DNA from: Granulicella paludicola
Lineage (GTDB): Bacteria > Acidobacteriota > Terriglobia > Terriglobales > Acidobacteriaceae
Direction: 5' to 3'
DNA: 64,000 bases
Assembly (NCBI RefSeq): GCF_025685545.1
Contig: NZ_JAGSYC010000018.1
Location: 1-64,000, forward strand
This document shows, piece by piece, positions 1 through 64,000 of this stretch. Below the pieces are notes generated by a model that was not told where the DNA came from, did no database searches, and saw only the letters and a list, made by a program, of their open reading frames with translations. The number at the start of each line of letters is the position of its first letter. The first letter of the stretch is position 1. The position numbers were made by a program, and so were the translations under genes.

Positions 1-64
1 CCACTTCTATCTGCCGCAGCAGGTTCACTACCTGCTCAGGCGTATGCTTCTTCCGCCGTGCCAT
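1..64 (-). CDS. IS3-family transposase OrfA, N-terminal fragment (window edge)
   Basis: Reading leftward from ATG at 64-62 gives MARRKKHTPEQVVNLLRQIE, the usual opening of the HTH protein OrfA of IS3-family elements. It binds the terminal repeats and is fused to OrfB by frameshifting to make the active transposase. A GGAG ribosome binding site lies just upstream. Only about 21 codons are present because the window ends. Confidence 0.7.
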   Translation of the reverse strand, partial: MARRKKHTPEQVVNLLRQIEV

Positions 65-115
65 CGTTCGCTCCTTGATTGCCAGTTTCTATCAAAGCAA
101 CTGGTTCAAAAAACG
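1..115 (-). mobile_element. End of an IS3-family insertion sequence (runs off the left edge)
   Basis: The minus strand carries the start of an IS3-family OrfA preceded by about 40-50 non-coding bases, as expected for the left end of such an element. The inner limit is uncertain. It lies near 98-115, where the reading frame of the adjacent glycosyltransferase stops resembling its family and ends in a run-on tail. Terminal inverted repeat and target duplication cannot be checked because the rest of the element is outside the window. It is a different IS3 member from the one at 22.9-23.5 kb, since the OrfA N-termini differ. Confidence 0.7.
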
Positions 116-1219
116 CCGGGCACTCCAGACGGCCCTACGCAATGTGCGTGAGCAACCCAGACGTTCGAGACGGGCTGCGTTGTCGAACTGATCGTGTGCG
201 AAGGGAATAACGAGCTGCGGTATGCCTTGCGCGAGCGCATGCGACGCGGTGCCAATGCCGCCATGATGAACGAGAGCCTTTGCATGCTGCAATAAGAGGC
301 TGAGAGGAACGTATTCGCGCACGAGAATGTTCGTACCGAAAGGCGGAAGTTTGGCGCTGCGCTTGGCCAAGAAGATGCCTCGTTCGCCAAGCCGCCGGAG
401 ACTGTCGTTCGCAACGCCGAAATACGTAAGCTCGTCCACGTGCGTAGAACCCGGAGTAAAGACGACGGGCTTCTGCCCTGCCAAGAGAAATGTAATAAGT
501 TCCTCATCAAGGGTTTGCGAAGCAGACCGGTCATAAAGCGGAAAGCCTGAGAGGCTAACCTTCGCAGGCCAGTCCGTTTGGATGGGCGCAAACCAATCGG
601 GGAAAAGCCCCAACACACCTTGAGGCGAATGTACCCATTGACCCAGAACATGCTTGACGCGAGGTAGCCCCATCTCTTTGCGCACCGCGTTGAGTTCAGG
701 ACCGCAAACGCTATCGAGCACCACTCGTTCGATAGCCCATAGAAGCACAGCACGGAGGCGATAAGGCCACCAGGCCGGTACGACAAAGCGTTTATGTACC
801 GGAGGGAGTTTGGCAGAGAGAAACGTGGACGGTGAAACCTGCACCGACACATAGGGAATGCCGTACTTTTCCTGCATCATGCGCGCGCCGAAGGCCCAGA
901 GGGAGCCAACCATAATTGTGCCTTCGCCGACCTCGCGATGCAGGATCTCCAAGAGCGGTCGAAGGAAGGAGGACATCGTTTTCCATAGAACGCGAAAAGA
1001 CGTGCGCGGATCCCAAAGGGCCGGATCGTTCATGGCGCGGTGGTACTCATCGGCGGTCCCAAGGGGAACGATAGGCAAACCGGCGGAAGTGACAACGTCT
1101 TCAAACGCAGGGTTCGTACAGAAGGAAACGCGATGTCCCTCAGCAGCAAAGCTTCTTGCCATACCAACGAAGGGATGAACGTCACCAGCAGAGCCGATTG
1201 CGATGATAAAAATGTGCAA
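92..1219 (-). CDS. rhlB: RhlB-type rhamnosyltransferase, C-terminus cut by an IS element
   Basis: A GT1-fold glycosyltransferase that closely follows Pseudomonas RhlB, the enzyme that joins dTDP-L-rhamnose to 3-(3-hydroxyalkanoyloxy)alkanoate to make mono-rhamnolipid at the inner membrane. Visible landmarks are the N-terminal IAIGSAGDVHPF, the VGSLWAFGAR and QVSPSTFLSAKLPPVHKRF stretches, WVHSPQGVLGLFPDWFAP, and the nucleotide-sugar motif HHGGIGTASHALAQG followed by AHDQFDNA. The start is TTG at 1219, one base after the rhlA stop, with GTGGAG at the end of rhlA as ribosome binding site, so translation is probably coupled. The product is 375 residues against about 426 in Pseudomonas. The last residues are read from the IS end, so roughly the final 50 residues are missing and activity is doubtful. 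Confidence 0.85.
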   Translation of the reverse strand: MHIFIIAIGSAGDVHPFVGMARSFAAEGHRVSFCTNPAFEDVVTSAGLPIVPLGTADEYHRAMNDPALWDPRTSFRVLWKTMSSFLRPLLEILHREVGEGTIMVGSLWAFGARMMQEKYGIPYVSVQVSPSTFLSAKLPPVHKRFVVPAWWPYRLRAVLLWAIERVVLDSVCGPELNAVRKEMGLPRVKHVLGQWVHSPQGVLGLFPDWFAPIQTDWPAKVSLSGFPLYDRSASQTLDEELITFLLAGQKPVVFTPGSTHVDELTYFGVANDSLRRLGERGIFLAKRSAKLPPFGTNILVREYVPLSLLLQHAKALVHHGGIGTASHALAQGIPQLVIPFAHDQFDNAARLERLGCSRTLRRAVWSARRFLNQLL

Positions 1220-1220
1220 T

Positions 1221-2123
1221 CTACTCCACAGCCTCCGCCACAGCGAGGTTTGTATGGAAGGCGGCTGCGAAGGACATCGGCTCTACGGTATCCGTCGCTT
1301 CGCCGAACATCCAGCCTCGGACGATGTGGCTAACCTTCTTCCATAGCTGTCGGCTTTCGAGGTCAAGGAAATGACCCGCGCCTTCAACGACTGCAAATTC
1401 GCTTCGGGCAATGTGGCTGGCGAGCGAGCGCGCCTCCTGCGGCGTCGTGTATTCGTCAAGTTCCCCATTCATAAAGAGGACGGGAATTCCGATCGAAGAG
1501 AAGCGTTGCATATACTGCTCGCGATCAAGATCGAAGATTTGATTGATATGGAAGATCAACTGCTCTTCGTTCCCGCCGAGGCTTTCGATCAGGTAGCGAA
1601 AGTTGTGTGTCTTTACCAGCGACGACAGGTAGCGGCCAACGGTGTTGTTGAGTAAATGGGCGGCACTCGAGAGGTCTCCACATTGCAGAAAATTTCGTGC
1701 TCCAGTCATGTAATCGTGCATTGCTGGATTGATAACTGGTGAGAACGAAGCGATGATGGCACGCTCCATGCTGGCAGGGCGGCGCGCGAGCGACAGCAGC
1801 GACGAAACGCCTCCCCACGAGACAGACATAAGATAATTCACCTGATAGCGCTCAAGGAGTTCGAGGAGGATCTCAACTTCATCATCTTTTGAAAGCACCG
1901 TGCTGTCGGGATTGTGTTCCTTGGATTGTCCTGCATAGGGCAGATCGAAGAGCACCAGGTTTACATGCTCTTTGAGGTACCGTACGGTCTGGTTGAAGGA
2001 GCTTGTAGTTGCGAAAGCACCATTCACTAGAATCAAAGTCTTCTCGCGGTGCACCTGTTTGTAGTGCTCCACGTAGATGCGATGCTTACCCAGCACTTCA
2101 ATGACAACGGCTTCAGGTTTCAT
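1221..2123 (-). CDS. rhlA: RhlA-type 3-(3-hydroxyalkanoyloxy)alkanoate synthase
   Basis: An alpha/beta hydrolase-fold acyltransferase resembling RhlA, which condenses two beta-hydroxyacyl-ACP molecules into the lipid half of rhamnolipids. From ATG at 2123 it is 300 residues (Pseudomonas RhlA about 295). The start is supported by AGGAGA eight bases upstream; an in-frame start at 2213 exists but lacks this site and would add a non-conserved leader. Family blocks are LVNGAFATTSSF, VLFDLPYAGQSKEHNP, KDDEVEILL, the nucleophile elbow SVSWGG, MNGELDEYTT and EGAGHFLDLES. By my count the putative triad is Ser102, Asp223 and His251, the positions I recall for Pseudomonas RhlA. It forms a two-gene operon with the RhlB-like gene. 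Confidence 0.88.
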   Translation of the reverse strand: MKPEAVVIEVLGKHRIYVEHYKQVHREKTLILVNGAFATTSSFNQTVRYLKEHVNLVLFDLPYAGQSKEHNPDSTVLSKDDEVEILLELLERYQVNYLMSVSWGGVSSLLSLARRPASMERAIIASFSPVINPAMHDYMTGARNFLQCGDLSSAAHLLNNTVGRYLSSLVKTHNFRYLIESLGGNEEQLIFHINQIFDLDREQYMQRFSSIGIPVLFMNGELDEYTTPQEARSLASHIARSEFAVVEGAGHFLDLESRQLWKKVSHIVRGWMFGEATDTVEPMSFAAAFHTNLAVAEAVE

Positions 2124-2506
2124 GCATGGATCTCCTATGCACTCAGCAAGATTGGTTGAATGCCATGGGTGAGATGAGTTGTAGAGGAGACTAGGAGAAA
2201 GTCTTTGATACAAGGAAATTGCGTCGATTGCGCCTAGCGCTTTGCTTATAGGTGACCGATCTTGATTTTTTTGTGACGATGTAATGCGACACTAGTGCAA
2301 GCACATTGAGAGCCGCCTTGACTTGAATCAAGCGGCCGTTCGCAATAGCGAAAATTCTTGTTCGTGTTATCCCGCGACATAACTAAGGGCAACGACTCGA
2401 GTTGAATGTGTTCCCTTGATATCCCAAGGTCACTCCGTCAGCAGTCGCCAAAACGAAGGCCAAACGTATCTATCACCTTCGCCAATATCAGCAGGGATTC
2501 CGCAGA
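2124..2506. other. Upstream region of rhlAB
   Basis: No convincing gene. It must hold the rhlAB promoter on the minus strand. An 11-base perfect palindrome CTTGAATCAAG lies at 2322-2332, about 200 bases upstream of rhlA. It is a candidate operator only on the ground of symmetry. Confidence 0.3.
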
Positions 2507-2770
2507 TCACTTTGAATACTGATCCGCTGAAACAGCTTCAAGCCAATCCACCGCTTCGCCATCAACGGTTTTGGTGATCGCAATGTGCGACATGCGAGCT
2601 GAGCTAAGGTCCCGTGCCGATGCTTCTCAACGGGCTCAAAGAAGACGTCGGTCGCGCAAGGCGGTAGAGCAACGCAAACCCTCTCCCCGACTGACATCGG
2701 CAAGGAGTTGGTGGCCTGGGCTTGCGATCCAGACCGCGCATCCAACATTGGGATCGACCCCTTCCGGTTG
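2507..2770 (-). pseudogene. Relic of a cupin protein (mandelonitrile lyase-like family)
   Basis: The C-terminal 28 codons from ATG at 2593 to TGA at 2507 read MSHIAITKTVDGEAVDWLEA and on to DQYSK, matching the tail of small cupins often annotated as carboxymuconolactone decarboxylase or (R)-mandelonitrile lyase-like. Just upstream, in another frame, FFEPVEKHRHGT corresponds to the metal-binding strand usually written PPGEKHWHGA. At least one frameshift separates the two pieces and no intact N-terminus is found, so the gene is dead. Confidence 0.4.
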
Positions 2771-2995
2771 CGCGCAGGAATCTGGAACTCTGAGCGGTCT
2801 CCCTCCGCAAACTGCGTGCGATTTTTTCGCTGCTAGTGCTTCGCCGAGTGACAAATCGCCGAGCCACTCATTAAGGCAGCTGCGGCTGGAAACGTGCATT
2901 GACCTGATATCGGCAACGCAGACTCTTCTACCTTGCTGTTTCTCGCTAAGCGGTCGGTGACCTTAAAAATCGCAGAAGCCGGGATGAGGTTTAGA

Positions 2996-3137
2996 GGCTG
3001 ATTTCCGTCATCAGCCAAGCCCGAGCCATCTTCCAGCCGCGCATCAAGGTCTGCGGTGATACTTACAGGACTTCGGCGGTTTCTTCGAGACTGTGTTCGC
3101 CGAAGAGTTCTTCGCAAAGAGCTTTATAACGAATTGC
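2996..3137 (-). pseudogene. Relic of an ECF-type RNA polymerase sigma factor (region 4)
   Basis: One minus-strand frame reads ELFGEHSLEETAEVL, a TAA stop, then VSPQTLMRGWKMARAWLMTE. This is the sigma region 4 helix-turn-helix of the ECF sigma factors common in Acidobacteria and Planctomycetes (typically SVEETAEVLGVSP followed by VKRDWRLARAWL). The in-frame stop and the lack of any region 2 upstream show it is a decayed fragment. Confidence 0.5.
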
Positions 3138-3674
3138 GAATTCGAATCGTTAGGAGGATTACTACCTTACTCAGACCGACCGGGGGACCGGGTTCGCAGG
3201 CTCGGTAAGTGATCATGGCCCGCATTATCCTCCCCTCGTTAGGTTTATGAATCAGGGTCTCCACGCAAAAGCTATGGGTGAGCCTTTGTAAGGAGAGTCC
3301 AAACTGCTTCTACTGAGCGGTCGACTTCGCAAAGTTGAGGATGAGGGGTCAGTCCAGAAGCCCATGCATGAGGCAACCGAGGCGCTGTCAAAGATATTCC
3401 GGGACAATCCGTGCGGAAATGGGGCTCGATGGAAGGCGAATTGTGGGACGTGTCGCATGAACAGTTTCTCCTCAATGATCGGGTAAATACGATGTAGCTT
3501 CATGATGCGTTCTGTCAAAATTGGGCGCGAAGAAATACTTGACATATATCAATGAGTAAGTTCCGGAACCCACGCATAGTGGGTGATCGTAGGCTACATA
3601 TTCGTGGACAGCGTTGCCGTCGTCGGTTTCGTGTGCTGTGTGTAGAGAGCCCTACAGACCTAGGAGCTATCGTT
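3138..3674. other. Gap upstream of the putative-Ig lipoprotein gene
   Basis: No supported gene. Several open frames occur on both strands but none shows recognisable motifs or a ribosome binding site. The AGGAG at 3662-3666 belongs to the downstream gene. Confidence 0.3.
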
Positions 3675-6600
3675 ATGGGGACCCCGCAGCTAAATCTTTC
3701 TATCCGAAAGAATGTTGAGACTTTCTTTAGCATCTTCAATTCGACGGCAAGAGCTAAGACATATGGGGCAGTTGGCCATCTTCTGCTGCTTTTGGCAATG
3801 CTGGGTTCCACGATCGGCCTGGCAGGATGCGGCGCGGGTGGGTATCCAGGGGGTGGCATCTCCAGTCTCAATGTCAGTGCGCTCACGCTGGATGCAGGGC
3901 AGTCTTACACTATTCAGTCAACGGATGCGGGCAATTTGCCAGTCAGCTGGACACTGGCAGGTACTTGCGGAACCAATTGTGGTTCTGTGTCGAACACCAC
4001 CGGAACGACTGTGGTGTACACGGCGCCTGCGGCGCTGAACGCACCGACCCAAGCCGTGCTGACGGCAAAGGTTGCAGGGACGAACAGCATGAAGTCCGTG
4101 ACGATTACCGTCAACCCTGACACTGTTGTGATCGTCGGCAACGTGACCTATGTGGTCGGGGCCGCAGTCAGGATTCCTGTGACTTACACCGGCGGCACAG
4201 CCCCGGTCACTCTCAGCATTACAACGCAGTTACCCGCGGGGTTGAGCTTTAATGCGAGCACCGGACTGATCACTGGAACAGCTACGACACCTGGCAGCTA
4301 TATGGTGAAGGCCCAAGCTGTGGACTCCAGCGCAGTACCTTACACCGCCGTGGCTTCAGGAATCATCACAATCACCGCTGCCGTGCCGAATATCACTCCT
4401 CTGCAACTCATGGGCGCTCCCCCTTCTGGAACAGTTGGCACGATTTATGTGTCGCAACTGGTCGCAACGGGCGGGGTACTTCCCTATCAGTTTAGCCTCG
4501 CTTCTGGTTCTCTTCCTCCCGGTATCACGTTGAGTACTTCAACCGGTCTATTGATTGGTACGCCGACGACCGCAGGCACTTACAGCTTCACGGCGGAGGT
4601 TACGGACTCGCAGGGAGATACAGCTACAGCAAACTTCAGCATTGCGATTGTCGGAGCCGGAACACCGATGGCTCTGAGCTCACCACCAAATGCGACGGTG
4701 GGTACTCCCTACACGGGAACGATCGGTGTAAGCGGAGGCAAGGGCCCGTACAATTGCGCAATCGTTGGCGGTACGCTACCCGCTGGGTTGACAGCTTCAG
4801 GATGTGTGATTTCAGGGACACCTACGGTGGCGGGGATATCCGTCCTCACCGTTACGGCAACTGACTCGAGCAGTCCGCAGGAGACGATCACCGGACCAGT
4901 CACACTTACGGTGGTGTCCTCCCCGTCTGTGCTGACGATCACTCCGCCTGCCGCAGGAACGGTCAATGTGCCGTACACCGGACTTATCGGTGTGAGTGGC
5001 GGAACTGGGCCATATACCTGTGTCGTTATGGGGGCATTGCCTGCCGGACTGACGAGTAACAACTGCACGATTGCAGGTACGCCGACCAGTCCGGGCAACA
5101 CCACGGTTACGGTGACGGCGACCGATTCCAGCAACCCAAAGAACACCACTACTGCACCAGTCACCATCGTCATCAACCCGGCGTCAACACCAGGCACTCT
5201 CACACTTGCTTCGCCGCCCGCAGGTACAGTGGACACCCCTTATACGGGTTTGATCGGTGTCTCCGGAGGCAAGGGGCCTTACACCTGCACGATCGCTGGC
5301 ACATTGCCCGCTGGATTGACCAGCAGCAACTGCACGATCACTGGCACACCAACGGTAGCGGGCACTACTACGCTAACGGTAACGGCTACGGATTCCAGTA
5401 GTCCGGTGCTTACCGTAACCAGCCCGGTGAGTCTGATCATCAACCCGATCTCTAAACTGACGCTAACCGGAACCCTCCCGAACGCCACTGTTAATATGCC
5501 TTATACGCAGACGTTGACGGCACAAGGTGGATTGCCACCCTACACCTACGCGATTACCTCTGGCAGTCTGCCATCGGGACTCACCTTGTCTTCTGGTGGC
5601 ACGATCAGCGGAACGCCAACGGCGGTAGGCGCTTATAGCTTTACGGTGACGGCGACCGACAGCGAGAGCCCCACACCACAGACTGCCAGCCTTCCACTGA
5701 TCCTGCTCGTTACATACCCATGCACATCGCAGAGTGCGGCCCTGAACGGACAGTATGCTTACCTGTTCCAGGGTTACGACGACCAACTCTTGGGTGTGCT
5801 CGCGTACCAGACTGCATCCGCTGCGAGCATCATGGCGAATGGATCGTGCGTAATCAGTGCCGGGGAGATCGACTCCAACCACCAGAACTCAACGGCGACA
5901 GGTACTATTGCCAGCGAAAATCTTATCGGCACCTACGAACTCGGTTCCGACTATCGAGGCCTGCTGACGGTCACCACAATTAATGCAGCCGGCACGGTAG
6001 ACAAGACGACGACCTACGCGCTCGCGGTGAAGGCCCCGACATCACCCGCCACCACAACCACGGAAGGAAGCCTAATCGAATCGGACAGTAATACTTTGAG
6101 CGGTTCGAAGGGTTCGGGAACGCTGCTTTCACAGACGCCTTCAGCCTTTACAACAAGCCTGACAGGTAGCTATGCGTTCGGTCTCCAAGGTGATACACCC
6201 TGCTCACCGACCTGCACCGTGGGTCTGGTTGCCGGACCGGCAGCCACTGTGGGCGAGTTCACCACCAACGGTTCAGGAAGCATCACGAGCGGTATGGCCG
6301 ACTCCAACGACGCGACTACCAATATAGCGAGTGCAGCCGTAAGTGGAAATTACACGACAGCCGACTCCAACGGACGTCTGCAATTGAGCATGACGACCGC
6401 TGGTACATCGGCAGCCAGTTATCCAACCGACTATGCCGTATATGTGGTGAACGCGAGCAAGGCCTTTATCGTCTCAAGGGATACCCACGCGAGTTACATC
6501 CTGCTCGCCGGCTCAGCCACGGCACAAACCCAGACGACGTTCAGCAACTCCTCCCTAAATGCCCCGTTCATCGGTTATGAGAACTCTTACTCCAACCCAG

Positions 6601-7331
6601 GCCTGCTTGGCGCAACATTGCAGAATGTATTGAACCTCTCCACCGCAACGATCTTCCGCGGTGTGGGTGGAACCGGATCTACAACTGGCACCTGCAACAT
6701 CACCAATGTGGATACAGGTGGCGTCACCGGCCTGCTCAATGGCCTTACTGGCATTTTGGGGAGCACTACAGGTCTGTCTAACCTATTGGCAGCGTCAAGC
6801 CAGACGGGATCGACGACCTGCACCGTAGCTGCAAATGGTCGTGGTGTGCTGCAGTATCCAGAGCCGACGTTGCTCGGCATTCCACTGTTTACAGCACCCG
6901 CGCCGAGAGTGCTCTACCTGTACTCACCAAACTCCGGCTATTTCCTGGAGACATCCTATGCTGGCCTCGGCCAAATAGCGGCACAGACTGGATCACCCTT
7001 CAGTGAAGCGAGTACGTTTACCGGAACCTATGTCTATGGCATGGCACCGGCAAGCTCAGTGGCAAGCATCGATAACTCTGGCACGATCGTCTCCAATGGG
7101 AATGGAACAGCAATAGAGACGCTTGATACAAGCGTAGGCATTGGAACGCTCAACGTAGTGACTCTGGGCAGCACATCGTCGCAGACCTATACCGCACCCG
7201 ATCCAACGACGGGACGGTTCACTCTGGGCAGTGGAGGGACAACCGTACTATACGCCATCACTCCAAATACCTTCGTGCTGCTGGACACGAGCGCTCTGAC
7301 GACTTCGCCAGCCGTCTCCCTGCTCTATTAG
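3675..7331 (+). CDS. Putative-Ig repeat (He_PIG) surface lipoprotein
   Basis: A 1,218-residue exported protein. ATG at 3675 is chosen over the upstream end of the frame because AGGAG lies nine bases before it. A hydrophobic stretch (about residues 35-50) ends in the lipobox LAGC with Cys52, so the protein is probably lipid-anchored. A first bacterial Ig-like domain (about 60-140) is followed by six repeats of a putative-Ig module, each with an LPAGL-type turn, an ISGTPT-type strand and a TVTATDSS-type end, up to about residue 680. The C-terminal half is Thr/Ser/Gly-rich and begins LNGQYAYLFQGY, a form seen in acidobacterial surface proteins. The role is unknown; adhesion or cell-surface structure is likely. 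An OmpA-like gene follows in the same direction. Confidence 0.8.
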   Translation: MGTPQLNLSIRKNVETFFSIFNSTARAKTYGAVGHLLLLLAMLGSTIGLAGCGAGGYPGGGISSLNVSALTLDAGQSYTIQSTDAGNLPVSWTLAGTCGTNCGSVSNTTGTTVVYTAPAALNAPTQAVLTAKVAGTNSMKSVTITVNPDTVVIVGNVTYVVGAAVRIPVTYTGGTAPVTLSITTQLPAGLSFNASTGLITGTATTPGSYMVKAQAVDSSAVPYTAVASGIITITAAVPNITPLQLMGAPPSGTVGTIYVSQLVATGGVLPYQFSLASGSLPPGITLSTSTGLLIGTPTTAGTYSFTAEVTDSQGDTATANFSIAIVGAGTPMALSSPPNATVGTPYTGTIGVSGGKGPYNCAIVGGTLPAGLTASGCVISGTPTVAGISVLTVTATDSSSPQETITGPVTLTVVSSPSVLTITPPAAGTVNVPYTGLIGVSGGTGPYTCVVMGALPAGLTSNNCTIAGTPTSPGNTTVTVTATDSSNPKNTTTAPVTIVINPASTPGTLTLASPPAGTVDTPYTGLIGVSGGKGPYTCTIAGTLPAGLTSSNCTITGTPTVAGTTTLTVTATDSSSPVLTVTSPVSLIINPISKLTLTGTLPNATVNMPYTQTLTAQGGLPPYTYAITSGSLPSGLTLSSGGTISGTPTAVGAYSFTVTATDSESPTPQTASLPLILLVTYPCTSQSAALNGQYAYLFQGYDDQLLGVLAYQTASAASIMANGSCVISAGEIDSNHQNSTATGTIASENLIGTYELGSDYRGLLTVTTINAAGTVDKTTTYALAVKAPTSPATTTTEGSLIESDSNTLSGSKGSGTLLSQTPSAFTTSLTGSYAFGLQGDTPCSPTCTVGLVAGPAATVGEFTTNGSGSITSGMADSNDATTNIASAAVSGNYTTADSNGRLQLSMTTAGTSAASYPTDYAVYVVNASKAFIVSRDTHASYILLAGSATAQTQTTFSNSSLNAPFIGYENSYSNPGLLGATLQNVLNLSTATIFRGVGGTGSTTGTCNITNVDTGGVTGLLNGLTGILGSTTGLSNLLAASSQTGSTTCTVAANGRGVLQYPEPTLLGIPLFTAPAPRVLYLYSPNSGYFLETSYAGLGQIAAQTGSPFSEASTFTGTYVYGMAPASSVASIDNSGTIVSNGNGTAIETLDTSVGIGTLNVVTLGSTSSQTYTAPDPTTGRFTLGSGGTTVLYAITPNTFVLLDTSALTTSPAVSLLY

Positions 7332-7338
7332 CCCAGCT

Positions 7339-7370
7339 GCTGCAGCGGAGCGCTTGTCCTCCGCTGCAGC
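7339..7370 (+). terminator. Strong hairpin between the lipoprotein and OmpA-like genes
   Basis: GCTGCAGCGGAG (7339-7350) and CTCCGCTGCAGC (7359-7370) form a perfect 12-base stem with an 8-base loop just after the stop codon. There is no T-run after it, so it may be a Rho-type end or a processing/stability hairpin that sets the ratio of the two products, not a full intrinsic terminator. Confidence 0.6.
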
Positions 7371-7422
7371 TTCCACTGCACCTATCGCCAGGAACGGGAA
7401 AGCCCCGAAGGAGTGAAAAGCA

Positions 7423-8751
7423 ATGAACATAGATTCTCTGGTCCAGTTGAGCATCAAGATGCTGGCAGTCCTGCTAGTTGCGACGGGAGGCTCTCAAATA
7501 TACGGTCAGGAAATATCTTCACCGGCAACTGAGGTTCCAAAGTTCGATGTGTCTCTTGGCTATAACTTTCTGAGGTCTAACGCACCGCCAAGCGGCTGCA
7601 GTTGTTTCGACGCGAACGGAGGCTACGCCTCTGCTGCATTTCATGTGACCAGGTGGCTCAGCTTTGAAGGTGAGGTCACCGGCCAGCACCAAACTAACAT
7701 CAGCAATTTGGGGCAGAGCCTTACATTGCTCACCTTCGCGGGTGGACCTAAGGTTTCTTATCCTGGCCATCGTCTCGTGCCATTTGGCGAGGTGCTGATC
7801 GGCGGTGCGCATGGCAGTGATTCCTACTTCCCTACAGGGACTACTTACAGCAGCACCGCTTCCAGCCTTACCCTCTCCACAGGCGGCGGTCTTGAGGTGG
7901 GGATCAACAAACTTATCTCCGTACGCGCGTTCGACGTTCAATACCTCAAGACCGAACTGCCGAACGGGACTAACAACACCCAGAACCACCTAATGGCATC
8001 GGCCGGCATCATCTTCAAGTTCGGCGATGTCATCAAGAAACCGGCGACCATCCCGTACTCCTTCGTTCGGGAAGACAATATCGCTCTGAGTTGTACCAGC
8101 AGCGTAAGCAATCTCGATCAAGGTGACACACTCGAAATCTACGGCAGCACCCTTACCGAGCCAGACAAACTGGAGGTAACCTACGACTGGATAAGTACGG
8201 TAGGCAAGATCGTTGGGACAGGCCATCGAGTGATGCTCGACACGCAGGGTGTCCCACCGGGTAACTATCACGTGATTGGGCATGCTGTGACGGTAGGACA
8301 AAAGACCATGTCGGCCGACTGCGACATTCCTTTCCGCATCAAGACAGAGCAACAAACGGTCAAGGCACCGACGCCTGTACCGGCTGCGCCGGAAACACCT
8401 AGAGTCAAGGAGTTCCACGAGAACGTCCCGGATGCATTGTTCGACTATGACAGTGCGGCGATTCGGCCTGATACACAGACAGCCATCAATCACGCTGCTG
8501 TCTATCTACAAAGCCATCCTGATATTTATGTGATGGTAGGCGGTTATGCAGATGACCGTGGGGCTGTCGTCTACAACCTGAAACTTGGGGAGCGACGTGC
8601 AGAGGCAGCACGCATGGCACTTATCGCAGCAGGCGTGAGCCCGGAGCGGGTTCAAATCGTAAGTTACGGTAAAGAAGTGCAGGTGTGTACAGCTGAGAAC
8701 GAGACCTGCAGACAGCAAAACCGTCGTGCGGCCTTCAACATGCATCCCTAA
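7423..8751 (+). CDS. OmpA-family outer-membrane protein
   Basis: A 442-residue envelope protein. A signal peptide (about residues 1-28, ending near SQIYGQ) is followed by a small beta-barrel-type region rich in alternating aromatic residues (about 35-205), a linker with a beta-sandwich-like segment and a Pro-rich stretch, and a C-terminal OmpA-like peptidoglycan-binding domain (about 335-440). That domain shows LFDYDSAAIRPD, VGGYADDRGAVVYNLKLGERRA and SYGKEVQVC. It probably ties the outer membrane to the cell wall. AAGGAG at 7409-7414 sets the start. It lies 91 bases after the lipoprotein gene and may work with it at the cell surface. Confidence 0.85.
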   Translation: MNIDSLVQLSIKMLAVLLVATGGSQIYGQEISSPATEVPKFDVSLGYNFLRSNAPPSGCSCFDANGGYASAAFHVTRWLSFEGEVTGQHQTNISNLGQSLTLLTFAGGPKVSYPGHRLVPFGEVLIGGAHGSDSYFPTGTTYSSTASSLTLSTGGGLEVGINKLISVRAFDVQYLKTELPNGTNNTQNHLMASAGIIFKFGDVIKKPATIPYSFVREDNIALSCTSSVSNLDQGDTLEIYGSTLTEPDKLEVTYDWISTVGKIVGTGHRVMLDTQGVPPGNYHVIGHAVTVGQKTMSADCDIPFRIKTEQQTVKAPTPVPAAPETPRVKEFHENVPDALFDYDSAAIRPDTQTAINHAAVYLQSHPDIYVMVGGYADDRGAVVYNLKLGERRAEAARMALIAAGVSPERVQIVSYGKEVQVCTAENETCRQQNRRAAFNMHP

Positions 8752-8767
8752 TCAGAAGAGTAATGCA

Positions 8768-8798
8768 CCCCGTTCGCAGAGGACCCATGCGGACGGGG
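8768..8798 (+). terminator. Hairpin after the OmpA-like gene
   Basis: CCCCGTTCGCA (8768-8778) pairs with TGCGGACGGGG (8788-8798), an 11-base stem with one G-U pair. It starts 16 bases after the stop codon. No clear T-run follows. Confidence 0.6.
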
Positions 8799-8930
8799 CT
8801 CTGAGATCGTGCTCTGGTCCAGTCGGTCACCAACGAGTTGATGTCTCGGTACGGACGCCCTCTCTCTTCACCCTATCGATTCTCTCAAGAATCGCCAGAA
8901 GGCGTCGCAGGGCTCAATAAGGATGGCACC

Positions 8931-9080
8931 CTAATCGGGATAAACGTAGACAGTATGCGGGACATGACTGGAGCTACCATCGTATACACGCAGATAGTAG
9001 TTACGAGAGTTGCTGCTGAATAAATAGCTGTCGGAAAATACTTCTCCCTCGGAGGCAAAGCTCCTTGTAGAACATAGTAT
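8931..9080 (-). other. Possible fragment of a secreted protein C-terminus
   Basis: The minus strand reads SDSYLFSSNSRNYYLRVYDG and then SHVPHTVYVYPD before a stop at 8931. The alternation of aromatic and polar residues looks like the last strands of an exported beta-sandwich domain. No start or signal peptide can be assigned, and it may be chance. The rest of 8799-9218 shows nothing. Confidence 0.2.
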
Positions 9081-9218
9081 GAGAGGAACTTCCCAAAAGC
9101 TCGCCGATCTCGCGTCTATGCCGAAGACCTTCCGTAAAGAAACTTTCTGTCCCCCGCCGTATGCGGATCTACAACTCTCGATGCGGGCTGGCTTAACGCT
9201 GCGCATAGGAGTGAACCG

Positions 9219-9804
9219 ATGAAGATCGTGATCTTGGGCGACACACACGAACAGCATCGTAAGGTCTCGGTTCCACCTTCCGATCTCCTAATATTCACGG
9301 GGGATTTCACGATTATGAGCAAGCGGCTTTCCATGATTCTTGACTTCAATGCCTGGCTAGGCGAGCTCCCACATCTCTGCAAGTTAGTGGTGCCAGGAAA
9401 TCACGAATTCTTTTTGGAGGCAGATGCTTCACGACGAGCGCTATTATCGAATGCAACTGTTCTCCTGGACGAAGAAAATCACCTATAAAGAGTTGAAGGT
9501 TTTCGGTTCGTCGATTACTCCGTTATATGGCGGTGCTTTCGGCAACTCCTCTCCACGAAATAGATTTCAGCACTGGGCGGGGATACCTGAGGATGTGAAC
9601 GTTCTGATTACGCACGGGCCACCTCACGGGATCTTGGACGAGGCACCTGGAACACCAGAATCACTTTGTGATCCTGAGCTTAGAGCGCGCCTCAGAAGTC
9701 TTCCTTCCCTCAAACTCCATTGCTTTGGGCATGTCCACGGTGCTTACGGGAGCCTGATTAAGGAGGGCGTCGTGTTCGTCAATTGCGCGCTCATGGGAAA
9801 ATAA
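9219..9804 (+). pseudogene. Metallophosphoesterase (calcineurin-like) broken by a one-base frameshift
   Basis: The family motifs are all present but in two frames: GDTHEQH, TGDFT and GNHEFF in the first, then THGPPHG and GHVHGAYG in the second. These are the metal-binding residues of a calcineurin-like phosphoesterase. The first frame stops at 9488. Removing one A from the AAAA run at 9475-9478 joins them cleanly as VLLDEEITYKELKVFG, giving a protein of about 194 residues. Either the gene is newly inactivated, or the A run is a sequencing error, or expression depends on slippage there. The substrate is unknown; close relatives are small cytoplasmic phosphohydrolases. Confidence 0.75.
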
Positions 9805-10239
9805 TGGGACCATCGATCAGGAACCTATAGTTCTTCAATTCGATACTGATTTTTAGTGAGTAGCTTAGCTTTGACTACCACATAAAAAGATTGCGTTTCG
9901 GACGCTTCTATCAATCTCACGCTGACTGGAATATCAAATCGCCCCATTTCAGACTTCACCGTGCTGTTCAGGCGCGTCGACGGGAGGGCTCCTATCGACG
10001 CGCGCGTTTTGAGACAGAAGACTCTCACTATTGAACTCCGTGCAAGACAGTTTTCAACGATAGAAGAGTTGCGCACGGCCCTTCGAAACGTCTCGATTTC
10101 TGAAGAACGGTGGCTACCTCAAATGCGAATTCTTGACTGCGGACTTCCCACAGTCATGGGAATTACTGAGCGAGAGGCATGGGACTTGGGATTTTTGTCT
10201 CGATAACCCTTGCAGTTGTAGTGTGTACAGATGCGCCAC
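9805..10239. other. Gap with no recognisable gene
   Basis: Open frames exist on both strands (minus 9825-10076 and plus 9961-10206). Neither has a ribosome binding site, and neither shows motifs I can name. The minus frame ends SFYVVVKAKLLTKNQYRIEE and could be the tail of a lost gene. Confidence 0.25.
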
Positions 10240-10743
10240 GCAATGGATGCCGCGGATATGGGAACTACGTCTTTGCCAATAAGATCGATCTCTCCAAGAC
10301 CGCGGCAGACCTCGATTTGCAAGAGACGACCCTTTCTTCCCGATCGAAGCGCATGCAACGCTGGAGCAGATGCTGGAAGGACGCTCCGGCAACTACACTC
10401 CCGACGATATCCTGCCGAGGCGCGGCTCAGAGTATCCAGGCACATATCTCGTTTGCCAGAACTGGGTCTTCAACACAGCCAGCACAGCATTTGAGAATTG
10501 ACAGGGAAAGGCATCTACGAAGCGCTCGAGTCAGATCTGGCTATTCCATTGGCCATGCCAGATTTTGACGTTAGGATGCAACACAAGTCCCCTGAAACGG
10601 GCAGCGTGCACTCGGAGTACGCGATGTATCTATTCACTCGCGATATGGCATGGCTGGGGCTGGTAATGTTGGATCTTAGCGTTTGGAATGGCAAGAAGGT
10701 CACCCCAGCAGCGCAGGGGCTCCCGTGGCCGCCCAACGAGTAA
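10240..10743 (+). pseudogene. Relic of a serine hydrolase (class C beta-lactamase-like)
   Basis: Pieces of one protein are spread over three frames: NKIDLSKTAADLDL, then AHATLEQMLEGRSGNY and GSEYPGTYLVCQNWVFNT, then LTGKGIYEALESDLAIPL and SVHSEYAMYLFTRDMAWLG, ending NGKKVTP. This is the order found in exported serine hydrolases related to class C beta-lactamases, where KIDLSKT-type, L-E-Q-ML-RSG, Y-N and STRDMA-G blocks follow the catalytic SxxK. The N-terminal SxxK part is missing and at least two frameshifts are needed. The gene is not functional. Confidence 0.5.
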
Positions 10744-10863
10744 TCGCACTCGTCTCGATGTTGCTCTGGCTGCGCGTCGGCATCGCAGGTCGAGCTATTG
10801 GTCTGATCTAGTGCGATACGAAAGTCTTCGCAGCTATCTAGCTGTTCTTCAGGAGAAGTCTTG

Positions 10864-11352
10864 ATGAAACTCGGAGTCCGATTCGCCATGAAAAGCAGTT
10901 TCGTTCTCGCATCGTTCTCGATAGCTACTCTGCTCATCCCATCTCGAGCCGCTGCGGCGCAGCAGGTAGCCACGGCATCAGCACCATCAGCCAAACCCGT
11001 CATCGAAGAATGGGTTTACCGAACCAAATATGGTTACAAGGACGAATGGTGGGCTCTCTTCAAGGAATATCAGATCGCCATCCTTGAACGACAGAAATAG
11101 CTCGGTTACGTCAAGGAGTTTACGGTCTACTCCCCAAGCCTCCACACCAGCGAAGACGCCCGCTAGGACTAACGCATTATCATCGTTCGCGCTTCCGCCG
11201 ATGCACCTCCGGGCCAATCGGAAGGAGAGGTCGCCAGGCAACTCTTCCCGGATCAGATCACCTTCAAACGCGAAGAGAATCGCCGTTGGGAGTTGACGAC
11301 CAACCACTGGGACCTTCCCATCCACGTTGTAAATCCTGACTCTTCAAATTAG
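10864..11352 (+). pseudogene. Secreted protein of unknown function with three in-frame stops
   Basis: From ATG at 10864 (or 10888) a signal peptide (KSSFVLASFSIATLLI and an Ala-rich end) is followed by WVYRTKYGYKDEWWALFKEY. The same frame continues through TAG at 11098, TAG at 11173 and TAA at 11179 to a final TAG at 11350, with family-like sequence throughout: VKEFTVYSPSLHTSEDAR, ARQLFPDQITFKREENRRW and TNHWDLPIHVV. I recognise this as a conserved exported protein of Acidobacteria without a known role. Stops two and three fall where relatives usually have W and Y (ARWDYR), so these are point mutations in an otherwise preserved frame and the gene died recently. Confidence 0.55.
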
Positions 11353-11383
11353 AGCGAACCACCAAAAATAAGGGAGCTTCCCC

Positions 11384-11505
11384 ATGAGCAAGATTCTCGA
11401 CGAGGTCATCTCTTCTAATCAGAAGTACGTCGCAACGTTTACGATGTCAAGACTGGCAGGCTCATCGAAATTGAAGAAGCTACAAAGGCTGGTGCTGTAA
11501 GTTAG
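11384..11505 (+). pseudogene. Beta-carbonic anhydrase with its middle deleted
   Basis: After AGGGAG and ATG at 11384 the first codons read MSKILDEVISSNQKYVATF, the N-terminus of a beta-class carbonic anhydrase. Directly after it, in another frame, comes VYDVKTGRLIEIEEATKAGA and a stop at 11503-11505, the C-terminus of the same family. The core with the Cys-His-Cys zinc site (about 150 residues) is absent. A single internal deletion with junction near 11438-11444 explains it. Confidence 0.65.
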
Positions 11506-11984
11506 CCGTTCAACGTATTGTTCTTTTGGCGATTCAGCCGATCCAGCACTGCCGTAAGTTGCACCGCGTGCATGCGAAACGCGGAAGGTCAGCATAGGTC
11601 CAACCGTAGGCCGTTATGAATCCCAACAGGCGCTCATACCTTTTCGGTCGAATTCTGCGAAAGGTACCCTTGAAGCCCGTGCGACGGTAGCAGACGTACT
11701 TCTTCGCTTGGAGTACATGGGCGGCTATAGCCGTCCGTAACCGATCGGACCTTCGCGAAAGTCTTCGGGTAACTAAGAGCGAATGTGTGCCCGTGAATGT
11801 CTCTCCAGACCATGCGAAACCCCGAGCGGCCACCCGGCTGCGCGGACCTTGCCTCAGAGCTAAAGAGCCTCCGCAATGCCGCATCGAAAGTTTCAGGAGC
11901 AACGACTTCGTGCGAGGCCCTAAGCGAAAATGATAGATTCTATCCATTGTCATCGATCCCAACTCGAAGACTGGAAGCACGCCT
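11506..11984. other. Gap upstream of the membrane regulator
   Basis: No supported gene. A minus-strand open frame covers 11534-11998 but its composition is Arg-rich and shadow-like, and it has no recognisable motif. This stretch should carry the promoter of the regulator gene. Confidence 0.3.
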
Positions 11985-13307
11985 TTGGTTGAACCCACTC
12001 AGCCGGTCGAAGACGAACGGCTACTGCTCTTACAGCGCGTTGTCGGATCGCGCACCTTCGCCAAATCTCCTCGACTTGCCCGCTTTCTCGAATTCATTTG
12101 TGTCTCGCTGATCGAGGGCCGCGCCCGCGAGATCAACGAACAGCAAATCGGCATTCACGTCTTCGGTCGTTCGGCCGCCTATAGCGCTTCGGACGATAGT
12201 ATTGTTCGCAGCCAAGCCCGCCTTCTTCGCCAGCGTCTCGAGGAATATTTCGAGACCGAGTGTCCTCAGAGTCGGCTCATTGTCACCATCCCGAAGGGCG
12301 GCTACGTGCCGGTCTTCGAGCCCCGCAGCGAAGCACAGCCTGTCGCAGTTCAAACCCCGGAACTCCAGTCTCCAGCGGGTCAAACAGTGTTTTCTGCTTC
12401 TCCACACGGAAACAGCAGCGCTCCCATCCCCAGTCGTTCCCGTGCATCGGTCTTTGGGTTTGTTGCTCTCGTCAGCGTGGTCCTTGTCTTGGGGCTTTTG
12501 CTCGCCGGTTTGGTCTACCAGCGGATATACGTCCAGCGATCCGCAAACGCAGCCGATGCCCTCTGGTCCAAACTCTTCACACCCAGCCGACCCGTGCTTA
12601 TCGTGCCATCGGATGATGCGCTCGTCCTTTTTCAGGAGTTCACTCGGGTTCCCGTTCAACTCGATGACTACCTCAGTGACGCCTACCTGACAAAGGTTAA
12701 CCTTCCCAGCATCGGAGGAGCTCCCCTCAGCGCCGATTGGTTCGCCTCGCATCAATACACCAGCTCAGCCGACCTTAATCTTGCGCTCAGGCTTGGCAGG
12801 CTCCCCCAGGCCATTGCGGCTGAGGTCGAGACCCGCAACGCCCGTGTCCTTCGAATCGACGACCTCAAGAGCCGAAACGTGGTCTTGATCGGAGGGACAG
12901 GCGCCAATCCGTGGGTCAGCCTCTTTCAAAGCCGGCTCAACTTCGATGTGAAATGGGACTGGAAGGCCTCTGAGGGGTTTGTGCTCAATAAGCACCCAGC
13001 CAAGGGCGAAGCTTCTATTTATCGCGAGACCGTGGCGGATGGAGCCCGACGGAGCTATGGGGTGCTTGCCTTTCTTCCTGGCATCGAAGGGAACGGGGAA
13101 GCCCTACTGTTTGAGGGCACCGGGATGGCCGGAACCGAGTCCGCCGCAGACTTTCCCTTCTCCAAGGTCGCTTTTCAGAACTTTGCCCGCTCGATCGGCG
13201 CGACGAAGGACCACATGCCCTATTTCGAGGTGCTCCTCGAAACCAGCAGCGTGGGGGGAAACGCGCCCGAGTCAACGGTCATCACCTACCGGCGGATCCA
13301 GCCCTGA
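11985..13307 (+). CDS. Membrane-anchored one-component regulator (ToxR/CadC-like layout)
   Basis: A 440-residue protein with a cytoplasmic N-terminal domain (about 12-112), one membrane helix (about 155-177) and a large C-terminal domain outside the membrane. The N-terminal block SPRLARFLEFICVSLIEGRA, then IGIHVFGR, DDSIVRSQARLLRQRLEEYF and IPKGGYVPVF, is a DNA-binding-type domain frequent in Acidobacteria, usually found next to glycan-use genes or TonB receptors. The outer domain (LIVPSDDALVLFQEF onward) may sense a ligand in the periplasm. The start is TTG at 11985; an in-frame TAG at 11934 and the lack of ATG in between force a non-ATG start. It lies just upstream of the GH89 locus on the same strand, so it is the likely regulator of that locus, by inference. 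Confidence 0.65.
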   Translation: MVEPTQPVEDERLLLLQRVVGSRTFAKSPRLARFLEFICVSLIEGRAREINEQQIGIHVFGRSAAYSASDDSIVRSQARLLRQRLEEYFETECPQSRLIVTIPKGGYVPVFEPRSEAQPVAVQTPELQSPAGQTVFSASPHGNSSAPIPSRSRASVFGFVALVSVVLVLGLLLAGLVYQRIYVQRSANAADALWSKLFTPSRPVLIVPSDDALVLFQEFTRVPVQLDDYLSDAYLTKVNLPSIGGAPLSADWFASHQYTSSADLNLALRLGRLPQAIAAEVETRNARVLRIDDLKSRNVVLIGGTGANPWVSLFQSRLNFDVKWDWKASEGFVLNKHPAKGEASIYRETVADGARRSYGVLAFLPGIEGNGEALLFEGTGMAGTESAADFPFSKVAFQNFARSIGATKDHMPYFEVLLETSSVGGNAPESTVITYRRIQP

Positions 13308-13594
13308 GAGCCAGATCCGCTCCTGGCAGAGCGAATCCAGGCAGCTTCAAACTGCTCGCCGATTTTCCAAGGTGCTTCTGTGCCAGTGCGCCTTCTAAGG
13401 GCTCGCAGCGCAAGCCCTGTCGAATTTCGGTCTCGAAGGGCTCTATCGGTCAGCCCAACGCACAGGCTAGGCATAGCTAATTTTCCCCACACATACGCGA
13501 TTTGACGGTGAAAACGGAGCCGGAAACGGTGAAAACCCTTCCCTCCCGACCCCGCCGGATGCGAAGGTTCGCGTATCGGAGAAATGCCTTTCCC

Positions 13595-15856
13595 ATGTGG
13601 ACGAGACGTAAATTTATCGAACTCTCCTGTGCAGGTGCTGGTGCCGCGGTCGTCTCGCGCACTGCCGAGGCTTCTGTTTCGCCTGCCTCTGCCGCAGCAC
13701 CGCCGCGGAGAGATACTGTCAAGACTTTCGCCGACACGGCCATCTCCTCCTGTCGCGGGGTTCTCCAGCGGCAGCTCGGCCCTCGTGCCGCCGATTTTGA
13801 TCTGAAACTTATCCCCACTGCCGACGGCAACGAGGTCTACGAGCTCTCGGCTTCTGGAGGCCGCGTTACCGTCGCCGGTTCCAGCGGCGTCAGCCTATGC
13901 CGAGGCATCTACAGCTATCTCCGCCAGCACTGCAATGCCATGATCACCTGGAGCGGTCGGAACCTCGACCTGCCCGCGACGCTGCCGGATGCGGCCCACC
14001 ACCGCGTCGTCTGTCCCTACAAGTTCGTCCAGTACCTGAACCCCTGCACCTACGGTTACACTATGGCGTTCTGGGACTGGCCCCGCTGGGAGCGCGAACT
14101 CGACTGGATGGCGCTGCATGGAATCACCATGCCCCTTGCCCTTGAGGGTCAGGAGGCCATCTGGAACCGTGTCTGGCTCGCTCTCGGACTCACCGAAGCA
14201 GAAATTGACGACTTTTCGGTCGGCCCCGCCCATCTCCCCTGGCATCGGATGGGCAACATCAACCATATCGCTGGCCCGTTGCCGCAAGACTTTATCGATC
14301 AAAAGCGCCTCCTCCAGCACAAGGTCCTCGACCGCATGAGGGAACTCGGCATGAAGCCTGTCGCCCCGGCCTTCGCCGGATTCGTGCCCCAAGGGTTCAA
14401 GCGCCTACATCCTGAGGTCGACACCTTCACGCTCCTGTGGCTACCTGGGGAGTTCAAAACCATTCCCCGCAGCACGCGCACCTTCATCCTTCACCCTGCG
14501 CAGAAGGACCTGTACCGCCAGATCGGTAAAGCTTTTATCGAAGCCTACAAGGCCGAGTACGGGGAGGTTCAGTACTATCTCGCCGACACCTTCAACGAAC
14601 TTGCCGTCCCTGTGCGTCCGGAACATCGTTTCGAAGACCTTGAGCTCTTTGGTCGCACGGTCTTCGAAAGTGTCCAGGCTGGCGATCCCAAAGGCACTTG
14701 GGTCATGCAGGGTTGGACCTTCGTCTACGATTCCGCTTTTTGGAACAACGAATCCGTCGAAGCGCTCCTGCGCGGCATCCCCAATGACCGCATGCTCATC
14801 ATCGACTACGCGAACGATCTCGCCCCTGCGGTTCAAGGTAAGTACTCGCCCAGCCAGTGGAAGCTGCAGAAAGCCTTCTTCGGAAAACAGTGGATCAACG
14901 GCATGGCCCACACCTTCGGCGGCAACAACAATCTGAAGGGCAACCTCAATCTCATGGCGACGGAGCCTGCAGCCGTTCTCGCCAGCTCCGATCGCGGCAA
15001 TCTCGTCGGCTGGGGTATGTGCCCCGAAGGCATCGAAACCAACGAGGTCGTCTACGAGCTGATGACCGACGCCGGGTGGCATACTGCGCCCATCGACCTC
15101 GCTACATGGATACCTGCTTACTGCCGCTCCCGGTATGGCGCCTGCCCTCCCGCGATGGAGCAGGCCTGGACTCTGCTTCTCACAAGCGCCTATAGCGGCC
15201 ATATCTGGATGACCAAGCAAGCCTGGCAGGGCGAGCCGAGCGCTCATCCTGTCGCCGCTTCGGTCGACTCCGGCCCCACCTTCGTCCGTGCCGTCGAACT
15301 TTTCCTCTCGTGCGCTCCTGCGCTCGGCCAAAACGAGCTTTATAGAAATGACCTCATTGAGATGATTGCCCAAGCCGTAGGCGGCGGCGTCGACAAGTCT
15401 TTGGCCCTCGCGGTTCAGGCTGGCGATGCCAAACAGGACGAACTTGCCGTTCTCGAGGCCAACCGTGCTATCGCCTGGATGGGCCGTATCGATGGGCTTA
15501 TGAACCTACGGGCCGACCGTCGCTTGGAGACTTGGATGGCCGCAACCGCCCTCTACGCCAAGTCCCCGGACGAGACCGCCTTCTACGACGAGAACGCACG
15601 CCTGCTGATCACGACCTGGGGCTGGCCGGAACTTTCGGACTACGCCTCCCGCGTCTGGTCCGGCCTCATCCGCGATTATTATGCAGCCCGATGGCGGGCC
15701 TGGTTTACCGCACGTCACGCTGGCATTCCCTTCTCGCTCGATATCTGGCAGCAGACATGGCTCTCTTCTCCTTACCGGCCCAGCAAACCGCTCGCGGTGT
15801 CCGATCTTATCGCCGAATCGCACGCGCTGCTCATCGAACTTCAGCACTTGTCTTAG
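13595..15856 (+). CDS. Alpha-N-acetylglucosaminidase (GH89, NAGLU family)
   Basis: A 753-residue exported enzyme that removes terminal alpha-linked GlcNAc, the bacterial relative of human lysosomal NAGLU (743 residues). ATG at 13595 is chosen because it places a Tat-type signal (TRRKFIELSCAGAGAAVVS) at the N-terminus; two earlier in-frame starts would bury it. GH89 landmarks are VCPYKFVQYLNPCTYGYTMA, FWDWPRWERELDWMALHGI, MPLALEGQEAIWNRVW, PAFAGFVPQGF, YYLADTFNELAVP, MQGWTFVYD and WINGMAHTFGGNNNLKGNL. The family uses two Glu residues; NELA and one of the other acidic blocks are candidates. It is followed 40 bases later by an HGSNAT-like membrane protein, the partner enzyme of the same human pathway. 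Confidence 0.92.
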   Translation: MWTRRKFIELSCAGAGAAVVSRTAEASVSPASAAAPPRRDTVKTFADTAISSCRGVLQRQLGPRAADFDLKLIPTADGNEVYELSASGGRVTVAGSSGVSLCRGIYSYLRQHCNAMITWSGRNLDLPATLPDAAHHRVVCPYKFVQYLNPCTYGYTMAFWDWPRWERELDWMALHGITMPLALEGQEAIWNRVWLALGLTEAEIDDFSVGPAHLPWHRMGNINHIAGPLPQDFIDQKRLLQHKVLDRMRELGMKPVAPAFAGFVPQGFKRLHPEVDTFTLLWLPGEFKTIPRSTRTFILHPAQKDLYRQIGKAFIEAYKAEYGEVQYYLADTFNELAVPVRPEHRFEDLELFGRTVFESVQAGDPKGTWVMQGWTFVYDSAFWNNESVEALLRGIPNDRMLIIDYANDLAPAVQGKYSPSQWKLQKAFFGKQWINGMAHTFGGNNNLKGNLNLMATEPAAVLASSDRGNLVGWGMCPEGIETNEVVYELMTDAGWHTAPIDLATWIPAYCRSRYGACPPAMEQAWTLLLTSAYSGHIWMTKQAWQGEPSAHPVAASVDSGPTFVRAVELFLSCAPALGQNELYRNDLIEMIAQAVGGGVDKSLALAVQAGDAKQDELAVLEANRAIAWMGRIDGLMNLRADRRLETWMAATALYAKSPDETAFYDENARLLITTWGWPELSDYASRVWSGLIRDYYAARWRAWFTARHAGIPFSLDIWQQTWLSSPYRPSKPLAVSDLIAESHALLIELQHLS

Positions 15857-15896
15857 CTATCGAGTGCTCAGCCACAACGAAAGGAGTCAAGCGCCT

Positions 15897-17042
15897 ATGT
15901 CGGCCACAGCCTCACCCCAGATCACCAAGCCGTCGACCCGTCTTCTCTCGATCGATCTCTTTCGGGGCCTCACGGTCGCGTTCATGATTCTGGTGAACAA
16001 CAACGGGAACAACGCGCTCGCCTACCGCGCGCTCAATCACTCACAGTGGAACGGCTTTACTCCGACCGACCTCGTATTCCCGACCTTCCTGTTCATCATG
16101 GGCATCTCGATGGTGCTCTCCTTCAGCGCTCAACGGGCCAAAGGCACTAGCAACGCGGGGATGCTTCCGGTCATTCTCAGACGCTTCGCCCTGCTCTTTT
16201 TCTGGGGGCTGGTCGTCAACGGGTTCCCCTACTTTCATCTCGGCAATCTGCGTATTTACGGAGTGCTACAGCGTTTCGCAGTCTGCTATCTCCTCTGCGC
16301 CCTGCTACTGCTTGTCACCGACCGGATCGCCCTCCGTGTCATCCTCTTCGTCGCGGCCCTCATCGGCTACTGGGCGTTGCTACGCTTCGTCCCCATTCCG
16401 GGCCATGGGGTTCCAGGCCGTGATATCCCGTTTATGGACCATGACCTGAACCTCGTCTCATGGATCGATCGCCATGTGTTTCCAGGTCGGCTGTTTGAAG
16501 GCAGTCGTGACCCCGAAGGTCTGCTCAGCGATCTACCTGCCTTCGCCACGACGCTGCTTGGTCTGCTGGCCGGCGCATGGATCAAACAGGCGCGGCCCGC
16601 AGCCCAAAAACTTCTCGGCCTGCTCGGCGCAGGAGCCGTTCTGGTAGCTGCCGGTCTGCTTTGGTCCGAGACCTTTCCCCTCAATAAACGTCTCTGGACA
16701 AGCTCCTACGTCCTCTTTGCCGGCGGCCTCAGCATCCTGCTTCTGGCTTTCTTCTACTACGTGGTGGAAATACGCCAGTCCCGCGGTCACTGGACTTACC
16801 CGCTGCTCGTGTTCGGAACCAATGCCATCACCGCGTACGTCTTCTCGGAGTTGCTGTCTACCGCCGTCGCGGTCTTCAAGGTGAACAGTACGCAGAGCTT
16901 TCAGGTTCACGTCTACAGCACCTGGTTCATCCACCTCGTCAATCCGGCCTTTGGCTCGTTTCTCTATTCCTTTCTCTTCGTACTGGTCTGCTTTATCCCG
17001 ACTTGGCTGCTATATCGCAACCGTATCTTCATCAAGATTTAG
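15897..17042 (+). CDS. HGSNAT-like membrane acyltransferase (DUF5009 family)
   Basis: A 381-residue inner-membrane protein with about ten hydrophobic helices. Its first part, SIDLFRGLTVAFMILVNNNG, then NHSQWNGFTPTDLVFPTFLF and IMGISM, is the signature of the family that includes human heparan-alpha-glucosaminide N-acetyltransferase, which carries acetyl groups across the lysosomal membrane onto terminal glucosamine. The His in that block (His48 here) aligns with the acetyl-carrying His of the human enzyme. ATG at 15897 follows AAAGGAG at a suitable distance. An earlier in-frame start lies inside the GH89 gene and is unlikely. The gene pairs with the upstream GH89 enzyme. Substrate by analogy only. 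Confidence 0.85.
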   Translation: MSATASPQITKPSTRLLSIDLFRGLTVAFMILVNNNGNNALAYRALNHSQWNGFTPTDLVFPTFLFIMGISMVLSFSAQRAKGTSNAGMLPVILRRFALLFFWGLVVNGFPYFHLGNLRIYGVLQRFAVCYLLCALLLLVTDRIALRVILFVAALIGYWALLRFVPIPGHGVPGRDIPFMDHDLNLVSWIDRHVFPGRLFEGSRDPEGLLSDLPAFATTLLGLLAGAWIKQARPAAQKLLGLLGAGAVLVAAGLLWSETFPLNKRLWTSSYVLFAGGLSILLLAFFYYVVEIRQSRGHWTYPLLVFGTNAITAYVFSELLSTAVAVFKVNSTQSFQVHVYSTWFIHLVNPAFGSFLYSFLFVLVCFIPTWLLYRNRIFIKI

Positions 17043-17101
17043 AACAAAGAACTTACTTGCCAGAAAAATTGCTTCGCACACATAAGCGAAAGGGGCTCCC
17101 T

Positions 17102-20100
17102 ATGAAACAAATTACACGCTGCTTCCTCTTGATCCTCAGCCTATCCCTCCTCTCTACTGGCCTCTTGCTGCATGCCCAGGTCACAGGTGCTCGCCTGACG
17201 GGTCAGGTCACGGACGCAACCGGGGCCGTCATCCCACAGGCGTCTGTAGTCATCACCAACACAGGCACCAACGCCACCGTGAAGATCACCTCCGACCAGC
17301 AGGGTGAGTACACCGCGCCTCCACTTGCACCCGGTCCCTACAAGATCCTCACCTCCGCCAGCGGCTTCGCCGACACGCTCCAGACAAACATCACGCTCAC
17401 CATTGGCGAGAACGCCACGATCAACGTAGTTCTCAAGAACGGCGCCGCCACAGATACCGTCAATGTCACATCGGACGTGGCCATCATCAACGCCAGCACG
17501 GCCGAGATCAGCGCCGTTGTCGGCGAAGATTCCATCAAGGAGCTGCCTCTCAACGGCCGCGATCCCTCCAGCCTCGTCTTCCTGACGACTGGAGTCACCA
17601 ACGAGCTGCAGTCCCAGGCATCCACCCTGCCTTCGACAAATTCTTTCCCGACCCAGTCCAGCGGCTCGGCCGGTGGTGGTCGACAGGGCAGCACATACTA
17701 TCTGCTCGACGGCGTCACCAACATGGACTACTACGCTCTGCTCGCAGCACCGTTCCCGAACGCGGATGCGACTCAAGAGTTTCGCGTCATCTCGAATAAT
17801 TTCGATGCCCGCTATGGTTCCTCTCCCGGCGCCGTCGTCAGCATCCAGAGCAAGGGTGGTTCGAACAACTTCCACGGTGGCAGCTTCGAGTTCCTCCGCA
17901 ACGCCGAACTCAATGCCTCAAACTACTTCAGCCATACTCGCGATCCGCTCAAGAGGAGCCAGTTCGGCGGCTACCTTGGCGGCCCGATCAAGAAGGACAA
18001 GCTCTTCTTCTTCGCCAACTATCAAGGCACGCGCGCAAGCACCGTATCCACCCAGAACTCCACCTACACCCCTACGGCGGCTATGCTCGCGGGTGACTTC
18101 AGCGCCGTCGCCGTCAATCTCAAGGCCCCCTTCGCGACGGTCAACGGCAAGCGAAACCAGATTGACCCAGCGCTCTTCAGTCCAGGTGCCGTTGCCATCG
18201 CCGCTTCGCTGCCCCTGGGCGGCGACCCCGCCACCGGCCTCACCAACTTCATCTCACCCAAACAGAAAGACAGTTACAACGAAGGCACCGCCCGTATCGA
18301 CTACATCCTCAACGATCGCCAGCGCCTTTTCGTCCGCAACTTTATGTACAACTTCGACCAGCCTGGACTCGGCACCCCCGGCAACCTACTCAGTGGCGTT
18401 CAGGGGCTTCACGGCATTTACCTCAACGACGCTATCAATCATTCCTGGACTCTCAGCCAGAATCTCCTGAACAGCATTACCGCCTACTACCAGTCTTTTG
18501 ATTTCCGCTCAGGCACAGCACTGTTCAACAAGAACGTCCAGCAGGAATGCCTCTCAAAGTACATCTCCGTTTCCGATCCCGTGGGCTCGTGCTATATCGG
18601 CGGCTTCTCCGCCATCGACGGCAACTCCCTGTACGGCGGTGCGCTCGGCTTCAGCCTCTTCTCGGGTTCGGTCAACGACACCCGCCGCCGCAACTGGGGC
18701 GTCTCCGATACAGTCACCTTCACCCACGGCAGAAATACCATGTACTTCGGCGCCGACATTCTCCACCGCTACACCCATGAAAGCTCAGGCAACGGGGCCA
18801 ACCCCATCGTCGGCATTGCGAACTCCTTCACTGGCTTTACCCTCTCGGACTTCCTGCTCGGCGACGTCAACAGCTTCTCGCAGAACGCTGGCGAAAGCGG
18901 CAGCGTTAGTGGCTGGATGACTGGCTACTACGCCCAGGACCAGTACAAGGTCCGTCCCAACCTTACAGTCAACGCCGGTCTGCGCTGGGACCCTTACACT
19001 CCTCTAAAGATCGCAGGAGGTCGCGGGGCCGCCTTCGTTCCCGGTCAGCAGAGCACACGCTATCCCAATGCTCCTAGAGGCGTTGTCTTCCCAGGTGACA
19101 CCGGCGTCAACGATGCCATCATGCCCACATCCTGGCTCTACTTCGAGCCGCGCATCGGCATCGCCTACCAGCCCGCACCCAAGACCAGTGTTCGCGCTGG
19201 CTTCGGTCTGTTCACCACCCCACTCGAAGACGCCAGCTACAACCATGTCTACGACACTGCACCCTTCGATCCGTCCTTCTCGCTGAACGCTGGCAGCACC
19301 CCCATCTCGCTTGATCGTCCCTGGAGCGGCTTCGGGGCCACCGGTGGCGTCAGCCCCTTCCCGCCGTTCGCATCGCCCTCTGTCATCCCCGCATCCAACT
19401 CGACTTTTACCTTACCCATGCAGCTTGGCGCGGTATTCCCCAAGAACTTCCGCCTCGCCGTCGTGCAAAGCTGGAACCTTTCGATCGAACAGCAGTTTAC
19501 AGACACGCTCGCTCTTCACATCGCCTACGTGGGAAGCCAGACGTACCACCTCTCCACTCCCATCGAGCTCAATCCCGGATCGCTCTCGAATCCTGGCGAC
19601 ACCCGTTCCATGACGAACTTTGGCTCCATCATCCAGGTCCAGACGGGGGGCACTGCGAGCTATAACTCCCTCCAGGTCGGGTTCGAAAAGCGACTCTCCC
19701 GTAGCATCCAGTTCCAGTCCAACTTCACCTGGTCGCATGCCTTTGATGTCGGCGGTTCGGGGGACCCCTCGTTCGAATCCAGCGTTAGCGATCCCCACAA
19801 CATTGGCCACGACCATGGCCCATCGAGCCTTAACTACCCGATCGTTTCGGTTTCGAACTTCATTTACCAGGCACCTAAACTTCACAACTTCAATCCCATC
19901 GTGCGAAGCGTTCTCGGTGGCTGGTCGCTCAGCGGTCTTATTACCCTGCAGTCCGGACCACCCTTTACCATCAACGGCGGTAACGGGAACAATAACTCCG
20001 GATTCTTGGTGTACCAGGACCGTGCCGATCTTACAGGGGCGCCTCTGCAGGTAAGGCAGGGTAGTAAGGCGAACTGGCTCAGCCACTACTTCAACGCCGC

Positions 20101-20377
20101 TGCCTTCACGGTCAATGCCGTCGGGACTGCTGGCAACTCACCTAAGTACCTGATCCAGGAGGCTCCAATCTACACGGCTGACCTCGGCGTGCAAAAGAAC
20201 TGGACCTACCTCGAGCACTACAATCTGCAGCTCCGTTTCGAGGCGTTCAACGCGCTCAACCATCCCAGCTTCGGCCAGCCGGATTCGAACCCAGACGACT
20301 CGAACTTCGGTGCCATCACATCGAGCGGTCCCATCCCGGCCCGTGTGGGTCAGGCAGCTCTAAAACTTACGTTCTAA
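17102..20377 (+). CDS. TonB-dependent receptor with N-terminal CarboxypepD_reg domain (Oar-like)
   Basis: A 1,091-residue outer-membrane transporter. Signal peptide (about 1-25), then a carboxypeptidase-regulatory Ig-like domain (about 30-110: GQVTDATGAVIPQASVVITN), a plug domain (about 125-240: ELPLNGRDPSSLVFLTTGVT, YYLLDGVTNMDYY, EFRVISNNFDARYGSSPGA) and a long beta-barrel that ends in TF after LKL, a usual outer-membrane C-terminus. Large receptors of this type in Acidobacteria import oligosaccharides or siderophores. Here it closes the GH89 locus, so the ligand is probably an amino-sugar glycan. Start at 17102; upstream in-frame sequence lies inside the previous gene. A terminator follows. 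Confidence 0.92.
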   Translation: MKQITRCFLLILSLSLLSTGLLLHAQVTGARLTGQVTDATGAVIPQASVVITNTGTNATVKITSDQQGEYTAPPLAPGPYKILTSASGFADTLQTNITLTIGENATINVVLKNGAATDTVNVTSDVAIINASTAEISAVVGEDSIKELPLNGRDPSSLVFLTTGVTNELQSQASTLPSTNSFPTQSSGSAGGGRQGSTYYLLDGVTNMDYYALLAAPFPNADATQEFRVISNNFDARYGSSPGAVVSIQSKGGSNNFHGGSFEFLRNAELNASNYFSHTRDPLKRSQFGGYLGGPIKKDKLFFFANYQGTRASTVSTQNSTYTPTAAMLAGDFSAVAVNLKAPFATVNGKRNQIDPALFSPGAVAIAASLPLGGDPATGLTNFISPKQKDSYNEGTARIDYILNDRQRLFVRNFMYNFDQPGLGTPGNLLSGVQGLHGIYLNDAINHSWTLSQNLLNSITAYYQSFDFRSGTALFNKNVQQECLSKYISVSDPVGSCYIGGFSAIDGNSLYGGALGFSLFSGSVNDTRRRNWGVSDTVTFTHGRNTMYFGADILHRYTHESSGNGANPIVGIANSFTGFTLSDFLLGDVNSFSQNAGESGSVSGWMTGYYAQDQYKVRPNLTVNAGLRWDPYTPLKIAGGRGAAFVPGQQSTRYPNAPRGVVFPGDTGVNDAIMPTSWLYFEPRIGIAYQPAPKTSVRAGFGLFTTPLEDASYNHVYDTAPFDPSFSLNAGSTPISLDRPWSGFGATGGVSPFPPFASPSVIPASNSTFTLPMQLGAVFPKNFRLAVVQSWNLSIEQQFTDTLALHIAYVGSQTYHLSTPIELNPGSLSNPGDTRSMTNFGSIIQVQTGGTASYNSLQVGFEKRLSRSIQFQSNFTWSHAFDVGGSGDPSFESSVSDPHNIGHDHGPSSLNYPIVSVSNFIYQAPKLHNFNPIVRSVLGGWSLSGLITLQSGPPFTINGGNGNNNSGFLVYQDRADLTGAPLQVRQGSKANWLSHYFNAAAFTVNAVGTAGNSPKYLIQEAPIYTADLGVQKNWTYLEHYNLQLRFEAFNALNHPSFGQPDSNPDDSNFGAITSSGPIPARVGQAALKLTF

Positions 20378-20394
20378 CGTTGACCTCAAACTAC

Positions 20395-20434
20395 CATGGC
20401 CAGATAGCTCAAACCTATCTGGCCATGCTTTTTG
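20395..20434 (+). terminator. Rho-independent terminator after the TonB-dependent receptor
   Basis: CATGGCCAGATAG (20395-20407) and CTATCTGGCCATG (20415-20427) form a perfect 13-base stem with a 7-base loop, followed by CTTTTTG. It ends the glycan operon 18 bases after the stop codon. Confidence 0.92.
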
Positions 20435-20467
20435 CTTGCACGTACACTATCGGACTAAATAGATTCT

Positions 20468-20845
20468 TCATTGAATCTGGTAATGGAAGTTGCTAAAGTC
20501 CACATATCCTCGGTCCATTACGCTGTTCAAGGTATAGAGCCCGACTCTATCACCGCGATACGCTCCCAATGATAGGCGATAGGGATTTCCAATTTCCTTG
20601 AATTTCAAGCCATCCATGCTGTAGCTGAAATGTGCGAAGCCCTCAACACCCCATGTTGAACGGAGCCAGACATCTCCGGCAGCTACGACTGGTCCCGCTG
20701 TTGCATCTTCTTGATCGAAGCGCAGCAGCCTCCTTATTTTCCCTGTTTGAACGACGGCGATCCTGCAGTTTGCTTTCGCAAAGTGCGCCAAACCGCCTTC
20801 CTGCTTGTCGACCAATCCTCTGACGTCCATCTTCACGATCACCTC
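20468..20845 (-). pseudogene. C-terminal fragment of a GH43 beta-xylosidase
   Basis: The minus-strand frame ending at TGA 20468 reads EGGLAHFAKANCRIAVVQTG, GDVWLRSTWGVEGFAHFSYS, YRLSLGAYRGDRVGLYTLN and DRGYVDFSNFHYQIQ. This is the concanavalin-like C-terminal domain of GH43 beta-xylosidases/arabinofuranosidases. The five-bladed catalytic domain that should precede it is absent. At about 20845 the sequence changes to an unrelated oxidoreductase on the other strand. No signal or start belongs to this fragment, so it is a remnant. Confidence 0.75.
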
Positions 20846-20850
20846 TGCTT

Positions 20851-21435
20851 TTGCAACCCTGGCGGAACGTTGCGTTAGAACTTCAAAAGGGCGAGACACT
20901 TCTGGTGCGGGGCGGAACTACGTCTGTGGGGCTAGCTGCAGCTGCGATTGCGAAGAACTTCGAAGCGCACGTGAGCTCCACGACGCGTAATCCTGACCGT
21001 ATCGCGATGCTGCGCTTGTCAGGCGCGGACGAGGTATTTCAGGACGGCGGGGCCATTGCGGAGGACGTTCGCCGCGCCTATCCAAAGGGCGTTGATAAAG
21101 TACTCGAACTCATTGGTACCACCACGCTTGAGGACTCCCTTCATTGCGCCCGCGAGGGCGGCGTGGTTTGTATAACTGGCATCGTCGGCAACAAGTGGGC
21201 GTTCGAGAACTTCGCGCCGATGGAGAAGATTCCTACAGCCGTGTGCCTCACTTCGTACGCGGGAGAATCTGCAGATTTCATGAGCACTCCTCTGGAGGAA
21301 CTCTCTCAACAGATTGCCGCTGGCACCTTGAGAGTTCAGATAGGCCGCGTCTTCCAGATAGATCAGATTGTGGAGGCTCATCGGCTCATGGAAGAGAATA
21401 AGGCTGGCGGCAAGATCGTGATTCTTGTTCCTTAG
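20851..21435 (+). pseudogene. N-terminally truncated zinc-type alcohol dehydrogenase/quinone reductase
   Basis: The frame covers the Rossmann-fold half of an MDR-family NADPH:quinone reductase: ELQKGETLLVRGGTTSVGLA (nucleotide-binding loop), ISSTTRNP-like strand, GADEVFQDGG, GVDKVLELIGTTTLEDSL, GGVVCITGIVGNKW and the C-terminal RVFQIDQIVEAHRLMEENKA. The catalytic N-terminal domain (about 130 residues) is missing. The frame begins at TTG 20851 with no proper ribosome binding site. Its lost N-terminus lies at the same point where the opposite-strand GH43 gene also loses its N-terminus. Confidence 0.75.
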
Positions 21436-21640
21436 GCATGCTGTAGCATCTTCGGCAACCTAATTCGACTACTCCCGCAAAACGGCGTTATCGGAAGGTT
21501 CAGGCCGTTGTTGCAGAAAATGCGATTTTGAAGGAGTTTGGGCGGTGGCGACTTCCTGCAAAGCGAACACGTTGACGCTTTGCGAAGCTTGTTCGGCATC
21601 ACGCGGGGTCGTAAAAGCTCTTAAGCGGACAAGCGATAAG

Positions 21641-22468
21641 TTATTGGGTTACGTTGGATCCTTTAATTTCGAAGTTCGGGGGTGGTTGGAACAGCGACGG
21701 GTCGGGATCGCCGCGCGTGAAGTTGGTCACTTCATAGCTGCTCGTCCCCAGAGCTTCATTATTGATGATATCCAGCAAAATCATTCGGTACTCGTCGGAT
21801 GTCCATCTTTCCTCCACCTCCGTGTAGGGCCGCTGATTGATTTGCAATCCTGCTGCGGAACTGTTGTTTAGAGCGCCCGCCGGAAAGGTCGTAGTGATTC
21901 GCATGCCGCTTGCCTCAAGCCCTACGATGGTGCGCTTGCCTAAATCTTCTACTTTGCGATGGATATGGATCTCAGCTTCCGGGTCTTGGTCAGAGGCTTG
22001 GCTCACGATCCGCATCCGATTCAATTCCTGTTGTGCTGTAGATGGATCATCTTGCTTGATCGATCCAATCTTTACGTACGCCACAAGCGCAGGCAAGATG
22101 TAACCCACTCGCCACGAAGTGAAGGTATTGGCGACAGGATCATTGACGAGGACAGAGCCCACCCAGCGCGGCTGGCCACCCGCCTGACTGCAGCCAACCG
22201 GGTCGTCGAGGCGTGTGCGGCCTTGGCTGTCTCGTGCCTGAGATGAAGTCGTGACACCGCCGTCAGTTTTAGCGCCGTTGGCAGACACCATGCCTGACTT
22301 GATGACCGCCGTAAGTGTGTAGGGCGTACCAATTCCGATGCGGCTAGTTCCTAGGGACACCCCGCCAGGAAAACCAGGGGGCGTGCAGTAGAACTGCGCT
22401 GCTTGGGCAAGCGCTCCGATTGGAAAACTGACGGCGAGGGCTAATGCTAAGACAATCTTCGACACCAT
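21641..22468 (-). CDS. Exported protein of unknown function, acidobacterial family
   Basis: A 275-residue protein with a clear signal peptide (MVSKIVLALALAVSFPIGAL then AQA). The middle carries GTPYTLTAVIKSG, ARDSQGRTRLDD and a C-terminal half with RKVEDLGKRTIVGLEASGMR, TTFPAGALNN and PDPSLFQPPPNFEI. I recognise this arrangement from a large group of secreted acidobacterial proteins, in which a DSQGRTR block is followed by a LG-TIEGV-A-GTR block and a final DPSLFQ block. Their function is not known. It stands alone between two scarred regions, so its neighbours give no hint. Confidence 0.7.
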   Translation of the reverse strand: MVSKIVLALALAVSFPIGALAQAAQFYCTPPGFPGGVSLGTSRIGIGTPYTLTAVIKSGMVSANGAKTDGGVTTSSQARDSQGRTRLDDPVGCSQAGGQPRWVGSVLVNDPVANTFTSWRVGYILPALVAYVKIGSIKQDDPSTAQQELNRMRIVSQASDQDPEAEIHIHRKVEDLGKRTIVGLEASGMRITTTFPAGALNNSSAAGLQINQRPYTEVEERWTSDEYRMILLDIINNEALGTSSYEVTNFTRGDPDPSLFQPPPNFEIKGSNVTQ

Positions 22469-22595
22469 AGTTGAACTCCGAGATGCTCGCGGCTAGAGGA
22501 TACTCCGGCGGCAGTCTGTGAGACAAACAATTTCCGTGAAACGCCGGCGGTCTCAACGGGTCGATGCAACACTATCTGATTTGGAGGTGGTGTTG

Positions 22596-22665
22596 ATGAG
22601 ACAAGGGAGACGGTACGGTCTTTCTGCGGAGCAGAAGGCCGAGATATGGCAGCGTCGGAAGGTTC
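22596..22665 (+). mobile_element. IS30-type transposase N-terminal fragment
   Basis: After GGAGG and ATG at 22596 the sequence reads MRQGRRYGLSAEQKAEIWQR, the opening of IS30-family transposases that normally continue with a WKAG and HEIGR block. The match ends after about 22 codons, where IS110-type sequence begins. Confidence 0.5.
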
Positions 22666-22669
22666 GTGG

Positions 22670-22885
22670 CGTAGTTGCCGAAAGACGGATGATCAGCTGG
22701 ACCTCCAGGCGATACACTGCGTGCGCGACCGACTGATCTCGCGGCGCACAGCCGTCATCAACCAGTTGAGGGCATTCCTGCTTGAACGAGGAATGGTATT
22801 CGCTCAGACGCCAGCGAAGCTCAAGGCCGCCATGGCCGACATGGACGACATCCTCGAGAACGCGGAAGCGAATCTGACACCGCAG
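22670..22885 (+). mobile_element. IS110-family transposase internal fragment
   Basis: The plus strand reads KTDDQLDLQAIHCVRDRLIS, RRTAVINQLRAFLLERGMVF and PAKLKAAMADMDDILENAEA up to NLTPQ. This is the region after the DEDD catalytic domain of IS110-family transposases. Both ends of the gene are missing. It is sandwiched between IS30- and IS3-type fragments. Confidence 0.7.
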
Positions 22886-22887
22886 AC

Positions 22888-23206
22888 GAGCAGCCTTACG
22901 CCTGCCCGCGGGCTTCATCCGCTTCAGCATCAGACCTTCATCCTTGCACAGCCGGTACACCAGATACTTGCCAACATCCCAGCCTTCGCGGTTCAACAGC
23001 ACGCGGATCTTGCGGTATCCATAGCGCACTCTTGCCTGAGCGATCTCGCGGATACGCATCCGCAATTCAGTCCGTGGATCAAGGCAGCTCCGGTAGCGAT
23101 ATGTCCCACGCGTCACGCGCAGAAGACGGCAGGCATAGCGCTTGCTCGCCCCATAGCTGCTCATGAACCGATCGACCATCGGTCCACGCCGTGAAGGCTT
23201 CACCAT
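22888..23206 (-). pseudogene. IS3-family OrfB, N-terminal fragment
   Basis: The frame from 23206 reads MVKPSRRGPMVDRFMSSYGA, RVTRGTYRYRSCLDPRTELR and ARVRYGYRKIRVLLNREGW, the HTH_21 domain, up to LKRMKPAGRRKAA. It then breaks into unrelated sequence. The integrase-type DDE domain is missing. Confidence 0.7.
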
Positions 23207-23208
23207 TT

Positions 23209-23468
23209 TTTGAGAGCACATCCTGCGACATCGTCTTGTCCAGTGTTAGGTCAGCCACCAACCGCTTCAAGCGCATGTTCTCCTCTTGTAGCTGTGCCTT
23301 CTGACGAACCTGATCGACCTCCAGCCCGGCGTACTTCGCCTTCCAGCGATAGAACGTCTGCTCGCTGACCCCTGCCTTACGGATCACCTCAGCCACAAGA
23401 ACGCCCACCTCCGCCTGCCTCAACACATCGACGATCTGCTCCAAAGAAAAACGCTTCTTCTTCTCCAT
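23209..23468 (-). pseudogene. IS3-family OrfA
   Basis: From ATG at 23468 the frame reads MEKKKRFSLEQIVDVLRQAE, the HTH part with EQTFYRWKAKYAGLEVDQVR, and the leucine-zipper part LQEENMRLKRLVADLTLDKT. Relatives end in DVLSKKW at a seven-A slippery run that lets ribosomes shift into OrfB. Here the run has six A (23206-23211 read on the minus strand), so OrfA runs on out of its normal stop to 23079. That is a one-base loss at the frameshift site itself. Confidence 0.7.
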
Positions 23469-23552
23469 CCAAAGCCTCCACCCTCTCAGGTCAGGTTTGG
23501 GCCGAAGACTACACTTGCTTTGGTTCAAAAATACCGAGGCCGATCAGCTTCG

Positions 23553-24096
23553 TCATGTCCGTACGGGCACGTCCGTACGTGCCAAGACCTCGCGAAGGTA
23601 CAGGCTTCCATGACCTGCGGCCTCAATCGCAAGTTCAGTTCGACCGTCAGCCACAAACTCGTAATGGCAGAGGAGGGTCGCTATCTTGGTGGAAAGCGTC
23701 TGCAACCGAAAGGTTGACGGAGCGGCCTCACCATACTTTCCGTGGGCATAGCGGTTCCTAAGGCGAACGATCTCGCCAATCAAAGAGGCTTGGTCGTCAG
23801 TGATAGCTGTGCTACAGGCTTCCGGTATCAAGCAAAAAAAGGCGCTCGAATTTTAGCCTGAGACTGAGGCTCTTCAGAGACGCAGTCTGCCCACAAAGCC
23901 ATTCGACGTACTGGACATTACCGGTTAAGGACGCCACTACGGAGGCAGGTTCTTCGTCGGAACCGCCAAAGGTGTAGCCGAACCACTCTTCGCCTTCTTC
24001 ATCGAACTCGACCGTGGTTAGATCGTACAGTCGGGAGCAGGTCCTTAGTTGTGGGGATGGATGTGGGGTTAAAAACAACCCCACAAGTAACCCCAC
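23553..24096 (-). pseudogene. Frameshifted HEPN-domain gene (possible defence-type remnant)
   Basis: Two overlapping minus-strand frames give one protein. The first (24096-23812) contains LTTVEFDEEGEEWFGYTFGG and ends LSLRLKFERLFLLDTGSL. The second (23831-23553) continues ITDDQASLIGEIVRLRNRYA followed by HGKYGEA. RNRYAH fits the R-x4-H motif of HEPN ribonucleases. A frameshift near 23820 joins them. I infer an ApeA/HEPN-like protein; the family assignment is weak beyond the motif. The gene lies between an IS remnant and a cut tRNA gene, as expected for cargo of a decayed integrative element. Confidence 0.45.
24063..24084. repeat. GTGGGGTT inverted repeat next to the tRNA-Gly scar
   Basis: GTGGGGTT (24063-24070) and AACCCCAC (24077-24084) form a perfect 8-base stem. 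A third AACCCCAC follows at 24090-24097, and GTGGGGTT recurs at 24124-24131. Clusters of this kind are usual at arm-type binding sites of tyrosine integrases, which fits the adjacent tRNA gene cut in its anticodon loop. Confidence 0.45.
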
Positions 24097-24171
24097 ACGG
24101 ATACCGACTTGTGCTATTTTTGAGTGGGGTTGAGTGATTTCAAGTTGCTGAAAATGCGGGACTTGGGCGCG

Positions 24172-24208
24172 TTGGGAAGCTGACGTTCTGCCACTGAACT
24201 ACTCCCGC
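24172..24208 (-). tRNA. 5' half of tRNA-Gly(TCC), cut at the end of the anticodon loop
   Basis: On the minus strand 24208-24172 reads as a tRNA-Gly start: acceptor GCGGGAG, TA, D-stem GTTC with loop and GAAC, then G, anticodon stem TCAGC and loop TTCCCAA with anticodon TCC. Exactly 37 bases are present, up to tRNA position 38. The 3' half (second anticodon strand, T arm, acceptor) is absent and replaced by unrelated sequence beginning CGCG. Anticodon loops are a standard crossover point for tyrosine integrases, so this is probably an attachment-site scar after excision or deletion. Confidence 0.7.
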
Positions 24209-24266
24209 TCAGTGCTGCGATTATAGCGTCTCCCGCGCCCCCTTGGGTAGCCGCTGTACGCCCGAC

Positions 24267-25706
24267 TCAGGACTTGTCCTGCTGCGCTGAGGTCAGCTTC
24301 GCAGGATCAGGCTTCTGCTGGTTTGGCGGTGCCTCGCGGGTTTCAATGCCTTTTACATTCTGCGTGTTCGAAACCTCGACCACACTGCCATCTACTGTCT
24401 TGATCGACGCATCCGAGAACGTCCAATTCTTCGCGTCATCGATGTGCCCCGCCGTCTGCGCTTCGAAGTCGAGATGATCGAGCGTTACGTCATAGACCGG
24501 AGCATTCGGATACGCGTCCACAGTAAAAGCTGCCTTAGCATTGCGCGCCTTGATGTTCCAGATATGCACATCGTGAACATGCGCGATCCCCATCGCCGGA
24601 GGCACCACGGTAGTCAGCGTCTTATAGTACTCGGGATAGTTCGTCAGGCCGTCGGGAATCTTCGCGTAGCTATAACTCGGGTTCCAGTTCATCGTGATCG
24701 TCAGGACGCTGCGCGCATCCGTAATGCTGAAGTCGTGCAGACGAATGTTCTCTGCATAGCCACCACGCGTATGCGCCGACTTGAACAGAATGCCCACAGG
24801 CACATGCCCCATCGTCGTGATGTTGTACGCCTCAATGTTGCGGAAGCCGCCGGAGGTCTCGCTGCCAAAGGTGACCCCGGCAGCGCCATCGCGCACGATG
24901 TTGTCATGCAGCACGACATCCTCCGTCGGTCGGTTGACGCGCAGGCCATCCGCGTCGCGCCCTGCCTTCAGGCACAACGCATCGTCGTTTACAGAGATGT
25001 CCGCGTGCATCACCTCGATGTGTTTCGAACTGTCGATGTCGATGCCATCGGTCGAGGGGCCACGACCACCGATGTTGTTCACAATGGTCACGCCGTCGAC
25101 GACGATGTCATGCGAGTAGCAGATATCGACTGTCCAGAAGCCCGAGCGATGCAGGTTAAGGCTGCTCTGCTTACCATTGCCGAGATGCACGTTCGACGAG
25201 TCGAAGATCTGAATGAGGCGCGGCCGCTTTGCATCATAATCCGAAGCCCAGCGAAGCCCCTTAGGCTCATCGATCTTACGCAGCGCCCAGTAGCTGTCCC
25301 AGAAGACCTTGCCATCCCCGTCAATGGTCCCTTCGCCCGTAATGCTCGCGTTCGTCTGTTTATAGACGTTCACCAGTGCAGCAGGCCACACCATCTCAAT
25401 ACCCGCGACACGCGTAGGCAGTTCGGGATAGTCCTTGATGTCCTGCGAGCCAAGCAACGTTACGCCTTTGTCGATGCGCAATGTAACGCCTGATTTCACG
25501 AAGACTGAACCCGTAAGGTAGGTGCCGTCTGGAAACGCAACGGTACCCCCATGCGCAGCCGCTGCATCGATCGCCTTCTGGATCGCTGCGGTGTTGAGCG
25601 TGGTGCCGTCGGCCTTCGCGCCGTAGTCCGCAACTGAGTACACCTTGGGCGCTGCATAGGCTGCGGTCGTGGCAAAAAGAGTGAGTGCGAAAAGCGTGTA
25701 CTTCAT
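24267..25706 (-). CDS. GH28 polygalacturonase-family glycoside hydrolase
   Basis: A 479-residue exported right-handed beta-helix enzyme. Signal peptide (about 1-18), then the typical opening VYSVADYGAKADGTTLNTAA and GGTVAFPDGTYLTGSVFVKS. GH28 catalytic blocks are STDGIDIDSS, NDDALCLKAG and TFGSETSGG, supplying the three Asp residues, and the helix continues to about residue 450. It hydrolyses pectic backbones; the rhamnose context suggests a rhamnogalacturonan or xylogalacturonan substrate. It is the last gene of the GH35-GH106-GH28 operon; its ATG follows the GH106 stop directly (TAGATG), so the genes are translated together. Confidence 0.9.
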   Translation of the reverse strand: MKYTLFALTLFATTAAYAAPKVYSVADYGAKADGTTLNTAAIQKAIDAAAAHGGTVAFPDGTYLTGSVFVKSGVTLRIDKGVTLLGSQDIKDYPELPTRVAGIEMVWPAALVNVYKQTNASITGEGTIDGDGKVFWDSYWALRKIDEPKGLRWASDYDAKRPRLIQIFDSSNVHLGNGKQSSLNLHRSGFWTVDICYSHDIVVDGVTIVNNIGGRGPSTDGIDIDSSKHIEVMHADISVNDDALCLKAGRDADGLRVNRPTEDVVLHDNIVRDGAAGVTFGSETSGGFRNIEAYNITTMGHVPVGILFKSAHTRGGYAENIRLHDFSITDARSVLTITMNWNPSYSYAKIPDGLTNYPEYYKTLTTVVPPAMGIAHVHDVHIWNIKARNAKAAFTVDAYPNAPVYDVTLDHLDFEAQTAGHIDDAKNWTFSDASIKTVDGSVVEVSNTQNVKGIETREAPPNQQKPDPAKLTSAQQDKS

Positions 25707-28544
25707 CTATTGACCGTCCTGTGTGACGAGGTGGATCGTGCCGAGAATACCCGAGGAAATTGGTTTCACTTTATCGAGTTCCTGCATCTGGAAGCGGTCT
25801 CCATACTTCGCGATGAGCGGTTTGTAATCATGTGGCGGCAGCGCAGACCACGCATTGAGCGCAGTGTTATAGACACGAATCTCCACATGATTCACGCCGG
25901 GCTTCAGCAACTTCGTCACGTCGAGGCGATAGGGTGGATGCCACAGAGCTCCCGCAGGCCTTCCGTTAATCGTCACCAAAGCCGCCTCGCGAATGGGTGC
26001 ATCGAAGAACGCGTGCGTACCAGGACCTGGCCGCGTGACGAGCGGATTCGGCAGGCCGTCCGCTCCCAACGCAGCGTGCTCCGCTGGTGAGTTCGGTGAG
26101 CCAGGCAGTGGCGTTCCTCCTTCAACCTCAAGGTAGACCGGCGAGTGCGATAACCCCCCAAGCGTTACATCCTTTGCGTACACGACTTCACCGGAGTAAT
26201 GCAGCGTGTCCGCATCCCCAGTCCAGTCCGTCAGTGTGTGCTCGGCAACGGATTTCTCCGTCCCCGTGAAAGTCAAGTGCCAGTCTGAGGTCAGGTCCGC
26301 GATGGACTTGTAAGACGTTGCCCCTGCGGTGCTGCTCCCTTTCGCATCCGTGAAGAGAAGAACACGCGACTCATATGGTGCTAGCTGAATGTCCGCTTCA
26401 GCGCGACCGTTGACTGCGCGTGCGGTCTCCGTACCTCTGCCAGAATCAGGATCGATGACCTCTCCGAACGCGTGGGTCGTCGCGAACGTCGCACGCAGCT
26501 GCATCGGTTCATTCGAGGTGTTCGCAACGAAGTAAACGTCCGCACTTGCAAGCTTGCGACGAATGAAGCCGAGGTTCGCGAGTGCCGACGAAGATAGCTG
26601 TTCATTGGGGAGCAGCTGCAGATCAGGAGCGACGGCATTGTGCAGAGCCTGCCCCAGCTGATCGGTTCCAGGAATAAGCGCAATGAACTTGGTTTGCTGG
26701 GCTACATTGGCTAGAGGTTCCCCTTCAGCATCCAGCGACGGCAGCTTCTCCACCGCAATCACCTTGCCACCCTTCGCAACAAAGGCCTCGATCTTGCGCA
26801 GTGTCGCCACAGGGATACGGTCAGTGGGAGGGATCACCAGCACCTGATGCGTACCAAAGCCGACCTTGTCGAGCGCTTCGGCATCGATGAAGTCAGGATT
26901 GTAACCAGCCGAAAGGATCGACGACATCAGCGCAGGCGTGATGAGCTTCTGCATCGCCGCCGTCACGCTGACCTTGCTCGGATAAAAGCTCGCCCACGCA
27001 TCGTCAGTCGGCAGCAGAATCGCCACCTGGTTCGCTGGCTTACCCTGGCGCAGCAGCCAGCTCAAGCGCGCGATGTACCGCGTGACCTCTGGCATCACCG
27101 GATGCCACGGATTATGGTCGTTGAAGACAGCAGCCGCATACAACGACCAACCCGGCTCAGGCACCTCATGATCTGGCGGGGAGTAGGGCCAGCCATGGAA
27201 CACCAGCAGATTCTCACCCGTAATGAAGTCGATGTCCGCCTCGGCCTTCATATCCAGTGGCGTCGCTCGGAACACCGGCGAATGCAGCCAGGTAAAGCTC
27301 TCGCCCGACGTGACGTTGTGATCGAAGACATGATTCGCAGATGCGGCCCAGCGCAGCGTGGAAAACGCCCGCCACTGAGGACCTTCACCTTCTGCCAGAC
27401 CCACGAGGTTCTCGGACGAAAGACTCACAGCTGGTTCGCCATAGGTCTGAGACCGGAACTTCGTGTGATGCGCCTTCGCCCAGTCATTGATCTGCACAAG
27501 GTAGTTCTCGTTGACCAGCTCCGTCAGCGTTACACCCCAATCATGCCGAACTTTATCGGCTACCGGACTCCCGCCTGCAACCAGCTCAGCCATATGCGGC
27601 AGCAGATCGTAGCCACGCCGCTTCTTGAACTCTGCAGGCAGTGCTGGCGTCCAGTCCGCTCCATAGGCCTCCAACGAATCGGAAAAAATCGCATACGGTG
27701 GCGTCGATCCGAACGCACCAAGCAACGGCTCGCCCACCTTCTTCAGGTGTGTGGCCACAGCCTGATGCGAGAAGGGATCGAGCACGTAACCATCCGCATC
27801 CACGGAGGCGCGCTTGACCTGCTGCTTCGTGTGTCCCGCAACAAAGAACAACGCTACACGCGCGACAGAAGATGGTGCGACGCTGCCCGACCCGGTCGAC
27901 AGCGGCTGCGCTGAAGCAGCGTCCCAATCCACCGGCTTCGGCGCCGCATCGCGGCCACGCGCCTCTGATTGCGCAGGAACGGCCCTTGCATTCGCGATAG
28001 CAGCAGAAAGGAAGGATTCGCCCTCCGCAAGCGTCGGAACCTTCACCGACGTCGCGTTCGCAGGCACGGGAACTTCAAGCGTGCGCAGCCGACCTGCCGC
28101 CTCCGAAAGCGGTGTGTTGTTGCCACCATAGGGCCAGCCGGTGCACAGCGTCACATCGATCCGCAGGCCGAGCTTGCGCCCTTCGCTCTGCGCATAGCGC
28201 ACAGCATCCAGCATCTCTGGCGAGAGAAACGGCAGGTTCTTCAGCCCCTTCGCAGGATCATCCAGCACGATAGGGTAGACGAATGCCAGCTCCGCACCGC
28301 CGATACCGTCAGCCTTCATCTGCTGCAGTTCACGCTGGATCTCAGGCTTCACCACAGCGGGCCCAAACCACCACCAGCGCACCATCGGCTTCGCTTCATC
28401 CGGAGGATGGAGAAAGCTCTCGCGCAAAGCATCGATGGAAGCAGAATTCGTCTTAGCCTGCGTAGCCTGTGCGGCAATAGGCATAGCTCCGGCCGCCAGC
28501 ATCGAGAGAGTAAGTAATAACGGTGCGCGTGTGCGAAGAGTCAT
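25707..28544 (-). CDS. GH106 alpha-L-rhamnosidase
   Basis: A 945-residue exported enzyme with a signal peptide (TLRTRAPLLLTLSMLAAGAM) and the GH106 opening PMVRWWWFGPAVVKPEIQRE, DGIGGAELAFVYP and LGLRIDVTLCTGWPYGGNN. It continues through the SDSLEAYGADWTPALP and FRSQTYGEP blocks to a C-terminal beta-sandwich that ends with a jelly-roll of the YRLDVTKLLKPGVNHVEIRV type. It releases terminal alpha-L-rhamnose from rhamnogalacturonan side chains or glycosides. Two starts are possible: ATG 28544, used here, and TTG 28553, which has AAGGAG closer. It overlaps or abuts its neighbours in the operon on both sides. Confidence 0.92.
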   Translation of the reverse strand: MTLRTRAPLLLTLSMLAAGAMPIAAQATQAKTNSASIDALRESFLHPPDEAKPMVRWWWFGPAVVKPEIQRELQQMKADGIGGAELAFVYPIVLDDPAKGLKNLPFLSPEMLDAVRYAQSEGRKLGLRIDVTLCTGWPYGGNNTPLSEAAGRLRTLEVPVPANATSVKVPTLAEGESFLSAAIANARAVPAQSEARGRDAAPKPVDWDAASAQPLSTGSGSVAPSSVARVALFFVAGHTKQQVKRASVDADGYVLDPFSHQAVATHLKKVGEPLLGAFGSTPPYAIFSDSLEAYGADWTPALPAEFKKRRGYDLLPHMAELVAGGSPVADKVRHDWGVTLTELVNENYLVQINDWAKAHHTKFRSQTYGEPAVSLSSENLVGLAEGEGPQWRAFSTLRWAASANHVFDHNVTSGESFTWLHSPVFRATPLDMKAEADIDFITGENLLVFHGWPYSPPDHEVPEPGWSLYAAAVFNDHNPWHPVMPEVTRYIARLSWLLRQGKPANQVAILLPTDDAWASFYPSKVSVTAAMQKLITPALMSSILSAGYNPDFIDAEALDKVGFGTHQVLVIPPTDRIPVATLRKIEAFVAKGGKVIAVEKLPSLDAEGEPLANVAQQTKFIALIPGTDQLGQALHNAVAPDLQLLPNEQLSSSALANLGFIRRKLASADVYFVANTSNEPMQLRATFATTHAFGEVIDPDSGRGTETARAVNGRAEADIQLAPYESRVLLFTDAKGSSTAGATSYKSIADLTSDWHLTFTGTEKSVAEHTLTDWTGDADTLHYSGEVVYAKDVTLGGLSHSPVYLEVEGGTPLPGSPNSPAEHAALGADGLPNPLVTRPGPGTHAFFDAPIREAALVTINGRPAGALWHPPYRLDVTKLLKPGVNHVEIRVYNTALNAWSALPPHDYKPLIAKYGDRFQMQELDKVKPISSGILGTIHLVTQDGQ

Positions 28545-28553
28545 GGCAGTCAA

Positions 28554-30515
28554 CTACTCCTTCGGATAAGTGGGGCCTGCGCTTGCAGGCGTGGCGAGTT
28601 TGGGGCCGAACTCTGCATCGGCTGCGGCCTTCTTCCTGCGTTCGGGATCGCTTGCATAAGCTGGCGTGGGTGCGTCGAGGATAGGCGTTGTAAGGCCTGC
28701 AAGCTTCGGCGCGGCGTCTGAGCTCAGCAGCTCAAAGATCGTGACCTCATTGCGACCCTTCTTCAACCACGGTGCTGGCACATACAACGTGCCCTGCGGA
28801 CCGATGTTCCAGAAGCGGCCCAGCGCGTGGCCATTGATCCAGATAAGGCCTTTCCCCAGCCCGCGAACATCGAGGAAGGTATCGCCCGTTTCTTTAAGCG
28901 TGAACTGTCCAGCTGAGAAGTGCGGATTGTGCAGCGTATCGATCGTCACCGCAACAAGCTTTTCGGGCGTTGATTCCATCGGAAGGGAGTAAATCTGCCA
29001 GCCGGTGAGCGGGGCGCTATCGAGCGTCGCCGCACGCATCCCCTTGCGCTCATCGCGCATATACTTCGTTGAGTTCAAACGGCCCGTGTTCTCAACAAGG
29101 ATGTCCAGCTGTGCTGGCCCGTCGCTGTTGAGAGTGATGTCTTCCTGCTTGTAGTGGCGATCGAGTGTGCCGATCTGCTTCCCATTCAGGTAGACCACCG
29201 CGAAGTCATATAAATGATCCAGATGCAGCTTGGCTCCATGCAGTGCAACCGGCATCTGTCTGCGGTAAAGAATATAGCCATACGCCTGATCGACCTGCTC
29301 CATCGTCAACGGTTGCTCGGAGACAATAGGCTTCGGCAGATGATCCCACAGCGAGGTCGATGCGGTGAGTGCGAACGGCGGAATCGAAATGACCGGGGCC
29401 ACCGCAGGCACAGGCATGGCAGGCTGATGCGTGTACTTCAGGATGGTGTTTCGATACGCAAAGAACTTCGGCGTCGGATGCCCTGCTTCATCGAGCGGCG
29501 CATCGTAATCGTAGCTTGTCACATTGCCACGATAGTTGCCGGTGCTCTGGCTCGCTCCCGCCATCATGCCGAAGCTCGTGCCGCCGTGGAACATGTAGAT
29601 GTTCACCGAGGCATTGTGGCTAAGGATGTAGTTCAGATCGCCGAGCTGCGGCGCCAGCGGCCGTGTTTCATGCGGATGTCCCCACAGATCGAACCAGCCG
29701 GGCCAGTACTCGGTCGAGAAAAGCGGCTGGCCGGGGCGCTGCGCTTCGAGCAATCCAAGACCGTGCTCCGCATTACCCGTACCAAAGTTCACGCCGGAGT
29801 AGATACCCGGGATCTCGCCGTTCGCCAGCGCCTTCGAAGGATCAACGGTGTACAGCAACGACTTCGTAAAACCAGCTTCAACGAAGACATCCCGCATCTG
29901 CGCCATGTACGCATGATCATTGGAGAAGTTGCCATACTCGTTTTCAATCTGCGTAGCGATGATCGGGCCGCCATTCTCAATCTGCAGTGGCGCGATCTCT
30001 TTGCCCAAACGCTTGATCCAGCGTGCTGCAGGCACCATGAAAGCAGGGTCCGTCGTCCGCAGCGCCGTCGACATCTTCGGATCCTTCAGCAGCCAAGCGG
30101 GAAAGCCACCGAACTCCCACTCCGCGCAGGAATACGGACCGGCTCGCATCAGCACGTAGAGATGCTCTTCCTGCGCGAGCTTCAGAAACGCCACGAGATC
30201 GTTGTTGCCCGTGAAGTCGTAAACTCCCGGCTTCGGTTCATGCATGTTCCAGAAAACATACGTCGCAAGCGTATTCAGGCCCATCGCCTTCGCCATCTCC
30301 ATGCGCGCACGCCAGTACTCGCGAGGGATACGCTCGTAATGAATCTCACCGGCGATGATCTGGAAGGGCTTGCCATCGAGCGCGAAGTGGTCGTCGTCGA
30401 CTACGAAACGATGCGCCGGTCTCTGCTGCGCCACGGCAGGCAGCGCACAGCAGCCGCACAGCACGACAAGCACGGCGCGAAAAAACGAATTCACCAGCGA
30501 AGAAGCGGAGGACAT
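28554..30515 (-). CDS. GH35 beta-galactosidase
   Basis: A 653-residue exported beta-galactosidase. Signal peptide about 1-30 from ATG 30515; an in-frame TTG at 30563 would only add a leader before it and sits on the operator. The TIM-barrel shows FQIIAGEIHYERIPREYWRA, YVFWNMHEPKPGVYDF, RAGPYSCAEWEFGGFPAWLL, the acid/base block IIATQIENEYGNF and the nucleophile block STEYWPGWF. Beta-sandwich domains follow, with LGKGLIWINGHALGRFW. It removes beta-galactose from pectin side chains (rhamnogalacturonan I galactan) so that GH106 and GH28 can reach the backbone. It is the first gene of the operon, 47 bases downstream of an operator-like palindrome. Confidence 0.92.
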   Translation of the reverse strand: MSSASSLVNSFFRAVLVVLCGCCALPAVAQQRPAHRFVVDDDHFALDGKPFQIIAGEIHYERIPREYWRARMEMAKAMGLNTLATYVFWNMHEPKPGVYDFTGNNDLVAFLKLAQEEHLYVLMRAGPYSCAEWEFGGFPAWLLKDPKMSTALRTTDPAFMVPAARWIKRLGKEIAPLQIENGGPIIATQIENEYGNFSNDHAYMAQMRDVFVEAGFTKSLLYTVDPSKALANGEIPGIYSGVNFGTGNAEHGLGLLEAQRPGQPLFSTEYWPGWFDLWGHPHETRPLAPQLGDLNYILSHNASVNIYMFHGGTSFGMMAGASQSTGNYRGNVTSYDYDAPLDEAGHPTPKFFAYRNTILKYTHQPAMPVPAVAPVISIPPFALTASTSLWDHLPKPIVSEQPLTMEQVDQAYGYILYRRQMPVALHGAKLHLDHLYDFAVVYLNGKQIGTLDRHYKQEDITLNSDGPAQLDILVENTGRLNSTKYMRDERKGMRAATLDSAPLTGWQIYSLPMESTPEKLVAVTIDTLHNPHFSAGQFTLKETGDTFLDVRGLGKGLIWINGHALGRFWNIGPQGTLYVPAPWLKKGRNEVTIFELLSSDAAPKLAGLTTPILDAPTPAYASDPERRKKAAADAEFGPKLATPASAGPTYPKE

Positions 30516-30561
30516 AGAGATAGGCACGTCCGAACTGTAAGGAGACCGAACAACCGGTGTC

Positions 30562-30576
30562 AATAGACAAACTATT
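30562..30576. promoter_or_regulatory. Operator candidate upstream of the GH35-GH106-GH28 operon
   Basis: AATAG-ACAAA-CTATT, a perfect five-base inverted repeat with a five-base spacer. In its wider form CAATAGACAAACTATTTC it repeats almost unchanged at two other promoters of the rhamnose block (34417 and 37328). Proposed binding site of the IclR-HTH/sugar-binding regulator. Confidence 0.65.
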
Positions 30577-30593
30577 TCGGGAAACTCCGCGGC

Positions 30594-32015
30594 CTAAAGC
30601 GCTTGGTTCAGCACGCTGGCCCACGCCGCCGAAGGTCGCGCTCCCTGCGTAGCCTCAAGCGTTGCCAGCTGCACCGCAAAGTTGCCCAGCGTCGAACACT
30701 CCGTACCCGCCCGAATCACCTCAAGCCCGGTCGCCCTCGCCGTCAACTCATTCAGCAGCTGGTTCTGACTTCCTCCGCCCATGATGTACAGCTTGCGTAG
30801 CTTCTTGCCCGTGATGCTGGCGACCTTTGCCAGCACTTCGGCATAGCGCGCCGCGAGCGAATGGAAGAGGAACGAAGCCATCTCCGCCGCACAAGCAGGC
30901 GTTGTGTCGAGCAGAGGCAAACCTCGACGCGACAGCTGCGCATTGATGCGCTCCGGCATATGTCCAGGTAGCAAAAGATCAGGTTCGTCGACCTCCAGAA
31001 GATACGGCGGAACTGGTAACGCAGCCGCCGCCTTCACCAGATCAGCGATGTTCAGCTCAACTCCCTGCTCTGCCCATGTCTCAAGGCACTGGCGAACGAG
31101 CCACATGCCATTCACATTCTTATGAAAGCAGATCGTGTCGTCGGCCCCACCAAGATTGGTAAAGTTCTCAGCGCGCGCCTCCGCCGTGTTGATGGGTTCA
31201 TTCAACAGCGTCCCCACCAACGACCACGTGCCCGAGCTGATGTAAGCCCAGTCGTCGCCACTGTCCGGCACTGCAGCAATCGCAGAGGCAGTGTCATGAC
31301 AGCAAGGCGCGATGAGTCGCGTGTTGCTGAAAGCGGCTAGTTCCGTAAGCGGACCCGAAAGCTTGCCAACATCCGTTCCCGGTGACACCAACTCGGGGGC
31401 CAGTTCAACAGGTTGCCCTAGCGCCGCAAAGATCTCTGAGGACCATTCTCCGTCGAGACCAACCATCTGGCAGTGCGTCGCGTTTGTGCGCTCTGCGACA
31501 GCAAGACCACCAAGCCTGTGAAGTATGTACTCCGGCAACTGCAGCCAGCGGCGCACCTTGAACGCGGGTAAATCAGAATACTGCTGATACGCCGTGTTGA
31601 TGCGCAGCAGCTGGATCCCAGTCAACTCACGCATGCGCTCGGCAGGTAGTACCGCATGTAGCGCAGGCTCGGCAGCCACCGTGCGCTCATCGCGATAGCA
31701 GAACGGTTCCGCTACAGCATGGCCCTGCTCATCGAGGCGCACATAATCCACCGCCCAGCCATCGACAGCGATCGAGCGAATCCCTTCCTTCGCAATCCCG
31801 GCGCACTCGCGCAGACCGAGATCGAGCTCGTACAAAATATGCTGCAGGTTCCAGTGCAGACCCGTGGCACGCTCTTCCGCGTGATTCGGACAGCGATGAA
31901 CTAACTGAATGTGCGGCTTGCCATCCAGCCAGCGAAGTAGAGAGACGCGGCAGCTTTCAGCACCAAGATCGATGGCAACAAGAGCGCGAAGATCGGTGGG
32001 GATACGGTCTGACAT
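30594..32015 (-). CDS. rhaB: L-rhamnulokinase
   Basis: A 473-residue FGGY-family sugar kinase that phosphorylates L-rhamnulose to L-rhamnulose 1-phosphate. The first ATP-fold half begins ALVAIDLGAESCRVSLLRWL, with LHWNLQHILYELDLGLRECA, AVDGWAVDYVRLD and the RHA-type block YRDERTVAA. The second half has CCHDTASAIAAVP, YISSGTWSLVGTL and LYIMGGGSQNQLLNELTA. The start is ATG 32015; a longer frame to 32117 would run through the upstream terminator hairpin and is not used. It follows the rhamnulose-1-phosphate aldolase gene on the same strand. Confidence 0.92.
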   Translation of the reverse strand: MSDRIPTDLRALVAIDLGAESCRVSLLRWLDGKPHIQLVHRCPNHAEERATGLHWNLQHILYELDLGLRECAGIAKEGIRSIAVDGWAVDYVRLDEQGHAVAEPFCYRDERTVAAEPALHAVLPAERMRELTGIQLLRINTAYQQYSDLPAFKVRRWLQLPEYILHRLGGLAVAERTNATHCQMVGLDGEWSSEIFAALGQPVELAPELVSPGTDVGKLSGPLTELAAFSNTRLIAPCCHDTASAIAAVPDSGDDWAYISSGTWSLVGTLLNEPINTAEARAENFTNLGGADDTICFHKNVNGMWLVRQCLETWAEQGVELNIADLVKAAAALPVPPYLLEVDEPDLLLPGHMPERINAQLSRRGLPLLDTTPACAAEMASFLFHSLAARYAEVLAKVASITGKKLRKLYIMGGGSQNQLLNELTARATGLEVIRAGTECSTLGNFAVQLATLEATQGARPSAAWASVLNQAL

Positions 32016-32080
32016 AGAGCGGGCTCGAGACGCAGATTCCCTTCGGAGTTTCAACAAAAATGTACGCAGGAAGCAAAGAC

Positions 32081-32114
32081 AAAAGCACCGCCTCCATTCA
32101 TAGGAAGGCGGTGC
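32081..32114 (-). terminator. Intrinsic terminator between rhaEW and rhaB
   Basis: Read on the minus strand, GCACCGCCT (32114-32106) and AGGCGGTGC (32093-32085) form a nine-base stem followed by TTTT (32084-32081). It stands just after the aldolase/dehydrogenase stop, so rhaB is either expressed by read-through at a lower level or has its own promoter in the 66 bases left. Confidence 0.8.
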
Positions 32115-32121
32115 CATTGGT

Positions 32122-34329
32122 TTAGCGCAGGTAGGCTTCGGTCAGGCCACCGTCTACCGGGATCAAATGACCCGTGGTCACAGGAGCCTTCGGTCCAGCA
32201 AGATACAAGATCGCCTCGGCACAGTCCTTCGGATCGATCGGCACATGCGTCAGCGTGCGCTTGGCATAGAACTTCGCCAAAAGGTTGCGAAGCTCGTCAT
32301 CGCTCATGCTCTCTTCGAACGCAATGTCGTACTTCGTCAGCGAAGCCTTCACACGATCGCGCGGGAACATCGTCGATCCCTTCACCACCGTCGCGGGCGA
32401 GATGCCATTGACCCGCAGCAATGGCGCATACGTCACCGCAAGCTCGCGCACCAGGTGAGACAGCGCCGCCTTCGACACATCGTAAGCTTCAGTCCCACGC
32501 TTCGGCACCACAGCATTTGCAGAGCTCGTGAGCACCACGCTACCCGGCAGTCCCTGCTTCTTGAAGATCGCCGAAGCCTCATCCGTCAGCAGGTAGTTCG
32601 AGGTCACATTCACCTCAAGCGTCAGCGCCCACTGCGCATCGGTTATGACGCCATCCGGCGACGATGGGAACATCGCTGCCGTGTTGATCAGGATGTCGAT
32701 GCCGCCGAAAGCCTTGATCGTTGCATTCAGAGCGTCCTTGATCGCATCGCGCTTGCGAATGTCGATCGACGTAGCCACAGCGCACTCCTTGCCGCCAATA
32801 GCCTTCGCCTCGTCCGCAACCTTCTGCGCCGCCTCCTGCGATAGATCAGCGACAACAACGTGAGCGCCGCGCTCAGCTGCAAGCAGCACCACCTCGCGAC
32901 CGATGCCGCTGGCGCCGCCGACTACCAGCACGATGCCGCGCGACAATTCCTTCTCCGCTGGCTGGCGACGAATCTTCGCCTCTTCCAGCGCCCAGTACTC
33001 AATGCGGAACGCCTCGGACGGCGGCAGGGCCACGTAGTTCTCATGCACTGTAAACGCCGAGGTCGGTGCGGCATTGCCGGACTGCGGCAGCACCGGTGGC
33101 CACTTGCCTTCGTCCATGCCGCCCGCGCCTTCCATCACATGGATGGCGTTCGTGTAAAACTCACTTGTAACCCGCGACTCGGTCTTGTTCTTGCCGAAGC
33201 TGAACATGCCAATTCCGGGGATCAGCACCACCGTCGGGCTGGCATCGCGCATCGCCGGCGACTCCGGCAGAGCATGCGCCTTATAGTACTCAGCGTACTC
33301 AGCACGGTACGTCTCCAACGCCGTGGTGAACTTCTCTTCCAGCACCGAAGGATCGGTCGACGGATCCCACTCCACAAACAGCGGACGAATCTTCGTACGG
33401 ATAAAGTGGTCCGGGCAGCTGGTGCCGAGATGCGCCAGCTGCTTAGCGGAATGCGAATTCACAAACTCAAGCACGTCCGGCGTATCCGTAAACGTGCCGA
33501 TTGTGCGAAGCTTTGGCGACGACACGCGACCACGAATGATCGGCATCAGTTTCGTTGCGAGCGCCGCACGCTCCTCGTGGTTCGAGTACTTCGAACCACC
33601 AAACGCCACACCCTTCTTCTCACGATGCGAAGCCAGGAACTGGCCGATCTGGTCGATAATCGTGATCGTATTCAGGTAGCTCTCACGCTGCGTCTCGCCC
33701 CACGTAAACAGGCCATGGCCACCGAGCACCACGCCGTCGCAGCCAGGAACAGCAGCCACCGCGTCGCGCAGCATCATCGCGAGCTCAAAGCCCGGACGCT
33801 GCCACGGCACCCACACCATCTTGTGGCCGAACTGCTTGTTGAACTCCTCCATCTTCTCCTTGCCGTTGGCAGAAGCAGCCAGCGCAATGCCCCAGTCAGG
33901 ATGAAGATGATCGACGTGCGGGAAAGGAAGGAAGCCATGCAGCGGCGTATCGATTGAAGCAGCCACCGGGTTGTTGCCGAAGGTGCACAGCGGGTACATG
34001 CCCACGATCTCATCCTCGAGCGCAACGCCCTTGTAGCTCTTCGTCAGCGCAAGCACCTTGTCGAGATACAGCGTCGCGAAGCCAGCGCGCTTGATGCTGC
34101 CGAGATCGCCGCCCGAACCCTTCACCCACAGGATCTTTTTCGTCTGGCCATCGAGTGGATCGACCTCGTCGATCTTGGAGCTGGTATTGCCGCCGCCGAA
34201 GTTCGTCAGGCGCAGGTCGGAACCCAGCAGGTTGGAGCGGTAGCGCAGAAGTTCGGGTGCATCGAGCTTGGAGGCAACCGCCTCGTCCCAGCGATCTTCA
34301 AGGAAGTGGAGCTTATTTGCAGTGGTCAT
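32122..34329 (-). CDS. Bifunctional rhamnulose-1-phosphate aldolase/short-chain (lactaldehyde) dehydrogenase
   Basis: A 735-residue fusion of the type called RhaEW. Residues about 1-400 form a class II aldolase (LRYRSNLLGSDLRLTNFGGG, then NTSSKI, HVDHLHPDWGIALAAS, VLGGHGLFTWGET) that splits L-rhamnulose 1-phosphate into dihydroxyacetone phosphate and L-lactaldehyde. Residues about 475-735 form a short-chain dehydrogenase (VLVVGGASGIGREVV cofactor loop, LTSSANAV, YDVSKAALSH with the Tyr-x3-Lys pair) that oxidises or reduces lactaldehyde. ATG 34329 is chosen since conserved sequence begins there; the frame extends to 34410 without conservation. It lies 88 bases downstream of an operator-like palindrome. 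Confidence 0.92.
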   Translation of the reverse strand: MTTANKLHFLEDRWDEAVASKLDAPELLRYRSNLLGSDLRLTNFGGGNTSSKIDEVDPLDGQTKKILWVKGSGGDLGSIKRAGFATLYLDKVLALTKSYKGVALEDEIVGMYPLCTFGNNPVAASIDTPLHGFLPFPHVDHLHPDWGIALAASANGKEKMEEFNKQFGHKMVWVPWQRPGFELAMMLRDAVAAVPGCDGVVLGGHGLFTWGETQRESYLNTITIIDQIGQFLASHREKKGVAFGGSKYSNHEERAALATKLMPIIRGRVSSPKLRTIGTFTDTPDVLEFVNSHSAKQLAHLGTSCPDHFIRTKIRPLFVEWDPSTDPSVLEEKFTTALETYRAEYAEYYKAHALPESPAMRDASPTVVLIPGIGMFSFGKNKTESRVTSEFYTNAIHVMEGAGGMDEGKWPPVLPQSGNAAPTSAFTVHENYVALPPSEAFRIEYWALEEAKIRRQPAEKELSRGIVLVVGGASGIGREVVLLAAERGAHVVVADLSQEAAQKVADEAKAIGGKECAVATSIDIRKRDAIKDALNATIKAFGGIDILINTAAMFPSSPDGVITDAQWALTLEVNVTSNYLLTDEASAIFKKQGLPGSVVLTSSANAVVPKRGTEAYDVSKAALSHLVRELAVTYAPLLRVNGISPATVVKGSTMFPRDRVKASLTKYDIAFEESMSDDELRNLLAKFYAKRTLTHVPIDPKDCAEAILYLAGPKAPVTTGHLIPVDGGLTEAYLR

Positions 34330-34416
34330 ATGCCTTTGTCTGTTTCCTGTGCTTTCGTCCGCGCTTGTAGTGACAACCGTTGCGGCAGCGTACTGTGAAC
34401 CGCCATCCATTCTACC

Positions 34417-34431
34417 AATAGAACAACTATT
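34417..34431. promoter_or_regulatory. Operator candidate upstream of the aldolase/dehydrogenase gene
   Basis: AATAG-AACAA-CTATT, the same inverted repeat as at 30562. A second, different palindrome AGAGGTA-TTCTT-TACCTCT follows at 34437-34455, also with a five-base spacer, and could bind another dimeric factor. Confidence 0.65.
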
Positions 34432-34533
34432 CCTATAGAGGTATTCTTTACCTCTCTGTGAACATCCTTGCCTCTAACAGGCTCCGAACAACCCGTAGGA
34501 AGGATGAAGCCGTTTCAAAGAGGGCAGCCCGCT

Positions 34534-34601
34534 TTGAAGGGTACGGGCTTCAGCCCGTACATCAGGGAGCTTCCTAAACGAAGGGGCTTTCGCCCCGGAG
34601 G
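34534..34601. repeat. REP-like double-hairpin repeat, copy A
   Basis: Starts TTGAAGGGTACGGGCTTCAG, forms the hairpin GTACGGGCT-TCA-GCCCGTAC, and after about 20 variable bases a second hairpin GGGGCT-TTC-GCCCC ending CGGAGG. Copy B with the same two hairpins is at 39427-39492. Such short palindromic repeats are dispersed in acidobacterial genomes. Confidence 0.75.
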
Positions 34602-34649
34602 TCCACACTGTCTGATCCTGATGGGACAAATTGGGGCCTCCCCAAACGG

Positions 34650-34683
34650 ACAAAGGTCCCGGCTAACGCGCCGGAACCTTTGT
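34650..34683 (-). terminator. Hairpin at the 3' end of the regulator gene
   Basis: ACAAAGGT (34650-34657) and ACCTTTGT (34676-34683) pair, and CCGG/CCGG extends the stem after a one-base bulge. The stop codon of the regulator lies inside the loop. No T-run follows, so it may act as a stability or Rho-type end. Confidence 0.5.
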
Positions 34684-35889
34684 GCTGGACTTCTTCACTA
34701 CCGTCTTCTTCTTCCCCGCCCCTAACGTCCGCGGGCTGGGCTCTCCCGAACTACCCGGCGCCGTAGACGAAGCCGCGTTCTGCGGCGAGCCCTCGAGGAA
34801 CCGCCCTGCCAAATCCGGCGTCACCACCCGGTGCTCCACATAGTTGTACGGCGGCACCGTCTCGCCACGCAGCAGTGCAAGACCAAGATCGATCAGCTTC
34901 GCACCATACACCTGGACTTCATGCGAAATCGAGCCAATGGCCGGGCTGTTGGGACGCTGCATCTCCTGCAGCATCTCCTCCACGCAATCCTGCCCCACCA
35001 CCACCACATGCTTCTCGCGGCCCAGCTCACGCACCGCAGCAATCGCGCCCATCGCACTCGTATCGTTCGCGGCAGCGACCAGAATGTGCTTGTCCTTCGG
35101 ATGACGATTGAGGAAGTCGAGCATCACCTTATAGCTCTTCTCGCGAAGGCCACGCCCATCGATACGCACAAACGATTCGACAGGCATGTTCGGCAGGCGC
35201 GTCTTCACACACTGGAAGGCTCCAGTAATACGGCTCTGCACCAGCTGGCCTGCCTCTTCAATATCGAGGCCGATCATCCAATCCATCTTGCCGTCCCAGT
35301 AGTTCAGTGCATGGTCGGCAAGCAGCCCGCCCGCTTCAAGACCGGCGCGATAGTTGTCGACTCCGATAAAGGTCGCGCGAGGATGAGGAATATCGACCGC
35401 GATCAGCGGAATCCCCGCCTCCGCAATCTTGTCCGCAATGATCGGTGCCACATGCTCGTCGACCTGGAACTCGATCACCACATCCACGCGCTCACGGATG
35501 AAGGTCTCGGCGTTCTCAATCGCGACCTGCGCATCGTATTGATTGTCGAGCACGACGAGATCGACGCCCACGATCGCGGCAGCCTGACGAAGGCTCGCCG
35601 TCATCGCTTCAGAGAACGGCATCTCCGCGCTCTGTCCACCAAAGCCAAAGCGAAGCTTGCGTGGGCGCGCGATATGCCGATACTGACGGTCCGCGCCCTG
35701 CCCCACATAGCCGCGATGCACCAGCGTCTTCAGGATGCGATATACCGTCGTCTTGGAGATCTTCGTGCGCTTGTGGATCGTCTCCAGCACCATCGGCTGG
35801 TTTTCCGTCTGCAACAGCTCGAGAATATCGAGCGCCTTGGTAAGAACGGGAATCAGGTAGAGGCGTCTTGCCTTCACTTTTGCTGGCAT
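34663..35889 (-). CDS. Chimeric regulator: IclR-type HTH plus periplasmic-binding-protein-like sugar sensor
   Basis: A 408-residue protein. Residues about 10-65 form a winged helix of IclR type (LTKALDILELLQTENQPMVL, ISKTTVYRILKTLVHRGYVG). Residues about 90-370 are a type I periplasmic-binding-protein fold as in LacI proteins or ribose-binding protein (VDLVVLDNQYDAQVAIENAE, IPLIAVDIPHPRATFIGVDN, ILVAAANDTSAMGAIAAVRE, VVVGQDCVEEML). No signal peptide is present, so it is cytoplasmic. LacI proteins normally carry a LacI HTH and IclR proteins an IclR sensor domain; this pairing is unusual. It is the second gene after rhaI. The proposed ligand is L-rhamnose or a derivative and the proposed site is AATAG-N5-CTATT. 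The Lys/Ser/Pro-rich tail after about 370 is disordered. Confidence 0.8.
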   Translation of the reverse strand: MPAKVKARRLYLIPVLTKALDILELLQTENQPMVLETIHKRTKISKTTVYRILKTLVHRGYVGQGADRQYRHIARPRKLRFGFGGQSAEMPFSEAMTASLRQAAAIVGVDLVVLDNQYDAQVAIENAETFIRERVDVVIEFQVDEHVAPIIADKIAEAGIPLIAVDIPHPRATFIGVDNYRAGLEAGGLLADHALNYWDGKMDWMIGLDIEEAGQLVQSRITGAFQCVKTRLPNMPVESFVRIDGRGLREKSYKVMLDFLNRHPKDKHILVAAANDTSAMGAIAAVRELGREKHVVVVGQDCVEEMLQEMQRPNSPAIGSISHEVQVYGAKLIDLGLALLRGETVPPYNYVEHRVVTPDLAGRFLEGSPQNAASSTAPGSSGEPSPRTLGAGKKKTVVKKSSTKVPAR

Positions 35890-35978
35890 CTTTCACCCTT
35901 TTGCGAAGTGTGCTCCTGGAACGCGAGAGTTTCCCTAATGGATTCTCGCTCCCGGAAGCATACCACCACGGACCTACC

Positions 35979-37184
35979 TTAGGCGTAAGAGCTCTGCCCG
36001 ACTGCATTCTTCGCGCCACGCTCCGCAGCAATCCGCTCCACATAGCCGCTCTTATACAGCTCGGCGAGAGGATCTGCCGGCAGTCCGCGCTCCGAGCGCC
36101 ATTCCTGCACCACCGGACGAACATCCGTCCAGAACGCGCCGCGGAACAACTCCTCCGCAGCGATCAGTTGGCAGCTGTCCTGTAGCGAGGCCAGCTCAGC
36201 CTGATCGATCAGCGCAGCACGCGCATACAGCTCCTGCGCCGTGACCACCGTCTGCACCATCGCTTCCATCTTGCCCTTCAGGTTATGGCTCTGGTCGATC
36301 ATGTAAGCCGGTGCCGTAAAGCCCTGCTTGTTCGCCTGCGCCGCATGAATCTCGTGGAAGATACGGAAGATCTGATACGGATCAATCGACCCAAGTGTCA
36401 GATCGTCGTCCGCATACTTGCGATCGTTGAAGTGGAAACCACCCAGCGCATTCAGCTCGATCAGCCAGGCCACAATCTGCTCGATGTTCGTTCCCTGATA
36501 GTGATGTCCCGTATCAACCAACACCTTCGCCTGCGGTCCAGCACTACGCGCAAACTCAAGCGCCATGCCCCAGTCGCCGAAATCCGTGTGATAAAAAGCA
36601 GGCTCAAACGGCTTGTACTCCACCAGCATCGTCTGCCCCGGAGCCAGCTTGGCGTGCGCCGCCGCCAGCGCCTCCTTGCCCCACCCAATGCGGCGAGACA
36701 TACTCTGGGTCCCCGGATAATTCGAGCCATCGGAGATCCACAGCGAAACCTCGGCCGAGCCCAGCGCCTTGCCAATCTCTACCGAATCAATCAGGTGCTG
36801 CGTAGCCTTCTGCCGCACCTCGGCACTCGGGTTACAGATCGAGCCAAACTTGTACTCAGGCTCCTGAAACACATTCGGATTGATGGACCCCGGACGGATG
36901 TTGTGCGTCTTCGCCAGCTCTTGAATCTTCGCCACATCGGCCACGCCATTCGGCAGGTCCCAAAGCACATGCAGCGCCAGCGTCGGCGTAGCACCCGTCA
37001 GCCGATTCACCTCCCCGCCATCGGCAAACTTCTCTTCGATATTCGTGGCCGCTGCTGGCTGCAAAAACTTGCCGAACCGCGTGCCCGTATTCGAGAAACC
37101 CCACGAGGGAATCTCAATCGAAAAGGCATCAAGCGCCTGGTGGATGCGGGACTGCGCTGCACTGGAGATGGAGTTGCTGGACAT
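35979..37184 (-). CDS. rhaI: L-rhamnose isomerase
   Basis: A 401-residue TIM-barrel metal-dependent isomerase that converts L-rhamnose to L-rhamnulose. It is of the Pseudomonas/Bacillus type: SIEIPSWGFSNTGTRFGKFL, LHVLWDLPNGVADVAKIQEL, IRPGSINPNVFQEPEYKFGS, SLWISDGSNYPGTQSMSRR, MLVEYKPFEPAFYHTDFGDW, VLVDTGHHYQGTNIEQIVAW, GGFHFNDRKYADDDLTLGSI and IDQSHNLKGKMEAM, which supply the metal-binding Glu, Asp and His residues. It starts a two-gene unit with the regulator (89-base gap) and is divergent from the rhamnose symporter gene, with an operator candidate between. Confidence 0.93.
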   Translation of the reverse strand: MSSNSISSAAQSRIHQALDAFSIEIPSWGFSNTGTRFGKFLQPAAATNIEEKFADGGEVNRLTGATPTLALHVLWDLPNGVADVAKIQELAKTHNIRPGSINPNVFQEPEYKFGSICNPSAEVRQKATQHLIDSVEIGKALGSAEVSLWISDGSNYPGTQSMSRRIGWGKEALAAAHAKLAPGQTMLVEYKPFEPAFYHTDFGDWGMALEFARSAGPQAKVLVDTGHHYQGTNIEQIVAWLIELNALGGFHFNDRKYADDDLTLGSIDPYQIFRIFHEIHAAQANKQGFTAPAYMIDQSHNLKGKMEAMVQTVVTAQELYARAALIDQAELASLQDSCQLIAAEELFRGAFWTDVRPVVQEWRSERGLPADPLAELYKSGYVERIAAERGAKNAVGQSSYA

Positions 37185-37327
37185 ATACCCTTAGGACCTC
37201 GAACCGATGCGGCAGAAACCGCGAAATTTCATAGAGGACTTATACTATGTATTGAAACAATCACGCGCAAGTACCTTTATCCACCGGAAATGACTCTACC
37301 TGCGATCTGCATAGACGACTCTCGTCC

Positions 37328-37342
37328 AATAGACACATTATT
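37328..37342. promoter_or_regulatory. Operator candidate between rhaI and rhaT
   Basis: AATAG-ACACA-TTATT in the context CCAATAGACACATTATTTCC, one mismatch from the perfect inverted repeats at 30562 and 34417. It lies 144 bases upstream of rhaI and 113 bases upstream of rhaT and could control both directions. Confidence 0.62.
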
Positions 37343-37454
37343 TCCCAACGCTTAATTCAATAAGGTAGGATGATGTCGCCGCTCACACCGACCTTCACGC
37401 TCCTTTGAACTCCGCGCGACGGCACAAGATTTCTCCTTAGAGTCGAGGACCGAC

Positions 37455-38618
37455 GTGGGACCCAATCCGTTTATCGGCGTCATCTATCACTGGCTCGGAG
37501 GCCTCGCCTCCGCCAGCAACTTCATCCCCTTCCGCGGTATCAAGCGCTGGTCGTGGGAGGTCTATTGGATCATCCAGGGCGTCGCCGCCTGGCTCATCAC
37601 CCCCACCCTGATCGCCAGTATCTTCGTTCCGCACGTCTTCACCATCCTCGGTGAAGCGCACCGCTCCGGCGACGCCAGCCTCATGTGGCCCATCATCATG
37701 GGCATCCTCTGGGGAGTCGGCGGCCTCACCTTCGGCCTCGCCATCCGCTACCTCGGCCTCGGTCTCGGATACGCCATCGCCCTCGGCTTCTGCACCGCCT
37801 TCGGCACACTCATCCCGCCCATCTACGACCACCAGATGATGGCCATCCTCCACGAGCGCTCCGGCCAGGTCACCGTCCTCGGCGTACTCATCACGCTGCT
37901 CGCCATCGCCGTCAGCGGAGCCGCTGGTGCCTCCAAGGAACGCGAAGTCACCGAAGAAGAGAAAGCCGAAACCGGGGAGCGCGACTTCTCCTTCGGCAAG
38001 GGCCTCGCCGTCGCCGTCTTCGCCGGCATCATGAGCTCCTTCTTCGCCTTCGGCTTGCGCGCCGGCCAGCCCATCCACGACATCACCCGCAAGCACCTTG
38101 AGGCTGCACACATCACCGACCTCTGGTCGAACCTCCCAGTGCTCATCGTCGTACTCTGGGGAGGCTTCGTTACCAACTTCATCTGGTCGGCCGTGCTCAT
38201 CGTCCGCAACCGCTCCCTCGGCCAATTTGCCGGGGCCCCCGGCGTCAACCCCATGGGCACCGCGCCCGTCACCGGCGACACGCTCGTCGACTTCGACCCG
38301 CGCGACTATCTCGGTCGCATCAGCGGCAGCGTCCTTCTCCGCAACTACATCTTCGCCGCCATGGCCGGCGTCATCTGGTACTTCCAGTTCTTCTTCTACT
38401 CCATGGGCGAAACGCGCATGGGCAAATACAACTTCGCCAGCTGGACGCTCCACATGGCGAGCATCATCCTCTTCGCCAACCTCTGGGGCATCGCGCTAAA
38501 GGAGTGGCGCGGCACCAGCAAGCGCACCCGCGTCCTCGTCGCCTGCGGCCTCATCCTGCTCGTCACGTCGTCCGTCGTCGTCGGCTTGGGCAGCTATCTT
38601 AAAGTCAAGGGGATGTAG
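37455..38618 (+). CDS. rhaT: L-rhamnose/proton symporter
   Basis: A 387-residue inner-membrane transporter with about ten hydrophobic helices. It opens with GVIYHWLGGLASASNFIPFR and contains RWSWEVYWIIQGVAAWLI, MGILWGVGGLTFGLAIRYLG and YFQFFFYSMGETRMGKYNFA, all typical of the RhaT family that brings L-rhamnose in with protons. The start is GTG 37455 with GAGGA seven bases upstream. It is followed at short distance by lutABC on the same strand, so uptake and the last step of rhamnose use may share a transcript. Confidence 0.93.
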   Translation: MGPNPFIGVIYHWLGGLASASNFIPFRGIKRWSWEVYWIIQGVAAWLITPTLIASIFVPHVFTILGEAHRSGDASLMWPIIMGILWGVGGLTFGLAIRYLGLGLGYAIALGFCTAFGTLIPPIYDHQMMAILHERSGQVTVLGVLITLLAIAVSGAAGASKEREVTEEEKAETGERDFSFGKGLAVAVFAGIMSSFFAFGLRAGQPIHDITRKHLEAAHITDLWSNLPVLIVVLWGGFVTNFIWSAVLIVRNRSLGQFAGAPGVNPMGTAPVTGDTLVDFDPRDYLGRISGSVLLRNYIFAAMAGVIWYFQFFFYSMGETRMGKYNFASWTLHMASIILFANLWGIALKEWRGTSKRTRVLVACGLILLVTSSVVVGLGSYLKVKGM

Positions 38619-38657
38619 GCTTAAAAAGCCTGACGATTCCCCAGCCGGAGAGCAGTC

Positions 38658-39506
38658 CTGAAGATCTCACTTTTTGTAGCTTGCTATAACGACACACTGT
38701 TCCCGCAGACTGGCATCGCCGTCACGCAGGTGCTGGAGCGGCTGGGCCATACCGTGGAGTTTCCTCTGCAGCAAACCTGCTGCGGCCAGATGCACTACAA
38801 CACCGGCTACCACCGCGAAGCCGTGCCGCTCGTCCGCCGCTTCGTCGAAATGTTCCGCGATGCCGAAGCCGTCTGTGTCCCCTCGGCAAGCTGTGTCGCC
38901 ATGATGCGCGAACACTACGTCATGATGGCCGAAGCCGAAAACGACCCCGCCTTCCTCTCCGAAGTTCGCAGCCTTCTTCCGCGCATCTTCGAGTTCAGCG
39001 AACTCCTCGTCGATCGCCTCGGCATCGAAGACGTCGGCGCAGAGTTCGCGCACAGCGTCACGTATCACCCCTCCTGCCATTCGCTGCGTATGCTGCACAT
39101 CTACGACGCCCCCATCAAGCTCCTCCGCCAGGTCCGCGGCCTCGATCTCATCGAGCTTCCTAACCGCGAGCAGTGCTGCGGCTTCGGTGGGACCTTCGCC
39201 GTCAAGAACGCCGACGTCTCCGTCGCCATGCTCACCGAAAAGCAGAGCTGCATCATCGAAACCAAAGCCGAGGTCGTCACCGCACTCGACAATAGCTGCC
39301 TCATGCAGATCTACGGCGGTTTGCATCGCTCCGGCTCGCCAGTCCGCACCCTGCACATCGCCGAAATCCTTGCAGCTACCAGCAATCCTCCGCATAAACC
39401 AACGTCGAAAGGCGTAGGTTCTGGCATTGAAGGGTATGGGCTTCAGCCCGTACATTCAGAGCGCAATGAATTGGGGGCTTTAGCCCCGGAGGGAAAGGCC
39501 GAATGA
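38658..39506 (+). CDS. lutA: L-lactate utilization protein A (CCG-domain Fe-S subunit), apparent CTG start
   Basis: One of three subunits that oxidise L-lactate to pyruvate. Two cysteine-rich CCG domains are visible: QQTCCGQMHYNTGYH in the first half and REQCCGFGGTFAVK in the second, with YHPSCHSLRM between. Family members begin K-(I/V)-SLFV, and this sequence is present from codon 2 of a frame whose first codon is CTG at 38658, preceded by GGAGAG at 38647-38652. No ATG, GTG or TTG lies in that position; the next in-frame start (GTG 38730) would delete about 24 conserved residues. The C-terminus after ILAATSN carries about 40 extra residues encoded by a REP-like repeat. Confidence 0.88.
   Translation: MKISLFVACYNDTLFPQTGIAVTQVLERLGHTVEFPLQQTCCGQMHYNTGYHREAVPLVRRFVEMFRDAEAVCVPSASCVAMMREHYVMMAEAENDPAFLSEVRSLLPRIFEFSELLVDRLGIEDVGAEFAHSVTYHPSCHSLRMLHIYDAPIKLLRQVRGLDLIELPNREQCCGFGGTFAVKNADVSVAMLTEKQSCIIETKAEVVTALDNSCLMQIYGGLHRSGSPVRTLHIAEILAATSNPPHKPTSKGVGSGIEGYGLQPVHSERNELGALAPEGKAE
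39427..39492. repeat. REP-like double-hairpin repeat, copy B, inside the lutA 3' end
   Basis: Begins TTGAAGGGTATGGGCTTCAG and has the hairpins GGGCT-TCA-GCCC and GGGGCT-TTA-GCCCC ending CGGAGG, as in copy A at 34534. It is read in frame as the last part of LutA (GIEGYGLQPVHSERNELGAL), so the repeat has been captured as coding sequence. Confidence 0.75.
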
Positions 39507-39546
39507 AAGCCCATCAAACCTCTCTCGACACAGCCGGAGCCACACG

Positions 39547-41001
39547 ATGAGCGTCCGCGTCGGCAAGACCTCCACCGCCGCCGAGTTCCCTTCCGCAGCT
39601 AAGATCGCGCTGAAGAACGACCAGCTCCGCAAGAACGTTCACCACGCAACAAACGTCATTCGCAACAAGCGCGCCCTGCGTGTCGAAGAGATGCCCGACT
39701 GGCAACTCCTCCGCGATGCCGCCAGCGCCATCAAGGCGCACACCCTCAAGAATCTCGACACCTACCTCATCGAGTTCGAACGCAACTGCGAACTCGCAGG
39801 CGGCAAGGTCCACTGGGCCCGCGACGCAGACGAAGCCAACAGCATTGCGCTCGACCTGATCCGCCAGTACAACGGCACGGAAGTCATCAAGGTCAAGACC
39901 ATGACCTCCGACGAGATCCAGCTCAATCCTGCGCTCGAACACGCCGGCATCACACCCTACGAAACCGACCTCGCCGACATGATCGTGCAGATGGGCAACG
40001 ACGAACCCTCGCACATCGTCGTCCCCGCACTGCATCGAAACCGCTTCGAGGTCCGCGACATCTTCCGCGAGACGATGGATCTGCCCGATCTCACCGAGCA
40101 GCCCGAAGAGCTCACCGGCGCAGCCCGCACCTATCTTCGCGAACGCTTCCTCAACGTCAAAATCGGCATCAGCGGAGCGAACTTCGCCATCGCTGAAACC
40201 GGCGGCGTCTGCGTCGTCGAAAGCGAAGGCAACGGCCGCATGTGTCTCACCATGCCCGACGTGCTCATCTCGCTCATCGGCGTCGAAAAGGTCATCCCTC
40301 GCTTCGAAGACCTCGACGTCTTCCTGCAACTGCTTCCCCGCTCCGCCACCGGCGAGCGCATGAACCCCTACAACTCCCTATGGTGCGGCGTTCATGAAGG
40401 AGACGGCCCCAAGGCCTTCCACGTCATTCTGCTCGACAACGGCCGCACCAAACTCCTGCACGACGAGATGGAGCGCGAGACCCTCGCCTGCATCCGCTGC
40501 GGCGCCTGTCTCAATGCCTGCCCCGTCTATCGCGAAACCGGCGGCCACGCCTACGGCAGCATCTACTCCGGCCCCATCGGCGCCATCCTCTCGCCACAAC
40601 TCCAGTCGCTGGAGCACTCGCGTTCGCTGCCCTACGCCTCCACGCTCTGCGGCGCCTGCTACGAAGTCTGCCCGGTTAAAATCAACATCCCCGAGATCCT
40701 CATCCACCTCCGCGGTCGCGTCGTCCGCGAAGATCAGGCCACGCTCAGCGGCAAGCTCGGCGTCGAAAACCTCGCCATGCAGGGCGCAGCCATGGCCTTC
40801 AAGAGCGAAAGCCGCTATGAGGCCGCGCAGAAGCTTGTGCAGATCGGCCAGGGCCTCTTCGAAAGGAACGGCCAGCTCACCAACCTTCCCGGCATGGCAG
40901 GCGCATGGACGAAGTTCCGCGACCTCAAGCCCATCCCTAAGCAGAGCTTCCGCGACTGGTGGAAGTCCCGCGAAACCAGCAAGCCCGGCGGTGAAGCATG
41001 A
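39547..41001 (+). CDS. lutB: L-lactate utilization protein B (iron-sulfur subunit)
   Basis: A 484-residue cytoplasmic Fe-S protein of the LutB/YkgF family, the electron-transfer core of the LutABC lactate dehydrogenase. The N-terminal LUD domain shows KNVHHATNVIRNKRALRVEE, KTMTSDEIQLNPALEHAGI, GANFAIAETGGVCVVESEGN and PRFEDLDVFLQLLPRSATG. The C-terminal part binds two 4Fe-4S clusters with CIRCGACLNACPVYRETGG and STLCGACYEVCPVKINIPE. It follows lutA by 40 bases and overlaps lutC by four bases (ATGA). Confidence 0.94.
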   Translation: MSVRVGKTSTAAEFPSAAKIALKNDQLRKNVHHATNVIRNKRALRVEEMPDWQLLRDAASAIKAHTLKNLDTYLIEFERNCELAGGKVHWARDADEANSIALDLIRQYNGTEVIKVKTMTSDEIQLNPALEHAGITPYETDLADMIVQMGNDEPSHIVVPALHRNRFEVRDIFRETMDLPDLTEQPEELTGAARTYLRERFLNVKIGISGANFAIAETGGVCVVESEGNGRMCLTMPDVLISLIGVEKVIPRFEDLDVFLQLLPRSATGERMNPYNSLWCGVHEGDGPKAFHVILLDNGRTKLLHDEMERETLACIRCGACLNACPVYRETGGHAYGSIYSGPIGAILSPQLQSLEHSRSLPYASTLCGACYEVCPVKINIPEILIHLRGRVVREDQATLSGKLGVENLAMQGAAMAFKSESRYEAAQKLVQIGQGLFERNGQLTNLPGMAGAWTKFRDLKPIPKQSFRDWWKSRETSKPGGEA

Positions 41002-41633
41002 GCAACGCACGCGAAGAAATCCTCGGCCGCATCCGCTCGGCCCTCAAAGACGCTCCAGTCGGCCCGAGCTACGAGGAAATTCCCCGCTCCTACGATCGCA
41101 AAGGCAAGCTCGACCACGAAGCCTCGCTGCACCTTCTGAAAGACCGCCTGCTCGACTACGACTCCGACATCGTCGAAGTCACACATGAGTCTGAAATCGC
41201 CTCTGCCGTCGCCGAGGCCCTGCAGCGCGCCAGCGAGCAACAGGTGCTCGTCGCCGAAGCCTTCCCCGCCGCCTGGCTGCCCTCAGGCATCGACGTCGTT
41301 CGAGATACCCAGCTAACCACGCAGCAACTCGACGGCCTCGCCACCGTCGTCACCACCTGCGAAGCCGCTGTCTCCGCAACCGGAACCATCATCCTCGTGC
41401 ACGAAGGCGCACAGGGCCGCCGCGCCATCACGCTGCTCCCCGACCACCACATCTGCATCGTCGCCCGCAGCCAGGTCTTCGAACTCTGGCCCGAAGCCGT
41501 CGCCGCGATCGACGCCCGCAGTCGCTACGCCATCACCACCATCTCCGGCCCCTCCGCCACCTCGGACATCGAGATGACCCGCATCCGCGGCGTCCACGGC
41601 CCCCGCCGCCTCAGCGTCATCCTCTACGGCTAA
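40998..41633 (+). CDS. lutC: L-lactate utilization protein C
   Basis: A 211-residue LUD-domain protein of the LutC/YkgG family, third subunit of the LutABC complex. It shows the LUD blocks VTTCEAAVSATGTIILVHEG, RRAITLLPDHHICIVA and TTISGPSATSDIEMTRIRGV followed by HGPRRLSVILYG. The ATG overlaps the lutB stop by four bases, so translation is coupled. In this locus the complex probably removes lactate made from lactaldehyde during rhamnose breakdown. Confidence 0.94.
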   Translation: MSNAREEILGRIRSALKDAPVGPSYEEIPRSYDRKGKLDHEASLHLLKDRLLDYDSDIVEVTHESEIASAVAEALQRASEQQVLVAEAFPAAWLPSGIDVVRDTQLTTQQLDGLATVVTTCEAAVSATGTIILVHEGAQGRRAITLLPDHHICIVARSQVFELWPEAVAAIDARSRYAITTISGPSATSDIEMTRIRGVHGPRRLSVILYG

Positions 41634-41884
41634 ACGCACGGAAGGGGCTTACAGCAAATTCCTGTCAAGCCCCTCTCGACTCACCAACTTCGAAATCCCC
41701 AACAACCATGAGGCTTTTCGCACGAAAGAAATTTGGATGTTTACCAGATTCAGCTTGGTATACTAGAGACAGCGCAAAGAAAAACAGCCGCCCGGCCCTC
41801 AGGCCATGGCGGCCTTCGCGTTCTAAAGGGGTATCAAAGTCCAGACTTAACCAACACCGAATGAAGACTTTGAGACTTCAAGGC

Positions 41885-41900
41885 GGGGGGGGGGGAGGGG
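41885..41900. repeat. G-tract (G10 A G5)
   Basis: Ten G, one A, five G just outside the rhaM stop codon, and C-rich on the rhaM coding strand. It could fold as a G-quadruplex on the plus strand or vary in length by slippage. It is also an error-prone tract for sequencing. The preceding 41634-41884 holds no supported gene. Confidence 0.6.
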
Positions 41901-41901
41901 G

Positions 41902-42240
41902 TCACCCTACCGACGGCCCATCGAAGTGAAACACCTCTTTCAAAGCGCTCCATTTCTCTCCAGCGCCAGCATTCTCCATCGGCTGCTGCATCGGATCCAT
42001 GATCTTCCACCACCGCTGCGTCTCAGCATCCGCAGCCATCAGCTTCATGTCCGCTTCATAGTCTGTACCGTGATATTCGAAGTAAGCAAACAACACATGA
42101 TCGCGCAGAAAGATCGAGTAATTGCGAATGTTGCAATCCTCAATCCTCTTCAAAACCGTAGGCCAGACTTCGGCGTGATAACGAATGTATTCGGCTTCAT
42201 CTTCAGCACGAAGACGGATGATCTGGGCATAACGCTGCAA
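41902..42240 (-). CDS. rhaM: L-rhamnose mutarotase
   Basis: A 112-residue ferredoxin-like-fold protein that interconverts the anomers of L-rhamnose so that the isomerase gets the right form. From TTG 42240 it reads LQRYAQIIRLRAEDEAEYIR, YHAEVWPTVLKRIEDCNIRN and YSIFLRDHVLFAYFEYHG, with AETQRWWKIMDPMQQP near the end. These blocks carry the His, Tyr and Trp residues of the family; E. coli RhaM is 104 residues. TTG 42240 is preferred to ATG 42312 because the family starts there and AGG lies upstream. It is downstream of the lactonase-type gene on the same strand. Confidence 0.88.
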   Translation of the reverse strand: MQRYAQIIRLRAEDEAEYIRYHAEVWPTVLKRIEDCNIRNYSIFLRDHVLFAYFEYHGTDYEADMKLMAADAETQRWWKIMDPMQQPMENAGAGEKWSALKEVFHFDGPSVG

Positions 42241-42327
42241 CGGACACCTGCTTTCTTTCTGTACCAGGGCAATATTCGATAGGAAATGAATTGCACCTTG
42301 AAAATACGACAAGCGGACATCGATCGT

Positions 42328-42341
42328 CCAACAAACTATTC
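42328..42341. promoter_or_regulatory. Degenerate operator half-site upstream of rhaM
   Basis: CCAACAAACTATTC is the consensus CCAATAGACAAACTATTYC without its inner TAGA, leaving one intact arm. It overlaps the stop codon of the lactonase gene, about 90 bases before rhaM. It could be a weak site or a decayed one. Confidence 0.35.
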
Positions 42342-43169
42342 GATGTCTAGCCTGTAAACTCGCTTCGCCGTATCACCTTCGATCGCCGCGCGCTCGTCCG
42401 CAGACAGCGGAGCCAGCCAGCCATCGATCGTCTTCCACCACTGCTCATAGCTGCTAGCCACATTCAACACCGGCCAGTCGCTACCGACCATCAGCCGCTC
42501 CGGCCCGAACGTCTCCAGCACCACGTCGAAGTACGGCTTCAGCGAATCCGAAGTCCACAACTTCCAATCAGCCTCCGTTACCATCCCTGAAAGCTTGCAG
42601 CTCACATTCGGTCGCCGCGCCAGTTCGCGAATCTCTTTCTCCCAGGAAGCTGAATCCCCCGTCGCAATGGCAGGCTTGGCAATATGATCCAGCACGAAAC
42701 TCTGCTCCGGATGCCGATCCACAAAGCGCGTCGCTTCTTGCAACTGCTGCGATCGAATGAGGATGTCGTAAACCAGATCCGTGCCTTTCAGCCCAGCAAT
42801 CCCCCGGTTGAAATCCACGGCATCGAGAAATCCCTCCGGCTCAGCCTGCACCACATGTCGCAGACCTTTCAGCAAGCGGCGCGTGCTGAGCTTCTCCAGC
42901 GTTGCCGCAAAGTCATCGTCTGCTATGTCAGCCCAACCGACCACACCGCGCAGTAAAGGATCTTGGTCCGCCAGCTCCAACAACCACTCTGTCTCTTCGA
43001 TCGTCTGCCGCGCCTGCACCATAACGGTGCCGTTCACCCGCGCAGCCTCGCAGTGAGCGGTCAGTTCAGCTGGGAGATAGTCGCGCCGCAGCACAAGCAT
43101 GGACTCGTCGATCCATCCATACTCATCAGCAGAGTAATGCCATACGTGGTGGTGAGCATCGATGCGCAC
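42336..43169 (-). CDS. Amidohydrolase of the L-fucono/L-rhamnono-lactonase type
   Basis: A 277-residue metal-dependent TIM-barrel hydrolase (amidohydrolase_2). It opens MRIDAHHHVWHY, with YGWIDESMLVLRRDYLPAEL, GVVGWADIADDDFA, GLRHVVQAEPEGF, FVLDHIAKPAIATG, NVSCKLSGMVTEADW and RLMVGSDWPVLN. These are the metal ligands and substrate pocket of L-fucono-1,5-lactonase relatives. They open the lactones formed when L-fucose or L-rhamnose is oxidised by a dehydrogenase. Its presence suggests a side route for L-rhamnose or L-fucose, although no sugar dehydrogenase for that route is visible in the window. It is followed by rhaM. Confidence 0.85.
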   Translation of the reverse strand: MRIDAHHHVWHYSADEYGWIDESMLVLRRDYLPAELTAHCEAARVNGTVMVQARQTIEETEWLLELADQDPLLRGVVGWADIADDDFAATLEKLSTRRLLKGLRHVVQAEPEGFLDAVDFNRGIAGLKGTDLVYDILIRSQQLQEATRFVDRHPEQSFVLDHIAKPAIATGDSASWEKEIRELARRPNVSCKLSGMVTEADWKLWTSDSLKPYFDVVLETFGPERLMVGSDWPVLNVASSYEQWWKTIDGWLAPLSADERAAIEGDTAKRVYRLDIE

Positions 43170-43292
43170 TAAAATCCCTGGTCAGCTTAGACACGCTGCG
43201 AATTCATCGCGGCATCAAAAGAGCACCGCGGCTACCAAAAGCTTAGCAGAGCGCCTGAGGCCGCGAGACAAAGCAGAGCGCATCGCAAAGCC

Positions 43293-43748
43293 TCAGTCTT
43301 CGCGCGCGGCAGCTTCCAGTGCAGGCAAGTCCATCTTCACCATCTTCATCATCGCTGCCATAGCCTTGGGATGCTTGATCAGCGCACCGATGTTGCGGGG
43401 CACGATCTGCCAGCACAATCCGAAGCGATCCGTCAGCCAGCCGCAAGCCATAGGCTTTCCGCCTTCGATCAACTTGTCCCAGTAGCTATCAATCTCTTCC
43501 TGCGAGTCGCATCGGATAAAGTACGAGAACGCTGGATTGAGCGCATAGGACGGACCTCCGTTAAGAAAGACCATCTCCTGACCTTCCAGCTCGATGGTGA
43601 CCGTAGCGACTTTGCCCTCGGGCCATGGTCCCACGCCTTTGGAGCGCACTTCATCAATCTTGCGCGCATGAGGAAAGACGTTGAGGTAAAACTCGGCAGC
43701 CTCTCCAGCGTTGTCGTTGAACCAGAGGAACGGCGTAAGTTTGTTCAT
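43293..43748 (-). CDS. VOC-family protein (PhnB/glyoxalase fold)
   Basis: A 151-residue protein from ATG 43748: MNKLTPFLWFNDNAGEAAEF, YLNVFPHARKIDEVRSKGVG, KVATVTIELEGQEMVFLNGG, FSYFIRCDSQEEIDSYWDKL, GGKPMACGWLTDRFGLCWQI and VPRNIGALI. This is the single-domain VOC subgroup often labelled PhnB or 3-demethylubiquinone-9 3-methyltransferase, whose real substrates are unknown. No ribosome binding site is clear, and ATG 43757 or 43760 could also serve. It is divergent from xylB. Confidence 0.82.
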   Translation of the reverse strand: MNKLTPFLWFNDNAGEAAEFYLNVFPHARKIDEVRSKGVGPWPEGKVATVTIELEGQEMVFLNGGPSYALNPAFSYFIRCDSQEEIDSYWDKLIEGGKPMACGWLTDRFGLCWQIVPRNIGALIKHPKAMAAMMKMVKMDLPALEAAARED

Positions 43749-43871
43749 GGCTGGCATCATAGCAGCGACACACTTATTCACGGTAAGCCTCTGCGTACCC
43801 GACTGTTCTGAGAAGATGAGTAGGTCACATTTCAAGGACTCCCGCGCCTTCGCCGGGAAGAAGGATTTTGT

Positions 43872-45365
43872 ATGCGGGACTTGTACATCGGCATAGACTG
43901 CGGCACGCAAGGCACCAAAGCTTTGCTTATGGATGACCACGGCAACGCTGTTGGTTCGGGCTATGCTGCCCACGCTCTCATCGAACGCTCAAACGGAGCT
44001 CGTGAGCAAGACCCATCCTGGTGGGTCGAAGCCCTTCGCACAGCGCTCAAGCAGGCACTCGCTGGTATCGATACATCCACCGTCCGCGCCATCGGCGTCT
44101 CCGGTCAGCAGCACGGACTCGTCGTGCTCGACGAGCACCTGCAGGTCATCCGCCCAGCCAAACTCTGGAACGATACCGAGACCGCACCACAGAACGCCGA
44201 GATCATCGCCCGCCTCGGCGGCAACGCGGCCTGCCTTCAGCGCATCGGGATCATCCCACTCACCGGCTACACCGTATCCAAGCTACTGTGGCTGCAGCAG
44301 AATGAGCCGGAGAACTTCGCACGCATCCGCCACATCCTGCTGCCGCACGAGTACCTGAACTTCTGGCTCACCGGCCAACTGTGTGCTGAGGCAGGCGATG
44401 CCTCCGGCACCGCATTCTTCGATGTCCGCTCGCATGAGTGGTCACGCGAGGTGCTCGACCTCATCGACAGCGGCACAGGACAGCTCTTCAGCGCCCTGCC
44501 CGCTCTCGTGCAGGCAAACGAGCCTGCAGGGACAATCCTTGCCAGCGTCGCACAGGAGTTTGGCCTGCCAGCCGACTGCCTCGTCTCCGCCGGTGGCGGC
44601 GACAACATGATGGGAGCGATCGGCACCGGCAATGTGCGCGAGGGTATCGTCACGATCAGTCTTGGCACCTCAGCGACGGTCTATTCCTTCCGCGACTCAC
44701 CTTCGCAAGACGTCACAGGCTGCGTCGCTCCCTTCTGCTCGTCTTCAGGTGGATGGCTACCGCTGGTCTGCACCATGAACGCGACGAACGTCGTTACCCA
44801 GACCGTGTCCCTGCTCGACCGCACAGTTCGTGACATCGACGCCGCACTCGCAGCAACCGAGCCCGGCTGCGACGGCCTCACGTTGTTGCCCTTCCTCAAC
44901 GGGGAACGCACACCCGATCTTCCAATGGCTCGCGGAACACTTACAGGGATCGCCACCAGCAACTTCACACCGGATCACCTTATCCGTGCAGCGGTAGAAG
45001 GCGTGAGTTTTGGAATTTTGAACGGATTGGAGATGATCCTCGAAGGCAAACAAAGCGATCGCATCCGACTCATCGGCGGTGGCGCCCGCTCCGCTGCGTG
45101 GAGACAACTACTTGCAGACGCCTCGGGCTCAACGATTGAAGTGCCGATGGAGCAGGAAGCCGGGTGCCTCGGCGCGGCAATGCAGGCGTTGTACCTGCAT
45201 CGTACGTCGCTCGGTCATGCAGACACACTCAGCGAGATCGCGGACCTTTGTGTGAAACTCGACACCACCAAGACAGTGCTACCCGATCCCGGCAGGCTGG
45301 CCGCCTACCATGAGGCACGCCGCACCTATAATCAGCGCCTGCGGGACTTCTACGGGACAGCATGA
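43872..45365 (+). CDS. xylB: Xylulokinase
   Basis: A 497-residue FGGY-family kinase that phosphorylates D-xylulose. Blocks seen are LYIGIDCGTQGTKALLMDDH, AIGVSGQQHGLVVLDEH, PAKLWNDTETAPQNAEI, LTGYTVSKLLWLQQNEPENF, LPHEYLNFWLTGQLCAEAGD and ASGTAFFDVRSHEW. In the second half are VSAGGGDNMMGAIGTG, SLGTSATVYSF, FLNGERTPDLPMARG and IRLIGGGARSAAWRQLLADA. The substrate is assigned from the GQQHGLV and TGYTVSKLLW blocks. No xylose isomerase gene is near, although a broken GH43 xylosidase fragment occurs at 20.5 kb. Confidence 0.9.
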   Translation: MRDLYIGIDCGTQGTKALLMDDHGNAVGSGYAAHALIERSNGAREQDPSWWVEALRTALKQALAGIDTSTVRAIGVSGQQHGLVVLDEHLQVIRPAKLWNDTETAPQNAEIIARLGGNAACLQRIGIIPLTGYTVSKLLWLQQNEPENFARIRHILLPHEYLNFWLTGQLCAEAGDASGTAFFDVRSHEWSREVLDLIDSGTGQLFSALPALVQANEPAGTILASVAQEFGLPADCLVSAGGGDNMMGAIGTGNVREGIVTISLGTSATVYSFRDSPSQDVTGCVAPFCSSSGGWLPLVCTMNATNVVTQTVSLLDRTVRDIDAALAATEPGCDGLTLLPFLNGERTPDLPMARGTLTGIATSNFTPDHLIRAAVEGVSFGILNGLEMILEGKQSDRIRLIGGGARSAAWRQLLADASGSTIEVPMEQEAGCLGAAMQALYLHRTSLGHADTLSEIADLCVKLDTTKTVLPDPGRLAAYHEARRTYNQRLRDFYGTA

Positions 45366-45477
45366 CAGATGCCGCTTATGCAATAAGCAACAGTTCGCGC
45401 TGGGATGCCAATGGAAGGATTGCTTCGACAAGTGCGTCCACCGCACAGGCCCCAAAAATACCGAACGTCGAGATGAT

Positions 45478-45553
45478 TGGTGGAGCTGAGCGGGATCGAA
45501 CCGCTGACCTCCTCGTTGCGAACGAGGCGCTCTCCCAGCTGAGCTACAGCCCC
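45478..45553 (-). tRNA. tRNA-Ala(CGC)
   Basis: On the minus strand the 76 bases 45553-45478 fold as a full tRNA. Acceptor GGGGCTG pairs with CAGCTCC (one G-U), D arm GCTC/GAGC, anticodon stem CCTCG/CGAGG with loop TTCGCAA (anticodon CGC), T arm with GGTTCGATCCC, and an encoded 3' CCA. Confidence 0.95.
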
Positions 45554-45610
45554 ACTGTCTGGGTGACAAAAACAGTCTAGCAGGACACCCCGGCAGATAC
45601 CAAGCCCGCT

Positions 45611-46633
45611 CTAAGCCGTCGGTTTCGGTCTCGCTCCCTGCAGCCCCAGTTCTCCCATCACCCGCTGCAGGTCCTTCCACGCCTCGCCCTTCTGCCGCGG
45701 ATCGCGCAGCAAGAACGCAGGGTGATAGGTCACTGCCACCTTCGCTCCGCGTGCCTCGTGCCAGCTTCCGCGAAGTGACGCCAACGACTGCTTCACCCCG
45801 AGCAGATACGTTGCCGCCGTCGCTCCCAGCGCCACAATCACCTGTGGCTTCACCACATCGATCTGCTGAATGAGGAACTGGGAACAAGTCGTCGCCTCAA
45901 CATACTCCGGCGTGCGGTTCGCGGGCGGTCTGCACTTCACGATGTTCGCGATATAGACCTGTTCGCGCGGCAACCCCATCGCGCCGATCATATTGTTCAG
46001 TAGTTGTCCTGCCTTGCCAACAAACGGCAGACCGCTCTCATCCTCGTCCGCTCCCGGGCCTTCACCCACAAACATCAGCCGAGCGCTCAGGTCACCATCG
46101 CCAAACACAATCTTGTGCCGACCCCCATATGCCAGGGGACAGCGGGTGCAATCTCCGATTTCGGCACGAACCTTCTCCATAGCAGCCGACCGTTCGGCGG
46201 CAGGTAAAACCAGCGAGGGCACAGGCACCAGCGCATCGAACGACTTCGGCTTCGGCATAGGGGCAGACATCTCCACAGACATAGGGGGTGGCGCATCGTC
46301 CGAAGGAAAGTAGTTCGTCGGAGCTGTAGCAGGAGTAGGAACTGCGGGCGGCGCAAACGCCGATGCTGAAGCACGCACAGAAGCAGCTGCCGGCGGAGCA
46401 GACGCACGCGGCGAAACGGTTGCCGCACCTCGAACCGGCGCGCCAGCCTGGGCTCGAGCTGGCACCACAACATTTTGCACGCTCGTTGCCGACTTGGCGG
46501 CAGTCAATGCCGCTCGTAACGACTCTGGCAGCGGCACCGAAGGGTCGTCGCGGCGATACAGATCGTAGATACCCATGTCGCGCAGGTAGTCGACATAGGC
46601 GCGCAGCTGCTGCTCAGGAGGAACGCTCATCAT
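45611..46633 (-). CDS. Uracil-DNA glycosylase, family 4 (Fe-S)
   Basis: A 340-residue DNA-repair enzyme that removes uracil from DNA. The C-terminal 200 residues are a family-4 UDG. IGDCTRCPLAYGGRHKIVFG and KCRPPANRTPEYVEATTC carry the four Cys of the 4Fe-4S cluster. LMFVGEGPGADEDESGLPFV and GKAGQLLNNMIGAMGL form the uracil pocket. YHPAFLLRDPRQK is the DNA-contact motif. The N-terminal 130 residues are an Ala/Pro-rich, low-complexity extension absent from short members. Start 46633 or 46630. Confidence 0.9.
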   Translation of the reverse strand: MMSVPPEQQLRAYVDYLRDMGIYDLYRRDDPSVPLPESLRAALTAAKSATSVQNVVVPARAQAGAPVRGAATVSPRASAPPAAASVRASASAFAPPAVPTPATAPTNYFPSDDAPPPMSVEMSAPMPKPKSFDALVPVPSLVLPAAERSAAMEKVRAEIGDCTRCPLAYGGRHKIVFGDGDLSARLMFVGEGPGADEDESGLPFVGKAGQLLNNMIGAMGLPREQVYIANIVKCRPPANRTPEYVEATTCSQFLIQQIDVVKPQVIVALGATAATYLLGVKQSLASLRGSWHEARGAKVAVTYHPAFLLRDPRQKGEAWKDLQRVMGELGLQGARPKPTA

Positions 46634-46659
46634 GTACCAGTCTAACTGGCGACGCGTTG

Positions 46660-46875
46660 CTACGCAGCAGAACCAGGCAGCGGCTTGTACGCGCCAACCG
46701 TGTACGTCACCTTGCCAGCACGCACCTCATCGGTCGCCACGCGGCAGGCCTTTAAGGAATTGGAGACGCCCAGTGATGGCGCTCCCGATTGCAGTTGCCG
46801 GGCGCGACGAGCAGCGCCCTTCACGAGAGAGTACTTGTTCTGCAAAAGCAGAGAATCGTGCTCGTTCAGGGACAT
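46660..46875 (-). CDS. rpoZ: RNA polymerase omega subunit
   Basis: A 71-residue protein with the omega fold: LLLQNKYSLVKGAARRARQL, then QSGAPSLG, and KACRVATDEVRAGKVTYTVG. The KYSLVKGAARRARQL helix corresponds to the RF-LV--AA-RARQL helix of omega, which stabilises beta-prime. Its place directly downstream of gmk matches the common gmk-rpoZ order. The sequence is short, so the assignment leans on synteny. Confidence 0.75.
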   Translation of the reverse strand: MSLNEHDSLLLQNKYSLVKGAARRARQLQSGAPSLGVSNSLKACRVATDEVRAGKVTYTVGAYKPLPGSAA

Positions 46876-46990
46876 ATAGGCACCTCCGGGGTTATGGAGG
46901 TATGGTAATCGAGAAGTTAACCTGCTGAGGAAAACTTTTTACTGTGGAATTTCAGTCACAGTTCAAATCACTGTCGATAACAGTCTTGGG

Positions 46991-47653
46991 TTACAGCCCG
47001 AATGTGCCAAGCGCTGCATCGAGCCGCCCGGAGTGTTGCGAAGTGAGACACTCTGCTGCCAGTGCAACATCCGCGCTATCGCCTGCGCCACGCGCCACCA
47101 GCACGATCGCCCGCATCTCAGAGGCAGCCTGGTCCAGCACATCATTCACCAGCGCATACCGGTAGTCATCGAGCTTCAACAGCTCCGTACGCGCCTGCGA
47201 GAGCCGCCGCTCAATCACAGACTCCTCAGCTACGCCCTCAGCCTGACTACGATTCCGCAACCGCCGCTCAAGCACCTCGGGGCTTGGTGGCAAGATAAAG
47301 ATCGATACCGCCTTGGGCATCGTCTTCATTACCTGCAATGCTCCTTGCACGTCGATGTCGAGTAATAGATCCGTGCCATTCTCTCGCGCATGGTCAAGCG
47401 CCGACAAAGCCGTCCCGTAGTAGTTGCCAAAGACCTCAGCCCACTCCAGGAACTCTTTCGCGGCGATCATTCTCTCGAACTCCGCACGCGTGGTGAAGTG
47501 ATATTCCACACCATCCTGCTCCGAACCACGCGGCTGTCGCGTCGTGTAAGAGATCGAAAAATCGAGTCCACCCACCAGCCGCCGCGTTTCGCTTACAAGC
47601 GTCGACTTGCCCGACCCACTGGGCGCCGAAATGATAAAGAGAATGCCAGCCAT
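46991..47653 (-). CDS. gmk: Guanylate kinase
   Basis: A 220-residue nucleotide kinase (GMP to GDP). P-loop FIISAPSGSGKSTL, then DFSISYTTRQPRGSEQDGVE and YHFTTRAEFERMIAAKEFLE with the GMP-binding Ser, Arg and Tyr, WAEVFGNYYGTALSAL, LLLDIDVQGALQVMK, VSIFILPPSPEVLERRL and NRSQAEGVAEESVIERRLSQ. The start is ATG 47653; a longer frame runs back into the ABC transporter gene and has no conservation. It overlaps none of its neighbours and is followed by rpoZ. Confidence 0.95.
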   Translation of the reverse strand: MAGILFIISAPSGSGKSTLVSETRRLVGGLDFSISYTTRQPRGSEQDGVEYHFTTRAEFERMIAAKEFLEWAEVFGNYYGTALSALDHARENGTDLLLDIDVQGALQVMKTMPKAVSIFILPPSPEVLERRLRNRSQAEGVAEESVIERRLSQARTELLKLDDYRYALVNDVLDQAASEMRAIVLVARGAGDSADVALAAECLTSQHSGRLDAALGTFGL

Positions 47654-47687
47654 GTGTCTGCTAAGTGTAACTGACCGCTGGCCCGCC

Positions 47688-49538
47688 CTACCCAATCCCC
47701 GGCAAGGCCACATCTTCATCCGAGCTGTCCACGGCGCCGAACTGCAGATCGTAGAGCCGGCGATACGTTCCTCCCAGCGCCAGCAACTCTTCATGCGTTC
47801 CCAGCTCTGTGATCGAGCCACGCTCCATCACCGCGATGCGGTCCGCCCGCCGCACCGTGCTCAAGCGATGCGCAATCACCAGCACGGTGCGCCCCTGCAT
47901 CAGGTTCGCAAGGGCAGCCTGCACGGCGGCCTCACTTTCGGTATCCAGTGCGCTGGTCGCTTCATCCAGAATCAGGATCGGGGCATCCTTCAAAAGAGCC
48001 CGTGCGATCGCCAGCCGCTGTCGCTCTCCACCCGACAGCCGCGCGCCACGTTCACCAATCACTGTGTCATAACCTTGCGGCATTCGCAGGATAAAATCAT
48101 GCGCTAACGCAGCCTTCGCGGCCGCTTCGATCCTCTCCATCGGAGCATCGGGTTGACCGTACGCAATGTTATGTCGCACGGTGTCGTTGAACAGCACGGT
48201 TTCCTGCGTGACCTTGCCAATCTGCTTCCGCAGAGAGGCCAGCGTCAGATCCCGCACATCATGATCATCCAGCAGAATCGCTCCACCCGTCACATCGTAG
48301 AATCGCGGCAGCAGATTCACCAGCGTCGACTTCCCTGCACCGCTCGGCCCCACCAAAGCCAGCACCTCACCGCGCCGCAGAGTCAGCGATATGCCGTGCA
48401 ATACCTCCTTCACCGCGCCATCGCGGTTGTAATCGAACCGCACATCGCGAAACTCGATCAGCCCCGTGAAGCCTTTCAGCACCGCTGCGCCCCTGCGCTC
48501 GCGCACCTCATCCTGGGCGTCGATGAAACGGAATATCTCCTCACTTGCACCTACTGCCTGCTGAAAGCTGTTGTAGTACGTAGGCATCTTGCGAACAGGA
48601 TCGTACAAAGCCATCACTGCGATCAGGAACGCGATAAACTCGCCTGCCGTCGCTCCATGCTGAATCCGATGCCGCCCATACGACAACAGAAGCGCAATTG
48701 CTACGGCGCCCAGCGCATCCATCAGCGGGGACGAAATAGACTGCACTGCAACAGCACGCATGTTGGCTGTCAGCAAGCGATCCGCTGCCCTCCGGAAGCG
48801 GTCCATCTCCCAGAGCTCCGTGCCAAACACCTTTACAATCCCGTTGCCCGAGATTGTCTCCTGCACGATGTTCTGAATCTCCGCGAGCTTATCCTGCCCC
48901 TTGCGAGTCGTCTTGCGCACGTTGCGTCCAACGCGTCGAGTCGAAGAGACGATCACGGGCACAAAGATCAGAAGCACCCACGCCATGCGACCGCCCACAA
49001 CGATGACCACGCCAATCAGCCCGAGCAGCGTAAACAGCTGTTGCAGAAAGTCGCTCATCACCGTTGACATCGCACTCTGGACGCGGTCAACGTCGTTGAT
49101 CAGCGTTGAGATCAGCGTGCCTGTCGTGTGACGCTGGAAAAACGCCGTAGACCGCCGAAGGATCGAGTTATACAGGTCGTTCCGGATGTCCCGGACCATG
49201 CCATACCCGGACTTATTCGCAAGTAGCGTCCCAAGGTAATCCGCTGGAAATTTGATGAGCGCAGAAGCTACCAGCGCAATCGCCACTACCGTCCACGCAT
49301 TATGAAACCGATGCGGCAGCAACGCCTGCAGATTGATGTGGAACTGCGTATGCGGAATGACGAAGTTCAGCACCTCGTCTGGAGCAGACGCCGCACTTAG
49401 CACGTTATCGATGATTGGTTTAATCAGCAGAATGCGAAACGCCGTCAGCGCCCCCACCGCCGCCATCAGCACGACAGAAGCCCCCCAGAACAACGCATAG
49501 GGCTTCATATATTCCAGCAGACGCAGAACGCGCTTCAT
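47688..49538 (-). CDS. msbA: MsbA-type lipid-flipping ABC transporter (fused TM and ATPase)
   Basis: A 616-residue half-transporter. The first 320 residues hold six membrane helices (YALFWGASVVLMAAVGALTA is the first), with the coupling sequence GQDKLAEIQNIVQETISGNG and ISSPLMDALGAVAIALLLSY. The ATPase follows with LALVGPSGAGKSTLVNLLPR, LRKQIGKVTQETVLFNDTVR, GERGARLSGGERQRLAIARA and ILILDEATSALDTESE. It probably moves lipid A or another lipid across the inner membrane. ATG 49538 is used; an in-frame start at 49562 adds eight residues. Confidence 0.88.
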   Translation of the reverse strand: MKRVLRLLEYMKPYALFWGASVVLMAAVGALTAFRILLIKPIIDNVLSAASAPDEVLNFVIPHTQFHINLQALLPHRFHNAWTVVAIALVASALIKFPADYLGTLLANKSGYGMVRDIRNDLYNSILRRSTAFFQRHTTGTLISTLINDVDRVQSAMSTVMSDFLQQLFTLLGLIGVVIVVGGRMAWVLLIFVPVIVSSTRRVGRNVRKTTRKGQDKLAEIQNIVQETISGNGIVKVFGTELWEMDRFRRAADRLLTANMRAVAVQSISSPLMDALGAVAIALLLSYGRHRIQHGATAGEFIAFLIAVMALYDPVRKMPTYYNSFQQAVGASEEIFRFIDAQDEVRERRGAAVLKGFTGLIEFRDVRFDYNRDGAVKEVLHGISLTLRRGEVLALVGPSGAGKSTLVNLLPRFYDVTGGAILLDDHDVRDLTLASLRKQIGKVTQETVLFNDTVRHNIAYGQPDAPMERIEAAAKAALAHDFILRMPQGYDTVIGERGARLSGGERQRLAIARALLKDAPILILDEATSALDTESEAAVQAALANLMQGRTVLVIAHRLSTVRRADRIAVMERGSITELGTHEELLALGGTYRRLYDLQFGAVDSSDEDVALPGIG

Positions 49539-49598
49539 CCCCGCCACCAGCTGTCTTCGCAATCGTGATTCATCAAGTGCTAGTGTACGCGGCTAACA

Positions 49599-50516
49599 CT
49601 ACCTGGGCATATCCCGATGTCCGGCCTTCGCGCGATATCCCGCTGCCCCGAGTCGCTTCTTCAATTCTTCCGCAATCATCACCGAACGATGTTGCCCACC
49701 CGTGCATCCGATCCCAATCGTCAAATAGCTCTTGCCCTCGTGGATGTAGTGCGGCAACAGGAACGTCAGCATCTCCGTTACCTTGTCCAGAAACTCCTGC
49801 GTCTGTGGAAACTGCCGCACATACTTTGCCACCTTCGGATGCTTCCCGGTCAGCTTCCGAAACTCCGGAATGAAGTGAGGGTTCGGCAGAAACCGCACAT
49901 CGAACACCAAGTCCGCATCGGTTGGAACACCGTTCTTGAAGCCGAAGCTGTTCACGGCAATCGTCAGATTCCGATCACTCTTGCCGTCGCCATGCGTGAA
50001 CTGAGCATTGATGTGCGCCCGCAGTTCATGCACGTTGAATCGCGTCGTATCGAGCAGAATGTCCGCGACGTTCCGCACCGGATCGAGCCGCTTACGCTCA
50101 TCGCGAATACTCGCAATGACCGTCTCACCCTTAGGCCCGCCCAGCGGATGAGGTCGCCGGGTCTCAGAGAACCGCCGCACCAGTGCATCTTCCTGAGCCT
50201 CGAGAAAAACTACCCGCGTCGGCAGCACCTTGCGCACCTTGCTCAGGATCGCCGGAAACCCCTTCAGGCTTATCCCTTCACGGACATCCACTACCAGCGC
50301 AGCGTGAGTGATCTCCGCCGACTTCGCCACAAGGTCGGCGAAACGAGGCACCAACTCTAAAGGCAAATTATCTACAGAGTAGAAGCCGAGGTCCTCAAAC
50401 GCCTTCAGCGCCGAGGCCTTCCCCGCCCCCGAAAGTCCAGTCAAAATCACCAGTTCACGCGGAGCGGCAGCTGTCTTCGCGACAGCCTTTCTACGAAGTC
50501 GTTTGGCAGGGGCCAT
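49599..50516 (-). CDS. rapZ: RapZ (RNase adapter, P-loop nucleotide-binding protein)
   Basis: A 305-residue protein of the RapZ/YvcJ family. After a basic N-terminal leader it shows the P-loop ELVILTGLSGAGKASALKAF, EDLGFYSVDNLPLELVPRF, ALVVDVREG, VVFLEAQEDALVRRFSETRR and PHPLGG. The C-terminal regulatory domain has LTIAVNSFGFKNGVPTDADL, DVRFLPNPHFIPEFRKLTG and the terminal IGIGCTGGQHRSVMIAEELK. In enterobacteria it senses an amino-sugar precursor and directs decay of small RNAs; in other phyla the role is less clear. It lies at the end of the rpoN-hpf-rapZ run. Confidence 0.93.
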   Translation of the reverse strand: MAPAKRLRRKAVAKTAAAPRELVILTGLSGAGKASALKAFEDLGFYSVDNLPLELVPRFADLVAKSAEITHAALVVDVREGISLKGFPAILSKVRKVLPTRVVFLEAQEDALVRRFSETRRPHPLGGPKGETVIASIRDERKRLDPVRNVADILLDTTRFNVHELRAHINAQFTHGDGKSDRNLTIAVNSFGFKNGVPTDADLVFDVRFLPNPHFIPEFRKLTGKHPKVAKYVRQFPQTQEFLDKVTEMLTFLLPHYIHEGKSYLTIGIGCTGGQHRSVMIAEELKKRLGAAGYRAKAGHRDMPR

Positions 50517-50595
50517 GCGGAAAGTATATCCCCGAAACTACACAGGCGAGATGCCAGGCAGGTTCCCTCCCTGGCATCTCGCCCCCATTCAATTT

Positions 50596-50919
50596 CTACA
50601 GCGCAGGCGCAGCAATCGGTCGCGGATGGTCACGCACCGTAGAGAAGCGCTCCTTGTTTCGAATGGCCTGCTGCTCCACCTTGGCAAGCGCGTCATGCAA
50701 TGCGCCTTCCATCGTAGCCGCCTCCGCAGTCGCTACCAGAACGTCCCCGCGACACTGCAGACTGACCTCGGCGATCTTTCGGTACTTATCTTCCGTCAGC
50801 ACGATATGGGCGTTCGTGCAGCGGTTCGTAACGCGTGTGATGGCGGCGAGTGCTGACTCCGCTTGCTGCTTCAAAGTATGCGTAACAACAGTGTGACGTC
50901 CGGTGAACTCAATATTCAA
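50596..50919 (-). CDS. hpf: Ribosome hibernation-promoting factor (short HPF)
   Basis: A 107-residue protein of the HPF/YfiA family that binds the 30S decoding centre and silences ribosomes in stationary phase. From TTG 50919 it reads LNIEFTGRHTVVTHTLKQQA, IVLTEDKYRKIAEVSLQCRG and AEAATMEGALHDALAKVEQQ. TTG 50919 is chosen because the beta strand LNIEFTGRH opens the family and AAGGAG stands just upstream; the ATG at 51057 would add a non-conserved leader. It follows rpoN as in many proteobacteria. Confidence 0.9.
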   Translation of the reverse strand: MNIEFTGRHTVVTHTLKQQAESALAAITRVTNRCTNAHIVLTEDKYRKIAEVSLQCRGDVLVATAEAATMEGALHDALAKVEQQAIRNKERFSTVRDHPRPIAAPAL

Positions 50920-51099
50920 GCGATGCTCCTTAGATTCAGGTTTCGATGAAGGCGGTTCGTTCTGCCCAGTGCGTGCTCGGCGTTGTATCTCATGCCATGT
51001 TGGGTTAGACGTGAAGATGGATAGAGGGTTGCCATGTGCAATCGACGCGCCAAACAAGCCGTGAACCCTCCATGCCCGATGAACAATCAGTACAGCGGA

Positions 51100-52674
51100 T
51101 TACCGCTGCCGTCGTTGATGTGTGCTAGGAATTTGCATGTCTTCGCGATACTTCGCCACCGTCCGCCGGTTCACCTGGATACCCTGCCGTTGCAGCTCAG
51201 CAGCCAGCTTGTCGTCGGTAAGCGGCTTGCGAGGGTCCTCCTCTTCGATCAGCTTCTTCACCTTGCGCTTCAACAGCAGCAACGGAAGGTCTCCACCCTC
51301 GGGACCGTTCACTCCCTCGGAGAAGAAGAATCGTAACTCATAAACGCCCTGTGCGGTGTGTACATATTTATTGGCCACCGCCCGGCTCACCGTCGAAGGA
51401 TGCACCCCAATCTCCTCCGCCACCTCTTTGATCATCATCGGGTGAAGACCCTCCACCCCGCGCTCGAGAAAGTCCTCCTGTCTCCGGATGATGGCCTCAC
51501 ACGTCCGCACGATCGTGTTCTTTCGCTGCTCGATGTTCCGAAGTAACTGAATCGCCGATTTGTAGCGGTCCTTTACATATTCACGGACATCTCGCTCCAG
51601 CCCTCGATCTCGCAGCATCTTGCGATACACGCCACTCAGTCGCAGCGAGGGCATGTCCTCTTCGTTCATCACGACAACGTAACTCTCATCGCGTTTCACA
51701 AACGCCACATCCGGCTCAATCAGCCGCGTCGCCGACTGGTTATATCGCTGCCCCGGCCGTGGATCCAGTCGTCGAATCACCCCAATCGCCGCGTCGACCT
51801 GCTCCGCCGGACGCTTGAGCAATCTAACCAGCTCACGCAGATCCTTCTTCTGCAGTAACCCAAGGTGCGACTCCACGATCGTTGCGGCTGTATCGAGAAT
51901 TTCCGAGCTGTCCGCCGAAGCCGCCTCAGCCGCCGCTCTGTCCATCTGCGTCAACCGCAGTTCATTCCGCTGCAGCGCCGCCCTTCGCATGGCCTCGCGC
52001 TGCGCGTTGATCTGTCGCAGCAAGCATTCCCTCAGATCCCGCGATCCCGTACCTACCGGATCAAGCTGTGCTACCACCCCGCGCGCCTCATCGATCAGTG
52101 CCAGCGCTGACTCCACTGTCATCGGCGCAGACTCCACACCGGCAATCTGAGCCTCTGCCACCAGTGCTGCCGCCAACTCTTCATCGGTCGCCGTCAGATA
52201 TCCACCCTCGTCCAAATTGCCAACAATCAGCTCTGCTGCAAATCGGGTGGCTGCGCTCAAAGCCAATGCTCCCAGCTGCCACTGCAGATGATCCGAAAGA
52301 TTGCTCGGCGCCGCCAGAAAATGTTCGAAGGACGGCTTATCCGCGTCCTCGAAGGTCGTCGCCGTCTTATAGCCGGGGTCAAGAAAGTCCTGAAAATAGC
52401 TCCCGAAGTCCACCTCATCGAACGGGTCGGCGGCCTCCGTATCGCGATTCTGGTCCTCCACACTCAGCTCAGACGTCGCCTCTCGGGCAGAGAGCTCCTC
52501 GATCGTCTCGGTCGATTCATCAATCTCTTCGAGGACAGGGTTCTCCACCAACTCCCCGTTGATCATGTCCTTTAGCTCGAGCTTGTTCAAAGCGAGCACA
52601 CTGACCATCTGCACCAGTCCGGGGGTAAGGATCTGGCGCTGGCCGAGCTTTACGGTCAGGCGTGGCTGAAGCAG
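51100..52674 (-). CDS. rpoN: RNA polymerase sigma-54 factor, apparent CTG start
   Basis: Sigma-54, which needs AAA+ activators to open promoters. From 52674 it is 524 residues. Region I (LLQPRLTVKLGQRQILTPGL, then VQMVSVLALNKLELKDMI) is followed by an acidic region, the core-binding part (LSDHLQWQLGALALSAATRF, NLDEGGYLTATDEELAAALV, LDPVGTGSRDLRECLLRQ) and the DNA-binding part (MIKEVAEEIGVHPSTVSRAV, ANKYVHTAQGVYELRFFFSE) with a C-terminal RpoN box of the form RRTVAKYREDMQI. The conserved N-terminus starts before GTG 52614. The only plausible initiator there is CTG 52674, with GAGG six bases upstream; no ATG, GTG or TTG occurs in the preceding 14 codons. Confidence 0.92.
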   Translation of the reverse strand: MLQPRLTVKLGQRQILTPGLVQMVSVLALNKLELKDMINGELVENPVLEEIDESTETIEELSAREATSELSVEDQNRDTEAADPFDEVDFGSYFQDFLDPGYKTATTFEDADKPSFEHFLAAPSNLSDHLQWQLGALALSAATRFAAELIVGNLDEGGYLTATDEELAAALVAEAQIAGVESAPMTVESALALIDEARGVVAQLDPVGTGSRDLRECLLRQINAQREAMRRAALQRNELRLTQMDRAAAEAASADSSEILDTAATIVESHLGLLQKKDLRELVRLLKRPAEQVDAAIGVIRRLDPRPGQRYNQSATRLIEPDVAFVKRDESYVVVMNEEDMPSLRLSGVYRKMLRDRGLERDVREYVKDRYKSAIQLLRNIEQRKNTIVRTCEAIIRRQEDFLERGVEGLHPMMIKEVAEEIGVHPSTVSRAVANKYVHTAQGVYELRFFFSEGVNGPEGGDLPLLLLKRKVKKLIEEEDPRKPLTDDKLAAELQRQGIQVNRRTVAKYREDMQIPSTHQRRQR

Positions 52675-53053
52675 TTTAAACCTCGTTACATCGCTGGCCG
52701 GGGGAGACGTCCAGTGAGCAGGTGCCTGCTCCCGTAGGCCGCAAGCACGTACTGTGCCAGTCTACTCCGATCCATCCGTCAGCAAAGATACCCGTTCACC
52801 ACTCATGTTCGCTTTTTGACCCAGCTTGGCACACGATTGAAGCATTTCCATAACGGGCGATTTACCCCGACTAGCCTCCGGGGAAAGTGGGCATTCATCC
52901 TCTGCTCAGACTCTGATTCCTTCCGTTGAAGCGATCCTTAGTCACGGTACCCGCACCCGTTGCCATATGATTTTTCCCCATACGAAACATCTACTTCATG
53001 AAAACGCACAAGTATTGTTGCAACCCTGACTCTCAACGTTTTGAATATTGAAA
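52675..53053. other. Divergent intergenic region between rpoN and the GAF genes
   Basis: No supported gene. It holds the promoter of rpoN on the minus strand and of the GAF gene on the plus strand. A hairpin GAGCAGG-TG-CCTGCTC lies near 52717-52732. Confidence 0.4.
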
Positions 53054-53878
53054 ATGAAGAAGGCAAATCCCCTGCACATCGTCAACACCGGGCTGCAAAT
53101 CCAGGATGTCCGGGAAGACAAAGCCTTCGCCGCGCGGCAGCTCCATAGCCACTCGCCGGAGATCCAGGTCATGGCCATGCGCCGCCTTGTCCGCTCGGTC
53201 CTTAATAGCGACGAGTCCGTTCTCCAAACCCTTGTCGACATCGCAGTTGAACTCTGCGGGGCTGACAGCGCTGGTCTCAGTCTCGTGCTGCCAAACGCCA
53301 CCGACGCCCTCTGTCACCGATGGGTTGCGACCTCCGGGAAATACACCCCCTTCCTAGGTGCAGATCTTCCGCGTTACCCCAGCGCCTGCGGCGTCAGCCT
53401 CGAACTCGGTGGACCTCAGCACTTCCGCTTTGAGCCGGAATACTTTGAAATCCTTGGTATCGAGGCCCAGCCCATCGCCGATGGCATCACTTTGCCCTGG
53501 CACGTAGACGATCTACAGGGCACGCTTTTCATACTGTCCCACCAACGCCATGAAGCCTTCGATCTTCGCGACTGCCAGATGATGGAGCTGCTCTCTGACT
53601 TTGCCGCCCTCGCTATCCGCCAGCGACGCCACCAGGACAAATTTCTGAAGGAGGCCGCTCGCACGTCAGCGAAATCCATGCTCGGCAACGAGACCAGCAC
53701 AGCCGCCAATCCTCTCCAAACCCTTATCCATGTCCTTTACATGACGGAAGGCGGTCTCAACACCGGCAGCGAGCACCTCTTCGGCTTTGGTGCTGGCGAC
53801 CAGATGCAACCCCTCTCCAAGCTTGCTAACAAAATGCTGGCAATTCCCTATCCCACCAGAGAATTCTGGGAAAACTAA
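53054..53878 (+). CDS. GAF-domain protein, first of a tandem pair
   Basis: A 274-residue cytoplasmic protein. A short N-terminal segment is followed by a helix-rich part with EIQVMAMRRLVRSVLNSDES and one GAF domain (about 65-190): [80 protein letters not shown] and FDLRDCQMMELLSDFAALAI. The tail is helical and may contact another protein. No output domain is present, so it could sense a ligand or act as a partner of a kinase or activator encoded elsewhere. It is a paralogue of the next gene. ATG 53054 is preferred over TTG 53048. Confidence 0.75.
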   Translation: MKKANPLHIVNTGLQIQDVREDKAFAARQLHSHSPEIQVMAMRRLVRSVLNSDESVLQTLVDIAVELCGADSAGLSLVLPNATDALCHRWVATSGKYTPFLGADLPRYPSACGVSLELGGPQHFRFEPEYFEILGIEAQPIADGITLPWHVDDLQGTLFILSHQRHEAFDLRDCQMMELLSDFAALAIRQRRHQDKFLKEAARTSAKSMLGNETSTAANPLQTLIHVLYMTEGGLNTGSEHLFGFGAGDQMQPLSKLANKMLAIPYPTREFWEN

Positions 53879-53988
53879 GGGACTGTTTTCAGGAGCAGGC
53901 CTGGGCGAACTCGCACCAACGGCTCGACTGCTGTAGTCGATAGCCCCAGCCAGAACCTTCCTTTCTCATTGATAACTTTCCGCAACAG

Positions 53989-54894
53989 GTGTTGAATAAC
54001 CCCATGATTTCCCCGTGCCCCCACCACCTCGATGACACTGGCATCGAAGCCAACGATATTCGCGTTGACTCCGATTTTTCCGCGCGTCGACTCCATACAC
54101 GGGACACAGAGATCCAGATCGTTGCGATGCGCCGCCTTGTGCGCGCGATCCTCTCCGACGAAAAATCCGTCCTTCAGGAGCTGGTTGACATCGCCGTTGA
54201 GCTCTGCGGGGCCGAAAGCGCAGGCATAAGCCTCGAGCAACCGAATGCACCGGACGCCACCTTCTACCGCTGGATCGCCACGAACGGCGCCTGTAATCCG
54301 TTCCTCAATGCCCAGCTGCCCCGCTATCCCAGCGCCTGCGGCGTCAGCCTGGAACGCGGTGGCCCCCAGCAATTCCGCTTCTACAAGCGTTTCTACGACC
54401 TCATCGGCATCACAGCTCCTGAGGTCACCGATGGCATCGTGCTTCCCTGGAGCGTCGACAACATCCGCGGCACCCTCTTCATCATGGCGCACAGCAACCG
54501 CGAGGCCTTCGACATCGGCGACTGCCGCATGATGGAACTCCTTGCCGAGTTCGCGGCCCTCGCCATACGACAACGCCGCCAGCAGGACGCCTTCCTCCGC
54601 CAAGCTACACTCAGCCGCTCCGCAGCCATGGCCGATACGCAGGCCAGCCAGCCCACGAATGCCCTAAAGAGCCTCGTCCATGTGCTCTATCTCGCCGAAG
54701 CAGGAGCGCCTCCCGCCGAGTTCCCGGCCACAGAAAGCTATCTCTCCATCCCCAGCCCAAAACCCGGGGACGAACTTCCGCCCTTGGCCGCGCTGGTCAA
54801 CAAGCTTCTCTCCATGCCCTACCCGGCATCAGCCCCCGCTAGTCCATCTCCCACCAGGACACAGCGTGCTAGCCCAGTGATCCGCGCCCACTAG
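53989..54894 (+). CDS. GAF-domain protein, second of a tandem pair
   Basis: A 301-residue paralogue of the preceding gene with the same layout: [100 protein letters not shown] and [20 protein letters not shown]. The N-terminal and C-terminal extensions differ most. The start is GTG 53989, with ATG 54004 as alternative. Its 3' end overlaps the 3' end of lptB on the other strand by 26 bases. The pair interrupts the otherwise common lptB-rpoN order. Confidence 0.75.
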
Positions 54895-55627
54895 AGCCCT
54901 GCCCAAAACTGAAGTTCTCACCTAGGTAAATTCGCTTTACCTCAGCATCGCGCCCAAGCTCGCCCGGTGTTCCCGTACGGAAAATGCTGCCCGCGTTGAC
55001 GATGTAAGCTCTGTCGGTCACGGAAAGCGTCTCTCGCACATTGTGGTCTGTAATCAGAACTCCGATGCCCGAAGCCTTCAGCTCAAAGATAATCTGCTGC
55101 AGCTCAAGTACTGCAATCGGATCGATACCTGAAAACGGCTCATCCAGAAGAATGAACGCTGGATCGATCGCCAGGCATCGTGCAATCTCGACTCGTCGCC
55201 GCTCCCCGCCCGAAAGCGCGTACCCCTGCGTCTTGCGTACGTGTCCAAGATTCAGCTGGGAGATAAGCGTCTCGGTCCGCTTCTTCCGCTGCTCCCAGGT
55301 CAGGTGCTGCGTCTCCAGCACGGCGAGAATGTTCTCCTCCACCGAAAGCTTACGGAACACCGAAGGCTCCTGCGGCAGGTAGCTGATCCCATGCTCGCGC
55401 GCCCGCAGATACATCGGCGTGCTTGTGATATCGACACCATCGACCGTAACCTGTCCAGCTTCCGGGCGCACCAGACCGACGATCATGTAAAAGCTGGTCG
55501 TCTTTCCAGCGCCATTCGGCCCCAGCAGACCCACCACCTCGCCCTGGGTAATATGCACGCTGACGTCGCGCACGACTTGTCGTCCACCGTATGACTTTGC
55601 GAGCCCCTTGACCGCCAGCGTTCTCAT
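54869..55627 (-). CDS. lptB: LPS export ABC transporter ATP-binding protein
   Basis: A 252-residue ATPase of the LptB type that powers lipopolysaccharide extraction by LptFG. ATG 55627 starts [20 protein letters not shown], then [20 protein letters not shown] (Walker A), [40 protein letters not shown] (signature) and [20 protein letters not shown] (Walker B), with [11 protein letters not shown]. The earlier in-frame part up to 55801 lies inside the upstream gene and is not used. It follows the LptC/LptA-type gene with a seven-base gap. Confidence 0.95.
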
Positions 55628-55634
55628 CTTGGAT

Positions 55635-58121
55635 CTACTGCCTCTCTTTACTCTTGCTGTCGGACTTTGGATCGATGTGCGTCTCGGTATGCACGCGGGT
55701 CGGCTTGCTCGGGCCTGTTTCGCCCGACACAATGATCGTACTACCCGCATCACCAAAGAGTAGCGAGGCGCCCGTGATGCTGCCTTGCTGCGCATCCACA
55801 ATCTTCGGTAGCTTTGCCGGCGTTCCCGTCAGCACAGAATCGCCCGTCGCCGCCGTGTACACCAACTGTTCACCCGTCCCATGCCGCCCCGGCTGGTCCA
55901 GCAACACATCACCCGTAATCACAATATGATCGAGCGAGCCGCTGAAGGGTGTGCTGTTCGGAACAGCTATCGTCGTCTTCGGCCCCGCTGGAGCAAGATA
56001 CGCCACAGCGCGCTGAGCCCTGATCGTACCTGCATCGGCCTCCATGGTGACACCCTGCGGCCCGCTGAAGACCGCTTCACGCCGTACATCGCTGTAATCC
56101 AGCTTTGCCGCTGCGACCCGTACATAATTCGCCCGTTGGCTTGGCTTCTGCGGCGCAGCGTTCGGAGACGTGGTCGAAGTGCCGGCAAACACCGCGTGGA
56201 TCAACGAGCTCGGTGTCGCTCCGTGGGCAACAAATGTCTTTTTCACGTTATCCATCAACAGCATCGCCGCCTGGACCTGCGATGCCTCCTGCCACATCTT
56301 CGCGGGCTGAGCATCCGTACCGTGAAACTCGGCTTGATTGCTCGCATGCGTAAAGTGCGCGCTCGCCGCGAGCACGTGCGTGTACGTCGCAGGGTGCGTC
56401 GCGCTCGCAACTGCACCCAACAGCGTCGCCTGCACTTTGCCAACCGCATCGGCGTCTTGCGTCCGATCATCCAGAACCACCGTCGACGCTGTCACAGTCG
56501 CATTTTCCTGCACAAGATGCGCATTTCCAGTCAGCATTAACTTCTCCGACGCCCCATCGTAGCTCGCCCTCTCCGCGGTCGCGTCGCCCATCTGCTGCTG
56601 TACGCCACTCTTCGCCTGCGCCTTCTCAGCGCCCACGCGATGCACCACTACATGTCCTGTCTGCACCGCAGAAGTCAGCCCCAGCTGTGCCTTGCCATTG
56701 GTCAGGACTTGTCCAAACGATGCATCCAGTCGGTCTCCCGCGCTCGTCTCCACCTCGCCTGCAGGCGCATCCTGGCGCAGCAATGTGTGTCCCTGAGCCT
56801 GCAGCTTCTGCGGCTCACTCTTGCCCGCTTGCGGCGTAAATATCAGGTCCAGATCGTCCGCCGTCAGTGTCGTCTTCTTGATCCCGGGCGCCGCCTTCGC
56901 CGCACCTTTCGCCCCACTCGCCAGTGATTCGCCGCGTGCCTCCGCCGTGCCCGTCGCATGGAGCTCGCGCAGCTCCGACTCGGTATGCGCTCCTTTAGGC
57001 GCCTGCACAAACTGCGCCACGATGCGGTCACCATGCATCTCGCGCTGCAGCCCACGATCGCCCAGGCGTTTGTCCACCAGCGCCAGTTGCGGGGCGCCGG
57101 TAGCCACCAGCTTCGACAGCTGCCCCTTCGCATCGAAGCTAAAGTCGACAGCCGACGCCGAACCCGCAATCGGACGCACCGGGTTGCTGTCGACCAGTTG
57201 TACGCTCCCGCTCAGTCGTCCCGTCTGCGGCACCGTCTCCGCCGTAAACGTTGCATCAAGCTCCTGTGCTGTAACCTTCTGCGTCTTACCCGTAAGCAGC
57301 ACACGGCCCGTGGACTTCGACGCCGCAATGGAACCATCCTTGCGAAGGTTCAGCAGTGTCAGGTCAGCACTCGCTGTGCGTCCCTTCGACTCCGCCACCG
57401 TTTGCGTCAGCGTTGCAATATTCGCCGTCCTGTCTACCTGAGCCGTAGTAGCATGGATCACCACCGGCTGCCCATGCAGCACACCGTGCGCCACGACATC
57501 AGATAGCAATCGCAGCGTGCTCTCGTCCGTGTCGAACTCGGCTCCGGTCGCCGTGCACTCGATACCGCTGTAGTGAAACTCGACCTGCTCCTTCGTGGTC
57601 GCGACACCCAGCTTCTTCAAGTACTCCAACCCGCTGGTGCGCACATGAATCACCTCGCCCGACTCCTTGTTCGTCGACGCCGGCTCGCCCGACATCGACT
57701 TCATCGACGAATGCCCTGCGGTCAGCGATTGCGGCGCTACCAGGTCCATATGTACCTCGCCAACGGCCTTGACGATGCCTTCTTTCTCGTCATACGTGAA
57801 CTCGTCGCCGGTGATGTAATCCGTGTGTTTCCCGTCGCGACTATAGAGCGTCACGTTCACGCCATGCAGATCGTACTTACCATCGCCGACCTGCGTGGCC
57901 GTCTTCGCATGGAGCACAAAGATCGTGCGTCCACCCTTCGACTGCGAGTAGGTAATCCCGTTCGTGTCCTTCGAAATCGACGCTCCTGCATGGTGCAGCA
58001 GCTTGGTATACAGATTCAGCGCGCGATATCGCCCATATCCGATATAGGCGACGAGGATGCCGACGAGCATCAACACCGCCGCCGCTAACACCCACCGAAG
58101 TCGCTTGATCGAAAATGCCAT
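55635..58121 (-). CDS. LptC/LptA (OstA)-type LPS transport protein, long form
   Basis: An 828-residue protein with one N-terminal membrane helix ([20 protein letters not shown]) and a long periplasmic beta-jellyroll region. The first part ([40 protein letters not shown]) is LptC-like. The later repeats ([80 protein letters not shown]) are OstA/LptA-like. Proteobacterial LptC and LptA are separate proteins of about 190 residues, so this looks like both in one chain with extra jellyroll units. It would bridge the periplasm for LPS. It is co-transcribed with lptB. Confidence 0.8.
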
Positions 58122-58213
58122 TGCCAGCTTTATCTTCTCATTTCAAAACAGGTAGCTTCGCTAGTTTGACGCCCTCAAGCATCGAATCGGTTCAACGCCG
58201 ATAGAATAGAGAT

Positions 58214-58894
58214 ATGGCCGACCAGTTGTATCTCAGCTTGTGGTATCCCAACTTCCGCTTTCAGTCGCTCCCTGCGGCTCTAACGGGAGTCCTGAAGCAG
58301 TTCGCCGTCATCGCCCTTTCTGACGGCAAGCCCGACAAAGCGCACCTTGATCTCGGTCGCGTCTCCGCCGCCAGCGTCTATCCGATCGACTGGACCGAGT
58401 CGCCCACCTACCAGCGCATTTACGTCAACGATGCGCGCGCCGAGGAGAACCCAGACACCGCCGGCTCGCTGATCGAGAACGCAGTGCTCGAAGCCACCGA
58501 ACAGCTGCATGAAGATCAAGCCTATGAGTTCGAAATGCGCTGGATGCTGTGGCTACCTGAGCTGGCAGGCGAAGGCGATGCCGAACTCGACGCCATCTGG
58601 AAGCTCCAACCCGCAAGAGTTCGCATCATCGGCTTCGGCCCAGACTTTGACGCCGGAGCCTTCGAGCAAAACGGCCAGATCCGCGTAGACTTCGGTCTCG
58701 ATACCCCATGGATCATGGACGACGAGGCAGTCGATATCCAGACCGCAAAGTACATTCAGAAGAACATTGAAAAGCTGCTGGCCTTCACGCTCAGCGTGGA
58801 AAAGCACTGCGGCATCTCCAGTCGCCTTCTCTGGACGGAAAGCGGCGAGCCGCTGGCAGAGAAGCTCATCGCGAAACTACAGCGATTGAACTGA
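58214..58894 (+). CDS. Conserved hypothetical protein
   Basis: A 226-residue soluble protein I cannot place. It begins MADQLYLSLWYPNFRFQSLP, with ALTGVLKQFAVIALSDGK and VYPIDWTESPTYQRIYV, an acidic middle part (ATEQLHEDQAYEFEMRWMLW, LPELAGEGDAELDAIWKLQP) and TPWIMDDEAVDIQTAKYIQK near the end. It has no signal peptide or membrane segment. It is divergent from the LPS transport genes, and the promoter region between them is about 90 bases. No ribosome binding site is clear. Confidence 0.7.
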   Translation: MADQLYLSLWYPNFRFQSLPAALTGVLKQFAVIALSDGKPDKAHLDLGRVSAASVYPIDWTESPTYQRIYVNDARAEENPDTAGSLIENAVLEATEQLHEDQAYEFEMRWMLWLPELAGEGDAELDAIWKLQPARVRIIGFGPDFDAGAFEQNGQIRVDFGLDTPWIMDDEAVDIQTAKYIQKNIEKLLAFTLSVEKHCGISSRLLWTESGEPLAEKLIAKLQRLN

Positions 58895-59027
58895 CTCTGC
58901 AGTCCATTGCTCGTCATCTCGAAGGGGATCTACTGTTGCCTGCGCTATACATCAACGCGGCACTCGGTAATGCGACGTTCAGACAGCGCTGACACTTCAG
59001 CATCGGGTCTCACAGACTAACAATAAA

Positions 59028-59053
59028 AGGGCCAGGGCTTGAGCCCCGGCCCT
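59028..59053 (-). terminator. Terminator after the Old Yellow Enzyme gene
   Basis: On the minus strand AGGGCC-G-GGGCT-CA-AGCCC-T-GGCCCT (59053-59028) folds into an interrupted 11-base stem and is followed by TTTTATT. It ends seven bases after the gene's stop codon. Confidence 0.85.
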
Positions 59054-59059
59054 CGCAAC

Positions 59060-60139
59060 TCAGAGCGAAGGATAGTCCGTATACCCTTCCGCACCATGCG
59101 AGTAGAACGTCGCTGGATTCGGCGCATTCAGCTCCGCCCCCTTTGCAAAGCGAATCGGAAGATCGGGGTTCGCGATAAACGGTACGCCGAACGCCACGGC
59201 GTCCGCATCGCCGCGCTCGATTGCAGCATCGGCCGATTCCTTCGTGAACTTCTCATTCGTGATGTACACGCCGCCAAATTCTTCCTTCAGCGTCGGCCCA
59301 ATCCAGTCGGAAGCCTCGTACTCGCGAGCCATCAGGAAGGCGATCTTGCGCTTGCCTAACTCCGTGGCCACGTAACCAAAGGTTTCGCGCGGGTTCGCAT
59401 CATCAGGCACCTGTCCACCGTTGCGCGGCGAAAGATGCATGCCCACGCGTCCCGATCCCCAGACCTCGCACACTGCATCGACCGCTTCCAGCATCAGCCG
59501 CGCGCGATTCGCAACCGAACCACCATACGCATCCGTGCGATGGTTTGAGCTCGTCCGCAGAAACTGGTCTAGGAGATAGCCGTTTGCTCCGTGAAGCTCC
59601 ACACCATCGAAGCCAGCGGCCTTCGCGTTCGCCGCGCCATGCTTGTAAGCCGCAACAATGCCTGGAATCTCTTCGATACCCAGCGCGCGCGGCGTCTCAA
59701 ACGGCTTCTCCGGACGCAGCAGGCTCAACCGTCCCTGCTGTGCCACGGCACTCGGAGCCACTGGCAACTCGCCCTTGAGGTAGACCGGATCGGAGATGCG
59801 ACCCACGTGCCAGATCTGCGCGAAGATGCGGCCGCCAGCCTTGTGAACGGCGTCCGTTACCGGCTTCCAAAGTTCCACCTGTTCGTCGCTCCAGAGGCCT
59901 GGAACCTGCGGATACCCCACGCCCATCGGATCAATCGGAATACCTTCCGATACGATCAGCCCCGCGCTCGCACGCTGTGCATAGTAAGTCGGAATCAGCG
60001 GGGTAGGCAGATGATCCGGCGTACCACGCAGGCGCGTCAGCGGAGCCATAATGACACGGTTCGGTAGTTGAAGGTCGCCAACAGTGATCGGATCGAGCAG
60101 ATGAGCCAAAAGAAATCTCCCATGAGCAAAGGTGCTCAT
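59060..60139 (-). CDS. Old Yellow Enzyme-family alkene reductase
   Basis: A 359-residue FMN-dependent NAD(P)H oxidoreductase that reduces activated C=C bonds (NemA-like). LLDPITVGDLQLPNRVIMAP and LTRLRGTPDHLPTPLIPTYY begin the TIM barrel; GLIVSEGIPIDPMGVGYPQV, RIFAQIWHVGRISDPVYLKG, AKAAGFDGVELHGANGYLLD (His and Asn of the substrate pocket), QFLRTSSNHRTDAYGGSVAN, RVGMHLSPRNGG and ADAVAFGVPFIANPDLPIRF (FMN site) follow. It is probably a detoxification or redox-stress enzyme. No regulator is adjacent. Confidence 0.92.
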   Translation of the reverse strand: MSTFAHGRFLLAHLLDPITVGDLQLPNRVIMAPLTRLRGTPDHLPTPLIPTYYAQRASAGLIVSEGIPIDPMGVGYPQVPGLWSDEQVELWKPVTDAVHKAGGRIFAQIWHVGRISDPVYLKGELPVAPSAVAQQGRLSLLRPEKPFETPRALGIEEIPGIVAAYKHGAANAKAAGFDGVELHGANGYLLDQFLRTSSNHRTDAYGGSVANRARLMLEAVDAVCEVWGSGRVGMHLSPRNGGQVPDDANPRETFGYVATELGKRKIAFLMAREYEASDWIGPTLKEEFGGVYITNEKFTKESADAAIERGDADAVAFGVPFIANPDLPIRFAKGAELNAPNPATFYSHGAEGYTDYPSL

Positions 60140-60177
60140 GAGAGATTGGATGATTCGATAGTGATCGAAGTTGCAGG

Positions 60178-62268
60178 TTAGGAGCTGACGATCTCCGAGA
60201 AGTCGGCTATGCGAGAGAAGTCCCTGGTGATCCGCTGAAGCAACGCGAGTCGGTTCTTTCGAACAGCCTCGTCCGGCGCCATCACCATCACCGCTTCAAA
60301 GAAAGCATCGACTTGTGGGCGCAGGGTCGAAATCGCTTCAAGCGCTGTACGGTAGTCGCCCGCCGCACGCAAAATCTCAACACCAGTAGCGACCTCGGCC
60401 GACCGCGCAGCCAACGCGATCTCCGTTGGCTCGGCGAGGACGGACACATCGACTGCACTTGGAATAGCGATGCCTTTTTCAGCCGCCTGCGTGAGGATAT
60501 TCTTCATCCGCTTAAAAGCCGCACTGACAGCCAGGAAGTCCTCACTGCCGCGCACAGCCGTTACTGCCTCGGCACGAGCGACCAGATCGCGAAGGTCATC
60601 CGAGCCGGCGGCCACAGCGGCCTTCACCACGTCGTAGGCCTGATCGCACCCTTCACGCAGATAGAAATCGATCCGCTCGCTGAAGAACGCCTGAAGCTTC
60701 GCCGCAGTTTCTGGCTTCAAATCGCCTACAGCCAGCACGTCCGAAACTTTCAGATTGAGCGACGACTCGCTCAGCAGTCGCACGATGGAGTTTGCAGCGC
60801 GACGCAGCGCAAATGGATCCTTCGACCCCGTCGGCTCCATGCCCAGACCGAACATACCCGTGATGGTGTCGACACGGTCAGCCAGTCCAAGCACAATGCC
60901 CTCGGCACTTCGCGGAATCTCGTCCTTCGCCGAGGCCGGGAGATATTGGTCATAGATTGCATCGGCAACCGTTGCGTTCACGCCCTGAGACGCCGCATAC
61001 AGACCGCCGATGGCACCCTGCAACTCTGTGAATTCCTTCACCAGTTCGGTCGTGAGATCAGTCTTCGCAAGCGTGGCAGCTTCATCGATCGCGGCTACAT
61101 CGAGCGTTGCGCCACGTGATGTCGCAACAGAAGCCAGCTTCGCGGCCAAGGATCGCACACGCTCGGACTTCTTCGCATAGCTGCCCAAATCCTTCTGGAA
61201 GGTCACGTTCTCCAACAGCTTTACGCGGTCAACCAGCGGAGTTCGCTGGTCGAACTCCCAGAAGAACTTCGCATCGTTGAACCGCGCACGCAGCACGCGC
61301 TCATTGCCCTGCCTGATGATCGGAGCGTTCTCTTCACCGAGCTCGATGTTCGTCACCGTAAGAAAGTGCGGAGCCAGCTTGCCGCTCGCATCTTCCACCG
61401 CAAAGTACTTCTGGTGATCGCGCATAACGGTAACCAGCACCTCTTCGGGAAGCTTCAGGTAGTCGGCCTCGAAGTTGCCGAGCAGCACATCCGGCCACTC
61501 CGTCAGGTGCGTCACCGCATCGACCAGCGGCTCGTCCTCACGCCAGCGAGCGCCCGCCACCGTCCGCGTCACATGATCAAGTGCCTTGCGAATCTTCTGC
61601 CGCCTCACTTCAACATCGGCAAGCACATACTCACCCTCAAGCTGCGCCAGGTAGCTCTCCGGCAGCTGCACCTCGAACGGCTCGCCACTCGACAGTACAC
61701 GATGCCCAAAGCTCGCGCGCCCCGCAGTCTTCCCACCGAAGCTCACAGGCACAACAGCCTCACCCAGCACGCAAACCATCCACACGATCGGGCGCACGAA
61801 CTTCTCATTGCTGCCCGGAATCCAGCGCATGTTCTTCGCCCAGTAGATGCCCGCAAGTTCCTTCGGTAACTCATCGGCGATCACAGCCGAAGCGCTGCGG
61901 CCCTTCTTCACGCTGGTCGCTGCAAGGTACTCGCCCTTCGGTGTCTCAATGGTGCGCAGATCACTAACCGCCACACCCGACTTGCGCGCGAAGGCTTCAG
62001 CCGCAGGCGTGGGCACGCCGTCCTTGAACGCGATCTTCACCGCTGGTCCAGTCGTCTCTTCCGTGATGTCAGGCTGCTGCTCCAGCACGCCCTTTACCAG
62101 CACAGCCAGCCTGCGCGGCGTGGAGTACGAAACCGCCGTCGCTCCTGCTGCCAGCAGATGCTCGCGCTCCAGCAGAGCCGCTGTACGCTTCTGCAACTCC
62201 GCCTGTGCCGCCGCGATCATCCGCGCCGGAACCTCTTCCAAACCGATCTCAAACAAAAAGTCTGCCAT
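60178..62268 (-). CDS. glyS: Glycyl-tRNA synthetase beta subunit
   Basis: A 696-residue subunit of the alpha2beta2 glycyl-tRNA synthetase, needed for tRNA binding. From ATG 62268 it starts [20 protein letters not shown], then YSTPRRLAVLVKGVLEQQPD, FARKSGVAVSDLRTIETPKG, KNMRWIPGSNEKFVRPIVWM, LTEWPDVLLGNFEADYLKLP, MRDHQKYFAVEDASGKLAPH, ARFNDAKFFWEFDQRTPLVD and DPFALRRAANSIVRLLSESS, with a C-terminal DALR-type anticodon domain. The TAATG junction with glyQ shares one base, so translation is coupled. Confidence 0.96.
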   Translation of the reverse strand: MADFLFEIGLEEVPARMIAAAQAELQKRTAALLEREHLLAAGATAVSYSTPRRLAVLVKGVLEQQPDITEETTGPAVKIAFKDGVPTPAAEAFARKSGVAVSDLRTIETPKGEYLAATSVKKGRSASAVIADELPKELAGIYWAKNMRWIPGSNEKFVRPIVWMVCVLGEAVVPVSFGGKTAGRASFGHRVLSSGEPFEVQLPESYLAQLEGEYVLADVEVRRQKIRKALDHVTRTVAGARWREDEPLVDAVTHLTEWPDVLLGNFEADYLKLPEEVLVTVMRDHQKYFAVEDASGKLAPHFLTVTNIELGEENAPIIRQGNERVLRARFNDAKFFWEFDQRTPLVDRVKLLENVTFQKDLGSYAKKSERVRSLAAKLASVATSRGATLDVAAIDEAATLAKTDLTTELVKEFTELQGAIGGLYAASQGVNATVADAIYDQYLPASAKDEIPRSAEGIVLGLADRVDTITGMFGLGMEPTGSKDPFALRRAANSIVRLLSESSLNLKVSDVLAVGDLKPETAAKLQAFFSERIDFYLREGCDQAYDVVKAAVAAGSDDLRDLVARAEAVTAVRGSEDFLAVSAAFKRMKNILTQAAEKGIAIPSAVDVSVLAEPTEIALAARSAEVATGVEILRAAGDYRTALEAISTLRPQVDAFFEAVMVMAPDEAVRKNRLALLQRITRDFSRIADFSEIVSS

Positions 62269-63248
62269 TACGCCGCCGCTCCTGCTGTTGCAGCGGCTGT
62301 TCCGCTGGTCAGTCTTCCCTGCTCTGCATAGATCTTCGCAACACCTACGATCAGCGTGCGAATCCTCGCCATCACACCCACACGTTCCGTCACGGAGATC
62401 GCGCCGCGCGCGTCTAACAGATTGAAGGTGTGCGAGCACTTCAGAGCCAGCTCATACGCTCCCATCACCGGGAAGCGCAGCACCTGCTGGTGGTCCTCGT
62501 TCTTCTCATCGAGCAAGATCTTCGCGCGCTCCAGCAGCGCAAGACACTCGGCCTCGTACAACTCCAGGTGCTTCCACAACGAAGCCACATCCGCATAGTC
62601 GAAGCTGTACGCCGAGAACTGCTGCTCCTCATGCAGACGCACGTCACCATAGGTGAGTTCCTTGCCCGTTACCGCATCGCGCGACCACACGATGTCATAT
62701 ACCGAATCGAGGTCTTGCACGAACTGCGCCAGCCGCTCCAGCCCATACGTGATCTCGCCCGAGATCGGGTCTAGGTCCATACCGCCGCATTGCTGGAAGT
62801 ACGTGAACTGCGTGATCTCCTGTCCATCGAGCATCACCTGCCAGCCAACGCCCCACGCGCCGCCCACCGGCCACTCCCAGTTGTCCTCTTCGAACTTGAT
62901 GTCATGCTGCGCGAGGTCGATCCCAATCGCCACCAGCGACTCGAGATACAGCTCCTGCACCCGCTCCGGTGGCGGTTTCAGAATCACCTGCAGCTGCGTA
63001 TGGCGGAACAATCGATTCGGGTTCTCGCCATAGCGACCATCGGCAGGCCGCCGCGAAGGCTGCGCATACGCAATGTTGATCGGCTTGGGTCCCAGCACGC
63101 GCAGAAAGGTATCAGGCGACATGGTACCTGCGCCCACCTCAAGGTCATACGGCTGCTGCAACACACACCCATGCTCCGCCCAGAACTTCTGGAGGGTGAA
63201 GAGGATCTCTTGAAACGTCAGGGATTTCTTTACGTTGTCCGAACTCAT
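62268..63248 (-). CDS. glyQ: Glycyl-tRNA synthetase alpha subunit
   Basis: A 326-residue catalytic subunit of the alpha2beta2 glycyl-tRNA synthetase. From ATG 63248 it shows [120 protein letters not shown] and [20 protein letters not shown], the class II aminoacylation core. Its tail GTAAATAGAAA is variable. A TTG at 63275 would add nine residues and cannot be excluded, because AGGA abuts ATG 63248 too closely to be its ribosome binding site. Confidence 0.96.
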
Positions 63249-63294
63249 TCCTAGTAGTTTAGCGAATCTGTGCAACTGCGAGCTCTTCGAAAAC

Positions 63295-63789
63295 TCATTC
63301 CTTCGGATTCAACAAACGTAAAACTGGCCTCTCCGTGGCTATAACATCGTAAATTTCGTCTTGTCCGACGACTTCATAGTGCTGTAGTCGCTCAGGTCCC
63401 GGATGGTCATCGTCCGCGTAAGTGGTCTTTCGGGTCAACTCAAGCAGATAGGACCACGAGAATTCACGAAACAATTTCCCAATGAATACCTCCGGTGGTG
63501 ACGGATATTTACCGTACATTTCGTTCGACACCGTGTATGAAATGTAGTGGCCGAAGACGATCTCGAAAGAGCGAGCATGAGGGATCACCTCCGCACTAAT
63601 CTCAGCGCGAATCCTCGCAGCTATCGCGGGTTCAAAATCGCGCTCTGGATTTTCAGGAAAGGCCTTCCGAGGTATCCACTCGTCGACGATCAAAAGGAGC
63701 CCAAATCCCTTCGTGATTTCGACCGACCTTACAACAAGATACTTACACTCATTGATTTGCTCGAGGGGTGTTCGTGAGGCCAAGCTCAT
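63295..63789 (-). CDS. Hypothetical protein
   Basis: A 164-residue protein without recognised motifs: [99 protein letters not shown] and [20 protein letters not shown]. It is rich in aromatic residues and has a mixed alpha/beta look, with no signal or membrane helix. Its A+T content is higher than its neighbours', which together with its isolated place suggests recent gain. Confidence 0.6.
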
Positions 63790-63834
63790 ATTTCTAGAAT
63801 ACTCATGCCGACATTTGATAGAACAACGAATACT

Positions 63835-64000
63835 CTAGGCCAGCATCGCCGCGCTCCGCAGCCGCCGCTCCAGATGCCGCTCCAGCAGCCCCACTGCAAA
63901 CCCCCGCAAATCCACCGCGCGCGCGGCAGGCCACTCCTCCTCCGCCAAATCCGCCAGCGAAGCCCGCGCCATCCGATGGCTCTCCGCCACGCTCGCCGCG
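63835..64000 (-). CDS. C-terminal end of a gene at the window edge, possibly RecO
   Basis: The minus-strand frame ending at TAG 63835 reads AVDLRGFAVGLLERHLERRL followed by RSAAML. The L-R-F---L-E-HLERRLRS pattern resembles the C-terminal helix of DNA repair protein RecO, and recO often precedes glyQ-glyS. About 54 codons are visible, so this is tentative. Confidence 0.4.
   Translation of the reverse strand, partial: AASVAESHRMARASLADLAEEEWPAARAVDLRGFAVGLLERHLERRLRSAAMLA

Follow-up and report, generated by a model that had tools for sequence, protein, structure and literature searches.

The window, the whole 64,000-nucleotide stretch of a Granulicella paludicola contig analyzed here, harbors genes of rhamnose and rhamnogalacturonan use (Table 1). 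Three glycoside hydrolase genes (GH35-GH106-GH28) are followed by rhaB and rhaEW, a gene for a two-domain protein, rhaI, and the divergently oriented rhaT. Three copies of AATAG-N5-YTATT stand before these genes, all at the positions given in the original prediction. They share CAATAGA, a spacer ending in A, and TATTYC, and the reported distances fit the likely starts of GH35 (47 bases), rhaEW (88), rhaI (144), and rhaT (113). The window contains no further exact 15-bp copy, as had also been noted, and dinucleotide shuffles give a mean of 0.06 matches. A fourth, degenerate site lies before rhaI and was absent from that account; its score is weak alone, with about 7 chance sites of at least 11 bits per 437 kb. 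A weak site at rhaM (42276, 11.2 bits) is probably due to chance and was set aside.

Table 1. Rhamnose-related genes, candidate regulator, and putative regulatory sites in the window.
Feature	Position	Strand	Remarks
GH28, rhamnogalacturonidase-like	24267..25706	-	Pfam Glyco_hydro_28; best NCBIfam match under its cut-off
GH106 alpha-L-rhamnosidase	25707..28553	-	Pfam Glyco_hydro_106; NCBIfam match under its cut-off
GH35 beta-galactosidase	28554..30563	-	Pfam Glyco_hydro_35; likely start ATG 30515
Promoter-like TTGACA-N18-TACAGT for GH35	30534..30563	-	-35 overlaps operator end; weak alone (1 such site in 8 kb versus a chance expectation of 2.4)
Putative operator before GH35-GH106-GH28	30560..30579	+	TCAATAGACAAACTATTTCG; 15-bp copy 30562-30576 AATAGACAAACTATT; 23.5 bits
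rhaB rhamnulokinase	30594..32117	-	Pfam FGGY; TIGR02627 328 bits, under cut-off 528
rhaEW, rhamnulose-1-phosphate aldolase/lactaldehyde dehydrogenase fusion	32122..34410	-	NF006189 981 bits, cut-off 634; likely start ATG 34329
Putative operator before rhaEW(-rhaB)	34415..34434	+	CCAATAGAACAACTATTCCT; 15-bp copy 34417-34431 AATAGAACAACTATT; 26.9 bits
Candidate regulator, 408 aa	34663..35889	-	HTH_IclR (residues 16-64) + Peripla_BP_4 (86-343)
rhaI L-rhamnose isomerase	35979..37184	-	TIGR02635 463 bits, under cut-off 531
Putative degenerate operator before rhaI	37236..37255	-	TCAATACATAGTATAAGTCC; 11.8 bits
Putative operator in divergent rhaI/rhaT region, rhaT side	37326..37345	+	CCAATAGACACATTATTTCC; 15-bp copy 37328-37342 AATAGACACATTATT; 21.2 bits
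rhaT L-rhamnose:H+ symporter	37455..38618	+	Pfam RhaT; NF010024 448 bits, under cut-off 468

Comparison with relatives redefines the element as 18 bp and largely asymmetric, CAATA(G/c)(A/g)G(C/A)AA-N-T(A/g)TTTC. The symmetric arms first proposed hold only in part: in relatives, conservation extends to C1, G8, and the terminal TTTC but not to the C/T that opens the right arm. The pattern suggested for scanning, CCAATAGAMMAAYTATTYC, fits one window copy exactly and each of the other two with one mismatch. At the orthologous GH35 gene of G416, at least 22 bp spanning the GH35 site are identical, between diverged flanks. The rhaEW site has the same letters in L009 and G429 and a close variant in G402, and the rhaT-side site is conserved in G429 with two changes. 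Likewise, the degenerate site falls inside 37227-37258, 32 bp that G429 shares letter for letter, and its orientation relative to rhaI is that of relatives; L010 has TCAATACATATTATAGTTCC at this place.

The proposed genome scan succeeded only with the longer pattern. The bare 15-bp form AATAGNNNNNYTATT was rejected as a genome-wide signal, with 10 strand-hits against 12 for the control, while CAATAGANNNNNTATTYC gave 4 matches against 0, three of them the window copies, and 40 exact matches against 5 controls across 150 family genomes. Allowing one mismatch in the own genome yielded 9 matches; the five extra ones were set down as noise because controls were almost as many (7). The fourth exact match, at 181793 of contig 21, stands before genes for an MFS transporter and a GH2-like protein; it is considered unproven since none of the 11 scanned genus orthologues of the MFS gene has it (L207-L217, 11 of 13 other matches). 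Chance repetition of the 15-bp pattern would agree with the bare form being no commoner than its control. We regard it as practically negligible in view of the excess of the longer pattern and the islands of identity between relatives, and the regulator-dependence counts below already contradict it.

Relatives carry the element before rhaEW, rhaI, and rhaT/lutA, and single genomes carry it before GH35, GH106, GH78-type, GH88/105-type, GDSL-esterase, and TonB-receptor genes. These targets, together with a tie to one regulator, support the rhamnose/pectin (rhamnogalacturonan) regulon of the original prediction and its expectation of sites before rhamnose genes of relatives. The stricter expectation of hits only before such genes was too strong: 23 of the 40 exact matches in the family genomes are counted as linked to them, as judged by reading neighboring genes, some of them unscanned. 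In G412 and G423 a site occurs next to rhaM, but on its downstream side and in front of a TonB-receptor or GH78-type gene, so rhaM was left off the target list. No site was found before GH28 in 4 relatives' promoters.

Occurrence of the element tracks the regulator gene at 34663-35889. Of the exact matches, 22 of 30 are counted as linked where the genome has the regulator, against 1 of 10 where it lacks it, and within the genus any exact site occurs in 13/20 genomes with the regulator versus 0/8 without. Sites with at most two mismatches precede rhaEW in 25 of 42 genomes with an orthologous regulator, own genome included (reversed-pattern control 1/42), and in 1 of 17 genomes without (control 0/17; p 1.1e-4), or 1/18 with G087 added (p 7e-5); both p-values overstate independence because the genomes are related. 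The 61 rhaEW genes include G020, whose contig ends at the gene and which enters no promoter count, and G087, which enters only the final one. Among 27 regulator loci, 22 of 24 rhaEW promoters carry a site scoring at least 13 bits, and 436,790 bases hold 55 sites of at least 14 bits versus 1.0 per shuffled equivalent, scored with a matrix partly trained on the same loci. Regulator and rhaEW are on separate contigs or more than 2 Mb apart in eight genomes; the rhaEW site is kept in four of these (G072, G104, G133, G137) and was not found at two mismatches in the others (G111, G128, G148, G031). The remaining 17 of the 42 promoters show more than two mismatches, 10 of them with 4 or 5, which is the control level. 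A site that stands before a rhaI upstream explains some (G119, G017, G088), a clade-2 type locus explains that of G135 (see below), and neither explains others. Conservation above the flanks and dependence on regulator presence together suggest that the element is an operator.

The candidate regulator combines an IclR-type helix-turn-helix (HTH_IclR, PF09339; E 1.8e-14, 53.6 bits versus a cut-off of 22) with a sugar-sensor half (Peripla_BP_4, 6.3e-31; Peripla_BP_1, 3.2e-10), and its closest PDB matches are sugar-binding proteins. The 9 Pfam families listed for it include no IclR effector-binding domain, and neither a LacI nor a GntR HTH is matched in place of HTH_IclR. The candidate has the features of an AraR-type chimeric repressor: a non-LacI winged HTH, a PBP-like sensor, and a predicted local sugar regulon. 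At clade-1 loci, to which this protein belongs, no clear site precedes the regulator gene itself; a weak one occurs only in L031/L032. Proteins of this type are often annotated as ribose-transport substrate-binding (sugar-transport) proteins.

A second clade with the same architecture, 35-39% identical, also resides at rhamnose loci. These loci feature a different palindrome, ATTTCGCAATGCGAAAT, often as a pair about 120 bp apart; clade-1 operators paired at 120-129 bp were looked for and none found. In a tree of 85 of 91 regulator loci, after removal of short, stop-holding, and duplicate ones, the type 1 operator was assigned to 34/50 clade-1 and 0/35 clade-2 loci, and the type 2 operator to 25/35 clade-2 and 0/50 clade-1 loci, each locus being assigned whichever type scores higher; clade-1 loci L043 and L028 are additionally above the type-2 threshold. 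At 16 of the 50 clade-1 loci no site was found close to the regulator gene. The split bears on whether the element serves another, unlinked regulator that co-occurs in the same genomes. G008, with an exact site before lutA and no detected regulator, would fit such a factor, and the tie to the 34663-35889 protein is drawn from sequence comparison. We nevertheless consider it very unlikely: operator type divides along the clades of this very family, sites in the genus track its gene, and no second regulator gene was noticed among the ORFs listed at 24-46 kb, which were partly scanned. The 34663-35889 protein is thus the factor that most likely binds the element.

Promoter context speaks to how it would act. 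The rhaEW operator of relatives includes a TTG-type (TTGCYC-like) hexamer, which a -10-like peak follows after 15 or 18 bp, and their rhaI operator is no more than about 40 bases away from the start codon; no -35/-10 arrangement resembling that of relatives was seen at the window's own rhaEW promoter. Such hexamers could make the element part of a promoter (a -35 region, for instance) common to co-expressed genes rather than a repressor site. This is highly improbable given that its orientation relative to transcription is not constant between promoters (the best match is reversed at 22/24 rhaEW, whereas the 13 rhaI matches with up to three mismatches are all forward) and that only 1 of 18 regulator-less genomes has the site before rhaEW. 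Overlap with the rhaEW hexamer and nearness to the rhaI start are as expected of a repressor. The sign of control is not given by sequence, and AraC-type rhamnose regulators exist (PMC3870299), but activation by the same protein from these sites is unlikely, as both positions would be poor ones for an activator.

We propose, with good confidence, that the copies are operators of the chimeric transcription factor, a local repressor probably released by rhamnose or a derivative. Without rhamnose, the regulator would occupy the CAATAGANNNNNTATTYC element in or beside the promoters of rhaEW(-rhaB), rhaI, rhaT, and GH35-GH106-GH28 and block their transcription. The sensed sugar is probably rhamnose or a rhamnogalacturonan derivative; once bound by the sensor domain, it would cause the protein to leave the DNA, and uptake, polymer degradation, and catabolism would be switched on together. 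We further lean toward the view that the protein represents a large, unrecognized family of Acidobacteriota sugar regulators with an IclR-type HTH and a periplasmic-binding-protein sensor. Its two clades may have split anciently and may control rhamnose regulons through different operators, single CAATAG...TTTC elements versus ATTTCGCAATGCGAAAT pairs whose spacing suggests DNA looping, with recognition helices and operators having changed together.

If correct, these proposals would name a switch for rhamnose and rhamnogalacturonan use in Acidobacteriota, extend the rhamnose regulators by one more type, and recast proteins labeled as transporter components as predicted regulators whose binding sites are predicted as well. 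The matched regulator and operator changes of the two clades would also allow attempts to read IclR-type HTH specificity to be put to the test.

Finally, open-access literature listings, which mostly leave subscription papers outside, turned up neither a paper on a sugar regulator built as an IclR-HTH/periplasmic-binding chimera nor one on a rhamnose regulon in Acidobacteriota. The RhaR, RhaS, RhmR, and RhiR rhamnose regulators described in Rodionova et al. 2013 (PMC3870299) are of AraC, DeoR, and LacI types. Like them, the candidate would be a local regulator of rhamnose utilization genes, RhaEW included; unlike them, it is IclR-type, and the main text of that paper has no IclR- or Acidobacter- words. 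KdgR, an IclR-family protein, is described as regulating KDG metabolism during pectin utilization (PMC3750489, PMC8579813). The candidate shares its type of HTH and a predicted role in pectin use but differs in the sensor, which is Peripla_BP_4/Peripla_BP_1 rather than an IclR effector domain, and in its targets, which are rhamnose genes. A parallel in architecture is AraR of Bacillus subtilis, described in PMC4218819 as a chimera of a GntR-type HTH and a GalR/LacI-like sensor; a title referenced there names DNA looping. The HTH of the candidate is IclR rather than GntR, and its predicted targets serve rhamnose and rhamnogalacturonan use; the likeness is one of domain architecture: in both proteins, a small winged HTH of one family is joined to a PBP-like sugar sensor.

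We propose that the element shared by the GH35 operon, rhaEW (an aldolase/lactaldehyde dehydrogenase fusion) and the rhaI/rhaT pair is very likely a real operator and, as predicted from sequence, the binding site of the regulator encoded in the same cluster. The original prediction described three 15-bp copies of AATAG-N5-(C/T)TATT, and all three lie where it placed them (see table); shuffles give a mean of 0.06 matches. Its distances to the genes were reproduced with gene starts that fit conserved protein parts. The bare AATAGNNNNNYTATT is not specific, because its 10 strand-hits in the 4.96-Mb genome do not exceed the 12 of the reversed control, whereas CAATAGANNNNNTATTYC occurs four times against no controls. 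These four are the window copies and one site on a different contig. The latter precedes an MFS (galactonate-transporter-like) ORF by about 66 bp and a GH2-like gene by 433 bp; scanning 11 orthologues of this MFS gene within the genus showed no such site.

Features discussed in the text, with their positions
Feature	Position	Strand	Remarks
Operator copy	window 30562-30576		GH35 operon
Operator copy	window 34417-34431		rhaEW
Operator copy	window 37328-37342		rhaI/rhaT
Identical block	37227-37258 (alignment)		32 bp
Fourth exact site	contig 21, 181793-181810		about 6993 in locus L096
Regulator	window 34663-35889	-	408 residues; HTH_IclR 16-64, Peripla_BP_4 86-343
lutABC-labelled genes	window 38730-41633	+	beside rhaT
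Terminator-like hairpin	window 32084-32115		between rhaEW and rhaB
Second own-genome regulator	contig 19, 313343-314395		locus L104
Clade-2 loci with ATTTCGCAATGCGAAAT pairs	L165-L168, L170, L174, L176-L181, L184, L187, L188, L202		mostly 119-126 bp apart

Across 27 acidobacterial loci carrying the regulator, the mean best mismatch to CAATAGANNNNNTATTNC upstream of each gene was compared with shuffled sequence. Matches are far better than shuffled upstream of rhaEW (1.7 vs 4.2; 24 genes), rhaT (0.9 vs 4.0; 11), lutA (1.6 vs 4.0; 13) and rhaI (2.6 vs 4.0; 20), and not clearly better upstream of the regulator (4.4 vs 4.2; 24), rhaB (4.5 vs 4.4; 22), lutB (4.9 vs 4.5; 15), lutC (4.1 vs 4.4; 16) or GH28 (4.8 vs 4.3; 4). 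In one relative each, the best mismatches were 3 for GH106, 2 for rhaM and 5 for an amidohydrolase. The sites stand out as islands of identity in alignments with relatives, and one identical block contains a fourth, degenerate site before rhaI. The consensus of 52 sites is CAATA(G/c)(A/g)G(C/A)AA-N-T(A/g)TTTC. Position 8, which is C, A and C in the window copies, is mostly G in relatives, and position 12, the C/T of the predicted right arm, is uninformative. Symmetry is weak: the best self-reverse-complement correlation, 0.4, falls at the predicted palindrome centre.

Occurrence of the element follows that of the regulator. Within 150 family genomes (own included), 47 have a regulator of orthologue grade (at least 54% identity) and 61 have rhaEW. 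Among 59 usable rhaEW promoters, a site with at most two mismatches precedes the gene in 25/42 with the regulator (control 1/42) and 1/17 without (control 0/17; p 1.1e-4); the sole regulator-less case, in genome G084, is 408 bases from a contig end. A sixtieth promoter, from regulator-less G087, has four mismatches and changes the count to 1/18 (p 7e-5). Exact sites (40 matches vs 5 controls) occur in 17/47 genomes with the regulator vs 10/103 without, and adjoin rhamnose/pectin genes or precede recurring TonB receptors in 22/30 and 1/10 matches, respectively, as judged by reading neighbouring genes, only part of which were scanned. Counted against dependence are 10/42 promoters in regulator-bearing genomes with four or five mismatches. 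An exact operator before lutA in G008 (locus L092), where no regulator orthologue was detected, is likewise counted against it. Among 28 genomes of the genus (25 exact matches vs 3 controls), exact sites occur in 13/20 with the regulator and 0/8 without. Linked matches number 21/25, two via a TonB receptor alone and one solely as a rhaT neighbour. The unlinked four comprise the MFS/GH2 site, a G402 site close to an alpha-galactosidase-type gene, and single sites in G410 and G411.

Relatives also carry the site beyond the core genes: before GH35 (G416; protein 79% identical, same 18 bases), between divergent GH88/105-type and GH35 genes (G047) or GDSL-esterase and GH106 genes (G429), upstream of a GDSL esterase (G098) and of a GH78-type gene adjoining rhaM (G423), with rhaI on one side and a GH39-type gene on the other (G017, G088), and ahead of a sugar-transporter-like gene (loci L031, L032) and of TonB-type outer-membrane receptors (G098, G130, G043, G412, G415, G429). 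The relatives' rhaEW operator contains, in gene sense, TTGCTC, TTGCCC, TTGCTG or similar (these three in 25/38 distinct promoters), and a -10-like score computed from a frequency table has its maxima 15 and 18 bases past the hexamer (z 6.7 and 6.4 vs shuffles, inflated by relatedness). At the window GH35 gene, TTGACA-N18-TACAGT starts at the end of the operator, which is not significant alone. The rhaI site in relatives is no more than about 40 bases from the start codon as estimated. This geometry fits repression by occlusion.

The window cluster looks like a unit for rhamnogalacturonan-I degradation and rhamnose catabolism. Its minus strand carries rhaI, the regulator, rhaEW, rhaB, then GH35, GH106 and GH28; its plus strand carries rhaT and genes that we take to be lutA, lutB and lutC (L-lactate oxidation), which presumably oxidise lactate produced by RhaEW. 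In several relatives the lutABC-labelled genes are divergent from rhaT and share an operator region with it. GH106 and GH28 resemble the BT4145 rhamnosidase and BT4153 rhamnogalacturonidase models, each scoring below the model cut-off. A strong terminator-like hairpin with a T run could lower rhaB transcription.

A second clade of regulators, paralogues 35-39% identical to the window protein, is divergent from, or near, a rhaI-rhaB-rhaEW-rhaM-rhaT operon in other genera. Its intergenic regions contain ATTTCGCAATGCGAAAT-like palindromes, which leave-one-locus-out scanning recovered in L165-L168, L170, L172 and L174, and not in L169 and L171, stretches without the regulator; they are also present in loci outside the training set. 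The two operator types are unmixed across a tree of 85 regulators, each locus being assigned its higher-scoring type: type 1 at 34/50 clade-1 (window-type) and 0/35 clade-2 loci, type 2 at 25/35 clade-2 and 0/50 clade-1 loci, and neither at 26/85. Some of these loci had been used to train the two matrices, and two loci of clade 1 score above the type-2 threshold as well. The recognition-helix region reads SKTTVYRIL in the window protein vs PKTMAFRLL and similar forms in clade 2. When partners of at least 10 bits are binned by 10 bases around palindromes of at least 15 bits in 16 loci, the 120-129 bin holds 32 and no other bin more than 7 (a pair counts twice if both pass); clade 1 has no operator pairs at 120-129 bases. 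The rhaI/regulator region holds such pairs, and several loci have them on the regulator's far side too; they are candidates for DNA looping. L168 has a second pair before a TonB-type receptor gene, and L165 two sites before a GH78 rhamnosidase.

A search of 5.8 billion proteins gave 3110 relatives of the regulator at E <=0.001 among 8000 scored candidates; both domains are shown in the best 120 of the 3110, where the JGI name, if given, is "ribose transport system substrate-binding protein". No rhamnose gene of the window is seen in three of the 27 loci, L015, L035 and L014; the last has a 67% orthologue and, nearby, none of the window genes searched for. The genome also encodes a second IclR-HTH/Peripla_BP_4 regulator, 38% identical and beside a GH28-like gene.

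The window regulator lacks one defining domain of the IclR family and one of the LacI family, so it does not fully belong to either. By analogy, it may work like AraR, described as a GntR-HTH/LacI-like chimera (PMC4218819), yet it is not AraR. A comparative study of rhamnose regulons names LacI-, DeoR- and AraC-type regulators; no word starting with IclR or Acidobacter occurs in the main text (PMC3870299). The regulon would thus be a new form of a known type of sugar regulon.
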